Source: Prostheceraeus crozeri (lineage: Eukaryota; Platyhelminthes; Polycladida; Euryleptidae). From it: a stretch of 64,000 nt of DNA. The stretch spans positions 434,001 through 498,000 of the forward strand of contig CAJQUW010000932.1 in assembly GCA_907163375.1 (NCBI GenBank), in the 5' to 3' direction. Shown piece after piece: positions 1 through 64,000 of this stretch. The notes under the pieces are model-generated. The model was not told the DNA's origin. It was given only the letters and a program-made list of their open reading frames with translations, and ran no database searches. Both the position numbers and the translations under genes were made by a program. The number at the start of each line of letters is the position of its first letter. Positions within the stretch are counted from its first letter, which is position 1.

Positions 1-316
1 TATCATTTACTACATTAATAAAAGATACATTTTCATATTTAATTTCATTTGGATTAAATAAATTACATAAATCATCACCAAGTTCATCCTTAATTCTATC
101 ATCGAAAAAGATATCAGTAATAGGAGTTTCTAATATTTCTTTTGTTCCACTTTTCTGTTTTTTAGTATTACGTCTAATACTACGCCTAGTACGTTTCTGT
201 TTTTTAATACGTTTACTACGTTTACTATGTTTAATTTGCGCATCAAACTCAGCAGTTTGTTTCTTGATTAATTCATCAAACCTAGACGTTTGTCCGAGAG
301 ACATTTCACGATTCAT
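1..316 (-). CDS. Basic hypothetical protein, 3' end cut by window edge
   Basis: Reading leftwards from an ATG at 316 the frame is open to the window edge, at least 105 codons. After about 25 residues comes a dense Lys/Arg stretch (repeated SKR, KKQK, RRS patterns), then a more acidic, ordinary segment. The basic patch could bind nucleic acid or be a nuclear targeting signal; that is inference. It is the leftmost visible gene of an AT-rich minus-strand series that includes a packaging ATPase, so it probably belongs to the same Polinton-like element. No family recognised. Confidence 0.5.
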   Translation of the reverse strand, partial: MNREMSLGQTSRFDELIKKQTAEFDAQIKHSKRSKRIKKQKRTRRSIRRNTKKQKSGTKEILETPITDIFFDDRIKDELGDDLCNLFNPNEIKYENVSFINVVND

Positions 317-341
317 ATTTTTTAAAAGAAAAAATGAATTT

Positions 342-694
342 TTACATAGAACCTCGGTTCCGTTTTTGCATATACACAGTAATATGTAATTGATGTAATG
401 TTTCTAATTCATGTGCTGTTAAATGTTCTTTCTTAACCAACCACCATAAATTATTATACGCCAAAATACTCGGAAACTTCTTAAACAAAGTGGAAAGTCT
501 TTTGTTTTAACACACGGTTTAATACCATGTTTTGTTTTATAATCTGTAACGAGCGCTACGTATTTATGATGATAATAAAATCTAACTTCTTTCTTCGAAT
601 TTACAGGATTTGTAGGATGACGATCATCTTTTAAAACTGGTACATGCTCTATCTTATAATCATTCAACATATTTTTTTTTATTTTTATTAACAA
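342..694 (-). pseudogene. Small hypothetical protein with a frameshift
   Basis: An ATG at 694 opens 91 codons ending at 419. Another frame carries on without stops from about 430 to a TAA at 342-344 and reads like a natural continuation, so one indel around 430-480 probably broke a protein of about 115 residues. The N-terminal half is rich in Lys, His and Tyr. It lies between the ATPase and the basic protein in a same-strand array. Function unknown. The break could be a real mutation or a sequencing error. Confidence 0.4.
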
Positions 695-753
695 AAAATT
701 TATAAGAAAAAATTATTCGGTCACTCCGTTCGATCACTCCGCGAAAATATTTT

Positions 754-1499
754 CTATAACTCTATCATGAATTTTTTATCAATATTAATTGTAATGAATC
801 CATAATCTTTTGACCAAGCATTGTTACACGATTGTTTAAATTCATCTTTATTTCTTACGCATAAATCTCTTAACAAATCACTTAAGTTTCTTGCATTTAT
901 TTCAAATAGTATAAATATATTTGCATTCTTTCTAATAACACTTCCGTCTAATGAATACATACTTTGTGTTAAATAAAATACACTACAGTTATTATGTCTA
1001 CCTCTTGTGAAATAATTTCTCTGAACTGACTGATTTCTATCATTAACACAATCATCAAAAATTACACAATGTTTCATTGTTTTATCTAGTTTACTAGGAT
1101 CTTGCATATTACCACTATCATCTATTAATTGTATCTTTATATGCTTATTTTTATTAGATTCTACTAACTGATTATTTTTTGCTGCTTCTTCACACCACGA
1201 ACTTATTTCTTCTTCATCTTCAGATTTTTCATATTCTTTGAATAATGAAGCAATTGCTGTTTTTTTAAGATTATTTTCAAATCCATATTTTAAAAATTGA
1301 TAGACGGGTTGTTCTGCCGTTGTTGTATAAATTATAAGATTGTTATAATCCAAAAAATTTGGAGTCGTTAAAATTTTAAATAATAGATATGTTTTTCCAC
1401 ATCCTGATCTTCCACAAATAACTGACAAAACTTTATTAGATAAATTTGGATGATGATTAAATTTAAGTTTTTTTTATTAAATGGAGGTAGTTCACTCAT
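754..1499 (-). CDS. A32-type genome-packaging ATPase (left element), frame break near start
   Basis: The main frame (1428-754, 224 residues) starts just before a Walker A loop GRSGCGKT and has a Walker B strand HCVIFDDCV about 115 residues on, followed by FTRGRHNN and a YLTQS segment typical of Polinton/virophage/poxvirus A32-like FtsK-HerA packaging ATPases. These pump DNA into capsids. The natural start is probably the ATG at 1497-1499; the T8 run at 1468-1475 then carries a one-base indel that throws the start out of frame. It differs strongly from the second ATPase at 34730, so this is a distinct viral lineage. Confidence 0.8.
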
Positions 1500-1591
1500 T
1501 TTTTAATAAAAAAATTTTATTTTTATTTTTTTTATTTTTTGTTTCTAAAGAAGAAGAAGAAAATTAAACTTCTCTAGCTTCGCGTAGGAGT

Positions 1592-2380
1592 TTATACTTC
1601 CCGAACCAAAAGATCTATCATAATCTCCTCACCTCCAAAATTTATTTCTTGTCCTTTTTCATCAGTGATTCTAATGTTAATGTTGTTAATAGTTTTTCTT
1701 GTAATAGGGAAATATATTAATGTTTGTGGAATTACATTTAATCTATAACCAATGGGTACAGTAAAAGCTGGAAAACTGAATATTAAATTTGATAATTTAC
1801 CATTTATATATCCTCATTCAATAATGTCACAATGTACAACAATTGAATTTATTTCAGTTATTTTTGGAATCTTCTCACCTAAATGATAACCTTGACTATA
1901 GGTTTGTTTATTAAATCCTAATAGCTTTGACAATGATCTATCATGATTAAAATCAACTTGATGATTTTCGTCTAAAGTAAGAGAAAATTTATTAACTGCC
2001 GGTTCAACTGCAAAATGTAATTGTTTCTTATCCTTAAATGGTATACCTAAATGTCTCTTAATTTCATTTGATATTGATTCAACTTCGTAAGAACCAGGAA
2101 GAAAATTTCATATTTTCCATGTTTTGCCTTTATCAGTAGAATATCTAAATTGATCATTCACATCTTTGATAACGTTTTGAATAGTGTTAAATGTAGAGAA
2201 ACTAGTCAATGCAATTTGATAATTTTTATTTTGTTCTAAATGTAGAATGGGTTCTAAATTACAAGTGTGTGATGAAGTAGTTGTTATAATTTTTAACGTC
2301 GTACTAAATTTTGATGAACCCAAAATCTCTGTCAAATTTTCTAAATGATTATTAATTTTGTCTAAATCTGCTGAACACAT
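1592..2380 (-). pseudogene. Minor capsid (penton-like) protein with two in-frame TGA codons
   Basis: A single frame runs from ATG 2380 to TAA 1592 (262 codons), interrupted only by TGA at 2108-2110 and 1814-1816. The segment after about residue 40 (LHLEQNKNYQIALTSFSTFN) and the following GSYEVESISNEIK are characteristic of small jelly-roll-like minor capsid proteins in Polinton-like elements. The C-terminal half has the usual NGKLSNLIFSF strand. No indels are needed, only the two TGA codons, so the copy is young or TGA is not always a stop. Neighbouring genes end in TAA or TAG. Confidence 0.6.
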
Positions 2381-2436
2381 TTTTTAGTTAAAATTTTGAA
2401 TAAATATTTTTTTATGAAATATTTTTTTATAAAAAA

Positions 2437-3267
2437 TTAAAAACAACAACATATTTCAGCTACACTTTTATAATCCTCTTCATTTAGAATCTTCTTTTCT
2501 AACAGTCTTTTCAATATAGCATGAATTTCATTGAAACTAGAATTATGTCCTTCTTTTATTGCAGATATTAAAATATTTAATCTATTTAGTAATTCTTGTG
2601 GATCATCTGGTAAGAATATGGTTGTTTCTGTTTTCTGTTTTTCAGATAAACCTTTTCCTACTTTAACTCCCGTTGATAATAAATTTTCTAATTGTTTATA
2701 ACGTCTAAGAGTTTTTACTGCACCAACTCTATCTAACATAGCTTTATATTTTATAAGATCATCTACGGCATAATTATTTAAATCTGCTCCTCTTAAAAGA
2801 TTAACAAAATTTCTATCTAAATTAAAAGGAGATTTATCTGGTGAAAAAATTATACCTCGAAAAGGTTGTGGAAATATTTCTTTTTGTCCGAGATAAAATC
2901 TAGGTATTGTTTTTCCATCTATAAATGAAATAGAATGTTCAAATTGCATAGATTTTGGTAATTTCTTATTAATGTTTGATTCTAGTAATCCATAGTCATC
3001 TAATATAGTTTTGTGCTCTGGATCTGTTATATCAATTTGTTTATCATTATTTGTACTTTCTTTTTCAAGAGTTTTAAATGGTTTCATAGTTTTCTCAAAA
3101 TCAGTTTTTACTTGCTCGGTTTGCTGCATTTTTTCAAACATATCAGATTGAATACCAGCTTTTATCATTCTATGTTGAAGATGATTTTCTTTCATAATAT
3201 TTCTTTGTTTTATTAACTCTTCTAATTGTTTTATTCTTTTAAAATTATCAGCTCTAATTTTATCCAT
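2437..3267 (-). CDS. Hypothetical coiled-coil structural protein (276 aa)
   Basis: An open frame exists from 3333, but the ATG at 3267 (MDKIRADNF) is a more natural start because the 22 residues before it look like leader sequence. Residues 1-80 are strongly charged with heptad-like Leu/Ile spacing, suggesting a coiled coil. The middle contains a Phe/Pro-rich segment (IPRFYLGQKEIFPQPF) and the end a Leu-rich helical stretch finishing CCCF. It sits between the minor-capsid gene and a membrane protein on the same strand. A virion or scaffold role is only inferred from position. Family not recognised. Confidence 0.55.
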   Translation of the reverse strand: MDKIRADNFKRIKQLEELIKQRNIMKENHLQHRMIKAGIQSDMFEKMQQTEQVKTDFEKTMKPFKTLEKESTNNDKQIDITDPEHKTILDDYGLLESNINKKLPKSMQFEHSISFIDGKTIPRFYLGQKEIFPQPFRGIIFSPDKSPFNLDRNFVNLLRGADLNNYAVDDLIKYKAMLDRVGAVKTLRRYKQLENLLSTGVKVGKGLSEKQKTETTIFLPDDPQELLNRLNILISAIKEGHNSSFNEIHAILKRLLEKKILNEEDYKSVAEICCCF

Positions 3268-3388
3268 TTTTAAAATATAATATTTGAATTTTGTGGTAAC
3301 ATTGGAATACAGCAAAAACATTTTACTGAACAAATTATTTTTTTATTGCTTTGTTGTCTGACATCTTTTCGTTTAAAGTTTTCTCGTT

Positions 3389-3994
3389 TTAAGTTTTGTT
3401 TAATAAAGTTTTGCTTAAATTTTCGCTTAAAGTTTTTAGCTCTTCTAAAAAAATTTTGTCATTTTCTTCATTAGAAATTTTGCCATCACTAGAAATTTTG
3501 CCATCCTGTCTATTCTTATCATCAACTTTTTCGGACTGTAATTGAAAGGTTTGATTTACTTCATTAGCTATTTGGTCAAATTTTTCAATCTCATCTAACG
3601 TAATAACATTATCATCACATACTCTTTGAAAGTAGTAATGTAATTTGTCATAGACTTCTTTAATATGTAAATGCTTAGTTTTTAATGATTTTCGTTTCTT
3701 AGTTATTAAAGATTTATCTAACATTGTAACAAGTGAAGTTGCAAAAACACCCGTACCTGTTAAAGCTGTAGCAACTACTGGAATTACTAAAACACCTGAA
3801 GATATAACAATTGTTAAAGCACCTAAACTTATTGTTAAGAATATGCCAATTCCTTGTGTTACATTCTTAACTTTACTCCATCTCTTTCTTAATTTTTTAT
3901 AATGCTCTAATCTTAATAATAATTGAGATTCCTTATCTTTCATATAGCGTACTCTATCTTTGTGTTTTTCTTTATTCATTTTTTCAATGTCCAT
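3389..3994 (-). CDS. Hypothetical protein with central hydrophobic hairpin (201 aa)
   Basis: The N-terminal 45 residues are highly basic and helical. Residues 46-95 form a long hydrophobic stretch rich in Gly, Val, Ala and Thr (starting IGIFLTISLGALTIV), long enough for two membrane passes. The C-terminal half is acidic/helical with an imperfect repeat (DGKISSDGKISNEE). It is the first gene of the minus-strand array of the left element and stops 56 bases before the end of the next transcription unit. It could be a membrane-active virion protein; nothing in the sequence proves it. Confidence 0.55.
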   Translation of the reverse strand: MDIEKMNKEKHKDRVRYMKDKESQLLLRLEHYKKLRKRWSKVKNVTQGIGIFLTISLGALTIVISSGVLVIPVVATALTGTGVFATSLVTMLDKSLITKKRKSLKTKHLHIKEVYDKLHYYFQRVCDDNVITLDEIEKFDQIANEVNQTFQLQSEKVDDKNRQDGKISSDGKISNEENDKIFLEELKTLSENLSKTLLNKT

Positions 3995-4133
3995 TAAAGT
4001 AGAACTACGTTAATATGATAACGAAGGATATATTCTTGCGGTTTCTTCCATTTTTGTTTCTTCCATTTTTAAAGAAATATTTTGAATAAATATTTTGAAT
4101 AAATATTTTGAATACAATCTTCTGTTATATTGA

Positions 4134-4228
4134 GACTACGTGATATTTTGAGACAACTTAAATTTTCGTCTGCCTAAATTTTCAAAATTCTTAGACCACG
4201 TGATATTTTGAGACAACTTAAATTTTCG
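4134..4228. repeat. Two 35-bp direct repeats, 60 bp apart
   Basis: Positions 4134-4168 and 4194-4228 are almost identical (GAYACGTGATATTTTGAGAC...). They lie between the last left-element gene and the hairpin at 4311, where subterminal repeats of a Polinton-like element would be expected. Confidence 0.6.
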
Positions 4229-4310
4229 CCCTTCGGCCACGTGAAATTTGAAATCTACCTAAATTTTTGAAATTTTGATTTTTTTTGAAAATTTTGAAAA
4301 CCCCCGCAAA

Positions 4311-4376
4311 AGTGTGACATCCGGCGCAAGCGAAGCGAAGCAAAGCAAAGCGAAGCGTCGCGCCGGATGTCACACT
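4311..4376. repeat. Perfect 17-bp inverted repeat with GCGAA-rich loop; candidate terminus of left element
   Basis: AGTGTGACATCCGGCGC (4311-4327) is perfectly complemented at 4360-4376. The 32-nt loop is made of GCGAA/GCAAA repeats. The right arm ends in CT and its complement begins AG, the terminal dinucleotides of Polintons. I infer that 4376 may be the right end of the AT-rich element. The left end is outside the window, so no target duplication can be checked. Confidence 0.5.
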
Positions 4377-4678
4377 ATATACTACTGATATGAACGTACA
4401 ACATAATGAACTTACAAACAGCGCATTATCGGCATTACAAGTGCTCTATTTTACACATCAAAACAGCCTTTGAGGTTATCGATACATTCAATCGACCAAG
4501 ACTAGTGGTTAGCGACTAGTTGTTGTTGCTTAATTGAAGAGAAGTGATTCAAAATGCTGGAGGAAAAAATCATAATGAATCAAGTTTTCTGTTTTTAGCA
4601 TTTTAAAAACATTGAGTTTAGCGGCAGCTACACTCTTCTGAATAACATTTTGAATAATTACCACTGATCACCGTAAAA
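4377..4678. other. Gene-free host sequence
   Basis: AT-rich spacer between the putative end of the left element and the hAT-like transposon. I see no convincing coding frame or RNA gene here. Confidence 0.4.
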
Positions 4679-5431
4679 CAGTGGTGGGCAACGCGCTTCT
4701 CATATCCAAAGTGGCCCGGGGAAATTATTTGAATCGGTGATTTGAAAATGGCCAACTCCGACTTTGACCTTTAAAAGGCGCTTCTAAACTTGAGGTTGAT
4801 CTTAAGAATTTGCAAAAGCATGAACTAATGACTTTATTGATTAATATGATGGCAAAAAATTTTCATTCGAATGCTCAAACCATTGTCCGTTCGCATTGAA
4901 TATCTTCTCAGCATGAAGGTAGGTGACATAGACATCAACTGCATTAGCAATTGAAATTACATGTAGCCTATAAATACATAAAGTAGGCTACGCAAGAAGG
5001 AATACAACATTACCACCAATCAGGTCATATTACCATCAATTCTCTCTCACCGGAACCTCGCGTCGGTCGGTCGTGCTTGTGTGTGTCTCCGTCTGTTATT
5101 CAGTCTGTGATCTCATAGTGTCATTTATTGGTTGATTTCGGAAATATTTACATCTTTGGAATCGTGGTGTCGTCGTCCATCCTCTTCTGTGCTCTAAACG
5201 TATCTTGCTGTGATACCTACGTTGTTATTCAAGGATATTCAGTTTGCATTCTGCCTGCAATTTCTTGTGTGAGTTGTCATTATCATCATCTCTCTGCGAA
5301 CATCGGGTTTTGGCGTGGTGACGAAATTCGCATGATATCGGACAGGTAATTTTCGGACAGGCATGATAAGGCACAGTAATTTCGTATTCTCGAGTTAACT
5401 CCATCTGATCGACCAATATCATCACTTTTTA

Positions 5432-5491
5432 CGGTGGTCTAGTGGTAAATCGTAAGCTCCTACCTTCTACAGTGGTGGGTTCGGAGCTAGA
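5432..5491 (+). promoter_or_regulatory. tRNA-like A-box/B-box segment upstream of LINE ORF1
   Basis: GGTGGTCTAGTGGTAA resembles a tRNA 5' end with A box, and about 40 bases on GGGTTCGGAGC resembles the T-loop B box. The fold is incomplete, so this is not a functional tRNA gene call. It may be a tRNA-derived SINE-like head or an internal pol III promoter in the LINE 5' region. Confidence 0.3.
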
Positions 5492-5541
5492 TGCTACTAA
5501 GTTTTCATCTTTTAGCTAAAGTATTTTGGCGTTAGGTTTTC

Positions 5542-6471
5542 TTGTACCATTGCATGATGCCCCCAACTGGTACTCCAGCTCGAAGAGAAACTCCCTCAAA
5601 TAGTGCCAATAGCCAGAGTGTGTTGAGTATCAATGATGTCAAGAAGTTGTTGGATGACTGTAAGCGACAAATGTTGGATTCTTTTCAATCTGAAATACAG
5701 AAAATTACTGACATTCTCACAATGGTAAACACTCGAATGGTAAATATTGAGGCAGAGTTGAATAAATTCGATGAAACAGCTCGTCGGCATGAAGTGGAAA
5801 TAAATTCACTTAAATCCAATTTGAATGAAATGATGAAGGTGGTGCCCCAAACCGTTTTACAAGAGGCTGAGGACAGAATGTTTCGGCTGAATAATGTTAT
5901 CGTTTCTGGAATTCAGGAATCTGATGGCTCAATGGATGACAGAATTGCTCTTGATAGTAATTGTATTGATAGGCTTCTGGATGAACTTATGGTGAAAAAC
6001 GACTTGAAATCCGATGTTGTTCGGTTACAACGTGTTGGTCGTTCAAAAGATGGTAAACCGAGGATGTTGCGTATTGTATTCAATAACATACATTCAAAAA
6101 TAACACTTTTACAACGAGCAAAGTCTTTGAGAAATTCGCATGACTTTAAAGGCATCTTCATAAATCCCGATCGAACGCGAATTCAAACAATGGATGGCTG
6201 ATCGCAGGAGGCAGGGGGAGAACGTTGCCTTGTATAGAGGACGTATATGCAATTTTCCACGTTGTAAACAAAAATATAGCTCTCCCTCAATTTAGACGAT
6301 TTATTTATTTTTTAAAAAATAAAGTTTCCCGACGCGTTTCGTCACGGTGGACAGTATCAAGGGGGAAAATTGCATAATGAACCTCCCGTATAAGACAACA
6401 AAAGATCTAGAGGACGTATAGTTTCTCGATCTAATATCAATTCGAATACAAATGATAGAAATTTTTATTAA
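5542..6471 (+). pseudogene. LINE ORF1 (coiled-coil RNA-binding protein), broken
   Basis: The frame 5542-6201 encodes a coiled coil (around residues 25-105) then a segment EDRMFRLNNVIVSGIQES typical of the RNA-binding domain of CR1/jockey/L1-type ORF1 proteins, which coat the retrotransposon RNA. The real start is probably the ATG pair near 5554. A frameshift near 6170-6180 moves coding into another frame, where the usual GENVALYRGRI ending continues; that frame is interrupted by a 173-bp insertion (6248-6420) and then resumes to a TAA at 6469-6471. So the ORF carries two separate lesions. Confidence 0.7.
6248..6420. mobile_element. Short insertion with inverted ends and 12-bp flanking duplication in LINE ORF1
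   Basis: AGAGGACGTATA occurs at 6236-6247 and again at 6409-6420, and removing one copy plus the intervening DNA restores the ORF1 reading order. Inside, TGCAATTTTCC (6248-6258) pairs with GGAAAATTGCA (to 6374), each flanked by TA, as in Tc1/mariner-type MITEs. The two signals disagree about the exact element limits. Confidence 0.55.
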
Positions 6472-6515
6472 ATGGTCTTAGCGTCCCTAGCAGAGTTAGT
6501 TCTTTACCAAGTATT

Positions 6516-9062
6516 GTGTTATTGAATGCGCGTTCAATTTTTCGGAAGATTGATGAACTTTCAGTATATGTTTCTTCGATATCTCCAGGCTTCATCTTTG
6601 TTACCGAATCTTGGTTGCACTCAGGAATTTCGGATGATTTAGTGGCACTGAGAGACTATAATTTCTATCGTTGTGACAGGATCGGTCGAGTCGGTGGCGG
6701 AGTTTGTGCCTGGATAAAAGCTGATTTGAGTTTCCAGGCTGTTAGTTGTCAATGTCCTGGTACCATAGAATTTCTCGCTTTCAAATCTCATCAACTGAAT
6801 TTATTTATTGCTTGTGTGTACATACCTCCTAACTTGAGAGCTAATGATTTGAATATTATTAATGAATTTATTATGGAAATGTTGGATAATGAATTAGACG
6901 CAAATCCGGAGCTTAATCTCATTATTTGTGGTGACTTTAATTCATTTGACTCTGTATCAGTTTTTGAGGAACAATTCTCCTTGACAAATGCTGTGAAAGT
7001 TCCTACTCGGCAAAACGCTATATTGGACGAAATTTGGTTGAGTGAATTGTTGAGAGAGCATTTCTATGGTAATGCGTCTATCGGTCCTCCATTGGGTTCT
7101 TCAGATCACAACACTATCGTTTTATTTGGTGAATCAACTGCTATTAACACGAAACGTATTGTCAAAGTGTGGGACTTCAGGAAATCAAATATTGAGGATT
7201 TTCTTTTCCTTCTTTCGATTACGGATTTTTCATGTGTTACAGATAATGTCTCGGTAGATGATATGTGTGATATGTTCTACCATATTCTGCACACCGCCAT
7301 GACTTTTATTCCGTCCACCTACGTTACACTGTCTGACAGTAATAAACCCTGGATCACTCCTACACTCAAGTTTATGATCAACGAAAGATGGCGTGCTTTT
7401 CGAAATAGACAGTGGGGCAAATATGAACATTATAAAACGAAAGTAAGGTATGAAATTATGAAGTCCAAGAAGATCTGGTGTCAGCGTCAAATGGAATCTG
7501 CCAGGAATGTTTGGAAGGTGGTCGATGAGGTACGTGGTAAAGCGTCTTACGATGCCTTTCGACATCTGAAGCAATTATATGGTAGTGATGAAGGTGTTCT
7601 TAATGCTATTCATGATGAACTTTCCAAGAACTTTAATTATGGTACAAATATCGGTCAGCATTACATCTCCAATGAGCCTTGGAGGTTAAATTCAAGTGTC
7701 GCCGGTGTGAGTCAAGCGTTATCCCGTATTTCTTTGAAGAAGTCTATGGGCAGTGATGGCATCCCAAACCGACTCCTTAAGGATGGCGATGACTGGATTT
7801 CTTTTCCTCTGCATCATATTTATCAAACATCCGTTGACACTAGAACCTATCCGATGTGTTGGAAACGCGCAGACGTGGTACCAGTTCCGAAGTGTCGTAA
7901 CCCTGGTGCAAAAGATTTTCGTCCTATTGCGATAACTCCGGTTGTCAGTAAAATTTTTGAAAGCCTCGTCCTTGATTCTGTGACTTCAGAAATTTCCGGT
8001 CTATACGGGCCGTCACAGCACGCATTTCGTAAATTTGGTTCAACAACCAGTGCTTTGATAAGCATTCACGATACTGTTACTTCATATCTTGACATGAACG
8101 ATACCAGAGCTGCGAGATTGACTTGCCTTGATTTCACGAAAGCGTTTGACAAAGTGGGTCACAATTGTCTATTAAATCACCTGTTGGACAATCATGTTAA
8201 TCGAGGTTTCCTTTTGTGGTTGAAAAGCTATTTGTGTGACAGATCCCAGAGGCTAAAGCTAAATGGTTCCTATGGACCAAGTTTATTTGTACCTTCTGGC
8301 ATACCCCAGGGTTCTATACTTGGGCCTTCGTTGTTCGCGGCCTTTATGGGGTCACTCAGTGTTTCGTCCGATGCATCCTTAATTGTCTATGCTGACGATA
8401 TAACCCTTGTAGAGTGTTTGTCTACTGAAAATGATCCTAATAATTTGTCTCGTATCTATGATTGGATTTTGGAGCATGAAATGTCTTTAAATTTGGATAA
8501 ATCTGTGCAGATGATTTTTCATCGTGGTGAGCCTTTTCCCGCTGCGTATGATTGCATAAAGTCTATCGATGCTGTTAAGATCCTAGGTGTTCACAGGACT
8601 TGTAATCTAACCTGGAATACGCATTTCAATAAGATTTTGAAAGTTGCCGCTCAACGCATGTATGTTATAAGAATGCTAAAACCTGTTATTCCCGTGAAAC
8701 AACTTATCACTGTGTATCATTCCTTAATTACTAGTCTGCTACTTTACTGTGCCCCCTTATTTATTTTTGTACCAAGTTGTATTGAAGCCAAACTTCAACG
8801 ATTTCAAAATCGTGCCCACAGAACTATTTGTGGCAAATCATGTGATTGTGGTAATTTTCCTCTTCTTGTCAATGTTAGAAGAACACGTGCTACCAAATTT
8901 TTTAACATTTGTGAATTTCATGACGAGCATCCACTGCATCCGTTGATTCCTCTTCGTTTGCCCCGTACTGATCATTTATGTATCCCTAGTGTGAAGACAT
9001 CACGTAGACTCCACTCATTCATTCCTTGGATGTGTGTCCTTTTGAATGAATATTCCAGCTGA
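6516..9062 (+). CDS. LINE ORF2: APE endonuclease-reverse transcriptase
   Basis: 848 open codons; the frame also extends upstream, so the GTG at 6516 is probably not the true start. The N-terminal third is an apurinic-type endonuclease (LLNARSIFRKIDEL, VTESWL, IICGDFNSFD, GSSDHNTIV). The reverse transcriptase follows with DFRPIAITPVVSKIFE, LDFTKAFDKVGH, GIPQGSILGP, the catalytic YADDITL, and LDKSVQMIF/VKILGV. The C-terminal portion has Cys/His residues. The protein nicks target DNA and copies its own RNA there. Domain order fits CR1/jockey-like LINEs. The frame is intact although ORF1 is dead, so the copy is fairly recent but non-autonomous. Confidence 0.9.
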   Translation: MLLNARSIFRKIDELSVYVSSISPGFIFVTESWLHSGISDDLVALRDYNFYRCDRIGRVGGGVCAWIKADLSFQAVSCQCPGTIEFLAFKSHQLNLFIACVYIPPNLRANDLNIINEFIMEMLDNELDANPELNLIICGDFNSFDSVSVFEEQFSLTNAVKVPTRQNAILDEIWLSELLREHFYGNASIGPPLGSSDHNTIVLFGESTAINTKRIVKVWDFRKSNIEDFLFLLSITDFSCVTDNVSVDDMCDMFYHILHTAMTFIPSTYVTLSDSNKPWITPTLKFMINERWRAFRNRQWGKYEHYKTKVRYEIMKSKKIWCQRQMESARNVWKVVDEVRGKASYDAFRHLKQLYGSDEGVLNAIHDELSKNFNYGTNIGQHYISNEPWRLNSSVAGVSQALSRISLKKSMGSDGIPNRLLKDGDDWISFPLHHIYQTSVDTRTYPMCWKRADVVPVPKCRNPGAKDFRPIAITPVVSKIFESLVLDSVTSEISGLYGPSQHAFRKFGSTTSALISIHDTVTSYLDMNDTRAARLTCLDFTKAFDKVGHNCLLNHLLDNHVNRGFLLWLKSYLCDRSQRLKLNGSYGPSLFVPSGIPQGSILGPSLFAAFMGSLSVSSDASLIVYADDITLVECLSTENDPNNLSRIYDWILEHEMSLNLDKSVQMIFHRGEPFPAAYDCIKSIDAVKILGVHRTCNLTWNTHFNKILKVAAQRMYVIRMLKPVIPVKQLITVYHSLITSLLLYCAPLFIFVPSCIEAKLQRFQNRAHRTICGKSCDCGNFPLLVNVRRTRATKFFNICEFHDEHPLHPLIPLRLPRTDHLCIPSVKTSRRLHSFIPWMCVLLNEYSS

Positions 9063-9169
9063 ATTATTACGTAAATTCCTTGTTTGTGTAGTCAATTCAT
9101 GCATGCATGTATCTTCCAAGATGTGTTATTGATTCAATGACAGTGTTTTTGCTATTATTTTCTGTGTCT

Positions 9170-9242
9170 CTTTCTGTAATTTTACGATTTTCAATATTTG
9201 AATAAACGCTTGCTTACTTACTTACTTAATTAATTAATTAAT
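9170..9242 (+). repeat. LINE 3' end with TTAC/TTAA microsatellite tail
   Basis: After an AATAAA-like signal the sequence runs into tandem CTTA units then TTAA units (about 9205-9242). Short tandem tails of this kind are typical 3' ends of several LINE clades, and this marks the probable end of the inserted LINE. Confidence 0.6.
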
Positions 9243-10177
9243 TTCACAAAAAAGCTACCGCAATTAGTTTAACCTATTCAAATGTTCACATTTCATTATT
9301 CAAATAGATTTTAGAACGTAAAATTCAGTTACTTAAAAGACAACAGCATATTTGTACGTGAATATGCCTTGACCAGACATTTGGATCGATTGTTTTTTGC
9401 ATTGCATTTGCAATTGTCATTTGCATAATGCTTCGAATTCGTGTTTTTCCTTTTGGTTGATTTAATTGATTTTTCGGGATAGTTGTTCAGTCTGAGTTTG
9501 TTGTCGAAATCCATTTCCGCTTTTCTTCTTTCATCTTTGGTTGTGCATCTTTCAGTTATTCTCTTTCTTTCATTTCGCGGATGAGGCTGTTTTTTGATGA
9601 AGATGGGAGATGAGAGCCATAGTTCACAAATATGTTTTTCTTGGCTGGTTTTTGATAAATTTTTGAAAATTTTTTTATTCATTTGATGCCATCCAATATC
9701 TTAAATTATCCTCTTTGCCCACTATCTTGGTCCTGGGCATGACCTCAAACTGCATCCATGTAAGGTCTCTATGTTAGTTAACTCTGTCAAACTACAGCAT
9801 GATTTCAAATTCCTATTTGCATGTCATCTGTTGTAGTCTATGCCATTATGTAATCAGCCCTGATGATGGGATGTGCTTTCATCCCGAAATATATCGGCTA
9901 ATCAAAAATATTTTCTGAAATCTACATACTTGAACTTTCCCAAAACAATTGATGACAACAGCATAGTTGGTTACAATGCAGCTGCATACATGTACAACTA
10001 CAATTATGTCATGTACTACCACTATATACAGCACAAAGGTCCTTGAAATTAACCTCAAAAGTGCTCAATAAAGGAATTTTCAACCTAACTATTTCTGCCT
10101 TTTAAAATCGGCGGCCGCGAGCCCTCTCGCGTGGCACTACTTGTGGCCCCCTATCCCAACTTGGTTGCCCACCACTG
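9243..10177. other. Interior of hAT-like element, no gene
   Basis: Right part of the transposon after the LINE. A Lys/Asn/Cys-rich minus-strand ORF at 9329-9682 has no recognisable domain and I do not call it. The only structured signal I see is the hammerhead-like motif at 9856-9899. Confidence 0.4.
9856..9899 (+). ncRNA. Hammerhead-ribozyme-like motif (degenerate)
   Basis: CTGATGA at 9860-9866 is followed by a 6-bp stem II (GGGATG/CATCCC, 9868-9885), GAAA at 9886-9889, a 2-bp stem III and the triplet ATC ending at 9895. AGCC (9856-9859) pairs with GGCT (9896-9899) as stem I. An unpaired T at 9867 replaces the usual G-C closing pair. Such motifs are known from Penelope-like elements and retrozymes. 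Activity is doubtful. Confidence 0.4.
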
Positions 10178-10201
10178 CCGTAGAGTAACTTATTTTGAAT
10201 A

Positions 10202-10474
10202 ATTTTTGATTAAATTCTTTTAGAATCAACAGTCGAAGAATTAGAACCGTTGCTTCAAAATACAAGCATGCAGATAAGTATTTTCGAAAGATTAGAGAAT
10301 GGCTTTGCTAGTAACTGGGATTCTATCATAATATGGACGTTATTACAATTTTCACTATTTGTAAACGTCTGTAATAGACTCCTGATCATTGATTTCATGT
10401 TTCCCCTTCAATTAAGTGTGAGATGTGGTATATTTGTATCTATGAATGTCTTTCAATGTTCAATAAATTCATAA
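10202..10474 (+). CDS. Unrecognised ORF, possible exon
   Basis: The frame is open from about 10210, just after a TTTTAG that could be a splice acceptor, and the first ATG is at 10250. It starts acidic (STVEELEPLLQNTS) and then has a hydrophobic segment (IIIWTLLQFSLFV) that could cross a membrane. An AATAAA overlaps its end. It is followed on the same strand by two further small ORFs, so these may be parts of one old gene or viral fragment. No family recognised. Confidence 0.3.
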
Positions 10475-10565
10475 TTAATCATTTATTTGGATTTCATTTT
10501 TTAAACATAATGACTGTTATGAAAAGGAATTTAGATCTTTCTTTTTGAATTGAAATTTTGAATTC

Positions 10566-10682
10566 ATGCCAAAAGGAGGAAGGATTGCTTTCGGGCCTGT
10601 TGTAGATGCGTACGTAACTGGTGAAGTAATGGCCTTGGCCTTAATCGCTATATACTTATTCACACTATTCAGAGCAGAGTAA
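10566..10682 (+). CDS. 38-aa single-pass membrane microprotein ORF
   Basis: An ATG at 10566 opens 38 codons ending TAA at 10680-10682. A Gly/Arg start (MPKGGRIAFG) is followed by a hydrophobic helix of about 18 residues (VMALALIAIYLFTLF) and a short charged tail. The composition is that of a small membrane protein, but a 38-codon frame alone is weak evidence. Confidence 0.3.
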   Translation: MPKGGRIAFGPVVDAYVTGEVMALALIAIYLFTLFRAE

Positions 10683-10921
10683 GTAAACTAGGTACTTATT
10701 AAAACTTGTAAAATCCGGATTTGACTTAAATGTAATGACTTAAATGTAATCACTGAAGGTTTAGAAATGATTACGGCAATCTTAACTGCCATTTTACTGG
10801 TGTAGTATCATTAAGACAATGCATGTGTCAATATAATCAACAAATCTTTATAAACATATGTTTGTGCATGCAGGCCTTTGTATCTTACAAAACTTCGTTT
10901 CTAGTGTAGAACTACTTGTTG

Positions 10922-11392
10922 ATGCCGTTGTATCCTACATTTTATCAATGGTTTCATAAGGATCATGTAGCGCAATCGGCACTGGGAAATATACGGTTAA
11001 TATGGAAAGACGATGTGCTTACATCCGAGGAAATAATGAATTTAGAGATGATAATCAATGAGCTTTTGTCTTAGCGCTTCAAAAATAGACTACATAAATG
11101 TAGATTTAAATACATTTACACCACTGGCATAAAAGTTACTGTTTGGAATGAGTATGTACCAGTAAGTAAAACATACGTGTGCGGTAAATATGGAAGTGTA
11201 TCTCCTGAAGTCATTGGTATATGGTGCATGCATTCCGTTAGTTATGACGATAATATAGTGTGTGGGGAGTGGAAAAGTGTCAATTTAACGGAAAGCATAA
11301 CGAAAATCCCCAAAAATGCAGACTTCAATTCTAGAGAGATGTATCAACAGCGTAGCAGCTCCCTTTCTAAGTCTAATGTAAGCCAGAACTAA
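10922..11392 (+). pseudogene. Unrecognised 156-codon frame with one internal TAG
   Basis: From ATG 10922 (MPLYPTFYQWFHKD) the frame is open to 11392 except for one TAG at 11072-11074. The part before the stop is aromatic then acidic/helical. The part after it has Cys and Trp spread through a beta-like segment (VCGKYGSVSPEVIGIWCMH). The amino-acid make-up on both sides looks coding, so a single nonsense change in an old gene is plausible. I cannot name it. It lies just outside the Maverick insertion site. Confidence 0.35.
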
Positions 11393-11766
11393 CCGCAACA
11401 ATTGATCTTGTTTTCTGCTGTATTTTACTTTGCCTAAGCTCTATCTCTCTCAGAACATTTAGTCGTCATAAATCATTTTTTAGGTATCCAGAAATAACAG
11501 TTATTGTTTGTTTGTCATCACATGTATATTTGTATCTTTATTTGATAAATTTCTTAGTTTGTCTATGTACGATGCGTGTAAACTAACACAGATTATTCAG
11601 TTACGAATATTCATCACGCTCATGGTAGGATTTTTCTACGTGTCGACTTTATTTACTGAAGAGCTTTCTTGAGGAACTGAAACATTGGAATAGGTGTTTA
11701 GATGAAATATTACTCTTGAAACTTGAGCTACAATAGATTTCACACATCCTCTGCAAAAGGCATGGT
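11393..11766. other. Gene-free flank ending in the Maverick target duplication
   Basis: AT-rich sequence without a gene. The last six bases, CATGGT (11761-11766), are duplicated at 41297-41302. Confidence 0.6.
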
Positions 11767-12725
11767 AGTAGTAAGAAAACGGCGAACACTCGACCGGCGC
11801 CCCCCCCCTCTGAAACGGCAGAGTGTCGTGGTCGGCCGCCGTGGTGCTTCGGGTCTGACTCCCCCCCCCTCTGGAACGACAGAGTGTCGTGGTGGTCTTG
11901 GGCGACCGCCAGGTTTTGTCTTGAGGCTATAGTGTGTGATGTTTTTCGTGCAATCTGCTGAATGTTGGGTTGTAAAATGGGTTGTTTCGAGTGGAAGGAG
12001 TGCTCGGATGTGAAAACGGAGGCCAGATTCGGATTCAGCGTGAAATTCTGCATCGGTAGGGTGAGTTTCAAGTCAATCGGAGAGAAAAATTTTCGCTGAC
12101 GTCCCCCCCCCCTCTGGACAGCTCGCTTCGATTTTGGCTTCCAGTGGACGGATTTAGTCGTGCCATAGCTCGTTTGAAAGCTAAGAGTGAGACAAATTCA
12201 CTGAAAGAATCGGCTTGTTCCTATCTGTCTTCGTTGAGATGTGAGACGCCATTTAAGATTTTGGGACATTGGCGAAAAACGACAGAGTTAGAATTTGGGA
12301 CGTTTTGGGCTCTAGCTTCAAAACGAAGCATCGGATTGGAAAACGGATTTCAGATTTGGAATCAGCGTGAAATTCTCTATCTGTATGGTGAGTTTCAAGG
12401 CAATCGGCGAGAAAAAATTTTCAACATTTTTCGAAAAAACGACAGAGTTAGAATTTGGGACGTTTTGGTGTGTAGCGCCCAAACGAAGCATCGGATGAGA
12501 AAACGGAGGCCGGATTCGGATTCAGCGTGACATTCTGCATCGGTAGGGTGAATTTGAACGCCATCGGAGAGAAAAATTTTCGCTGACGTCCCCCCCCTCT
12601 GGACAGCTAGCTTCAATCTTGACTTCCAGTGGACGGATTTTGTCGTGCCATAGCTCGTTTGAAAGCTAAGAGTGAGACAAATTCAGTGAAAGAAACGGCT
12701 TGTTCATATCTGTCTTCGTTCAAAA
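11767..12725 (+). repeat. Left terminal inverted repeat of Maverick 1
   Basis: About 960 bp matching the right end in inverse orientation. It contains poly-C runs of 7-9 bases followed by CTCTGGA, and about one and a half units of a 485-bp internal repeat (GACGTCC-rich boundaries near 12100 and 12588). Short frames inside (for example 12144-12530) are translated repeat, not genes. Confidence 0.85.
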
Positions 12726-12918
12726 GTTAGAGCGGTTACAAGATTTTAGGTCGGAGCTCGCTCACCTGAAAAAATCCTAAGTGTCAGAGTGACTTTGTAT
12801 GGGTAAAATTTTGAAAATTTTCCAAAGTGTGGAATTTCGACCTGGGACCGTCACCAAAACATTTTTCATCAAATTTCACTGACCTCCCCCCCCTCTTATC
12901 GATTGCATATTCACAGGG

Positions 12919-13596
12919 TATATAAGAACGGGATCGGGAGAGGAATTTCACTAAGTTGAGAAACTGACTACAGGTAAGTCGTTTCTCTTGAGGTCCGATA
13001 TCGGACTTCTGACTTTACATTGCTGATATCAGCTAAGGTGTCAGACTTATAGGTTAGTCAGTATAGCATGACTGACCATTTGATGATAGTAGGCCGAAAT
13101 CTTCAAACGGCTATAACTTTGCTTCTACAAGTCCTTTAGACTTGATTCAAAAAACATTCGACAGCGTTTGCTATGCTGAAGGTGACAGACTACTTATAAA
13201 CGTTTTATGAGTAGTACTAAAATACTGAAAAATTTAAATTCATATTTAATGATAATAATTAAAGTTTTTGAATAAAAAGCAGTCGTTTATGAGTCTCTGT
13301 GACTTGGGTCGTTTCCTCTTGTAAATAACTCCACCGGTTTTCATGTCAAAACTGGGGCCCGGATACCAACACAGTGATATGACGCACGCTCTGTCCGATC
13401 GAGGTTGGATTTGTGGGTCGAGGCCTTGGAGCTGGGATAAGATCCCCTCTGAGTAATGCCTGTAACGGATTCAAGAGCTTAACACCCAAACGGTTGCTGA
13501 CTTGCTATCAAATGTTTGGTGACTTAGTCTTTCAATGCATATCAGCAAGTAGTATCCTATAAACACTTGCTATCAAATTTTACTCTATCTTTACAG
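12919..13596 (+). promoter_or_regulatory. TATA promoter and 5'UTR intron of the 13604 gene
   Basis: TATATAAG at 12919-12926 is a strong TATA box just inside the left inverted repeat. A consensus donor CAG/GTAAGT at 12973/12974 and an acceptor TTTACAG ending at 13596 would remove a 623-bp leader intron, leaving seven bases before the ATG at 13604. Inferred from sequence only. No coding frame is seen in this interval. Confidence 0.55.
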
Positions 13597-13603
13597 AATT
13601 ATC

Positions 13604-14748
13604 ATGACAAAACCGAATAACGCAAAGATGTTGGTTGGCAAGTGTAGTTGTGGCAAGATTGCCAGAGGTAGTGAACTGAAGAAGCATTTAAAAGAAAAAG
13701 AGGGGACGATGGGCCATGAGAGGAAAGTGATGTTGAGGTTGTGTGTGTCTTGTCGGAAATCTGTGATGGGGGATGAGAAGGAATTTATGAAGGCGCATTT
13801 GCAGTGTGAGAGTGGGAACATCGGAGAGAAGGGGTTCAAGGCATGGTTTGAGGGAGAGTTGTTGGAAAGGGAAGAGGTGAGAAAGGCGGTGGCAACGATT
13901 CAGGACGTGATTGGGGAGAAAGTGGTGAGGAATGCGAGTGATGTGATTTCGAGTGATGGGAGTTCGAGTGAGGAAGTTGAGTTGAGAGCGAAAATGAAGA
14001 AGAAGGATGATGTTGATTTGGATGCGGTGATGGAAGATTTGTTTGGGGATATAGCGGATTTGAAGGAAGAGTGGGAGGGGGAGGAAGTGGCTAAGCCGAT
14101 GGCAGCGTCATCGCCACGGCAGCAAGAGGCGTATGATACGGAGGTATTTGTGAGAATGAAGGATCGTGTGATGGCTTTGGAAAGTAATAATAGAAAAGTT
14201 TTGAAGGAGAATGAAGAGCTGATGGTGAAGGTTGAGGGGTATAGGGCAACGAGGGAAGAGTTGGAGAGCTTGAGAAAGAAGGAGAAGGAATGGATGGCGG
14301 AAAGGAGCGAGTTGATGAGGAAGGCAGGTTTGGTGGAGAGTTTGCAGGCGAGTGTGTCGAGGAAGGATGAAGAGATAGAGCGGATGCGAAGCGTGGTGAA
14401 GGAGACGGAGGAGGTGAAGGTTATTAATAAGAGGTTGACGGGTGAAGTGGAGCGACTGCATGAGCGTTTGAAGTGTCGAAAAAGGAGAGTATATGAGGTT
14501 CATCTTCCCCTCTTTGAGAATAACGTATGTGATGCCCCTACAATCTCCAGCGACTTAAATGAAACACAGTTGTGTTATGAGGGGGATGGAGTTCGCTGCC
14601 TCCACATGACGATGAACATCAATGGAGAGCTTGATGACTTCGTCGTCAGAAAAGTTAGAAAGAAGGTTCCCAGTAAGTCTATTCAACATAATCATTTTTG
14701 TAGCTCATCTAATCTCCTATTATTTTTCTTTCAGAGTGTTTGCAGTAG
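13604..14748 (+). CDS. Zinc-finger/coiled-coil protein of Maverick (about 360 aa)
   Basis: The ATG at 13604 follows a good splice acceptor. Residues 14-72 contain two potential zinc-binding groups (KCSCGK...H and LCVSCRK...HLQC). Residues 90-175 are acidic, and residues 185-300 form a long coiled coil rich in Glu, Lys and Leu. A consensus donor after 14672 and acceptor ending 14734 (62-bp intron) would give a short last exon with TAG at 14746-14748; unspliced, the frame runs to 14788. The coding strand is strikingly poor in C, unlike the capsid genes. Being next to the left terminus and TATA-driven it may be an early or regulatory protein. Function unknown. Confidence 0.65.
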
Positions 14749-14932
14749 TAGTGTCGGTGGACGGAGAACGACCCATGGGCTCTTTTAAGGGCCAACCTTC
14801 TAATGCAGCTAAAGCGGTCCCAAGCCCGCCACATATCCTCGGATATGGAATGCAGAGGGGAAGAAAAATGATGAATGGAATGAAATGGGAGGACACTCAC
14901 GCGCCACACGCAACATAACACACTTCTCTCTT

Positions 14933-15550
14933 CCGTAGTCTAACAAGCTCTTTACACATGGATCGCAGTCGATTGCTATCCCTGTATCAGAAGTGTAAGC
15001 TATCTTAATTTTATTTGACACTATTTCATCTATCATCATCGTCCATATGAAATGTTTTAAGATTTACAAGTTAGACTAAGCGTGCTACTATTTCCAAATG
15101 AAAAAGTATACATGGTTAAATCATCCACTTAAGCCCATCCGTAGTCTAACAAGCTCTTTACACATGGATCGCAGTCGATTGCTATCCCTGTATCAGAAGT
15201 GTAAGCTATCTTAATTTTATTTGACACTATTTCATCTATCATCATCGTCCATATGAAATGTTTTAAGATTTACAAGTTAGACTAAGCGTGCTACTATTTC
15301 CAAATGAAAAAGTATACATGGTTAAATCATCCACTTAAGCCCATCCGTAGTCTAACAAGCTCTTTACACATGGATCGCAGTCGATTGCTATCCCTGTATC
15401 AGAAGTGTAAGCTATCTTAATTTTATTTGACACTATTTCATCTATCATCATCGTCCATATGAAATGTTTTAAGATTTACAAGTTAGACTAAGCGTGCTAC
15501 TATTTCCAAATGAAAATGTATACATGGTTAAATCATCCACTGAAGCCCCA
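14933..15550. repeat. Three tandem copies of a 206-bp unit
   Basis: Units begin at 14933, 15139 and 15345 with CCGTAGTCTAAC. The first two are essentially identical; the third differs at a few positions near its end. Near-identity means a very recent triplication. The array fills the gap between two converging genes and has no coding frame. Confidence 0.95.
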
Positions 15551-15598
15551 TTCAAGTACGTCAGTATGAAAGCAAAGATAATATGAAATAAAAATTTA

Positions 15599-16048
15599 TT
15601 ATGGCATGTATTTCAAAAGGTCTTCATCGTCAATATCGTCCCAGAGTCTGGCTTCACATAGATAACAAAAACAGTTCAGTTGCTTTAATCGTTCTTCCAC
15701 TGCGAGCCTCACTTTGTCAATATACTCCCACTCCTCCATAGTTCGTGGCTGGGAGTTAGGGGTGTACCACTCCCATAATTGGTGGAGGAATTTCGTGCTG
15801 GTGATCTCCATCACATCGTCAGTATCGTACTGGAGATACTTCCACCTCACGCCTGTTAAGTCGGGACACTCCTTCTCACATACACTCTCCTCTTCCTCAT
15901 CCGCTGGTAATGATAACTTTCTGATATTGTCCAGTCGGTACACCTTCTCTACCTTCCCCTTCGTTGGAGCGTTTGGTGCAACGAGCGCCTTTGGTGTTGA
16001 GCATGGAGAAGAGAATTTTGTGTTTGGTGTTGTCGGAGGGCTTGTCAT
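15599..16048 (-). CDS. Hypothetical acidic protein (149 aa)
   Basis: The ATG at 16048 opens 149 codons to 15599. Residues 1-35 are Pro/Thr/Ser-rich and probably disordered. A central acidic patch (PADEEEESVCEKEC) precedes a Trp-rich segment (FLHQLWEWYTPN) and a C-terminus with CFCYLCEA, a possible metal-binding pair, ending in acidic DDIDDEDLL. It is divergently arranged with the polymerase gene and shares its CCAAT/TATA region. Unknown function; an early regulatory role is possible from context only. Confidence 0.6.
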   Translation of the reverse strand: MTSPPTTPNTKFSSPCSTPKALVAPNAPTKGKVEKVYRLDNIRKLSLPADEEEESVCEKECPDLTGVRWKYLQYDTDDVMEITSTKFLHQLWEWYTPNSQPRTMEEWEYIDKVRLAVEERLKQLNCFCYLCEARLWDDIDDEDLLKYMP

Positions 16049-16099
16049 GTTGACTGTGAATAATGACTTTGAAATGTTTTCTAATTCTTAAGTATCAAC

Positions 16100-16160
16100 A
16101 AGCAACCAATCAGAATGAACAGCCAATGAATGATGAATATGAAAGTATATATGCAAAGTG
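16100..16160. promoter_or_regulatory. CCAAT/TATA divergent promoter of polymerase gene
   Basis: Two CCAAT boxes (near 16107 and 16122) precede GTATATATGC (16148-16157). The same order occurs before the 58197 gene and its partner at 38119. The palindromic TATATA could also serve the minus-strand 15599 gene. Confidence 0.55.
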
Positions 16161-16319
16161 ACATCCGTATCATTTCACTCTGTCTTTGAGACGCATAAGT
16201 GAACTGTTGTCTAGCGAATTCTGTATTTGAGGCGTACAAGTGAACTGCTCTCTAGTGAATTCCAAATTTGAGACGTATTATTTGACTGAAGTATCAACCT
16301 TAAACTTGATTTCGTTGAA

Positions 16320-19300
16320 ATGGTAAGTTGAAAATTTCCTCTCTCATCTCCCTCAAACGTGTGGCTAATAGCATCTTCCTCAATTTCAGGCATCAACTTC
16401 ATCACCAACGCCCTCCCTTCTCGAGGAAAGTTTAGAGTTATTGAGTCAAGGTAGGTTGTAACAATACACTGAGACTTGAACAGAGATGATAGAATGATTT
16501 CTCTTTCAGGTGATACCAGTCTCATCTCGAGCGAGTCGGATAACAACAGCGACTCCATGTCAACATTGTCGCGGGAATGCAACGATCGGGAATGTGCTGA
16601 CTGTGGACACATCTTCACGAGGAAGCGGGATCTCACCCGACACATCAAGCGAGGTGTTTGTCGACCTAAGCCGGCATCAAACTCCGAAGGTGGGGATGAT
16701 TCTGTTAACGTCGTCTCCTTTTCTTGCGACTTGTGCGCTCAGTCTTTCGAGACACGTTTTGAACTATCTTCGCACAGACTTCAACATACACACAGTGACG
16801 ATAGTTATACTAACAGCACCTCCTCTATCCGACTCACTGAAGTGTCCATAAATAATTTAGTGAGGAACTACCAGATGGACTCCTCAGAAACCATTGCTAA
16901 CTTTGAGGAATGGTTTCATCAAAATTCATCATTGATAGAAGCGCTCTTCAACAATTTAGACAATTTTAGGATGAAGGCGCTCATCTATCTTAAAATAAAA
17001 TATGTAAAAATCGACCACCATACTGGTCAAATAGTAGAGAGGTTGGAGTTTCACATACCCTCCTCTCCTGCAACCGAAGTTGTAGACTATGAGTCTTGGA
17101 TAAATTTTCATATCCAAGGATTAAAATTAAACATAGATAAATTTAACGAGCGCGATAGCGGTCTCGTTTTTGATGGTATTGAGTCCGCCTTATTTAAAAT
17201 CACTTTATTAGAAAACTACTCTGGACGAGGCTCCTTTAAACTTCCGAAAAATTTAAGAAATAAAGCAGCAGTCATTTCTGTAGATTGCGAATCGCAATGT
17301 TTTAAGTATGCCGTCCTCTCCATTCTCCACTATAATGATGTACAGAATAGCCGATACCGTAAGAGTAAGTATCAACAGTGGGAGAATGAATTAAAGTTTG
17401 ATGACTGCAATAGTGAAGATATGAAAATTAAAGATATAGAAAAATTTGAAAAATTGAACAACATCAAAATAGTTCTCCATGTTTGGGAAAAGGGATTGAA
17501 GGGTGTCCGCTACAACTCGCGTTCGAGTTGTTATGAGCACGTTGTCAACCTTTTGTTAGTAAGACAGGATGATAGTGAGGAATGGCACTACTGCGGCATT
17601 CCCAAAATTTCTCGCTTATACCACCACTTAAGAAATTCTACCTCATCAGAGATTTATTACTGTGACAGATGCATTCGGAACTTTAGGAGTAAAAACAAAT
17701 TTGAAACTCATTATGAGTGGTGTAAGCGAGGTAAACTGCAAATGGAACGCATGCCCAAAGATAAGGAGTTTTCATATAGAGAGAATGGCGATGAACTAAG
17801 TCCTCTTCGTGTCATCTATGCTGACATCGAATGTTATATCGATGATAACATCCATCGACCAGCAGCCATTTCCTGCTATGAAGTATGGCATGACCATTTC
17901 CAAAATAGAAAAAATAAAATGCACATCTGGCAAGGTGAGGATTGTATTTACCAATTCCTACAATTCCTCGAACAGGCTGTAAAATTTCAGCAAAAGTATG
18001 ATGGTGAACTCTATCGCAGATCATTGCATATGACAGCAGATGATCAAGCAAAATTTGATAGCTGCAACGTTTGCCCCAAATGTAGGAAAACATTTGATGA
18101 TGATAAGATTAAGAAAGTGCGCGACCATGATCACATCACTGGTAAATTTAGAAACGCACTATGTTCAAAATGCAATTTTTCGCTGAGGATGAAACGGCGT
18201 ACATTACCCGTCATTTTCCATAATTTCAAGGGCTACGACAGCCATATGATAATAAAAGGAGGTTTAGGTCAAATGAAAGAGTGGAAGCTTGATGTAATAG
18301 CACAAACGAGAGAGAAGTTTATGGCCATGACAGCAAAAGTGCCTGTCGATAAAACTAAAGAAAATAAGACGGTCTATTTTGATATAAAATTTTTAGATTC
18401 CTACCAATTTATGACTGCATCACTGGCCTCTCTCGTACAAAATCTGAAGTCTCTTCCACTAACACAAAATCTTAAGAAACAATATCCAAATCTAACCGAT
18501 GAAGTCATCACACGGAAAGGAGTCTTTCCATATGCATATTTTGATGCAATTAGTAAACTCGGCGAGACTTCTCTTCCGCCCATAGATAAATTTAAAAATG
18601 ATTTGAGCGGTGCAGAATGTAAGACCGAAGATTATGATCATGCACAAGATGCATGGATAAAATTTGACTGCCATACATTTGGTGAATATATGATTGCCTA
18701 CCTTAAGTTAGATGTATTTTTGCTGGCTGATGTATTTCAGGAGTTTCGACGAGTGGCATTAGAAGAAGATAAGTTAGATCCCGTCCACTTTGTCAGTCTA
18801 CCAGCCATGTCATTTAAGTCTGCTTTTAAAATGACTGGTGAGACCATTCATCTCTTACAAGATCCAGAGATGTATAATTTATTTGAGCGAGGAATTCGCG
18901 GTGGTCTCACATTTGTAAATAAACATAGGTTAAAATCTGAAACAGTAGGTAATGATCATACCCATCTTAAGTATTATGACCAAAATAATTTGTATGGTAG
19001 TTCATTATCCAAACCACTCCCTCACTCTGAGTTTAGCTGGTTAGATGATAGTGAAATTCAGCATCTCTCCAACCCTTCTAACATACTAGCAATTCCAGAT
19101 GAAGGTGATTGGGGATATTATTTTGAGATAGATCTAATCTATCCAAATAATATTAAACATAAAACCGTAGATTTTCCACTCGCACCCGAATCAGGTGAAG
19201 TGACCAAAGATATGTTTTCCGACTTTATGAAACAATTTCATAAAGATTTAGAATCATGCGGTCAACCCGACTATAAGCCTTGTCGCAAACTTTTACTCAC

Positions 19301-20457
19301 CCAGTATGATAAGGAAAACTATCTAGTCCACTTTAGCATCTTAAAATTTTATTTAGAAATGGGTATGATTTTAAAAAGAGTTCACCGCATTATTAAATTT
19401 AGACAGAAAGCCTTCCTCAAACCATATATTGATAGCAACAGCCAGAAACGTGCACTAGCCCAAAATAATTTTGAAAAAGATTTTTATAAGTATAAGAATA
19501 ATAGTCTATTTGGTAAGACGATGGAGGATGTTAGAAAACGTGTAAACTATAAACTAGCCAATGATGTTAAAAAATTTAAGAAATTGGTTTCATCACCTCT
19601 ATTCATCGATAGAGACATGATCGATGAGGACTTTGTAGGTGTTGAAATGATAAAATCTGAAGTTGAGTTGTGCAAGCCCATCTATATTGGTCAAGCTGTA
19701 CTAGATTACTCTAAGCTTGAAATGTACCAACTCTTTTATAAAATACTAAAACCATGTCCTCTCGTAAAAGGGGTTCGTTTGTTGGGTGGTGATACAGATC
19801 GTTTCTTCTTAGGTATTACCACTCAAAAAGATTTAAATTTCAATGAAGTAGGAAAATCTTTAGAAAGATATTTTGATACATCAAATTATCCTACTGATCA
19901 CCCACTCTACTCCATCAAAAATAAGGCAAAACTTGGCTGCTTTAAGGATGAGACAGCAGGGAAGGAAATAGATGAAATGATTCTCCTCCGTCCAAAAATG
20001 TACAGTATGAAATTAAAGGATAGTGACGATAGTATTAAAGCGTGCTAAAGGCATATCAAGATCATTGGTCTCTAACATGAAACATAAAAATTTCAGGAAA
20101 GCCTATAGAAATAAAAATATAACGTTTTTCAATATGACAATCTTAAAATCTAAGTCGCATGAGATCAAAACTCATACTTTTAGGAAACGGGCGCTTTCAG
20201 CATGGGAGGATAAGAGGTGCTGGTTAGAACACAACATATCTCTTCCACATGGACTCCTGACACAAACATACCACCACCCAAAAGAATTAAAACTAACTCG
20301 AATAGCCACCCGAAGAAACACCTTAACACATCTCCCACTCCAACCCCACTCGCTAAACGTCCCCCTCCAACCTGCATCCACGTCTTATCAACTCCACCAA
20401 ACTCAACTCAACCTTCCTCGTAATCTAAAGCCACCCTCAACTCACTCATCAAACTAA
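16320..20457 (+). CDS. POLB: Protein-primed DNA polymerase B with N-terminal zinc fingers; spliced start, C-terminal frameshift
   Basis: Predicted exons: ATG alone (16320-16322), 16390-16450, and 16510 onward, joined by introns of 67 and 59 bp with GTAAGT/GTAGGT donors and TTTCAG acceptors. Two C2H2 fingers lie near 16594-16800. The exonuclease has YADIEC (about 17817), FHNFKGYDSH (about 18212) and YLKLDVFLLADV (about 18700); a CPKC/HDHITG/CSKC cluster (18070-18170) precedes exo II. Polymerase motifs are A YYDQNNLYG (18972), B NNSLFGKTMEDV (19497) and C GGDTDRFF (19787), where the usual Ser of DTDS is Arg. The main frame stops at 20048, and the conserved C-terminus continues in the +1 frame to about 20260. 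It replicates the element from protein-primed ends. Confidence 0.9.
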
Positions 20458-21045
20458 TCCATCTAAGAAACCAACAAAAAATACACTCCAGACTCAAAAA
20501 GCAACTATCCTCTCCCACACTCAAACTAACAACCCATCAAATAAACTACTCCATTCCCCAGCCTCAAAACCATATGTCTCTCTCCCCCTCTCTCAACATC
20601 AACATCTCGTACCTAAATCTTCTCTCTCACTCCAGTCTCTCAAACGTTCAACCATCTAAACTTACATCCTAAACACCTCACCTACCACTTTCTCACTCCC
20701 CCTCTCATCCCCTTTCACAACTCTTCCAACTCACCAGCAAAAACCTCGACAAACTCCGACAAAACTCACATTCAACTCACATCAAACTTTCTCAACCCGC
20801 ATCAAAACTCAACCGACATACACAAAACAAGACCTCGCTCATAAACATCTCCGACCCAAAATCACTCAAGCGCTCTCACCTCACTATACCACGCTCTTCA
20901 TCTCCGAAACGTCAAACCCAAACTAACCCTACCCACACTTCCACTCACTCAAACTCAAAACTCCTCTCATCTTCCCCACAAATCACCACGGAATCCAACT
21001 TAAACTCACACTACCACATTCAGGAGAACGTCTTAGCTAACATCC
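20260..21045. other. G-depleted (C/A-rich plus strand) segment, no intact gene
   Basis: For almost 800 bases the plus strand is C-, A- and T-rich with very little G. The complementary strand is correspondingly C-poor, like the coding strand of the 13604 gene. All frames have stops. It may be the decayed body of a minus-strand gene that began with the zinc-finger relic at 21264. Low certainty. Confidence 0.4.
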
Positions 21046-21264
21046 TTAACTTAGTATTTTGATGTGATTTCTGTAGATAAACATTGTTGTTTTATGTATC
21101 GCATGAGATTGTTTTTTCCTTGTGAATATGTGTCCACAACTGTACATTCCCCATGTGATGACTTTTCCACTGAAAGACATTTTTCCTATCCCTGTATATT
21201 TCCACCCTTCACGAAGTAAAAAGACTTTTTGTATATAGCAATGTTTTATTTGAAGTGCGCTCAT
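21046..21264 (-). pseudogene. Zinc-finger relic related to the polymerase N-terminus
   Basis: A 72-codon frame contains YSCGHIFTRKK, matching CGHIFTRKR of the first polymerase zinc finger. The similarity is also visible in DNA: minus-strand 21148 to about 21075 aligns with 16588-16660 through words such as TGTGGACACAT, ATCTCA and TGTTT, with one indel that breaks the finger. This looks like a duplicated, decayed copy in inverse orientation. The rest of the frame is not recognisable. Confidence 0.4.
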
Positions 21265-21345
21265 AGTATATATTTCAGTGATGTTGTATAAAAAAGGTCT
21301 ATTGCTTCACATCATGTACATATTTCAATAAATGGTTGTATAAAA
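21264..21345 (-). promoter_or_regulatory. Duplicated TATAAAA-containing segment
   Basis: GTTGTATAAAAAAGG (about 21284) and GTTGTATAAAAGA (about 21332) sit in a roughly 48-bp near-duplication that also shares ATATTTCA. The TATAAAA strings read on the plus strand, so they would drive transcription rightwards, away from the relic and into the pyrimidine-rich block. Function uncertain. Confidence 0.3.
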
Positions 21346-21479
21346 GACTTCACTTTGTTTTCCGAAACACTAAAGTACGAGATTAGTATCATTCACATAG
21401 ATGCACTCTAAAACCATTGGTAAATATTTGATAGCAATAGAGGGTATAGATTGTTTGACGACGGATTATAGAAAATAAA

Positions 21480-24400
21480 TTCAAAACACTTCTCCGCTTG
21501 TTGTTCTATACGCTTCGCGTTTGGTACGGATCTTCTCGTGCGTTTTTTATCTCATTGTTCTTCGTTCTGCGTCATTCGTGGGTCGTTGTGTTCTCTTCCT
21601 CGGCGCGATCTTCTGTTAAGTCTATCGGTTCTCGACCATTTCCCCCCCTGCGGTCTCTGGGTTCTTCGTTGGGCCTAATAGTTCTACTGGCGTTCTTCTC
21701 GTCATCTCTTAGTCTCGTCTTACAGTTCTTTTCGGACTAGTTTAGGTGCGGCAAGTGCGTCTTTGAACTTCTACGCTTCTTTCTTATGGCGGCCGTTTCT
21801 TCTTTCCGACGTTTTTTTTATCCCCTTCGCTGTTCCTCGGTCGTCTAGTGTGCGTTGTCGCTCTCGGCTTCTCGGGATGTTTACTCCGAATTCTAGATCT
21901 TTCTGAACGTCCCTCAGGCTGACGGCGCTGGAGTAGAGCTTCACTTCGCTTCTTCTACGCCTCTTTCTGTTCCGGCGAGATGCGCGTCCTTTCTTCTTTC
22001 TTCGGCAGGGTTCACAGTTCTGACTGGTCTCAGAGGGGGTTAGACCGGGCTAATGCCTTTCTTCTTCGTCCTTTATTTTCTTCTCGGGCGATTTACTCGG
22101 TTCTGACGCCCATACCGCTCTTGGTTGTACCACTATCCTAATGTGAATTCGGGCGTTACGCTCGGGGCCGCTTTTCCTTGGTCTGGCGTTCTTTGTTTTG
22201 CTTCTCCACGTCATCGAGTGCGCGGCTTTCGTCGCTTATCGGTCTTTTTGCGGCGGGTCCGAGCGCTATCGAGGTACATCTCTTCCTTCTCCGGCGCTCT
22301 TTGCGGTCGAGGCGTTCTTGTTGCCCTCGGAAGGCGATCCTCTTCTGGCCTGTCTGCTCGGGGGTTCTTACGGTAACGAGAGTCTTTCCTGGTTCTCTCG
22401 CCGGGATCTTAAGTTGCTTTCTGATTCTCGTACGTGCTTTCTTGAATTTTACTAACTTCTCTGCTTCTCTTCTGTTGCCGTCTCCGATTTCTCGTCATTC
22501 TCGGCAGGCGCGCGTCTTCTACCTACGGATCTGAAGTGGAGTCGCTCCTACGTTCGGGGGCGGGTTCTGTACGTTCTGTAGTCGGGTCTTAACGGCGGGG
22601 CTGCGGACGGTCGCGGCATCTTCTCGTTCTTCTGCTTCACGAGCTTCTGAGGCTAATCTTCTACGTCGTGTGGTCGCCTCTTCTAGCGGGCTCTGTGATG
22701 GATCATCATGGTGTCGGCTTCATCGCGTGGCGGTTTCGTTGGGGTTTCGCGCGGCTGCTCTCTTCGCTTCGGCTAACATCATCTGGCCGTCTTTGGCGGT
22801 TACGCCATCTTAGCGGTGTTAGCGCGTTCTTCGAGGTCGTTCGGTACTCCGAATCTCTCGGTCGCGTCCTCGCCCTTCTGTGGCCTTCACATCTTCTTTG
22901 TTTCGATACTTTGGCCTTCTCCTCTTCTATCTCTTGTCTCTCTTCCCTGTCTTCATGGCGAGGTCGTGGTCGTCTGCGTCTTCTGCGCTTCTCGTGTCTC
23001 GTCTCGCGAAATGTTCGTCTCTTCCTTGGCGGCCGTCGCGTTCGTCTTCTTGCGGATTGTTCCTTGTGTAATCTTCTTAGGGTAGCGCAGGATCTTCCTG
23101 ATGTTTTCTCTTCAGGCGGGGTGATATCTTTCTTGTTCTCGCTTCTCGTGGCGGATACCATGCTTCTTCGATATTACGTCTCGCGATAACATCTTCTTGA
23201 CTTTCCGGATCTTCCTCTGTAATTTTTCTCTTCTATCTTCTTCTGTCTCCGGCCTGAGAGTCGGGTTCGATCTAGACGTGGTGGAAACGTAGGAGACGGT
23301 TTTACTTATTTAGGAAGGACTCTCTCTCGGACGCTCAGTCAGGGACCCTCAACGGTTCTGGGTTTGGTTTCTACCCTACTCTTCTTCTCTTCTTCTTCTC
23401 CATCATCTGGCGTTTTTCTCTCTGTTAAAGGCAGAATCTTCTATTAAGGATCTAGCGAGGCTCTAGAATTCTGGTTTTAGTTTTTTGATTTCTCAGGGGA
23501 CTCGCTTCTGCTCCTGTGCTCGGGGCCTTCTGGTCGTGTAGGTTCTGGCGATCTTCTGACCAATCATCTGGCGAACTTCTAGTTATCTTCTGTCGTCTTC
23601 TTTCTCGGGAGGTCCACGGGGATTCGGCATCCGTCGCTACTTCTAGTTCCCGACTTAGCTCTTGCGGGAGGCTTCTCTCCATTTCTGTTAGCGGTTCTAA
23701 ATCTCTACGATGTTGCGCAGTGCGGTAACTTCTAGTGCTTCTTCTATCTCTAGGGTGTGCGTATCTCCTGTTACTCTAGGTTTCGCTTCTTCGCTTCTTC
23801 TACGCTCTTCTTACGCGGGTTCCTTCTACCACGGAATCTTCTCAATACGCGGTACTCGTCGTGAGGTCTTGCCGTTCTTCGTTCTTATATCATCTCGGAT
23901 CTTCTCTTTAGTCTTCTTATCTTCCATTCTGCAGGGTTGCGCGATCTTCTTCTCTCGAGCGGGTCTTTTCACGGGCCATCTCGTGTGCGGGGGCTCGGTT
24001 CTCCGAGACGACGCCTATCTCTTAACGGTCCTCGGGCCTACGCGATCCATCTGAAAAACATCTTATAGTCGTTTCCTTCATCTCCGGGGTCTTTCATCTC
24101 TTCACTGATAAATCTCTGAACGTTCTTTGGTTCTTCTCTGTCTTATCAAACCTGACTTCCTATTACGTCGTCTTCTACGCTTCTACGTTCCTGAGAGAAT
24201 CTTGCTCTTCTGGCGCTCCGGTTCTCGCTTCTATGGCGACTTCTTGCGCGTTCTTGTGGTCGTATATTCTCGGCATCTTCTCTTAAACGGGTCTGATATA
24301 TTAACACGCGTTCTATTTGTGACTTAATCATACGTCGATCGTTCTTCGCTTCTTGGTCGGCGCTTGTTTCATCTACGATCTTTCTCATTCTACAGGCTCC

Positions 24401-26440
24401 GGGAGGTTCTTCTTCCGCTCGTGTGCTCGACGAATTAGTTCACTCGACGCGGATGCGATCTCCTCCGAGCTGGCTTCCTCGGGGGTGCGGTAGACGGCTT
24501 CTCGTTCTTTCTGACGTTTTTGTTAATTCTGCGGGGACGTTCGCGTCTTTCCTTTCGTCTATACGTAGACGCATTCTATAATCTTCTCTCCTCGTTTCTG
24601 GTATATTCTCTTGCGCGTTCAAACAACTTCTCAGCTGAGCGCTGCTGCGTATCTTAGTAGTTTCCTTTTCGCTACGTGCCTTCTACAATTCTCGTTCTTG
24701 TTGCCATCGAGTCTTGTACGTCTCGGGAGTTGTCGGAACGTCTGACGGCTTTAAACAGTTCTCGTCTGGGCTTCCTCTTAGTAGATTCTCGGTGCGTCCT
24801 TTCCCATACGGCTTAAAGCGCGGGTCGGTCTGAAGCTCCTTGGGCGTCTTGGAAATCTACGGGAGTCATCTTCTTGTTCTCGGCTCGAAAAAGGATCTTG
24901 TGAAGTTTCTTCACATCAATCTTCGAGAACTTTCTGTTCTTTCGTTGCGAAATCTTCTTTTATTTAGTTCGGGGTACGTCTCTACATGTCGGTTGACTGA
25001 CGGTCCGATCTTCATCGTCGGCTGTCTTCGGGGATATGACGAGGGAAGTTCCCATTCTGACTCTTCTTCTTCGTTCTTCTTTCTAGTAGGCGTGTCGTGC
25101 TAGGCGTATTCGGCGATGTGTCCATCTTCTCGCTTCAAGCCTTCGTGTCGGTTTCTTCTGGCGGCGTCGTTTCTGTTCTAACGGGCGTTCTTATTCTGTC
25201 GCTCCTTCTAACGTCTGTTCTCGTTCTCCGTCCGGCGGTCTGTCCATAATGTTTACGGAATCGGGCCGGCGCGGCGGCGGGCGTTCATTTTCTCTGCAAC
25301 ATCTTCAGTTGTAGTTCGTACGTTCTCTGTCCTTCAGCGGTAATCATCTCCGGAGCGTCTTCTGCCTCTTCTCTTCTTGGCGTACGGTGATTTGGAGTAT
25401 GCGTCCGAATTCTCTATCAGTCTTCTTCGCGGCTTCTTATTTTATCCCTTTATTCGGGAAGATGTCTTCTTAATTGCGGTTCTATCGGTCTCTTCTTCGG
25501 TCCCATTATTCCTCGTGTTTTCAGAACGCAGTCCTCTCTGTCGGCGTGGGTTGCGTCTATTCGCGGATACATGTTCATGCCCCTCTTCTCCTACTGCTCG
25601 GCGCTTGTGCGCCTTCTTGGCAGCTTCTCTCGACGGTCTAATTTCTGGGTGGAGCTAACCATCATTCTAGTTGTTTTCGTCTGGTGAACTTCTTCCGGTT
25701 TTTTTTATTTTTTTTATTTTTCCTCTTGCTTCTCTCAAATATCATCGTCGAGTCTCGGACTGAGGAGTGTCGGGGAATCCCAACTTCTTTCACTATGTAA
25801 TTCTGTTCCATTCTTACCTCGCGCTTCTGAGGGGACTTCTCGGGGCATCTGTCAAATATAGACCGGCAGGTCTCCGGTGCGTTCTTCCTTCAAAACATCT
25901 TCTGAAGCGATTTTTGCTAGTCGAGTACTCAGATGGATCGCTGTTTACGCGCTCGGCGTAGAGACCTTCTTTTGGTACACCGAGGTCTTCCGTTTGTTTT
26001 CTGTTTTACGCGATAATCATCTGATTACTCGTCTTCTCCCTCTCGCTTGCGGTCTCTTCTCGTGAACGAGTGCTGCTCTTATTCGTTCCTATGCGAGCTT
26101 CATTTTACTGGTCTCTCTGCGTCCTACGGCGACCGTTCTGCTTCTTACCTATGGTCTTCTCTCTTTTTTCTTCTTCGAAGAGCGGTGCTTTCTTTTCATC
26201 GCGTCGCGGGCGAAGCGTGATGGCCTTTCCCCCCATCTTGGGGCGGGAAAACGTGGGGCGAGGTTCTATACAACTCGTATTTCCTCGCGCTTCTCGGGCC
26301 TGTTCTGAACTTGTGAAGACCATCGTTCTGTTCTTTTGCGCGTTCTTTCTGATGCTGACACCTTCTCGCATGTCTCGGTTCTTCTTAAATCTTTCTGGAA
26401 CGTCGTTGCTACTACGGGTTACGAACTCTTGAGACTCTTG
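21480..26440. other. Five-kb pyrimidine-rich, A-poor block without recognisable genes
   Basis: From about 21485 the plus strand is dominated by T and C, with endlessly varied CTTCT, TTCTCG and TCTTC words, yet has no exact period. ORFs on either strand are biased by composition (Arg/Glu-rich on minus, Ser/Leu/Phe-rich on plus) and none shows a domain. The right edge falls inside a minor capsid gene. Possibilities are a decayed purine-rich coding or repeat array, an unfamiliar satellite, or an assembly or base-calling artefact. Confidence 0.6.
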
Positions 26441-27820
26441 TTTTTACGACTATTCCATATGAAGCGTCTTTATCATGAATGAAATCACGTAAAATGTATT
26501 CTTTTTTCTCACCAACAGAAATAGGTAGAATCAAATCACTTTGAATGTAAAGGTGCTGTTCATGTTTATCAAGTGTCATTGGTGTTTCTATACCAATCGT
26601 ATGCGCAGCAGCAAACACAGTTTGTAGCATTGAAAAACCAAAGAGTTTTTTCAAATTTTTACTCAATTGACATTGAATGTCATCACCCAGTTTCAGAACA
26701 ACGCGTTGATTTTCAATTGAAAACGAAATGTGGTGTGTCTTTACATCATATTTACTTTTCATCACATGCTTCAACTTCTGTTGTATATAAGGATTTACTA
26801 CATGAATGAAGCTTTCAACTGTATGATATAGACGCGGCATTATATTGATAGCAACTTTAGATTCTTCATAAGACTGGTAAATTTTCTTGATGCGATCGCC
26901 ATAGATGTCCACCCACCATTCATCATTAACTGAATCAGCTTTAGTGTGATATTCATGAGAAGCATACACCACACCGCTTCCAATAATAGGTGTATAATGT
27001 CTTACAAAATGACGCAAGGTTGGAGAGAAATAAACTGTAAGTTTGTCATTATATTTCTGAATAACCAACTTATTTTTGTCCGCCATAATTTTCTCTCCAT
27101 ACTTCTTACCCACAGTCTCATTCCATCGTTTTACTAACTCAATAAGTGATAAAGGTTGAACACCACGCTTTTTCAAAATGATGCGTTCTTCGCATTCTAC
27201 AACATCTTCATCAAATATTTTAAATCTATAATGAAATTTGTTGATTCGATTTGAATAAACTTTTTTAACATTTGCAGTAGCAATTGATGTTAGATGTAGT
27301 CCATGACCAAAACCAAGATGTGGATAGAATTCATTATCCAACCTCAGCGTAAGACCTTTAGTAAAAGAATGAAAGCGGAAGGAACTGTCTCCCACTCCAA
27401 TGATAGATAGTAAACTCATAAGCTTTCTGATTTTTATTCTTCATGATGGAAGTATTACCACTGTTGAATGCCTTAATAATTTTCTCATTTCCCAAATGGT
27501 TCATAAGAATCTGATTTTATCTGAATCCATTCATAGTTCCACTTTCCATCTGATGTTAAATTGTATGGGAACTGAAATGCATTATTCATCGTTATTCCAT
27601 CATGGGTGCGAGGAGTCAATATCATTTCTTCCAAATCATTCACATTCTGAATATTGCTATCATAGCAAATACTAGAAACGCCAACCTCCCATTCACCTTC
27701 TAAATGCAGTGGGCGATTTAATTCTACTCGATAGTCTGATGGTTTATTTTTGGGAAATTTATTCATAGAAGCATTACTGGGCAAGTAGATTAGAAACGAG
27801 TCCTTATTTTCACTTTCCAT
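26412..27820 (-). pseudogene. Minor capsid-like protein B, frame-broken and missing its C-terminus
   Basis: The start is probably the ATG at 27820, 32 bases after a TAATGCAAAA box. The first frame (to 27485) has the family signature SFLIYLPSNASMNKFPKN and LEGEWEVGVSSI. Coding then changes frame at least twice between about 27485 and 27400 and continues in the 27419-26412 frame with HTKADSVNDEWWVDIYGD, VVLKLGDD and FGF, ending at DLILPISVGEKKEYILRDF. In the sister gene about 50 more residues follow this point. Here sequence after about 26450 is the pyrimidine-rich block, so the end was replaced. Family role: penton or vertex-type virion component. Confidence 0.7.
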
Positions 27821-27867
27821 ATTATTCACATTGGAAAAATATATTAGCATACTTTTGCATTAACTCT

Positions 27868-29252
27868 TCATTCGAAATGGAGTGTGATACTTGTCACAGC
27901 ATCTTTATGAAAAGGAATCAACGCACCAGCATCGTCATAAATGGCAATATCAATTTGTGGGATGTAGTTTGATTTCAGCTTTGTATAATGCACTTTCTTG
28001 AAAGTATGCTCAGATAAAATACTGCAGCTTTTTGGCTGGTATGGTATCATTGCTAGCAATGGAGCTTCAACATCTCCCACACGTACATCTTCACCAATAT
28101 TGGAATATATCTGAAAATAGTTAATACGACGCGATAGCGACATGTCTGCGCTAGCTTTGGTTACAGTACCACTTTTAAAGATATTTGATCAAAACCCAAA
28201 ATGTCCATTAGAGTTTTATCCATAATTAGTTCAATACCTTTTCCACTTATAGTGAGAGACAAAGTACCTTCTTTTCAGAAAATGAAATATGTTGCTCATT
28301 AATCACTTCATTTAAATAATCTACAACCAATTTAACCGAAGTAATAATGCGAGGCATCAACACTCTTGTTTCATGTAAGATACCACCTAAGGCTCTACAC
28401 ACTTTCTGTATAAAGATACGGTCCATTCTGTATCAAATTGATTTGACCTTTCACATGGCAAATGTTGCATATCAGATTTCCATGAACAGCTGCAGAACGA
28501 TGTCGTAAGAACTGATGAAAATCTTTTGAACAAACTAATACTAGATCATCATCATTTAATTTACTTATTGCAATATGATTAGATGATTTGATATAAGTCA
28601 ATGTTGCCACTTGTTTACCATCAACTCGAAGGAGATAATTAAATTTCTTCAATAATGTTTCAGGAGTCATGTTTGTCTTTCTTGGCTTAATCACAATCTT
28701 CTTCACCAACGTCTTCTCATTTCTTGGAATAAGATCTACATAATAAGCTTCCTCTCGATATATTAACTGTTTATGACCACTTATGTGGTAATTAACGTTA
28801 AAATTATCATAGCTTGTTAAGGCGCTAGCGAGGTAACCTAAATCATTTCTTAAACTTGGACTTAAACCAACAATCCAATCTTTCTCAACTACATGATGTA
28901 CATAAGTATAATCATCATTGTGCGGAGTAAATTGGACAATATGTTTACACGCTTTATTCAAGAAATCATATATAAACTTTTTACATGATAAGAGATCTTT
29001 CTTTGGCCACTGTGGAATGTATACTCGGCACCCCTTTTCACATTGATAAGCAGCTGTACGCCTCATATTAATAGTCATCACCTCATGATCAAAAGTATAG
29101 ACACAGTTGCTATAAACAAGTTGAGTGACACCCACTTCCCAATTTCCATTTAGCTGTTGTGCATGATCAATGGGAGTAGAAAAGAGTGCGGCTCGATTAC
29201 TAGTAAATCTCTTTGTAGCCGCATTGCTAAGCAAAATATGATAAAACGACAT
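27868..29252 (-). pseudogene. Minor capsid-like protein A, with several frame breaks
   Basis: The start is taken as the ATG at 29252 (MSFYHILLSN), 21 bases after a TATGCAAAG box; the upstream in-frame ATG at 29273 lies inside that box region. The first frame runs to 28395 and contains the LNGNWEVGVTQLVY signature shared with gene B. At least three frame changes occur between 28397 and 28150. The last frame (28143-27868) holds the conserved ending INYFQIYSNIGEDVRVGD and PQIDIAIYDDAG...TLHFE. A and B are tandem paralogues, both about 450 residues when whole, matching the large minor capsid proteins of Polintons. Confidence 0.75.
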
Positions 29253-29287
29253 TTTTATATTGCTAATCTGCAACTTTGCATAACATC

Positions 29288-29602
29288 ATGAAGACTTGGA
29301 TTTTGGACTCTCTACAATATATCAGAGTTGATCGTGATGGAAACGTACATTTCAAAAATTCTCATGGTCATACATCAAGAGGAATTACATTAACATGGCG
29401 ACAATTTGTCAACCTCAATGATATCATGAGGGATTTGGAATATTTTGAAACATTAAGATTCATCTCCTTGGGTGATCAAGTTTGGCTTCAACATTACAGA
29501 AATGAAATTCAAATCTACCATTCTCATTCCGCAAACTGTTTCTCATTTCGCAAATACAATTGGGAGAACTCATCGCTCCATCATGACATTTATTCGTCGT
29601 GA
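29288..29602 (+). CDS. PC4-like protein 1 (predicted single-stranded DNA-binding coactivator fold)
   Basis: The ATG at 29288 (MKTWILDSLQYIRV) is preferred over an upstream TTG. 104 residues. The core, YIRVDRDGNVHFKN followed by RGITLTWRQFVNLNDIMRDL, parallels the PC4/Sub1 fold: beta strands, then the signature K/RGISLxxEQWxxLKxxIxDI leading into the long helix. A second half (VWLQHYRNEIQIYHSH) repeats a beta-like pattern. PC4 proteins bind ssDNA and help the basal transcription machinery. The gene diverges from minor capsid gene A with only 35 bases between the ATGs, and is followed by a paralogue and a TBP-like gene. Homology is by eye only. Confidence 0.55.
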   Translation: MKTWILDSLQYIRVDRDGNVHFKNSHGHTSRGITLTWRQFVNLNDIMRDLEYFETLRFISLGDQVWLQHYRNEIQIYHSHSANCFSFRKYNWENSSLHHDIYSS

Positions 29603-29652
29603 GTTCATCGCCCTACTATGCAAATCTTAATCAGACATGACTACCACGCACC

Positions 29653-29937
29653 ATGAGTTGGAAATTAGATTCCCTACAACGTATTGAAACGGATCATGAT
29701 CGAAACGTCTATTTCAAAGATTCAACTGGAAATGTGAGAAGAGAGTTTGCTTTATCTTATCGTCATTTTCAATCTCTACATCATATCATGAAGGACTTGA
29801 AATACTTCTATATGAAAAGACATTCACGTATTGGAAATCGCATCTGGCTGCGCGTCAACAATCGGCGAATTCAACTCTATCATTCCCAACTTCATACTAA
29901 CTTCACATTTCATCAAGGTAGTTGGGGAAAAGTATAA
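29653..29937 (+). CDS. PC4-like protein 2 (tandem paralogue)
   Basis: 94 residues, starting MSWKLDSLQRIETD, 27 bases after a TATGCAAAT box at 29617-29625. It shares with its left neighbour the pattern WxLDSLQxIxxDxxxNVxFK, a helix entry (FQSLHHIMKDLKYF), and a C-terminal IWLR...IQLYHSQ strand. The two proteins are clear paralogues and probably arose by tandem duplication. Its last codons overlap the TATAAAAG box of the TBP-like gene. Predicted nucleic-acid binding; a homodimer or heterodimer with protein 1 would be typical of PC4 folds, but this is inference. Confidence 0.55.
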   Translation: MSWKLDSLQRIETDHDRNVYFKDSTGNVRREFALSYRHFQSLHHIMKDLKYFYMKRHSRIGNRIWLRVNNRRIQLYHSQLHTNFTFHQGSWGKV

Positions 29938-29940
29938 AAG
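29931..29940 (+). promoter_or_regulatory. TATA box of the TBP-like gene
   Basis: GTATAAAAGG lies 36 bases before the ATG at 29976, inside the end of the preceding gene. It is the best canonical metazoan TATA box in the element. Confidence 0.55.
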
Positions 29941-29975
29941 GAAGGTACATCGCTCAATTTACTCATTCTTTCATC

Positions 29976-30521
29976 ATGAAGCGTCATCGCTACACCATCG
30001 TCAACATTCTCCGTCGCTTCAGACTCTACACCAAAATCGATCTCACAACATTACACCAACAGCTTCCAAACAGCAAGTATTACCCGGGCCGACCTCAAAT
30101 GTTAGTGGTGAAGATGAACAATTCACGGAATCTTCAACTCTTCCCAAATGGGACTGTACAGATTCTCGGCGCCCTTTCTCATTCATCGGCGCAGTCAATG
30201 CGCTTAGAGCTACAGAGACTACTACGTCGGATATGGAAGAGGGAGAGGTGTGTGATGTCGAATCTGACTGTGGACAATATGGTGATCTCTACTCAATTGA
30301 GTGACAGTCTATCATTTTTGAAGATTCGTACCAGCAGTTACAATTTGTGTTATGAACCCGAACTTTTTCCTGCAGCTCTCATTAGTTGTTGGTTACCTGT
30401 GCATGTGGCAATCTTTCATAATAGTAAAGTGATCATTACTGGACTAAAATCTCATGTACAAGCAAATGTGATCCTAGACTATCTCATTGAGTATGTACGT
30501 ACCCAGCGGATTGTAAAATAA
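29976..30521 (+). CDS. TATA-binding-protein-like protein (181 aa)
   Basis: The ATG at 29976 gives 181 residues, the size of the TBP core. Two direct repeats are visible. Repeat 1 has LQLFPNGTVQILGALSHSSA (55-71) aligning with the TBP [20 protein letters not shown] segment. Repeat 2 has VDNMVIS (99-105), SYNLCYEPELFPAALI (121-136) and IFHNSKVIITGLKS (146-159), matching TBP IQNMV, SSYEPELFPGLI and IFVSGKVVLTGAK. Three of the four DNA-intercalating Phe positions are kept (56, 131, 147); the first of repeat 1 is lost near 40-42. TBP nucleates transcription by bending promoter DNA. It follows two PC4-like genes, suggesting an element-encoded transcription module. Confidence 0.85.
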   Translation: MKRHRYTIVNILRRFRLYTKIDLTTLHQQLPNSKYYPGRPQMLVVKMNNSRNLQLFPNGTVQILGALSHSSAQSMRLELQRLLRRIWKRERCVMSNLTVDNMVISTQLSDSLSFLKIRTSSYNLCYEPELFPAALISCWLPVHVAIFHNSKVIITGLKSHVQANVILDYLIEYVRTQRIVK

Positions 30522-30547
30522 AAAACAATTTTTCCAACATGATGTTT

Positions 30548-31009
30548 TTATTTCAAATCATGATAGAACTTACAAATCATTTTTTCATTAGAGGATGGAT
30601 TACATGAAAAGTTTTGAATAACAGATGCAAATCGAGATACATGTAAACGTTTTAAGATGAAGTACAGTACAAAAGCACCACACGTTGATGAAAGTGGATG
30701 TTGTAGTATGCGTTCATTTCGCTGATATTGACGCGTATGTTTTCTCAACCACTGCTGTGTTGGTATATTTGGAGGTTGAGCAAGAGAGTCAAATAGTTCA
30801 CCACGTCGGTCTTCTCCAATAAAGATCGCTTTCCAATGCTCACCGCCTAAATTCTGCGAATGAGTGTTTAGCACAATAAAGATGGGATAGTGATTTACTG
30901 CAGGTGGTAAGGTATCGAGTGAATAGACATTATCGAAAGCTTTCAACGTCGCTTCGTCTGCATTACGCTGCACTTTAGTCTTAATATCGTCAGCAGTCAA
31001 CCAACTCAT
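30548..31009 (-). CDS. PRO: Adenovirus/Ulp1-type cysteine protease
   Basis: 153 residues from ATG 31009, whose A is shared with the TAA that closes the major capsid locus. The catalytic set is visible in order: His in GEHWKAIFI (about residue 59), Asp in GELFDSLAQ (about 75), and Gln-Cys in LQHPLSSTCGAFVLYF (Cys about 110). Length and spacing fit the Polinton/adenovirus maturation protease of the C48/C5 group, which processes capsid precursors at Gly-Gly-like sites; possible substrates next door contain QRGG and QKGG. The 3' end meets the TBP-like gene tail to tail, 26 bases apart. Intact. Confidence 0.9.
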   Translation of the reverse strand: MSWLTADDIKTKVQRNADEATLKAFDNVYSLDTLPPAVNHYPIFIVLNTHSQNLGGEHWKAIFIGEDRRGELFDSLAQPPNIPTQQWLRKHTRQYQRNERILQHPLSSTCGAFVLYFILKRLHVSRFASVIQNFSCNPSSNEKMICKFYHDLK

Positions 31010-32273
31010 TAACGATTATACTGAAGAATCACGTCACGATACTTTGTAATTTCAATATTTGAATCGAAGACTGCATAAATTAATACATTGATCGTCTCAG
31101 GTAGTCAAATCCAAACGAATATTATGAGGCACGTTCGCTTGACGATAGGGTGCACTAATATCGCTGTCAGCAGTCAAATCAAATGCATAAATAGTATATC
31201 CACTCTTAAACTCTTTCATAGTCAGTCCGTTGGTGTCATCCGTATTGTAAAAAGCCAAAGACATCCATAAAATCAACATAACTGCGCATAAATTGATCCG
31301 AAGCAAAATCTGGTTTGTAGGGTGGACCAGGATGACTCACACCATTTACACGTAAAGCAATTTCACTTAACTGATTGTGTTTAAAATTGAAAGGATTCTT
31401 CTTTATATTACCATTAAATGCATCATTTTCAACCATTGCCACCATGAGGAGCTTCGGTGCTTCCGATGGAAAGAGGCCATCTTTCATGAAACTCTTTTGA
31501 TCTTTCGGAATTGTAAAGGTGAGAAGCTTTGTATGCTGAACGGGGTAAATGGCATTTTGGCGGTTAAGGCCTTCAGCATGCCCTCTAATGACACTTGGAT
31601 TCGGTACTACTCGACGAATGTAAAGTGCAATATCTTCCACATGAATTCTAAAATTGTCAACTTTAGCAAATGCATTCAGCGCAAATTCAGGCTTATTCAA
31701 TGTCAGCTTGAGTCGCATGCTGGTATTACAGAGTAAAAACTTTGACTGTCTAAAGAAGTCTAAATTCAGCGGACCATATAGCTGACATACTTTACTATCT
31801 TTAATCATAGCAGATCGCTTTACAAAGCCACTGTTTGTTTCAACATCAAATTTTCCTGCTTCATCTCTATACCATCCCATGGCTTCCATATGACTTTTTT
31901 GTGCTGCTGGATGAAACTGTGATACATGATTGAAATATGATTTATAGGGATAATCGCTTTGACCACCTTCCACCTGCTGCTCTCCAATCGTTAGAGAAAC
32001 ATCGCGAAGTAATGTAGTCAATGGTAAATTGTTCAGTCCAACTTTATGTGTATCGTCAATAGCAGTTCCATCTGCTTGCTGAATTCTAAACCTCAAATCA
32101 AGCATCGCATAACTCAAATCTATGTAGTCATCACTACCACCAGGAATAACAAATTCAATGGGACCAGCATTCTCAGCTGTTCGAGGATGATAATCTACAA
32201 TACTTGAACTAAGAATATCTGTCTGTATGGCTTGTTGATCGAACAAACAAAAACCGGAAGTTTTACACTCCAT
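31009..32273 (-). pseudogene. MCP: Double-jelly-roll major capsid protein, two C-terminal frame breaks
   Basis: The ATG at 32273 lies two bases after the preceding gene. The 345-codon frame carries hallmark segments of Polinton major capsids: IEFVIPGGSDDYIDLSYAML near residue 40, VGLNNLPLTTLLRDVSLTI, YPYKSYFNHV and GWYRDEAG, then the second jelly roll. An extra T in a T5 run near 31254 ends the main frame at 31236. Coding resumes in a second frame (31306-31097) and shifts again near 31100, reaching a TAA at 31009-31011. The breaks lie in the last quarter, so the protein is probably non-functional unless these are sequencing errors. It would form the hexameric capsomers. Confidence 0.9.
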
Positions 32274-32275
32274 GA

Positions 32276-32731
32276 TTAGAAGTTATAGCAGCGTCGTCGT
32301 TTAGCGCCTGATGAATGATTAGAGCCTCTACGACGTTTGCGTGAATGCCTTTTGACTGAAGATCGCACCTTACCAGCTCCGCGATGTTTCCTCCTTCCTT
32401 TATTCATTCGTTTAGGTGATTTCTTTCCTTGAGTAACACCAGCAAAGGTCTGCTTCAATGTTTTTAAACCGCGTTCCTTCCCACGATTCAACAAACTGCT
32501 CTTAAAACTTCTACCTCTGGAAAGATCACTAGCAACATCACCAGCAAAGCCAACGGCATTACTTAAAACATTTCGTTTTAAAGATCTACCGACATTGGAT
32601 ATGAGAGGTGCTACAACAGATTTCAGTGCACCAAGTATGCTACCTCCACGTTGGCGGCGAGCGCCGATGTAAATTTGTCCTCCGCCACTTACATAGGAGG
32701 GTCGTGAATAAAATGAGGCAGTTGGATTCAT
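32276..32731 (-). CDS. Basic virion core/penton-interior protein, pX/pVI-like
   Basis: 151 residues. The start MNPTASFYSRPSY is followed by SGGGQIYIGARRQRGGSILG (about 15-34), a Gly-Gly-rich segment with potential protease sites, then a hydrophobic amphipathic helix (ALKSVVAPLISNVG). The last 50 residues are extremely rich in Arg, Lys and His and end RRRCYNF. This layout resembles adenovirus core peptide X and protein VI and their Polinton counterparts: DNA condensation plus membrane lysis after cleavage. A CATGCAAAG box lies 30 bases upstream, and it may be co-transcribed with the capsid gene 2 bases downstream. The same gene begins at 63604 in copy 2. Confidence 0.7.
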   Translation of the reverse strand: MNPTASFYSRPSYVSGGGQIYIGARRQRGGSILGALKSVVAPLISNVGRSLKRNVLSNAVGFAGDVASDLSRGRSFKSSLLNRGKERGLKTLKQTFAGVTQGKKSPKRMNKGRRKHRGAGKVRSSVKRHSRKRRRGSNHSSGAKRRRCYNF

Positions 32732-32772
32732 AGCTCAAACCCTAAACATTGTTAGTTACAACTTTGCATGAA

Positions 32773-33861
32773 TCACTGTCGATCACTTAGATGAAAGATG
32801 TCGGCACGACGCATCCAAGAGTTCATACTTGAAGGATAACCAGTCCATTTAACAAGACACCATTCTTCACCTTGCCATTTTTTACATCGAATGATTTTCT
32901 CTACCAAATATGTTTCACTTTCAGTGACTACCTCAATCTCATCGCGGTAAAAGCTACCCTCAATTTCTTCATTATCGTAATCTTTCAACTTGTAGGTGGT
33001 CGGAGAGTCTTTTTGATTAATCCTTGATACTGTAAATACCTCCTCTGTCCAATTCGGGAGGTACCCTTTAGCAAAAACACTTTTCACTTTTGAGATACGA
33101 ACTTTATCGCCAATTTTCACATCACTTTTCACATGAGTGCGTTTACGTTGGAATGATTCGCGCACTTTATCTACATTGTCAGCATTTACATCTACTGGTC
33201 TGAGTCCAATAGAACGATGGATAGAGTGATTGTAGGCATGGAGTGTATCTTGTAGAACCTTTGTCCAATTTTGTGTCAAGTTGGCAGTAAAATGTCGCCA
33301 CAAGCGATTTTTTAATGTGCGATTAAAACGTTCAACGAGTGCAGCTTTATAAGCACTCTTTACACTAAACAACTCAATGTCATGCCTCTCAAATAATCTT
33401 CGCACATGCTGATTTTCAAACTCTTTTCCTTGATCACTCTGAATTCTTTTTGGAATCCGACCTTCTCGAAAAATTGTTTGGAATGCTTTTGCTACTCCTT
33501 TCCCTTCTTTAGTTTTTAAAGGTTGAGCCCACGCATAACGCGAGAAAATATCAATGACGGTTAAAATAAAATTATTGCCCGAGTTATGTTTTGAAATGGA
33601 GGCGACATCGCACAAATCTGCTTGCCACTGTTCATCGATGTCATGAACAATATAATGGCGGGTGCGGTACTTCTTTTTCGCTTGTTTGTGGAGTGTATAG
33701 GTAGCCTGACCCTTTAACCATCGTTTCACTTGTGATTGTGGAAGACCACTCGCTTTTGATAATTTCTTGATAGATGCAAATCCTGCCGGATGTTTTACAT
33801 CATAATAGATTGACTTCAAACGTTCAGTCGATGACGACTGACTCTTTTTCCTCCTTCTCAT
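32773..33861 (-). CDS. INT: Retroviral-type integrase with C-terminal chromodomain
   Basis: A longer frame starts at 33993, but the Met at 33861 (MRRRKKSQSSS) avoids overlap with most of the Cys-rich gene and gives 362 residues. A helix-turn-helix-like start (IKKLSKASGLPQSQVKRWL) precedes the rve catalytic core: Asp in QADLCDV, Asp in SDQGKEFE, Glu in ALVERFNRTLK (D,D-35-E). After an SH3-like barrel (KIGDKVRISKV) the last 45 residues form a chromodomain (LVEKIIRCKKWQGEEWCLVK, then WTGYPSSMNSW). It inserts the linear DNA and makes the 6-bp duplication; the chromodomain may choose chromatin targets. Intact. Confidence 0.92.
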   Translation of the reverse strand: MRRRKKSQSSSTERLKSIYYDVKHPAGFASIKKLSKASGLPQSQVKRWLKGQATYTLHKQAKKKYRTRHYIVHDIDEQWQADLCDVASISKHNSGNNFILTVIDIFSRYAWAQPLKTKEGKGVAKAFQTIFREGRIPKRIQSDQGKEFENQHVRRLFERHDIELFSVKSAYKAALVERFNRTLKNRLWRHFTANLTQNWTKVLQDTLHAYNHSIHRSIGLRPVDVNADNVDKVRESFQRKRTHVKSDVKIGDKVRISKVKSVFAKGYLPNWTEEVFTVSRINQKDSPTTYKLKDYDNEEIEGSFYRDEIEVVTESETYLVEKIIRCKKWQGEEWCLVKWTGYPSSMNSWMRRADIFHLSDRQ

Positions 33862-34039
33862 CTTTTTGTTTTCTTGCCTTTCTACATTTACAACAACTAC
33901 AGCATTTAGCTTTAGCGGTTTTGCGATCGTGTTCACATTGCTTAGGGGTTTCATTATGAGAGCTGGCGCAGCAAGTGCAAGTGACAACGACATTCACCTC
34001 TGGCGGCTCATTACATGGCAAGCAACACATCTGCTTCAT
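33824..34039 (-). CDS. Small Cys-rich protein (71 aa)
   Basis: Starts MKQMCCLPCNEPPE and has clusters CC..C, CTCC, C..H and CCSCCKC, followed by a Lys/Glu-rich tail. The spacing suggests zinc binding, but no named domain fits. Its end overlaps the integrase start by 38 bases in a different frame, and its ATG follows the stop of the 34041 gene almost directly. The same frame is intact in copy 2 (62309-62524) with few changes, which supports it being real. Confidence 0.55.
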   Translation of the reverse strand: MKQMCCLPCNEPPEVNVVVTCTCCASSHNETPKQCEHDRKTAKAKCCSCCKCRKARKQKDEKEEKESVVID

Positions 34040-34040
34040 A

Positions 34041-34733
34041 TTAATAGTCTGAGAACATGTATTTTCTGGGAGGAGCTGTTTTACGTTTTCCTTTTACTAG
34101 TTTTAGTGGTGATGTAGATCTACGTCGAGTTCTTCCTCTTGTTTGCTTAGTGAGTGTGGGAGGGGATGTAGCAGGTGACGACTTAAACCAATTTGTTGGC
34201 ATTTTCATCGTCTGAAGCATTGGAGCAGTAGCCACTGTTGAATCAAGTTCTTTCAATGTCTCATTATTCAAAGCAAATTTTGGTACATTATGCTTTTTCA
34301 ATAGTGTAAGAAAGTATGACCAACCAGGTGGAACATAGCCCTGACGGCGCTTTCTACGTGTCGCATACTGAATCAAGTCTTCATAACGTGAAGCATCAAT
34401 CACTTTATTTTCATCTGTAATAATTTCTCCTCTATCATTTACATTGAGATGGGGTTCAATACTATTGAAAAGAGATATGGCATGTGCGCGAGATGCTAAA
34501 GGTGTAGCAGTCGATACAGAGTCACGCATCTTATTCTTCAAGTTTTTTAATTGCTCAACAGTTTCCGATTGTAATAATACAGCACGATGTGGATCTTTGA
34601 TGTGAACATTTTGCTGATAATCTATTTCTTTCCTATACATTTGATTTGCAAGAGGTTGCTTTACTTGCTGCATGGCAGTCAATTGTACATATTCATCCTG
34701 AGGAATAACAATCATGCGAGAATAAGAACTCAT
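34041..34733 (-). CDS. Conserved Maverick protein downstream of ATPase (230 aa)
   Basis: The ATG at 34733 overlaps the ATPase stop (ATGA). The N-terminus SRMIVIPQDEYVQL and the central RQGYVPPGWSYFLTLLKKH are reminiscent of a protein that often sits beside the packaging ATPase in Polintons. The C-terminal 50 residues are basic, Ser/Thr/Pro-rich and probably disordered. A role in virion assembly or packaging is inferred from neighbourhood. The copy-2 gene is broken by two single-base indels, the copy-1 gene is intact. Confidence 0.6.
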   Translation of the reverse strand: MSSYSRMIVIPQDEYVQLTAMQQVKQPLANQMYRKEIDYQQNVHIKDPHRAVLLQSETVEQLKNLKNKMRDSVSTATPLASRAHAISLFNSIEPHLNVNDRGEIITDENKVIDASRYEDLIQYATRRKRRQGYVPPGWSYFLTLLKKHNVPKFALNNETLKELDSTVATAPMLQTMKMPTNWFKSSPATSPPTLTKQTRGRTRRRSTSPLKLVKGKRKTAPPRKYMFSDY

Positions 34734-35347
34734 AGTTTGTAGATAATCATGGGAGTTTCCAAAATATCACTTCGAAATCTAAATTCTTCCGGACACTCTT
34801 GCGTAAAGTCAATGAATAAGTAACCGTATGGTTTTTCAGTAGCTGCTTGAAAAATTTCAATTAAGGCTTTTGATCCTCTGGGTGCAACTTGTCGCGCTAA
34901 AATTTCAAATTGACTTTTATCTCGCGGATTCTTGAAAATAGCATAATAGTGTGTATTCAGGTTTCGTGTACGAGCTTCTTTTCCATCAGGAAACAAATTT
35001 TGTGTGATATAGATGATAAAGCACCTTTTATGATGTGCTGCACGAGTGAACATATCTGTAACATCTTTTGAATTCTTACTTTCTTTTAATAAATCATCCA
35101 ATACAACAACATCATTAGACTGAAGTTTATCCACTGGAATAATTCCTTCATGTCGAATAAAGTTGCGACTTTGCAATTCCTGAAACAGCGACGGTTGATA
35201 AATACCATAACACCAAATCACTCGATTGATAGGTTCCTTAAACAACTCCCTTCTTTTATCCAATAAATTCAGCGTGAAAACAGTTTTACCTGCATGAGAT
35301 GGACCTGATACAGTCAGAACTTTATCACATTGAAGTCTGAAATCCAT
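34730..35347 (-). CDS. ATP: Packaging ATPase, FtsK/HerA A32-like
   Basis: The Met at 35347 (MDFRLQCDKVLTVSG) is preferred to 35395 because the extra 16 residues overlap the preceding gene and a TATGCAAAT box lies 21 bases upstream. 205 residues. Walker A GPSHAGKT comes near residue 16 and Walker B DVVVLDDLL about 65 residues on. Downstream DMFTRAAHHKRCFIIYITQN and the NTHYYAIFKNPRDKSQF arginine-finger region match the viral packaging ATPase family that translocates DNA into capsids. Intact in this copy; in copy 2 it has a stop at codon 6. Confidence 0.92.
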   Translation of the reverse strand: MDFRLQCDKVLTVSGPSHAGKTVFTLNLLDKRRELFKEPINRVIWCYGIYQPSLFQELQSRNFIRHEGIIPVDKLQSNDVVVLDDLLKESKNSKDVTDMFTRAAHHKRCFIIYITQNLFPDGKEARTRNLNTHYYAIFKNPRDKSQFEILARQVAPRGSKALIEIFQAATEKPYGYLFIDFTQECPEEFRFRSDILETPMIIYKL

Positions 35348-35378
35348 TTTATTACTTTGAGACTCAACATTTGCATAA

Positions 35379-35729
35379 TTAACGCTTAGAGCCAAAGATA
35401 TTACCCAATAGGTTGCCCACGGCAGGAGCTATCATTGGAAGTATTGCTGAAAGGAAACCGCCCTTTTGTGTTAGAGTTTTCCTCTTTCTTTGAAGGGTGA
35501 CTTTAGGATTGGAGATGAAACGCAATTTCGTAGCATATCGCTTAAGTAACTTTCGTTGTTTTGGCGCTAATTTCTTCGTCCTCAACTTCCTCACATGAGA
35601 AATAATTTCACAAATGAATTTATCGTTAGCATGTCGTATAGCATTGTATCGCTGATTTGCTTTCATTCGTCGGAGAGCTTGAATGGCTGAAGAAAACTTT
35701 GAAGACTTTTGACTTTTACGTTTCGCCAT
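35379..35729 (-). CDS. Basic Polinton virion protein with QKGGFL motif (116 aa)
   Basis: Very Lys/Arg-rich throughout residues 1-90, then TLTQKGGFLSAILPMIAPAV, a Gly-Gly site followed by a hydrophobic amphipathic helix and a GSKR tail. This pairing of a basic body with KGGFL plus a hydrophobic end is common in Polinton and adintovirus genomes and recalls adenovirus minor core proteins; the Gly-Gly is a likely maturation-protease site. A TATGCAAAT box lies 38 bases before the ATG. The two copies differ little, supporting selection or youth. Confidence 0.65.
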   Translation of the reverse strand: MAKRKSQKSSKFSSAIQALRRMKANQRYNAIRHANDKFICEIISHVRKLRTKKLAPKQRKLLKRYATKLRFISNPKVTLQRKRKTLTQKGGFLSAILPMIAPAVGNLLGNIFGSKR

Positions 35730-35780
35730 TTTCCGTGTTAGTCTTTGCTAAAACCTATCTTTACCACATTTGCATAGGTA

Positions 35781-36104
35781 CTAACTATTGCGACATAAGT
35801 GACACTCGAAATGAGCAATATCACAGTGGTTACATTGGCAAAGTTGAATGCAATTACGTATGAAACAGCGTTGACAAAAAGCATGCTTACATCTCTTGAA
35901 GATGCGCTTTTCATTTCCATCCTTTCGCTTACATACATCGCAACACATAGTTTCACCGTTACTGATGTCTATAGCAAGTCTTTTTGAAGATATGAATTTG
36001 CTAGCCTTTTCTAAATAATAGACGCATGTACAGAAGGAATATACTTCGAGAGTGAGCAGACATAGCTCGAAAACCAGTTGTGCTACAATCAAGTACCACT
36101 GCAT
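35781..36104 (-). CDS. Membrane-anchored RING-like zinc protein (107 aa)
   Basis: Residues 1-30 form a hydrophobic anchor (WYLIVAQLVFELCLLTLEVY). After a short basic linker, MCCDVCKRK...FKRCKHAFCQRC...CQCNHC...FECHLC supplies the paired Cys/His ligands of a RING-type cross-brace, though the last pairs are irregular. RING proteins usually act as ubiquitin ligases; anchored viral ones often alter host membrane proteins. That role here is inference. The start is placed at MQWYLIV because it is the shared start in copy 2 (60229). Confidence 0.6.
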   Translation of the reverse strand: MQWYLIVAQLVFELCLLTLEVYSFCTCVYYLEKASKFISSKRLAIDISNGETMCCDVCKRKDGNEKRIFKRCKHAFCQRCFIRNCIQLCQCNHCDIAHFECHLCRNS

Positions 36105-36106
36105 TT

Positions 36107-36517
36107 TCAATTTTTCTTTATGGAAATTTGAATGTGAATATCTGAAATCGCTTCAATCACTAGACTGCTACCATGATGGTTAAATGCGTTAAGACGTTCA
36201 GCAATTTTTATCATATGTCTTTTAAAAAATTCTTGGGGGTGATCTACCACTTCCATTGAATAAGAAGCAAAATGGAAAGAGCGACTTTCCACCTCTTCCT
36301 TTCCAAAATGACTAAACTTAATTTTCGCAACTAATCGCGCCATGATAATGCTATCAGAGAATGTATTCATTAACTCTAGAAATAGAGTGCTAGCATCATC
36401 GACCACTGCTTCGATGTCGGTCTCATCTTTATGAAAATTTATCACATAATCTTGAACAGCTCCTTTTAAACTTTGCCTATGAAAATGTAATGTTCCGCAG
36501 TCGTTTGAGAAAGACAT
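36107..36517 (-). CDS. Stand-alone paralogue of the polymerase N-terminal domain (136 aa)
   Basis: MSFSNDCGTLHFHRQS starts a 136-residue protein. Its second half (VESRSFHFASYSMEVVD, FNHHGSSLVIEAISDIHI) lines up with the polymerase segment VERLEFHIPSSPATEVVD, FNERDSGLVFDGIESALF, with equal spacing and no gaps over about 60 residues. The part before also fits (MARLVAKIKFSHF against MKALIYLKIKYVKI). In polymerases of this type the segment precedes the exonuclease and has no known catalytic motif. A replication accessory or structural role is inferred. TATGCAATG lies 22 bases upstream. Confidence 0.6.
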   Translation of the reverse strand: MSFSNDCGTLHFHRQSLKGAVQDYVINFHKDETDIEAVVDDASTLFLELMNTFSDSIIMARLVAKIKFSHFGKEEVESRSFHFASYSMEVVDHPQEFFKRHMIKIAERLNAFNHHGSSLVIEAISDIHIQISIKKN

Positions 36518-36601
36518 GATCGCCCTTTATCTAACCCATCCATTGCATAAAAACAACTCTTCTCATAGTAACATTTATTGAATAACTGTAACAAGCATGC
36601 A

Positions 36602-37132
36602 TTATAAATCAATGGTTTGAAACAGATAAAATAGATACAGCTGGTAACTATCATACAGCGAGCAATGATAACCATACAGGACTTTGGCAGTGTTGAGGTA
36701 AGGAGGAAAGAAGCATTGGTTATAAACGTAGCTACTACAACGAATAGACAAAATAGGAACACACAAATCCTTAAAACGTTTCGTGACTTCATGATAATGT
36801 TGATTCACTCTACTATCCCAAGGTGGGAGCAAAATATCATCAATGATTAGATTGGGAAATACTTTCCTCTCCTTACCAGGATTATTACAAAAGATGCGTA
36901 TAACATTGAAAGCAGCTAACCATCGTTTAAAGTCAATAAGAAGAGCACTCTCACAAGAAAAGCCATAGTCTTGCAAATATTTCAGATTAAGTCCATGAAT
37001 GTGTTTTCTTGCCCATTGATCAACATTGGGATCGCAGTTGGCATGTTGATGATAGACACTAACAATCTGATATGTCCAATTGTTCATAGCAATAGCACTG
37101 AGCTCCTGTACAGGTTCACCCTCACAATCCAT
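36602..37132 (-). CDS. Possible DnaQ-like (DEDD) nuclease-fold protein (176 aa)
   Basis: The start MDCEGEPVQELSAIAM resembles the exo I motif (D-x-E-G plus x-I-x-E/Q-L-S-A-I) of DEDD exonucleases. A HIHGLNLKYLQDYGF block followed by LLIDFKRWLAAF recalls the exo II region of such proteins in insect and nudivirus-like genomes. Later acidic residues (NLIIDDILLPPWD) and HYHEVTKRF could supply the remaining ligands. The fold is my inference and the catalytic set is not certain. It is intact here; in copy 2 one CGA is TGA. A second overlapping frame on the same strand is not called. Confidence 0.4.
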   Translation of the reverse strand: MDCEGEPVQELSAIAMNNWTYQIVSVYHQHANCDPNVDQWARKHIHGLNLKYLQDYGFSCESALLIDFKRWLAAFNVIRIFCNNPGKERKVFPNLIIDDILLPPWDSRVNQHYHEVTKRFKDLCVPILSIRCSSYVYNQCFFPPYLNTAKVLYGYHCSLYDSYQLYLFYLFQTIDL

Positions 37133-37183
37133 AAAAATGATGATAGAAGCCTAAAACGGAAATTACACATCTAAGGAAACGTT

Positions 37184-37309
37184 CTATAACATATTACAAA
37201 ATGAAGAATTACATCGATGCTTTTCACGACAAAATACACAAATGATATGATGGCAACGAAGAAGTAAAATGTATCTAATAAGGCCACGTCTACGACACTC
37301 AAAGCACAT
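37184..37309 (-). CDS. Mini RING-like zinc protein (41 aa)
   Basis: From the Met at 37309 the frame encodes MCFECRRRG...LRCHHIICVFCREKHRCNSSFC, with eight Cys/His ligands spaced like a compact RING finger. A longer frame to 37432 would overlap the upstream gene. It follows that gene closely and is unchanged in copy 2 (59007-59132). At 41 residues it may be a complete microprotein or the end of a longer spliced one. Confidence 0.45.
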   Translation of the reverse strand: MCFECRRRGLIRYILLLRCHHIICVFCREKHRCNSSFCNML

Positions 37310-37343
37310 AAGCGAATTGTCATAGGGTAGAGTTAGGAAAGGA

Positions 37344-38119
37344 CTAGTAATTCTCCTTCTTTGATTTGCGTTTTGATGCAGCATTCTTCTCCGACTTGCG
37401 CTTCGTACCACTGCTGTTAAGGATTTGATCAATTATGTCGTCCACGTTGGGCGGTTTTGGAATATATAGGATGGATTCCATATGCATGGAGAGAGAGGCT
37501 ATTTTATTATCCTTGTGCCGACCATAATATAGCCCATTCACTTTGAAAAGGATATCCCAAGTACCTTCTCCGACCTCATCACATCTGATGGGTATTGATT
37601 GATCTCCATCCTTTTTATAATAACTACACCAATGTGATACCGGTAGGCAAATGTGATTACCACCCCAAATCGTTCTATAGGGAGTATCCTTGGCATCTCT
37701 CGCCTTCCACTCTTGAGCAAGAGGAGTAGGAATGTCCATATTTAATGTCACGTACTCCTCAATGATATCAAGTTGGCAGCGAATGTACGGACTCACGGGG
37801 ATCAGTATGTAGTCCCCATACTGATTGTGCATTATCTTGACATCCGTGGAAGGGAGCATTCCCGTTTGGAGTACTACGCTATGATCGTCATAACGCAAGA
37901 CTTTTTTAAATTTACGCTGTAGCGGTGTAGGATTATGTACCTTGGTTGTTTCTTCCACTGGCCTCAGTTGTAGATGATCTGACCGTAGCGAACCTTGTAA
38001 CGTTTGACCGCCATTTTGTCCTACTAGTGCAGCAGATGGAGTAGATGCCTGAAAATGAAAAAAGATTGTATTAAGTTTACGTTCAAGGGAGGAGAGGGAG
38101 GGAAGTAGCGACTTACCAT
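37344..38119 (-). CDS. Maverick hypothetical protein with intron right after the ATG (235 aa)
   Basis: Exon 1 is only the ATG (38119-38117), followed by a 68-bp intron (38116-38049; GTAAGTCG donor, TTTTCAG acceptor). Exon 2 (38048-37344) encodes 234 residues. An unspliced frame begins downstream at a GTG (37958), but spliced translation gives a natural Ala-Ser/Tyr-Thr start. The middle has a Pro/Trp-containing domain (ICLPVSHWCSYYKK, GEGTWDILFKVNGLYYGR) and the C-terminus is a Lys/Arg/Ser nuclear-type tail. Being the first gene from the right end, with CCAAT and TATA boxes, it is probably early. No family recognised. Confidence 0.65.
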
Positions 38120-38216
38120 TTTAGTTGGATAATAGAACAGGGAACTAGAGAGAGAAAATGTGCGTCCGTCACTCGTATGATTCAACGATGGAATGATTCT
38201 CACTGTGGAAGGCTCG

Positions 38217-38275
38217 CTATTTATAAAGAAATGCTTGATTCTCATTGGATGATGATCCTCATTGGACAATAACAT
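38217..38275 (-). promoter_or_regulatory. CCAAT/TATA promoter of the 37344-38119 gene
   Basis: On the minus strand two CCAAT boxes (around 38267 and 38250) precede TTTATAAATAGCG (about 38228-38216), roughly 100 bases before the ATG. The same layout occurs in copy 2, where the TATA box reads TATATAAAT. Confidence 0.6.
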
Positions 38276-38284
38276 CAAGCTGAT

Positions 38285-41200
38285 TCCAAATCTGGCCTCC
38301 GTTTACCCATCCGAGCCTTCGTTTTGGCGCTACAGCCCAAAACGTCCCAAATTCTAACTCTGTCGTTTTTCGCCAATGTCCCAAAATCTTATGGCGTCTC
38401 ACATCTAAACGAAGACAGATAGGAACAAGCCGTTTCTTTCAGTGAATTTGTCTCACTCTTAGATTTCAAACGAGCTATGGCACGACAAAATCCGTCCACT
38501 GGAAGTCAAGATTGAAGCTAGCTGTCCAGAGGGGGGGGAGGTCAGCGAAAATTTTTCTCTCCGATGGCGTTCAAATTCACCCTACCGATGCAGAATGTCA
38601 CGCTGAATCCGAATCCGGCCTCCGTTTTCTCATCCGATGCTTCGTTTGGGCGCTACACACCAAAACGTCCCAAATTCTAACTCTGTCGTTTTTTCGAAAA
38701 ATGTTGAAAATTTTTTCTCGCCGATTGCCTTGAAACTCACCATACAGATAGAGAATTTCACGCTGATTCCAAATCTGAAATCCGTTTTCCAATCCGATGC
38801 TTCGTTTTGAAGCTAGAGCCCAAAACGTCCCAAATTCTAACTCTGTCGTTTTTCGCCAATGTCCCAAAATCTTAAATGGCGTCTCACATCTAAACGAAGA
38901 CAGATAGGAACAAGCCGATTATTTCAGTGAATTTGTCTCACTCTTAGCTTTCAAACGAGCTATGGCACGACTAAATCCGTCCACTAGAAGCCAAGATCGA
39001 AGCGAGCTGTCCAGAGGGGGGGACGTCAGCGAAAATTTTTCTCTCCGATTGACTTGAAACTCACCATACCGATGCAGAATTTCACGCTGAATCCGAATCT
39101 GGCCTCCGTTTTCACATCCGATGCTTCGTTTGGGCGCTACACACCAAAACGTCCCAAATTCTAACTCTGTCGTTTTTTCGAAAAATGTTGAAAATTTTTT
39201 CTCGCCGATTGCCTTGAAACTCACCATACAGATAGAGAATTTCACGCTGATTCCAAATCTGAAATCCGTTTTCCAATCCGATGCTTCGTTTTGAAGCTAC
39301 AGCCCAAAACGTCCCAAATTCTAACTCTGTCGTTTTTCGCCAATGTCCCAAAATCTTAAATGGCGTCTCACATCTAAACGAAGACAGATAGGAACAAGCC
39401 GATTATTTCAGTGAATTTGTCTCACTCTTAGCTTTCAAACGAGCTATGGCACGACTAAATCCGTCCACTGGAAGCCAAGATCGAAGCGAGCTGTCCAGAG
39501 GGGGGGGACGTCAGCGAAAATTTTTCTCTCCGATGGCGTTCAAATTCACCATACCGATGCAGAATGTCACGCTGAATCCGAATCCGGCCTCCGTTTTCTC
39601 ATCCGATGCTTCGTTTGGGCGCTACACACCAAAACGTCCCAAATTCTAACTCTGTCGTTTTTTCGAAAAATGTTGAAAATTTTTTCTCGCCGATTGCCTT
39701 GAAACTCACCATACAGATAGAGAATTTCACGCTGATTCCAAATCTGAAATCCGTTTTCCAATCCGATGCTTCGTTTTGAAGCTAGAGCCCAAAACGTCCC
39801 AAATTCTAACTCTGTCGTTTTTCGCCAATGTCCCAAAATCTTAAATGGCGTCTCACATCTCAACGAAGACAGATAGGAACAAGCCGATTATTTCAGTGAA
39901 TTTGTCTCACTCTTAGCTTTCAAACGAGCTATGGCACGACTAAATCCGTCCACTGGAAGTCAAGATTGAAGCTAGCTGTCCAGAGGGGGGGGACGTCAGC
40001 GAAAATTTTTCTCTCCGATTGACTTGAAACTCACCCTACCGATGCAGAATTTCACGCTGAATCCGAATCTGGCCTCCGTTTTCTCATCCGATGCTTCGTT
40101 TGGGCGCTACACACCAAAACGTCCCAAATTCTAACTCTGTCGTTTTTTCGAAAAATGTTGAAAATTTTTTCTCGCCGATTGCCTTGAAACTCACCATACA
40201 GATAGAGAATTTCACGCTGATTCCAAATCTGAAATCCGTTTTCCAATCCGATGCTTCGTTTTGAAGCTACAGCCCAAAACGTCCCAAATTCTAACTCTGT
40301 CGTTTTTCGCCAATGTCCCAAAATCTTAAATGGCGTCTCACATCTAAACGAAGACAGATAGGAACAAGCCGATTATTTCAGTGAATTTGTCTCACTCTTA
40401 GCTTTCAAACGAGCTATGGCACGACTAAATCCGTCCACTGGAAGTCAAGATTGAAGCTAGCTGTCCAGAGGGGGGGGAGGTCAGCGAAAATTTTTCTCTC
40501 CGATGGCGTTCAAATTCACCCTACCGATGCAGAATGTCACGCTGAATCCGAATCCGGCCTCCGTTTTCTCATCCGATGCTTCGTTTGGGCGCTACACACC
40601 AAAACGTCCCAAATTCTAACTCTGTCGTTTTTTCGAAAAATGTTGAAAATTTTTTCTCGCCGATTGCCTTGAAACTCACCATACAGATAGAGAATTTCAC
40701 GCTGATTCCAAATCTGAAATCCGTTTTCCAATCCGATGCTTCGTTTTGAAGCTAGAGCCCAAAACGTCCCAAATTCTAACTCTGTCGTTTTTCGCCAATG
40801 TCCCAAAATCTTAAATGGCGTCTCACATCTCAACGAAGACAGATAGGAACAAGCCGATTATTTCAGTGAATTTGTCTCACTCTTAGCTTTCAAACGAGCT
40901 ATGGCACGACTAAATCCGTCCACTGGAAGTCAAGATTGAAGCTAGCTGTCCAGAGGGGGGGGACGTCAGCGAAAATTTTTCTCTCCGATTGACTTGAAAC
41001 TCACCCTACCGATGCAGAATTTCACGCTGAATCCGAATCTGGCCTCCGTTTTCACATCCGAGCACTCCTTCCACTCGAAACAACCCATTTTACAACCCAA
41101 CATTCAGCAGATTGCACGAAAAACATCACACACTATAGCCTCAAGACAAAACCTGGCGGTCGCCCAAGACCACCACGACACTCTGTCGTTCCAGAGGGGG

Positions 41201-41296
41201 GGAGTCAGACCCGAAGCACCACGGCGGCCGACCACGACACTCTGCCGTTCCAGAGGGGGGGGGCGCCGGTCGAGTGTTCGCCGTTTTCTTACTACT
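38285..41296 (-). repeat. Right terminal inverted repeat with about 5-6 tandem 485-bp units
   Basis: Boundaries marked by CTGTCCAGAGGGGGG recur at about 38522, 39007, 39491, 39975, 40461 and 40945, a period of 484-486 bp. Units are almost identical, each with a G7-G9 run. The outer 300 bases match the left terminus in inverse orientation. The left end holds only one to two units, so the right end has expanded. Repeated frames here (for example 40537-40833) are translated repeat, not genes. Confidence 0.92.
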
Positions 41297-41302
41297 CATG
41301 GT

Positions 41303-42500
41303 GGCTCTATTTTTGTTTACTGTGGAGGAGGAAGTTCAAACGGGATAGGATTTTCTATAGGCTTTCACATTTTGTTTATATGCATGCACTTCAAGCAGTG
41401 TAACGATCATGTGGGAGAAGATTTTTTTAGCTCTGTTACATATAACAAAACTGCGTCGTAGAAGCATCAGCGCAATATTCTTAAAAGTGCAATGATGCTT
41501 TTCGTACGTCTTAAACATGTTTAAAACGCATGTTCAAGACATATCTTTTATCATGTGTTTAAGACACTGCCGAAAAATGAGGATACTTGAGACAATTTTT
41601 TAAAACTCTGAGGCCTAGACGCCTAGACGCTTTCTACAAATAGCTTTATTTTGCTGCTGTTAGCCAACATCGATAACGCGCCATCATTGCATAGTAAACA
41701 ATTTGCCAGATTTGCTTTCCTTAGCAAATGTATCGAATTTGTACTGTCTCAAGTTAGTTTGGGGTTACTTGCGACACATGTCCTATTTTTTTTAAAAAAA
41801 GCAAATCATGAGATTTCAAATGTAGAATTATTGCAGAATGTATCAGGAGAATGTATCATGAAAAAAATTTTAATGTCTGTCGCTTTCTTATAAAACTTTT
41901 TTCATCAACGGTCATCAACTGATGACATCATCAAAAGTTTTGAAAGTGCATGCACATCAGTCAAATAATTCGAGGTCAATGATTCAAAATATTTATGAGT
42001 AGCAATAAGCTAAGATTAATGGTAAATGATTTTGACAGCAATAAGAGCGTTTAAGAATAATTAGTATTGACACTGCTGTATATAGTCAAAATTGTCATCC
42101 ACGGCTAGTCAAAGTTCGTGCAAGTACATTTCGCCTTCTTCAACACTTCAAGATCACAGACCTAATCCCTTCTATCTGCGGTCATTTGTGAAGATATCAT
42201 CTCTTTCAAGCCGGACATAGTGACGTGTATAATCACATTCGTATCACTCCGTTACAAAATTCACATTCACTTCCTTCGTTTCTACTAGTTGTTTTCTTCT
42301 ATATATGACTTTGCCATATTTGACCAATATGACTTAGCAAACAAATTGATTTTGATTCTCTATAGAGACTATTCCCTATTTGTTGAGACAGAAAACATTT
42401 ATATACGCTTATCGAAGATACTAGTAACTGAAACATTAATTTATTTGTCTCTGTGCATGCATTCTAGATATCCTATCACCTGATTGACCTGTAAAACAGC
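41303..42500. other. Host flank, no gene recognised
   Basis: AT-rich sequence to the right of the Maverick. Short frames (such as 41651-41893) lack domains or good splice context. Confidence 0.4.
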
Positions 42501-43190
42501 TTATCTCCCGCACGGGAGATAATGCTTACTCCAATGCACTTGAAGGAGCGTAGTCTATGCCAATTATGTAGTCTATACAAAAGGGGGAGAAATGCACTCC
42601 TAATTTGCATAGATTACGTTCCTTCCAATGCATTGGAGTAAATATTATCTTCGGCGCAGGCAATAATCTGCTTTATTTTTCACCGTGCGTATGATGTAGA
42701 TATCCTGTCACCTTATTTTACCTGTAAAGCAGATTACTGCACGGGCGTGCAGTAATATTTTCATTATTGCACTGGTTGAATTATAGATTTCTATATAGAT
42801 ATATGCGATTGAATTATAAAACCCGCTTATTCTTTCACCATAGAATTAGATTAGTCATAATGGTCATGATATCGGTGAAAAATAAAATTGCCTACAAAAC
42901 TCGCGCAAAGATATCCATCTTTTGCTTTCTCCTCGATCAACATTCCATGCCCTCGCCCTTCGGGCTCGTGCATAGATATGTTGACCTCGAAGAAAGCAAT
43001 AAAGATGGATATTTTGCACTAGTTGCGTAAATAACTAGTACAGGTCAAATATAGCAATAGGACATTTACAATACATGCACGGAGCCAAGTAATAGTTATT
43101 TATTTGTCTCCGTGTATGTAATGTAGATATCCCATCGCTTTATTTGACTGTAAAGCAGATTATTGCCCACCCGGGAGATAATGTTTTATC
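42466..43190. repeat. Family of palindromic repeat units and a MITE-like element
   Basis: A segment containing TAGATATCC...TGTAAARCAG occurs near 42466, 42697 and 43127, each followed by a short palindrome; the best is ATTACTGCACG (42733-42743) with its exact complement at 42746-42756, and TTATCTCCCG at 42501 is also perfect. Between 42517 and 42650 the ends AGATAATGCTTACTCC and its near-complement form inverted repeats about 40 bp long around a 134-bp MITE-like unit. Confidence 0.65.
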
Positions 43191-43471
43191 CAATCATGGA
43201 CTCCAATGCACTGGAAGGAGCATTCATGCCTCAGCATCATGGCATTCCATCATGGTTACCGGACATAAATGGGAAATTTCCAATTTATGCCCGCGAATTT
43301 CAATGTTTTTTCAATGAAACTAGAACTTCCCATTTATACCCTTTTCATATACTTATCCTAGGCATAATCATTTCAATGCTATTTCTCGTTCATCGACTTC
43401 TATGGACCACGTCACAAGTACTTTTTAATCCATGATATAGTTCAGGCGGTTCAGGCATGAATAGAAATAAT

Positions 43472-43523
43472 AGCTATCTGTCGTTGGGTATAAATTCCAA
43501 TTTATGCCCAACGACAGATAGCT
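43472..43523. repeat. Near-perfect 52-bp palindrome
   Basis: Arms of 25 bases (43472-43496 and 43499-43523) match at 24 positions around a 2-base spacer. A related ATAAATT/AATTTAT string lies near 43265-43290. Confidence 0.85.
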
Positions 43524-46358
43524 TCTTCTTAGGTAATTCTACCTGTAGGCAGGTCCGCAACATGGCGACACTTCTCGCTTTAGCGCACGTTCCTTGAACT
43601 CATGATAATGGGTATTCGTGATGGAGTCTGTCAGCATGACTCTCTCTCTCTTCCTTCCTCGAGAGCGTTTGCCTTCCATTCTTCCCTCGATCACCAATCT
43701 GAATATCCTGCTATGTCGGATATTATGCGCAGCCCATTTCCTCTTCTGTGGTAGATTGATTTCATTAAATGCCTTTCTTCTCTCACTTTCTCCACTTGAC
43801 TTTCATGATACGTCTCCAGCAGCACATCTCAAAAGCTTCTAGTTTCTTCATATCGGCCTTCTTCGGCGTCTGAGTAGACGTTGATACTTTCCCAGTTCAT
43901 TTTCACTTGTATTAGAATGAAATGATTAATGTATTACGGAAGATCTCAAACCGTGTGCTTTTTGTAGCTGCAAAAAGATATCGCAATGAATGCTCTCAAA
44001 TGTTGCAGACAGGTCTGGTGAATTCATCGGCTTTTTGATTCTCAATCGTAACTTTCGAAATAACGTCCTACATCAAAGCACTTCAGTACTGTGATTCACA
44101 AATGCGACAGAGTGTGCATGTCATGAGAACTGCAAAGTCCCAACAGCTTCAGTTACTTAAGAAAATTGTGATCATTCTGCAATTGCAATTATTGCATTGA
44201 ATCAAATGTTGACCATCTGCATCTGCATCCGCACAGATGCAAATCCGGATTCGGAAATTTGACATCCTGCGGATATGGATCGCATGCGTAATGCGGATCG
44301 ATGATGCATGTTCGATTATTCGGAATACATGTTTTATTCATATTATCTTGGTTTGAAAATTTGGTCAAACAAGTACTTATCAGGCAATAATTGACTTTTA
44401 GATGATTGCGATTAATTAAAATCAACAAATTATTTTTTCCTTTTTTCCTTCCTACTCACAGTTGAGAGATTCAGGGCATTGAATTGTAGAATTTTGCAGC
44501 TTGAATCATTCATATCTATGGTGGAATCATGCGGCATAAGTACTTACATAGTACATTCAGTGTTGGGCACGCAAATATAAAAAATTGCACCGCAATCGCA
44601 ACATCTAAAAATTCGTTGCGGTCGCTATCGCAACCACAACCGAAAATTATCAAAATTGTGGTCGCAAGTGCAATTCACAACCGCAATATTTTATAAGATT
44701 CACTGCTCGAGACACCAATCACAAGCAGAGTATAAAGTGTAGCATGTGCGACACATTCTCATGTAATATAGGCCTACCTATCTTAGGTAGCAGGTTGCAT
44801 ATGTAGGCCCATTTACTATCTGAGACCGAATGCAGGGGACAAATGTGATAAATAATGTGATAATTGTAACAAATTGATATGTTATGATATAAATGTACTT
44901 TTACACGTATATATCTTAGAAGCTTGACTATCTGCATCATCAAGAGTCCATGCATAACATAACAATAAGTTGAAGCACATTGCCGGTGAATCATACCAAG
45001 GACGCAAACTTCGATATTGGAGTTGAAGTGCAGAATCACTGTCAAAAATGATGATTCTGCATGCGCTAAAGCGGTTGATACATCCTCAGTAGAAAAAGTG
45101 GAATAGAAAATTATGGCTCTAGGGCCCCTCAGGTCTCTGACGGTAAACATACAGTATACTGCAAGAACACAGCGTCAAAATTACATCAATGCAAAATGAA
45201 TTGCAGACTTTATAATGCAGTTAGAAATAAATCGTGTCATGTACCTTAGAAGAGATATCTTATGAAAGAATATGATATGAAATTAAAGTCCACATTCGAA
45301 GAACCAGGACCATTTCTATTGCTAAACGTATTATTATGATGAAATTGGATCAAGATATAGTTATGACTTAAGTATCAATGCACATGAAATCATTTAAAAA
45401 GGCGTACAAAAAATCGGAAAATTCGACGCACACGCTGAATAGGCTAAATGGTTCCAAACATCGGATAACTGAGGCGCACGTGGATATTTGAATACACGCG
45501 TCGGATATTTGAATGCACACATCAGATAATTGAATGCCCGTTTCGGATATTTGGATGCACACATCGGACATATAGCGGAAAAAGCTATAGTTCCGTAAAT
45601 TACAATTTTAAAGCTGTACGAGCACTACAAGCTTCTTCCTATGAAAAGTGTTCATTTGAAGTGCGAACGTTGCAGTGATGTTATTATCATAGCATGGAAA
45701 TCCTTCATTGGAAATATCAAAACTCAAAAGACTGCTTGCCACTCAAATTGAAAATATTATACAAAAAATTTAAAAGACTAATTACAATGTAGGCATATTG
45801 CTACAAGCACGTCAAGGCATAATATTACGTGCAAGTCAGGATTGAATCCGGGTCAAACCGGAATACTAACCTGAATACCTTGTGCGATCCACAATCGACT
45901 CAAATGAGCCCAATTGACCAGGATAATTTTTCACAACTAAAAGCGGCTATAGACTAATCATTAATTGACATTGTTTGCTTTGATAATCCTTTCTAACTCA
46001 ATTTTTTGAATGCTACAAGCTAAGAGTAGCGTTGGAAGAATGTTGCAAGTATACAATAAAAAATATTTACTGTCGACAGCCACCTCCGACTTTATTGTAT
46101 TACGTATGTCAATGCCTATTGGTATTTTATGCGTGCATACATAATGCGTACATTTTCAGTTAGATTTTCAATACTTGTAAGATCAAATATTAGTAATAGT
46201 AGCATCTTTGGCATCATGTGTATCTTCCGATTTCCATGGCTTGAATATGCACTTTAGTTTCTCGGTCACCATGATATGCAGAGATGCCATCAATCTGATT
46301 CATCATTTAGAATTTTTGTATTATAGAAACACTAAAACATCATGAAATTACCCGATGT
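43524..46358. other. Mostly gene-free host DNA with repeat remnants
   Basis: CAGTGTTGGGCACGC at about 44559 followed by GCAATCGCAAC-type words looks like a hAT terminus without its partner. A similar GCATCCGCA-rich patch lies at 44200-44300. The 143-codon frame at 44719-45150 has no domain. Confidence 0.35.
45463..45571. repeat. 24-bp minisatellite, about 4-5 units
   Basis: Units like CGGATATTTGAATGCACACAT recur with a 24-bp step, giving an eight-residue repeat on the minus strand that creates a false ORF. Confidence 0.7.
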
Positions 46359-49300
46359 TTAATTCAGTCGGCTATAATTACTGAAAAAGCATCTGCAACG
46401 ATATCTGCAACAACAGCAACAAATCAGAATTAGTAAAATAAATCCCACAATCAATCCAGCCAAAGGTTTCGCTTTCACTTGAACGCAGCAAAATTGAATG
46501 TCGTCTCCATTGTCACAACAAGCTGCTCTTGCAAATTTTGAAAGAAACGGTTCCAACACGTCTGAAAGAAAAATATTGACAGTTATTTAGTGTCACAATA
46601 ATTATTGACTGTTTCTTATGACTGTAAGCATTGTTCGAAATCACAACATTGTTATCTCATATTCAGTATTTTGCTATATGTACATAAAGATGATGGTTTT
46701 GCACCACTGAGGAAGCTCAGATTTGCTATGAATTAAAAATTACAATGCGCTAGAACAACCGGAAATCGCATATTAAGGAGAATTAAAATAGAAAGAATAG
46801 AAAGATGTCCTCATACTTGAACAAAAATTCCTTGGCAGCCGTAGACGTTGCGTTTCTATGCCCAGGTAAACTGGCACTCAGCAATCTTTATAACTATCAA
46901 CCGCACGGCAAAGCCAGAATAAATAAACGCAAAGCAGCCTGTTGTGCAGTCCTTAAGGTTGTTCATCCACTCTAGATATTTTAAACTATTTTGGGTCATT
47001 CCGAGCCGTACTGACGAGCCCCTGTAGGGCGAAACGCAGCGTCTATGGCTGCCAAGGAATTTTCGTGCTTAAATTGTTCAAGTCTGAGGACATCTTTCTA
47101 TTCTGTGCCCAGGCGAACTGGCACTCTGCAATCTTTATGATAATGAGGAGAATTAAGTTACAGTTACCAATAAGTAATACCTGAATATGAAGTAAAAAAT
47201 TTGAATGTTTGAAATACAACAGCAACAGGGTATTTCCAAAATAAAAAGCTATACAGTACAACGGCATACTATTTGTCGCAAAATTATTGCAAGAGCAATA
47301 ACACAATCCCCTGAAAAAATGTGAAAATGAATTTAATTGCATATAAAAGTATTTAAACATACACAAAATTGCAATGAAAATGAAAATTTATATCGCAATG
47401 GAAATATCCAGAATAAATATTTTCTCTATTATGCTGAATTTGAGGTATTTTTTGTAGCTGACTCTAAATGTGACTGGAATATTCATTTAGTCAGTCGCTG
47501 TGATACTCTCTTGAACTGATTCCGAGGCGACTGGTGATACAGTGCTGTCCTTCATAAGTATTGGTCGCATCTGTATTCGTTCCTTATTTCCAATTATTTT
47601 GCTTTCTCACTTCTAATTCTGAGGTTCTGAGGAGTACAATGAATCCATTACACATTATTTTTCTACATATACGGGCCTATGTGTTAATTCTTGTACAAAA
47701 GGACACCCATTCCAATGGCGTCCCACTGCAATAGTTCTTCCCACTAATTTTTGAAATAATGAAAAGGACGCCCCCAGCTCTCTGCCAGCACACCAAAGCC
47801 ATGTAGGGATTCGAATTCGAAAAAAGCAATCGTCAAATATTCGAATCTCTGGGACTTTAAACATCTGATTCTCTTGGATAGGACATCTACGGTATCTGTA
47901 GCATTCTTTTAACTATTTGATGAGATAATCCACGTGTTTCTCTTGCAAAAATGTTCCATACAGGGTTCTTTTGTAGCTTCCCACCGCCAGTGCCACAACA
48001 TTCCTTGCTTTACGGTGATAGCAAGAAATCGAATGCGATCATATCACTAGGAATATGAGTATCCCACTGGGAAACTCATGCTGACGGCGATGATGACTCA
48101 CAATATGTGACGTCATAAACTGCGTACGCGTGGACTAACTTCAAAGGGACCCTATGCTTTGCGATAAATCTTACATCAAGACATTTTTGAAGAATTTGAT
48201 AAATGTTTCTACTGTGAATGTTGCTCATCCGATAGGATGCTCTGAAAGTTGCGTGATCTCGTTTTTCATGCTTTCATCATCATTCTACCACTTTTTAAAG
48301 ATTCTGTTATGTTGCACTGTAAGCCTATCAGCTTAATTTTAAAAATCCCTTAAAATTTACCTTAAGCATCTTCATGTATAGCCTACCAGCATGATGGCAA
48401 AGCCTATTTCACTGTCGAGCTCTCTTCTTTGGTTAGCATTTATTAATGCAATTTTCAATCAGCAAAAAGTACAGTACTCAGCATGGACTCAAGTTATCAA
48501 GAATCAAATGGAAATAGACAGAATCAAGGTAATCAAATTTTTAAATGAATTTTCAGTCAATTTTTTTAGATCTCGTCTTTTTTGACAAAATGGACCTTAT
48601 AGGTAGAAAATATGTCGGACATCCTCGTGTTGAACAAATCTGTGCATATCAAAGCAAAGATTATTGGAAGATTGGGGATGTATTCCTGACCTGATAATTT
48701 CAGAGGTCAACTATTCATTTTTCTTTTATAAATTATTGTCTAAAACTTAGAATTAAAAAGAAGACAATTATGAGTAAACGTTGCATGCAATGATCTTCTA
48801 CATCCTAAAATGTTCTCATGTGAACTTTTGCACAGGCAATATGCATACAATGTTCATGTATTCTAATTGCTTGAAATATCACAGAGTGCCAATTCCCCTT
48901 GATATTGACTAGGGCGATATCCTCAGACTTGAGCAATTTAAGCACTAAATTACTTAGCAATTCCGTTGACGTTCCGTCCTATTGAGACTCATCTATGCTG
49001 CTCCGAATGGCCCAAAGTTGCTTATGACATCCAGAATGGTTGAACAACAAGAGCGAAAGGACAACAGGATACTCTGTTTTTATTTACCCTGGCTATGTTG
49101 CGCGGCTGACAGCCATAATAGATTACATACAGCCTGCTCACATGAGCATCGAATAAAAAAGATGTTGCTCTGCCTGACATTTCATAGCATTATTGCAAAT
49201 AATACGTTAGCAAAAAGCAATAAAAACCAGCTTTATTTTTTTCTGCGTTTTAGCTGGGCAGTAGCTTAATTGTGCAAAATGAGTCATTGTAGGAAAGCAT

Positions 49301-49580
49301 GCCCTACCAACGGGCTTGCGCATCGCGGGTATTGGTTCCTCTGGTTTTAAGGACTTGCTGCTAAATGTTAGAAAGTCTTCCACCTATTCTCAACCAATTT
49401 TAAATGCTTTTATAATTGAGATTTAGGTGCTTGAGTGCGGAGCTTACCTGGAAAACCAGTTCGACATTCTTTCTGATTACCACATTTTCCTATATCATGA
49501 TCATGGCGGATGCGGTGACCATATGCAGATACAAAGCTAAGGAGACACAAAATGGAAAATATATAAATTATGGAACTCAT
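46359..49580 (-). CDS. Host two-exon gene: small Cys-rich type I membrane protein (Shisa/CYYR1-like), 111 aa
   Basis: Exon 1 (49580-49448) starts MSSIIYIFSILCLLSFVSAY, a clear signal peptide, and ends at a donor CAG/GTAAGCT. Exon 2 (46561-46359) follows an acceptor TTTCTTTCAG. The phases agree, one base joining two, across a 3-kb intron. Exon 2 encodes ACCDNGDD..FCCVQ, a transmembrane helix (LAGLIVGFILLILI) and a CCCCCRYRCRC tail. Signal peptide, extracellular Cys pairs, one membrane pass and a polycysteine juxtamembrane motif resemble Shisa-like or CYYR1 proteins. Additional exons inside the intron cannot be excluded. The only plausible host gene I see. Confidence 0.5.
46794..47138. mobile_element. 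Inverted-repeat element carrying a hammerhead ribozyme
   Basis: Arms 46794-46846 and 47041-47104 are inverted copies (GAAAGATGTCCTCA, CCTTGGCAGCC). Outside and inside them GCCCAGG..AACTGGCACTC recurs directly at about 46859 and 47107. The hammerhead at 47004-47050 overlaps the right arm. It lies in the host-gene intron. Likely a Penelope-like or retrozyme-derived remnant. Confidence 0.55.
47004..47050 (+). ncRNA. Hammerhead ribozyme
   Basis: All core parts are present in order: stem I AGCCGTA (47004-47010) pairing TATGGCT (47044-47050) with one G-U; CTGACGA (47011-47017); stem II GCCC/GGGC with a CTGTA loop (47018-47030); GAAA (47031-47034); a 3-bp stem III with loop CAG; and the cleavage triplet GTC (47041-47043). 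The tiny stem III is typical of hammerheads in Penelope-like elements and retrozymes, which often work as tandem dimers. Confidence 0.8.
47139..49447. other. Intronic/host sequence, no further gene seen
   Basis: AT-rich DNA within the predicted intron of the minus-strand host gene. Short frames here lack support. Confidence 0.35.
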
Positions 49581-50025
49581 ATGATTGCTGATTCCTTCAT
49601 CAGAGTCATGAAGAATAATTTGACAGCATGCTGACAACAGTTTTGTAGACCTAGGACAACAATGGCACCCAGCATTACAATAGTTGAAAGTCTTCAAATG
49701 AGGTGAAAAAGCACAGAAAGATTTCAAATGCTTGTCTGACGTCGAGAGCATTGTTGATACATCATTGCAAGAATGACAACATTATTTTCTTTTTATATTA
49801 TTGTTCGGTAATCACTGGTCCGAGACATTCAACCCGCATTTGCTTGATGGCTCATTAGTCTTCACGATTTTTTGGTGCTTGCCAAAATAATTGATCAAAG
49901 GATGGCATCACAGCATTTAATATATCAATCTATTGACATCACAGTACAATGCTCTTCTTTGCAAAAAAGCATTTTATATGAATAATGAATGACTGAAACG
50001 CGTATGATGATAAATTCTCTTACAC

Positions 50026-51125
50026 CACACTTTTCAGATTGCAGTCTGCAAAACTGTGTGGAATAATTCTCTTACACCACGGTTTTGCCCGACACTCACT
50101 CACTTCATAGGAAGGTAATAAGAAGGGCTTTCTAAACATCTCTCACTGCGTACATTAGGTCGGTGAGATGTTTTAACAAATAAACAATTAAGCACATTGT
50201 AAGAAGTTTAACGAGGATCGCAATAAATCATTGGAAGAGAAGGATAATCTTGTCATAATGTCCAGCAAAGTCGTTGAGGTAGCACATTTCTATTGATATT
50301 TTTGTTAATGTAAATGTAAATGTGAATGTTAAATTTTTAAGTTTTGTTAAGCATCCATGGCGTTGTTCATTAACTAAACATTCTGCCAACATCAAATTTA
50401 TCCAAATAAAATATTCTGCAGTTTCTGAACGACGGTGTAACACAGAAATAGGCTCAATATTTTGTGGTTTTCGGTGTTATAGAGTCTTTCAAAATAATGG
50501 ACTAGTAATTCTGCCTAACAGATAACTAAATCGGTCCACTTTTCTGTCGGTCGAATTTTTAGTCAATCAATGAATTTAAGTTAATTGCTAGTTTGGGCCT
50601 ACTATATTAGTTGTGCTCTCGCACGTAGCCTATTTCACACGCTTCACAAAATTATCTATTTAGCCAAAGTGTTTGAACGGTTATCGATTTGATTGCATAA
50701 CATTATAATTCTGATGTTTGTAACAACTTGTCCCGTATGCGAGGCAAGTGGTTTTTCAATGGGCAAATGGTTTTTCTTTATGTTTGTAACTGTAGAAAAA
50801 AATCTCATACACCACAATTAGACCAATTAAGGAGCAAGAAAGTATGATGAGATTTACACCACTGCTTTGTTCTCGTGTTACGAAAACTCTTCGTCAAAAC
50901 CTCTTATAAGACCACTGTTTTCGGAATGTAGTCTGCAAAACTGTGGATGTGGAAGAATGCTTCTCTTACACCACAGTTTTGCCCCGCGACTCACTGAAAT
51001 GGCGATAAAAAATGGCAGCACAACAATGACGGTGTATATGTCGCCACAGTTTTGGTCTCCTGTTAAGAAGTCAAAATCTCTTATAAGACCACTGTTTTCG
51101 GAATGTAGTCTGCAAAACTGTGCGA
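50026..51125. repeat. Scattered units of a CTTACACCAC...GTTTTGCCC repeat
   Basis: Related units occur at 50026-50130 and 50810-51125, sharing CTTACACCACAGTTTTGCCC and CTTATAAGACCACTG...AATGTAGTCTGC. The last unit breaks at about 51121, where a minus-strand LINE fragment begins; its partner units resume at 52975. Confidence 0.65.
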
Positions 51126-52555
51126 TTGTATCGGTTAAAGTCACCAGCCACGATTAGTCGATGAAGAGGAAGATTACTGAGATGATGATCAAAACAGTCA
51201 CTGAGGGTGTCACAAATCCTCTTGAAATTTGAATTGACGATCCCAGGCGGAATATACATTCCCGTGAATACTATTTTGGAAGTAGGGATTTGGATGCAAC
51301 AAACCTCAACCTCGTCAAAAGTGGGCGTGGATATCTGGGTAGCGCGCAAAAGCTTCTCTGTCCAGATTGCCACTCCTCCTCGTCCAGAATCATTCTTTCG
51401 ATCGGTGCGATGACACTCATATCCTGCCATTTGAATGCTCTGCGTTGGATTCTAGGAAGAGAGCCATGTTTCAGTGCAGATAACAATGTCGGGGTTAAGT
51501 GCGATGACTTGGCTGTGAAGATCATCAAACTTATTATTGATCGAACACATTGCTTAAAAGGATAGAAGGTAGTCTCTATCTCTTGGGATGTTGAGATATA
51601 AAATCCGTTTCTAAAAATCCTGTTTGATCTCATCAACAACATCTCCATTTATGTACAATTTCTTATTACGGACATACGCATCTTCCTCAGGGAAATTCGT
51701 GGGTGATCATGGGCTCTTTTGCGAAATTCTGCCAATCTCTTGTTTACTTCAGCAGGAAGATCTTCATGTAAGAAGACTTTGCATAAAGGAGAGGCTTTCT
51801 TCTTCAATTGACGAGCTTTACTGAGGAAAAGCCTAACTGTTCTTTCAGTTGATTTGACCATTATAAGCCTGGGTTTTACCATCGTCTCGTGTTTTGCCGA
51901 GTCTCCGAATGTCTTTGAAACTCTTGGCTTCATCTTCTAGGTCAAGTGTCTCCGCAATCAAGTGGGCAGCTTCCGAACAATTTGAGATGGATTTGCCATT
52001 GATTGTGCACGCTTTCTCTGGAAAATTCCTGATTATTAGATTTTCTCTCCGTTTCGCGGCGTCTTGTGAGCGCACCTGTCTCCGCAGGTGGCTGATTTCA
52101 CTTTTCAGTTCATCAGTTTCCTTTGTATTAGCTTCATGAAGCTGTGAAATTCGTGAAACGATAGAGGAAATTCCATTTTTCTGTTGATCGACCTTTTCCA
52201 CCACGAAGTCGTTCACTTCTTGCATCTTCGATGAAAACTCTTTGAACTTTTCTTCGATCTTGTCGTCGACCATTTTCAAGATTGAATCCTTTAGCGAGTT
52301 AAGTCTGGTATCTAGCTCGGATAGAAAAGACTCTTGTGCTATTTGGGCGCTATATTCCAAATAAGCTTTGCATTTCAAACATACGAAGAAAATGTTCTTT
52401 AATTCCTTCTCAGGCATCTTGGAATGGCCAATGCAAGCTGCATGAAATTGCATGTGACAACCTGGGCTGTTGCATACAACAATTCGCTTTTCTCTATCCT
52501 TCGCTTTATCGCCAATGACGCATGAATCGGCAAAACATTTGCACGAATTTGCCAT
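51121..52555 (-). pseudogene. Truncated LINE: PHD-type ORF1 and endonuclease start
   Basis: From the Met at 52555 the ORF1 begins MANSCKCFADSC and has a PHD-like Cys/His array (CNSPGCHMQFHAACIG, VCLKCKAY), then a coiled coil and an RNA-binding region (RRENLIIRNFPEK). A frame change near 51860 leads into the C-terminal part (51933-51649). ORF2 survives only as endonuclease pieces with frame changes (RGGVAIWTEK, LIVAGDFNRYN) and stops at 51121 inside the tandem repeat. PHD-bearing ORF1 is typical of CR1-group LINEs. Dead copy. Confidence 0.7.
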
Positions 52556-52974
52556 GTTGGACTGATCGGGTAGCAAAAAGGAATAAACCACGGACTTCGC
52601 AGGTGAACTAACGTTGTCAACCGATAAACCACGCAAGCAGATGATGGTGACTGAAGTTCTTCTATACTTTGACACCCAAATCGAAGTTCAACTTGAAGAG
52701 ATCACGCCACCAATGACCTTGAAGTTTCCACTGGAAGTGGCGACAGGAAAAACACTCACAGGCGTAGGGAGGCAGTTTTTTGGAAATCAAGCGCGAAGTA
52801 GTGGACCAACGAGGAGGACGATGACGGAGAAAGCACGGGCGTCGGATGAGGATCACTGTGATGCAAGATTCGACGAGGATAGACAAGGATAAGACGACGA
52901 ACGGCAAGAGATATTCCACTTCGAAGACGAGAGAGAGAGACCAGACACGACCAGCACGTTCAGTAACAGATGCA

Positions 52975-53300
52975 GAATGTTTTTTTTACACCACAGTTTT
53001 GCCCCGCGACTCAATCACTTCATGAAATGGTAATAAAAATGGCAGCACACCAGTGAGGGTTGTTAAGAAAACAGCTGTCAAAATCTCTTATAAGACCACT
53101 GTTTTCGGAGTGTAGTCTGCATACCTGTGGATGTGGAAGAATATTTCTCTTACACCACAGTTTTGCCCCGCGACTCAATCACTTCATGAAATGGTAATAA
53201 AAATGGCAGCACACCAGTGAGGGTTGTTAAGAAAACAGCTGTCAAAATCTCTTATAAGACCACTGTTTTCGGAATGTAGTCTGCAAAACTGTGGATGTGT
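52975..53300. repeat. Two tandem 164-bp repeat units
   Basis: TACACCACAGTTTTGCCCCG starts at 52987 and again at 53151; the intervening sequence repeats almost exactly to about 53298. Same family as 50026-51125. Confidence 0.85.
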
Positions 53301-54374
53301 CAATGTAAACTACATGCATGGCCCTCTTTATTAGCGAAAAATTTAGTCCTCAGAAAATTCAATGGGTTAAGAATTCTGTCGACTTTCCTAAAACATAAAA
53401 ATCATAAATATCCTCTTTTGTTGAAGATAAAATACCTCCTCACCGAATTCAAACTGAGAAATTGTCATGTTTTGATGTTCATCCACTTCTTGAAATTCGA
53501 ATGCCTTGTCGTTGTAAAAACAAAGTTTCCGCTGAAGTCATCCGTCTGCCCCACATCGCTTGCCCGCGCCAGCCATAAAATATCCGGTTTCTCTGATTCT
53601 GGCTGAACAAACACTTCCCCCTCATGCGCGAACTGTGGAAAAAATCTCATACACCACTAATGGTCATGGTGAAAACTTTCTCTCCTTTATATTTATTGAC
53701 CGATGGCAAGTTAAAATAAGTATAAGCAGTAAAATGCCAACGCTTCGTGCCACTGACACTTCGATGGGCCAACTTCTGTGCGCATACACCACACTTAGAC
53801 CAATGTAGGGGTAAGAAACTGTGGTGTAATTCGGTTGCACCACTCGTAATTCAACTCGCGCTTCGCACTCGCTTTTAACTGCTGTCATGCTTCTTATCTG
53901 ACGGTTGTGCGCTCTGTCTTGTTCGCCCGCTTTTGTGGTCTCTTGGTCTGTTTTTCTGCTTTTTGCGCTTTTGTTTATTTTTTGGTTTCGCTTGGCTCAT
54001 TATCTTGTCCTGTATCGTTGTGTGCCTCCCATTTTTGGATATTTTGTAGCGCTATTGTAGCTTTCTCCTGAGGATTCAGGATCAAAGCATTTCTGTTTTG
54101 AGTGATATTCCACGCTTCGATATTATTTATTCTTTCGGGAAGTCTATTGTGTAATTGTGCAACGTCATCAACGACCTGCAATTGGTGGTATCCGCATCAA
54201 ATCTTCGTGCCATTGATTAGTTAATCGTGTGAATGTTGATGTTTGTTGACCAGCTGGGACTGTCAGTTGCTTGCAACTAATCAGCTGCTATTGTACGCAA
54301 TTTGTGCAACCCACCTTTTCGAGAAAAATAAGATATCGATTTTTGTCACGTGACCGCTGACGTTTCACGACGTT
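53301..54374. other. Host/repeat DNA, no gene recognised
   Basis: Further degenerate CACCAC-type repeat pieces appear at 53640-53840. No coding frame with domain support. Confidence 0.35.
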
Positions 54375-56494
54375 ATGATAAACTCACTCACTTCGACCGT
54401 TACAAAGGTGACTATGACATGTGAAAATTGTCAAAATGCTGTCGAGACTATGTCTGAGGGCGCGATTCAGCTTGCTATACAAGAGATTGAACAACGTAGT
54501 CGAAGACAGAACAATGTAGTATTATTCGGAGTAGAAGAGACGACAGATATGTCACTTGATGAGAAACAGAATGACGATCGTCGAAAAATTGATGAGTTGA
54601 TTGAAGAACTTGAAGTGCAGGAGGAAATTCAAATTGTAGAGCACCAAAGATTGGGAAAGATTAGCTCTAAAAAATGGGAAGAGTTGACCTTTGAGATTAA
54701 AATTAAAAAGCAGGAAGCAAAGAGATTTGCCATTGAAGAAAGCGTCTTCTCTGAAAAAATTCAATGCATTTCATCGCGTATATGTTCATGCTGATCTGAC
54801 TCCACTCCAACAAGAAAAGCGAAAGCTGGTAATGATGGAACTGCGAGAACGCCGCAACAATAACGAGAAAGTTGTGATATACAGAAATAGAGTAGTAAAT
54901 CGTGATTCCTTGCAAAATTTTCAATGAATTTTTTAGCTACTTATTCAAGTAATGATCACATAAAAACTATTTGTAAAACACCGTTGATAACAGCTCCTTC
55001 ATTTATTTCATCAAATGTGCGTTCACTCTTAAAGAAATTGTGTGATGTCTCAGGCATCGTACTAAATTTTCAACCATTGTTTGTTTGCATCACTGAAACT
55101 TGGCTGAACAAAATGATTCCGGACTCTCTATTGGGATTTCTATTCAATTTTCTGAGCCGACCGAGTTGATAGAATTGGAGGCGGTGTTTGTATTTATGTG
55201 GAAAACGAATTTCGCGTGGTGCACATTAATGTCTCTTGTCATCCTAAGTACTCTGAGTCAATTTGGTTGCAAATCCCGTATTTTGACATGATTTTCGTAT
55301 GTGCATATATTCCTCTGAATTTGAGAGTCCAGGTGATGTAAAATCTTTCATCACTCAATGCTCAGATAAGTTTTTGAATGATAGTCTTGTAACAAACTTT
55401 ATAATGGCAGGTGATTTTAATAATATGCAAATTGACGACCTCTGTTCTGCTCTAGATTTGTTTCCTATTGTAAGTGAGCCAACGAGAGGATCAAAAATTC
55501 TTGATCAAGTACTGGTGAGCCAGGAGTTGTTCATGGTGTACTCGTGTGTTGTCGGCTCCCCAGTTTCTTCATCAGACTACAGCACTATTTTCTGTGCTCC
55601 TTTTGACAATGTAAATAACATACAATCTGTAAGAGTGTCACAGTTAGAGTCTGAGACCCAAGAAAACAAACCGTCACATGATTTGCGCCCACAGTATGTG
55701 AGTAACTTCGCACATGCTCTCCAAAATGGAATGAATTTTATTGTAGGCCTATGTCATACAGTCCTGAAGAAAAATGTGTTATCTTCCATGATATTTTGTA
55801 TCTATGTCTGTGTGAATGCATACCCATTAAGTACCAAGTCTTAGCAGATGCAGACAAAGCTTGGATGACTCCTAAGATAAAATCTTTGATTAACGAGCGA
55901 TGGTCGGCTTTTAGAACAGGAAATTTCTCTTTGTACAACCGAATGAAAGATAAGGTCAAACTGGAGATCAAGAGAGCGAATAAAAATTGGGGCCAAAGGG
56001 CCAGTAGATCAACCAAAGACCTATGGAATGTTGCCAATGACTTGATTGACAGGTCCAAAAGCAGGCTGATCCTTTAAAATATGTCCTTCAAGATTTCACA
56101 TCAACTACTCAAGCAGCAAATAATATCAACCAAGTTTTTGCTTCACATTTCAATTCGGGAGGAAAAACTTTAGAGGTTGCAGACTCTTGCCCACAAGTTG
56201 ACAAACTAATTATATCAACAGAAGAAGTCGAAAACGAGATGTTCCCTGAAAAGATACACAAAGCCTTTGGATCTGATTTTATTCCGACCAAGCTCTACAA
56301 GGAGGCAACCTATGTATTGGCCAAACCACTATCAAACCTTTTTAACGCATGTATCAAGGCACACTATTTTCCACGTCCTTGGAATGCGCACATATCACGC
56401 CAGTTCCTAAAATGACTAGGCCATCAATTAACGATTTACGTCCAATTTCCCTTCTTCCGATGCCCGGAAAGATCTTCGAGAAACTGATTAAAGA
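54375..56494 (+). pseudogene. Truncated LINE: ORF1 tail, endonuclease, start of reverse transcriptase
   Basis: The ORF1 C-terminal region (IEQRSRRQNNVVLFGVEE) occupies 54375-54930 with a frame change near 54770. The endonuclease follows in pieces (SSNVRSLLKKL, VCITETWLN, IMAGDFNNMQ, SSSDYSTIF), then the linker AWMTPKIKSLINERWSAF (55850-56070). The reverse transcriptase begins with PVPKMTRPSINDLRPISLLP and stops at about 56494, where an unrelated ACCCGAA-rich repeat begins. Many frame changes. It resembles the ORF2 at 6516 in the linker (INERWRAFR), so probably the same broad clade. Confidence 0.7.
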
Positions 56495-56716
56495 TGAGCG
56501 ATCCTACCCGAAACCCTACCCGAACCCGAATGCTCGGGTACGGGTCGGATAGAGCAATTGAGAAGTCGGGTCGGGTAGGATTATCTCTTTTATCTAAAAC
56601 CCAAAACAAACCCGAAATAACCCAAACTCGGGTTCTTTCGGGTTGGAGCATACAAATTTGAAAAATGTGTAGAACTTTAAAAAATATTTTCCGTGAAGTT
56701 AGTACTGTTTCATGTG
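56495..56716. repeat. ACCCGAA/TCGGGT-rich element end, then Maverick 2 target site
   Basis: Inverted ACCCGAA and TCGGGT motifs over about 150 bases are typical of subterminal repeats of hAT-like transposons. CATGTG at 56711-56716 precedes the second Maverick and would be its target duplication. Confidence 0.5.
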
Positions 56717-58035
56717 AGTAGTAATAAAACGGCGAACACCCGACCGGCGCCCCCCCTTTGGAACGTTAGCCAGAGGTTGCGCTCTCCAAGGTGTCGTGGT
56801 GTGCCGGCCAGGCTGCGCGGCCGCTCCCATCGTGTTTCTCGTCAAACGTTGGGTGAACACCCGACAGGCGCCCCCCCTCCCCTCGATAAAACGACAGTGT
56901 CGTGGTGGACTTGGGCGACCGCCAGGTTCTGACTTGGTGCTATAGTGTGTTAGGATTTTCGTGAAATCTGATAAATTTAGGGTTGACAATGGGATGTTTC
57001 GAGTGGAAGCAGTGCTCGGAGGACTTTGTAAATGTGATTTTTGGACTCAGCGTGGAATTCAGCATCTGTGGTGTGATTTCCAGCTCAATCGGCGAGAAAA
57101 AATGTTCAACTTCGGAAAAACGACAGAGTTAGAATGTGGGTTGGTTTTGGGCTGTAGAGCCAAAACGAAGCATCGGATGGGAAAACGGAGGCCAGATTCG
57201 GATTCAGCGTCAAATTCTGCATTTGTATGGTGAATTTGAAAGCAATCGGAGAGAAAAAATTTTCGCTGACGTTCCCCCCCCCGGCACCGATCTTCCAATT
57301 TTGGTTCTAGTGATCGTAGAAAGTCGTGCAATAGCTCGTTTTAAATTTAAGAATGAGACAAATTCAGTGAATAGAAAGAAACGGCTTGTTCATATCTGTC
57401 TTCGTTTAGATGTGAGACGCCATTTAAGATTTGGGAGATTGGCGAAAAAACGACAGAGTTAGAATTTTGGACGTTTTGGGCTGTAGCGCCAAAACGAAGC
57501 ATCGGAGAGCAAAACGGATTTCAGATTTGGAATCAGCGTGAAATTCTCCATCAACATGGTGAGTTTCAAGTCAATCGGCGAGAAAAAATCTTTCTTCATT
57601 TTTCCGAAAAACGACAGTTAGAATTTTTGCGATGGCTGTGGGCTGTAGAGCCAAAACGAAGTATCGGATGGGAAAATGGAGGGCAGATTCGGATTCAGCG
57701 TCCAATTCTACATGGAAATGGTGTATTTCCAGCTCAATCGGAGAGAAAAAATTTTCGCTGACGGCAGTTTCAATCCCCCCCCCGGCACCGATCTTCCAAT
57801 TTTGGTTCTAGTGATCGTAGAAAGTCGTGCAATAGCTCGTTTGAAACTTAAGAATGAGACAAATTCAGTGAAAGAAAGAAACGGCTTGTTCATATCTGTC
57901 TTCATTTAGATGTGAGACGCCATTTAAGATTTTGGGAGATTGGCGAAAAAACGCCAGAGTTAGAATTTCACAAGAAACGGCTCCAGCTGGCGAACGAAGG
58001 CTCGGACTGGTAAACGGAGGCCAGATTTGGAATCA
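56717..58035 (+). repeat. Terminal inverted repeat of Maverick 2
   Basis: Contains the same poly-C motifs (near 56751, 56872, 57275, 57776) and about two of the roughly 500-bp units, more diverged from each other than those of copy 1. Confidence 0.8.
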
Positions 58036-58050
58036 GCTTGATGTTATTGT

Positions 58051-58097
58051 CCAATGAGGATCATCATCCAATGAGAATCAAGCATTTCTATATAAAT
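58051..58097 (+). promoter_or_regulatory. CCAAT/TATA promoter (copy 2)
   Basis: CCAAT at 58051-58055 and 58068-58072, then TATATAAAT at 58089-58097, about 100 bases before the ATG at 58197. Confidence 0.6.
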
Positions 58098-58196
58098 AGC
58101 GAGCCTTCCACAGTGAGAATCATTCCATCGTTGAATCATACGAGTGACGGACGCACATTTTCTCTCTCTAGTTCCCTGTTCTATTATCCAACTAAA

Positions 58197-58972
58197 ATGG
58201 TAAGTCGCTACTTCCCTCCCTCTCCTCCCTTGAACGTAAACTTAATACAATCTTTTTTCATTTTCAGGCATATACTCCATCTGCTGCACTAGTAGGACAA
58301 AATGGCGGTCAAACGTTACAAGGTTCGCTACGATCAGATCATCTACAACTGAGGCCAGTGGAAGAAACAACCAAGGTACATAATCCTACACCGCTACAGC
58401 GTAAATTTAAACAAGTCTTGCGTTATGACGATCATGGCGTAGTACTCCAAACGGGAATGTTCCCTTCCACGGATGTCAAGATAATGCACAATCAGTATGG
58501 GGACTACATACTGATCCCCGTGAGTCCGTACATTCGCCACCAACTTGATATTATTGAGGAGTACGTGACATTAAATATGGACATTCCTACTCCTCTTGCT
58601 CAAGAGTGGAAGGCGAGAGATGACAAGGATACTCCCTATAGAAAGATTTGGGATGGTAATCACATTTGCCTACCGGTATCACATTGGTGTACTTACTATA
58701 AGAAAGAGGGAGATCATTCAACATCCATCACATGCGACGAGCTCGGAGAAGGTACTTGGGATATCCTTTTCAAAGTGAATGGGCTATATTATGGTCGGCA
58801 CAAGGATAATAAAATAGCCTCTCTCTCCATGCATATGGAATCCATCCTATATATTCCAAAACCACCCAACGTGGACGACATAATTGATCAAATCCTTAAC
58901 AGCAGTGGTACGAAGCGCAAGTCGGAGAAAAATGCTGCCTCAAAACGCAAATCAAAGAAGGAGAATTACTAG
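58197..58972 (+). CDS. Copy-2 hypothetical protein with intron after ATG (235 aa)
   Basis: ATG exon 58197-58199, intron 58200-58267 (68 bp, same borders as copy 1), exon 2 58268-58972. The frame is intact. It differs from the copy-1 protein at roughly a dozen positions, and the retained splice signals support the gene model. Function unknown. Confidence 0.65.
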
Positions 58973-59006
58973 TCCTTTCCTAACTCTACCCTATGACAAT
59001 TCGCTT

Positions 59007-59132
59007 ATGTGCTTTGAGTGTCGTAGACGTGGTCTTATTAGATACATTTTACTTCTTCGTTGCCATCATATCATTTGTGTATTTTGTCGTGAAAAGCATC
59101 GATGTAATTCATCATTTTGCAATATGTTATAG
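59007..59132 (+). CDS. Copy-2 mini RING-like zinc protein (41 aa)
   Basis: All eight Cys/His ligands (CFEC, CHHIICVFC, C...C) are unchanged relative to 37184-37309. It starts 34 bases after the previous stop. Confidence 0.45.
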   Translation: MCFECRRRGLIRYILLLRCHHIICVFCREKHRCNSSFCNML

Positions 59133-59184
59133 AACGATTCCTTAGATGTGTAAATTTCCGTTTTAGGCTTCTATCATCATTTTT

Positions 59185-59715
59185 ATGGATTGTGAGGGTG
59201 AACCTGTACAGGAGCTCAGTGCTATTGCTATGAACAATTGGACATATCAGATTGTTAGTGTCTATCATCAACATGCCAACTGCGATCCCAATGTTGATCA
59301 ATGGGCGAGAAAACACATTCATGGACTTAATCTGAAATATTTGCAAGACTATGGCTTTTCTTGTGACAGTGCTCTTCTTATTGACTTTAAATGATGGTTA
59401 GCTGCTTTCAATGTTATACGCATCTTTTGTAATAATCCTGGTAAGGAGAGAAAAGTATTTCCCAATCTAATCATTGATGATATTTTGCTCCCGCCTTGGG
59501 ATAGTAGAGTGAATCAACATTATCATGAAGTCACGAAACGTTTTAAGGATTTGTGTGTTCCTATTTTGTCTGTTCGTTGTAGTAGCTACGTTCATAACCA
59601 ATGCTTCTTTCCTCCTTACCTCAACACTGCCAAAGTCCTGTATGGTTATCATTGCTCGCTGTATGATAGTTACCAGCTGTATCTATTTTATCTCTTTCAA
59701 ACCATTGATTTATAA
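59185..59715 (+). pseudogene. Copy-2 DnaQ-like protein with nonsense codon
   Basis: Same as 36602-37132, but codon 70 is TGA (59392-59394) where copy 1 has CGA, a CpG transition. The frame is otherwise open to 59715. Start MDCEGEPVQ is conserved. Confidence 0.55.
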
Positions 59716-59802
59716 TGCATGCTTGTTACAGTTATTCAATAAATGTTACTATGAGAAGAGTTATTGTTTTCATGCAATGGATGGGTTAGATAAAGGGCGA
59801 TC

Positions 59803-60226
59803 ATGTCTTTCTCAAACGACTGCGGAACATTACATTTTCATAGGCAAAGTTTAAAAGGAGCTGTTCAAGATTATGTGATAAATTTTCATAAAGATGAGAC
59901 CGACATCGAAGCAGTGGTCGATTATGTGCAGTGGTCGAAGCAGTGGTCTATTTCTAGAGTTAATGAAAACATTCTCTGATAGCATTGTCATGGCGCGATT
60001 ATTTGCGAAAATTAAGTTTAGTCATTTTGGAAAGGAAGAGGTGGAATGTCGCTCTTTCCATTTTGCTTCTTATTCAATGAAAGTGGTAGATCACCCCGAA
60101 GAATTTTTTAAAAGACATATGATAAAAATTGCTGAACGTCTTAACGCATTTAACCATCATGGCAGCAGTCTAGTGATTGAAGCGATTTCAGATATTCACA
60201 TTCAACTTTCTATAAAGAAAAATTAA
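59803..60226 (+). pseudogene. Copy-2 polymerase-N-domain paralogue, rearranged
   Basis: ATG at 59803 matches the copy-1 start, but around 59915-59955 a short duplication of GCAGTGGTCG words disrupts the frame. The second half (59950-60226) is open and keeps the HFGKEEVE...FNHHGSS region. Confidence 0.55.
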
Positions 60227-60228
60227 AA

Positions 60229-60552
60229 ATGCAGTGGTATTTGATTGTAGCACAACTGGTTTTCGAGCTATGTCTGCTCACTCTCGAAGTATATTCCTTC
60301 TGTACATGCGTCTATTATTTAGAAAAGCCTAGCAAATTCATATCTTCAAAAAGACTTGCTATAGACATCAGTAACGGTGAAACTATGTGTTGCGATGTAT
60401 GTAAGCGAAAGGATGGAAATGAAAAGCGCATCTTCAAGAGATGTAAGCATGCTTTTTGTCAACGCTGTTTCATACGTAATTGCATTCAACTTTGCAAATG
60501 TAACCACTGTGATATTGCTCATTTCGAATGTCACTTATGTCGCAATAGTTAG
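60229..60552 (+). CDS. Copy-2 membrane-anchored RING-like protein (107 aa)
   Basis: Intact and almost identical to 35781-36104, including the hydrophobic anchor and all Cys/His pairs. Begins two bases after the previous stop. Confidence 0.6.
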   Translation: MQWYLIVAQLVFELCLLTLEVYSFCTCVYYLEKPSKFISSKRLAIDISNGETMCCDVCKRKDGNEKRIFKRCKHAFCQRCFIRNCIQLCKCNHCDIAHFECHLCRNS

Positions 60553-60603
60553 TACCTATGCAAATGTGGTAAAGACAGGTTTTAGCAAAGACTAACACGG
60601 AAA

Positions 60604-60969
60604 ATGGCGAAACGTAAAATGACGAAGCGTAAAAGTCAAAAGTCTTCAAAGTTTTCTTCAGCCATTCAAGCTCTCCGACGAATGAAAGCAAATCAGCGAT
60701 ACAATGCTATACGACATGCTAACGATAAATTCATTTGTGAAATTATTTCTCATGTGAGGAAGTTGAGGACGAAGAAATTAGCGCCAAAACAACGAAAGTT
60801 ACTTAAGCGATATGCCACAAAATTGCGTTTCATCTCCAATCCTAAAGTCACCCTTCAAAGAAAGAGGGAAACTCTAACACAAAAGGGCGGTTTCCTTTCA
60901 GCAATACTTCCAATGTTAGCTCCTGTCGTGGGCAACGTATTGGGTAATATTTTTGGCTCTAGACGTTAA
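60604..60969 (+). CDS. Copy-2 basic QKGGFL virion protein (121 aa)
   Basis: As 35379-35729 with five extra residues near the start (MAKRKMTKRK). The TATGCAAAT box is kept at 60557-60565, 38 bases before the ATG. Confidence 0.65.
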   Translation: MAKRKMTKRKSQKSSKFSSAIQALRRMKANQRYNAIRHANDKFICEIISHVRKLRTKKLAPKQRKLLKRYATKLRFISNPKVTLQRKRETLTQKGGFLSAILPMLAPVVGNVLGNIFGSRR

Positions 60970-61000
60970 TTATGCAAATGGTGAATCTCAAAGTATTATA

Positions 61001-61618
61001 ATGGATTTCAGACTTTAATGTGATAAAGTTCTAACTGTATCAGGTCCATCTCATGCAGGTAAAACTGTTTTCACGCTGAATTTATTGGATAAAAGAAGGG
61101 AGTTGTTTAAGGAACCTATCAATCGAGTGATTTGGTGTTATGGTATTTATCAACCGTCGCTGTTTCAGGAATTGCAAAGTCGCAACTTTATTCGACATGA
61201 AGGAATTATTCCAGTGGATAAACTTCAGTCTAATGATGTTGTTGTATTTGATGATCTATTAAAAGAAAGTAAGAATTCCAAAGATGTTACAGATATGTTC
61301 ACTCGCGCAGCACATCATAAAAGGTGCTTTATCATCTATATCACACAAAATTTGTTTCCTGATGGAAAAGAAGCTCGTACACGAAACCTGAATACACACT
61401 ATTATGCTATTTTCAAGAATCCGCGAGATAAAAGTCAATTTGAAATTTTAGCGCGACAAGTTGCACCCAGAGGATCAAAAGCCTTAATTGAAATTTTTCA
61501 AGCAGCTACTGAAAAGCCACACGGTTACTTATTCATTGACTTTACGCAAGAGTGTCCGGAAGAATTTAGATTTCGAAGTGATATTTTGGAAACTGCCATG
61601 ATTATCTACAAACTATGA
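61001..61618 (+). pseudogene. Copy-2 packaging ATPase, stop at codon 6
   Basis: The ATG at 61001 is followed by TAA at 61016-61018 where copy 1 has CAA. The rest, including the Walker motifs, is open to 61618. The TATGCAAAT box (60971-60979) is conserved. Confidence 0.8.
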
Positions 61619-62307
61619 GTTCTTATTCTCGCATGATTGTTATTCCTCAGGATGAATATGTACAATTAGACTGCCATGCAGCAAGTAAAGCAACCTCTTG
61701 CAAATCAAATGTATAGGAAAGAAATAGATTATCAGCAAAATGTTCACATCAAAGATCCACATCGTGCTGTATTATTACAATCGGAAACTGTTGAGCAATT
61801 GAAAAACTTGAAGAATAAGATGCGTGACTCTGTATCGACTGCTACACCTTTAACATCTCGCGCACATGCCATATCTCTTTCAATAGTATTGAACCCCATC
61901 TCAATGTAAATGATAGAGGAGAAATCATTACAGATGAAAATAAAGTGATTGATGCTTCACGTTATGAAGACTTGATTCAGTATGCGACACGTAGAAAGCG
62001 CCGTCAGGGCTATGTTCCACCTGGTTGGTCATACTTTCTTAAACTATTGAAAAAGCATAATGTGCCAAAATTTGCTTTGAATAATGAGACATTGAAAGAA
62101 CTTGATTCAACAGTGGCTACTGCTCCAATGCTTCAGACGATGAAAATGCCAACAAATTGGTTTAAGACGTCACCTGCTACATCCCCTCCCACACTCACTA
62201 AGCAAACAAGAGGAAGAACTCGACGTAGATCTACGCCACCACTAAAACTAGTAAAAGGAAAACGTAAAACAGCTCCTCCCAAGAACTACATGTTCTCAGA
62301 CTATTAA
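61615..62307 (+). pseudogene. Copy-2 ATPase-neighbour protein, two indels
   Basis: An extra A near 61667 and a missing T near 61880 break the frame relative to the intact copy at 34041-34733. Confidence 0.7.
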
Positions 62308-62308
62308 T

Positions 62309-62524
62309 ATGAAGCAGATGTGTTGCTTGCCATGTAATGAGCCGCCAGAGGTGAATGTCGTTGTCACTTGCACTTGCTGCGCCAGCTCTCACAATGAAAC
62401 CCCTAAGCAATGTGAACACGATCGCAAAACCGCTAAAGCTAAATGCTGCAGTTGTTGTAAATGTAGAAAGGCAAGCAAACAAAAAGATGAGAAGGAGGAA
62501 AAAGAGTCAGTCGTCATCGACTGA
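62309..62524 (+). CDS. Copy-2 small Cys-rich protein (71 aa)
   Basis: Intact, with every Cys of the copy-1 protein (33824-34039) retained. Overlaps the integrase start. Confidence 0.5.
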   Translation: MKQMCCLPCNEPPEVNVVVTCTCCASSHNETPKQCEHDRKTAKAKCCSCCKCRKASKQKDEKEEKESVVID

Positions 62525-63562
62525 GCGTTTGAAGTCAATCTATTATGATGTAAAACATCCAGCAGGATTTGCATCGATCAAGAAATTGTCAAAAGCGAGT
62601 GGTCTTCCACAATCACAAGTGAAACGATGATTAAAGGGTCAGGCTACCTATACACTCCACAAACAAGCGAAAAAGAAGTACCGCACCCGCCATTATATTG
62701 TTCATGACATCGATGAACAGTGGCAAGCAGATTTGTGTGATGTTGCCTCCATTTCAAAACATAACTCGGGCAATAATTTTATTTTAACAATCATTGATAT
62801 TTTCTCGCGTTATGCGTGGGCTCAACCTTTAAAAACTAAGGAAGGGAAAGGAGTAGCAAAAGCATTCCAAACAATTTTACGAGAAGGTCGCATTCCAAAA
62901 AGAATTCTGAGTGATCAAGGAAAAGAGTTTGAAAATCAGCATGTGCGAAGATTATTTGAGAGGCATGACATTGAGTTGTTTAGTGTAAAGAGTGCTTATA
63001 AAGCTGCACTCGTTGAACGTTTTAATCGCACATTAAAAAATCGCTTGTGGCGACATTTTACTGCCAACTTGACACAAAATTGGACAAAGGTTCTACAAGA
63101 TACACTCCATGCCTACAATCACTCTATCCATCGTTCTATTGGACTCAGACCAGTAGATGTAAATGCTGACAATGTAGATAGAGTGCGCGAATCATTCCAA
63201 CGTAAACGCACTCATGTGAAAAGTGATGTGAAAATTGGTGATAAAGTTCGTATCTCAAAAATGAAAAGTGTTTTTGCTAAAGGGTACCTTCCGAATTGGA
63301 CAGAGGAGGTATTTACAGTATCAAGGATTAATCAAAAAGACTCTCCGACCACCTACAAGTTGAAAGATTACGATAATGAAGAAATTGAGGGTAGCTTTTA
63401 CCGCGATGAGATTGAGGTAGTCACTGAAAGTGAAACATATTTGGTAGATGTAAAAAACGACAAGGTGAAGAATGGCGTCTTGTTAAATGGGCTGGTTATC
63501 CTTCAAGTATGAACTCTTGGATACGTCGTGCCGACATCTTTCATCTAAGTGATCGACAGTGA
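62487..63562 (+). pseudogene. Copy-2 integrase, stop and small deletion
   Basis: TGA at 62628-62630 replaces a Trp codon in the helix-turn-helix region. A deletion of about 13 bases near 63447 shifts the frame inside the chromodomain. The catalytic core (QADLCDV, SDQGKEFE, ALVERFNR) is unbroken in 62733-63512. Confidence 0.85.
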
Positions 63563-63603
63563 TTCATGCAAAGTTGTAACCAACAATGTTTAGGGTTTGA
63601 GCT

Positions 63604-64000
63604 ATGAATCCAACTGCCTCATTTTATTCACGACCCTCCTATGTAAGTGGTGGAGGACAAATTTACATCGGCGCTCGCCGCCAACGTGGAGGTAGCATAC
63701 TTGGTGCACTGAAATCTGTTGTAGCACCTCTCATATCCAATGTCGGTAGATCTTTAAAACGAAATGTTTTAAGTAATGCCGTTGGCTTTGCTGGTGATGT
63801 TGCTAGTGATCTTTCCAGAGGTAGAAGTTTTAAGAGCAGTTTGTTGAATCGTGGGAAGGAACGCGGTTTAAATACATTGAAGCAGACCCTTGCTGGTGTT
63901 ACTCAAGGAAAGAAATCGCCTAAACGAATGAATAAAGGAAGAAGGAAACATCGCGGAGCTGGTAAGGTGCGATCTTCAGTTAAAAGGCATTCACGCAAAC
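63604..64000 (+). CDS. Copy-2 pX/pVI-like core protein, cut by window edge
   Basis: Starts MNPTASFYSRPSY as in copy 1, 30 bases after CATGCAAAG (63565-63573), and is open to the window end. Confidence 0.65.
   Translation, partial: MNPTASFYSRPSYVSGGGQIYIGARRQRGGSILGALKSVVAPLISNVGRSLKRNVLSNAVGFAGDVASDLSRGRSFKSSLLNRGKERGLNTLKQTLAGVTQGKKSPKRMNKGRRKHRGAGKVRSSVKRHSRK

Follow-up and report, generated by a model that had tools for sequence, protein, structure and literature searches.

A TATA-binding protein-like gene in a Maverick/Polinton element of the polyclad flatworm Prostheceraeus crozeri

The TBP gene and the element that carries it

Does a Maverick/Polinton element encode a TATA-binding protein (TBP) of its own, and for what would the element use it? 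The question is raised by an ORF in the window analysed here, a stretch of 64,000 nucleotides from Prostheceraeus crozeri (contig CAJQUW010000932.1, positions 434,001 to 498,000), where a first-pass annotation had placed a Maverick-encoded TBP-like protein of 181 residues at 29976-30521. Both the coordinates and the size are correct, and the gene (29976..30521) lies on the plus strand. In Pfam, the 181-aa ORF matched PF00352 (TBP) with an E value of 9.9e-21 and 73.8 bits, against a curated cut-off of 22.9 bits, in two stretches that correspond to repeat 1 (approximately residues 6-85) and repeat 2 (approximately residues 94-176). The best TBP match in the PDB by single-sequence search was 2z8u (E 4.2e-13). 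The AlphaFold2 (AF2) model of the ORF (pLDDT 95.6, pTM 0.86) has the saddle fold and consists of the TBP core alone without an added domain, and 44 of 44 Foldseek-PDB matches with E<=0.001 were TBP or TBP-containing chains. Identities to TBP chains by Foldseek and VIA were 19-26% among the matches listed. The annotation had proposed a profile search and a structure prediction against TBP; these gave a TBP match and a saddle, and the Pfam profile, predicted fold and structure comparison agree on TBP.

The annotation had also described two internal repeats carrying YEPELFPAALI. The two repeats are present, but the motif is found in repeat 2 only, and its equivalent in repeat 1 is YYPGRPQMLVV. 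Three of the four intercalating Phe, as had been counted, are there (F56, F131 and F147), and Pro40 occupies the place of yeast F99. Based on sequence and model, the 181-aa ORF is a TATA-binding protein; considering that one of the four intercalating Phe (F99) is replaced by Pro, it is classified by its sequence as a member of the TBP superfamily rather than a canonical TBP.

The element extends over 11767..41296 (29,530 bp, termini AGTAGTAAG...CTTACTACT) and is flanked by the target-site duplication CATGGT, whose left copy (11761..11766) is identical in its six bases to the right copy outside the right terminus (41297..41302). The TIR arms (11767-12750 and 41296-40317) are 97.4% identical over 985 columns; a 485-bp subrepeat array at 38275-41114, in the right terminal repeat, has six copies versus about two on the left. 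Together with the long TIRs and the 6-bp duplication, an rve integrase was found as a Maverick/Polinton feature; the integrase ORF carries a chromodomain (32773..33993, minus strand; PF00665 5.3e-11 and PF00385 1.3e-5, both above cut-off). On the same strand, an adenain/Ulp1-like cysteine protease lies at 30548..31009 (PF02902 E 0.0012; its 19.2 bits fall short of the 20.7-bit cut-off), and a basic core protein resembling adenovirus protein X at 35379..35729 (PF05829 E 0.0025, below cut-off). The ORF at 34730..35395 (minus strand; PF04665 E 0.021, below cut-off) is presumably an A32/FtsK-like packaging ATPase. We take the ORF at 16476..20048 (plus strand, 1190 aa) to be DNA polymerase B from its exonuclease and polymerase motifs; its 3' frame is apparently lost, and it gave no Pfam PolB match at E<=1 and no PDB polymerase match. 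The putative major capsid protein (31236..32273, minus strand), a label we assume, has 345 aa here and about 425 aa in most relatives; a 425-aa relative that is 99% identical (P0065) was among its 190 matches (120 listed), and the ORF is shortened early, apparently through frame disruption. A putative penton protein, likewise our assumption, lies at 26412..27850 (minus strand), apparently as two ORFs in different frames, and a 292-aa ORF at 28395..29273 (minus strand), with what we take to be a penton-like N terminus, is transcribed away from the TBP side. As such, the TBP ORF sits among Polinton-type genes between intact element ends, and it is Maverick-encoded as had been claimed. The chromodomain integrase, terminal repeats and 6-bp duplication are shared with the Maverick/Polinton and adintovirus gene set, to which the polymerase motifs, the weak protease and ATPase matches and the putative capsid genes would also correspond. 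The Maverick/Polinton features named in a figure legend of PMC10328495 are pPolB, MCP, mCP, int, pro, atp and TIRs, and TBP is absent from that legend.

Upstream of TBP is a tandem pair of paralogues on the plus strand, a 108-aa ORF (29276..29602) and, directly upstream of TBP, a 94-aa ORF (29653..29937; 2 homologues found), which share 42% identity. By eye, we had suspected a PC4-like cofactor, a suspicion that found no support: neither ORF gave anything above cut-off in Pfam or at E<=0.1 in PHROGs, a profile search against the PDB returned five weak unrelated rows (best E 0.041) and a single-sequence search none. The AF2 model of ORF 29653 reached a pLDDT of only 50. Between 20400 and 26400, the element has no recognised genes, and five ORFs there gave no Pfam match; 22001-26000 is strongly T-rich (AT skew -0.52 and -0.43). 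Among minus-strand neighbours, the ATPase and ORF 34041 overlap by 4 nt (34730-34733), and gaps of 2 nt separate ORF 36107 from the first ATG of ORF 35781 (36105-36106) and ORF 32276 from the capsid gene (32274-32275); such closely abutting or overlapping neighbours suggest bicistronic units.

While the polymerase, penton and capsid frames look disrupted (by eye, and for the capsid also by comparison with its relative), the TBP frame is intact in the same copy. The first copy of the element seems to be decaying, so TBP may not act here. The same Maverick is present a second time, in inverted orientation, at 56716-64000 (95% identity over 7 kb); this copy leaves the window before its TBP region. 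Elsewhere in the window, an AT-rich fragment (754-3994, 26% GC) looks like a different Polinton-like element, in which ORF 754-1428 matched Pox_A32 at 2.6e-5 (above cut-off), and ORFs at 5542-9062 resemble, by eye, a non-LTR retrotransposon.

Relatives and residues of the element TBP

Among 97 candidates we found 61 homologues of the element TBP, all 61 of which carry a precomputed Pfam TBP domain, and dozens of these TBP relatives are present in environmental sequence data. No relatives of the TBP family were found in viral-contig or phage collections and no capsid-protein relatives in the viral-contig collection; the genome-contig collection held one weak capsid match (L001, 30%). The tree contained 58 family members, with four short ones omitted, and six reference TBPs: three eukaryotic, one archaeal and two from viral contigs (L002 and L003) that came from a scan with cellular TBPs and were used as references only. 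The family formed one side of a 100/100 branch, with the six references on the other, and the element TBP thereby groups apart from the three eukaryotic TBPs. The phylogeny that the annotation had called for separates the family from all six references, a small set without TRF/TLF and host TBP. Four family members are 21-23% identical to Arabidopsis TBP.

Of the 15 homologue contigs longer than 5 kb, three, each the longest for its TBP homologue, have exactly the same size as a contig with a capsid homologue (P0003/P0173, 5702 bases; P0013/P0144, 7106; P0021/P0178, 20463), where the capsid side comprised the 120 matches listed of 190. Jittered sizes reproduced at least three matches in 266 of 20,000 sets when all 61 rows were used, and in 2 of 20,000 when the rows were restricted to the 15 longer than 5 kb. 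The equal contig sizes link the TBP family, indirectly, to capsid-bearing elements of this type. Considering the 61 homologues, their single clade apart from the references and the three size-matched contigs, the presence of TBP in the element is, as judged from these sequences, no one-off insertion. Neither of the two outcomes that the annotation had named as refuting its reading, a missing TBP match and saddle or a single host insertion, was thus obtained.

To see what the family conserves, residues were counted over 62 proteins, with yeast numbering after a table in PMC12529657. Repeat 2 is nearly invariant across these proteins. The DNA-contacting Asn (N10 and N101 in the element TBP) is kept in 50 of the 50 proteins with a letter at the repeat 1 position and in 62 of 62 in repeat 2. 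Phe is retained at F116 (62/62), F190 (61/62) and F207 (62/62), as are the two glutamates of YEPELFP, E127 (61/62) and E129 (62/62), which we take to be the TFIIB-contact glutamates of the C lobe. Repeat 1 is where the element family departs from cellular and archaeal TBP (PF00352; 19-26% identity among the chains listed): the position of yeast F99 is Pro in 58 of 59, that of V122 is Gln throughout (62 of 62), and that of T124 is Leu (56), Met (4) or Phe (2) and never Thr, whereas the reference TBPs keep Phe at 99 and Thr at 124 in 6 of 6. The V71 position holds Met (38), His (11), Leu (5) or Val (1). With three of the four intercalating Phe left, the protein may bend DNA less or bind it less tightly. 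For the element TBP we infer both binding to DNA and contact with TFIIB, with support from its predicted fold and its residues.

Promoter motifs of the TBP gene and other element genes

A TATA box of the TBP gene (TATAAAA, 29933..29939, plus strand) lies 43 nt before the ATG, and an initiator-like TCATTC (29963..29968, plus strand) has its A at -11, 32 nt downstream of the first TATA-box T. A 32-nt spacing between TATA box and initiator fits metazoan core promoters. When 14 usable N-extended homologues were read through in frame, nine had Ile-Lys at 13-14 codons and His at 3-4 codons upstream of the start, the places equivalent to the two motifs, as would be expected if TATA box and initiator were conserved. 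Both motifs are apparently conserved in relatives, in a comparison of protein letters only that would also allow a real coding extension. ORF 13604 likewise has TATAAA, at -46.

Across the element, only three of 21 gene starts have TATAAA within 70 nt, in one case at -7, and 12 of the 21 have neither TATAAA nor ATGCAA within 70 nt. ATGCAA itself occurs at -29 to -46 before six of the 21 gene starts and at -10 before a seventh. On the minus strand, TATGCAAA begins 30 nt ahead of the first ATG in ORF 28395 (29275..29282), 30 nt before the first ATPase ATG (35370..35377) and 47 nt before the core-protein ATG (35769..35776); on the plus strand, it begins 36 nt before the ATG of ORF 29653 (29617..29624). 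Also on the minus strand, CATGCAAA (32763..32770) begins 39 nt upstream of the start codon of ORF 32276, itself located ahead of the capsid gene, and TATGCAAT (36542..36549), which reads CATGCAAT in copy 2, begins 32 nt before the ATG of ORF 36107. Four ATGCAA boxes are comparable with copy 2, which retains ATGCAA in each, once with the preceding base changed; copy 2 keeps TATGCAAA of 35370..35377 unchanged within a stretch that differs at 9 of 104 columns.

The ATGCAAA motif was originally spotted by eye in the same sequences that were used for the statistics. The exact 7-mers ATGCAAA and TATGCAA each occur in 5 of 21 upstream windows; in 47 of 5,000 random-ATG sets, the top 7-mer did at least as well. 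Allowing a single mismatch, the most widely shared 8-mers (ATGCAAAT, GCAAATTT and TTCAAAGT) were found in 7 windows, which was equalled in 25 of 600 sets, and TATGCAAA in 6 windows, with a null best of at least 6 in 191 of 600 sets. Within 26401-38000, ATGCAAA occurs 8 times against 4.7 expected, which is not exceptional (30 of 300 random sequences were as high). TATGCAAA occurs 12 times in the window against 4.0 expected, with 0 of 100 shuffles as high; six of the 12 are outside the proposed sites and two are the copy-2 versions of proposed sites. A start 30 nt after the box would leave some leaders near zero, which counts against a simple TATA-like role. With these mixed statistics, (T)ATGCAAA is a possible alternative promoter box before several genes, with modest support.

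We can propose only tentatively, and with more doubt than confidence, a two-stage system in which the TATAAA of early genes (TBP and ORF 13604) is read by host TBP and the G/C-containing (T)ATGCAAA box, which starts approximately 30-47 nt before several virion-side start codons, is read by the element TBP. If so, a TBP with Gln at V122 and a residue other than Thr at T124 would read (T)ATGCAAA, in parallel to, yet independent of, the TATT late-promoter system of herpesviruses.

Proposed role of the element TBP and known systems

As a whole, the data are probably best explained by a functional, long-established TBP of the Polinton lineage that directs host TFIIB and RNA polymerase II to element genes. 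Behind this reading are the observed TBP homology, predicted fold, element location, family spread, conserved residues and TATA/initiator motifs. The host would transcribe the TBP gene early, from the gene's own TATA-plus-initiator promoter. We infer that the element TBP recognises element promoters, to which it would bind with a canonical C-terminal saddle half and an N-terminal half that reads DNA differently. Through the kept glutamates it would recruit host TFIIB and hence host RNA polymerase II, so that transcription would be directed to the element's own genes, probably late ones. A Pfam scan of 37 of the longer and more complete ORFs, of which 34 fall entirely within the element, turned up no TFIIB match.

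It is unlikely that the protein is instead an ordinary TBP, which would bind canonical TATA boxes with the same sequence preference and supplement host TBP or autoregulate its own promoter. The retained repeat 2, both Asn and three Phe, and the TATA box of its own gene, would fit such a role, but the DNA-face changes of repeat 1 (yeast 99, 122 and 124) are shared by all or nearly all family members, the six references all keep Phe 99 and Thr 124, and TATAAA is found near so few gene starts (3/21 within 70 nt, one at -7). An interference factor, which would occupy host promoters or tie up TFIIB and so lower host transcription, seems quite improbable. Putative TFIIB contacts kept beside an altered DNA face would suit a dominant-negative role; however, three Phe and both Asn are almost completely conserved, which indicates specific DNA binding, and the model is a TBP core only, with no added domain. 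We give very little credence to an architectural protein bending DNA for replication or packaging at the element ends: TBPs bend DNA and the element has long terminal repeats, but the kept glutamates (61 and 62 of 62) would then lack evident use. Least credible of all is a single insertion of a host TBP or TBP-related gene into this copy, for which we found no supporting point and which is contradicted by the element setting (one uninterrupted ORF embedded between element genes) and by a widespread family of 61 further homologues that a 100/100 branch separates from three eukaryotic TBPs in the tree without TRF/TLF and of which four members are just 21-23% identical to Arabidopsis TBP.

A TBP that would serve element genes can be compared with those of DNA viruses. 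The annotation had likened it to giant DNA viruses (Nucleocytoviricota), and the likeness holds for a virus-encoded TBP fold; the best named BFVD match was Heterosigma akashiwo virus 01 (E 1.5e-10). It seems not to extend to TFIIB. According to the text available of PMC7221094, two acidic residues of the C lobe are TFIIB contacts, viral TBPs often diverge at TFIIB-contact residues, their TFIIA-side N-lobe residues are not conserved, and almost all such viruses with TBP had a TFIIB-like protein, whereas the element TBP keeps the putative TFIIB glutamates and the scanned ORFs gave no TFIIB match. The herpesvirus TBP mimics of late promoters (KSHV ORF24 and HCMV UL87) are similar in that the DNA-face positions V122 and T124 are changed and in the use of host Pol II, which for the element would be an assumption. 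KSHV ORF24 has Asn at exactly these positions (N485 and N487; PMC12529657, Table 1), so that two viral lineages have changed one and the same TBP strand, each to other residues. In contrast, ORF24 keeps F99 (as F456), where the element TBP has Pro, carries additional domains at both its N and C termini, and works as one of a set of six proteins. The architecture of these mimics, a large protein with a Pol II-binding N-terminal domain and a DNA-contacting C-terminal domain, is absent from the 181-aa TBP core of the element. As described in the available parts of PMC12529657 and PMC7498053, late promoters transcribed by host Pol II can have a TBP-like protein of their own, which sets a precedent. 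Mirusviruses also have a DNA-virus TBP, in 59% of genomes (PMC10132985), but they are a separate virus group with HK97-fold capsid proteins (PMC10675990).

In the open literature searched, we found no report of TBP in a Polinton or Maverick; the adintovirus paper and the polinton-supergroup review were beyond that search, and a mention there is possible. The available text of PMC12220804, PMC13037468, PMC11464507, PMC12085832, PMC11071308, PMC11244446 and PMC10120064 reports no Polinton TBP, and that of PMC10675990 describes TBP genes as sporadic in elements with mirusvirus-like capsid genes and not in its Polinton-like ones. The accessible portions of this literature gave no description of the timing of gene expression in such small elements. 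Many eukaryotic DNA viruses are considered to descend from Polintons or to be closely related to them (PMC7805220). With a dedicated TBP that retains the contacts to host TFIIB, an element would have a minimal means, a single protein, of switching promoters, and the evolution of TBP specificity could be studied in a natural TBP whose N-terminal DNA face has been rebuilt; the 62-sequence family makes both questions testable. Taken all together, a Maverick/Polinton with its own altered TBP, and with relatives in environmental data, suggests that such elements redirect the host transcription machinery to their own genes.
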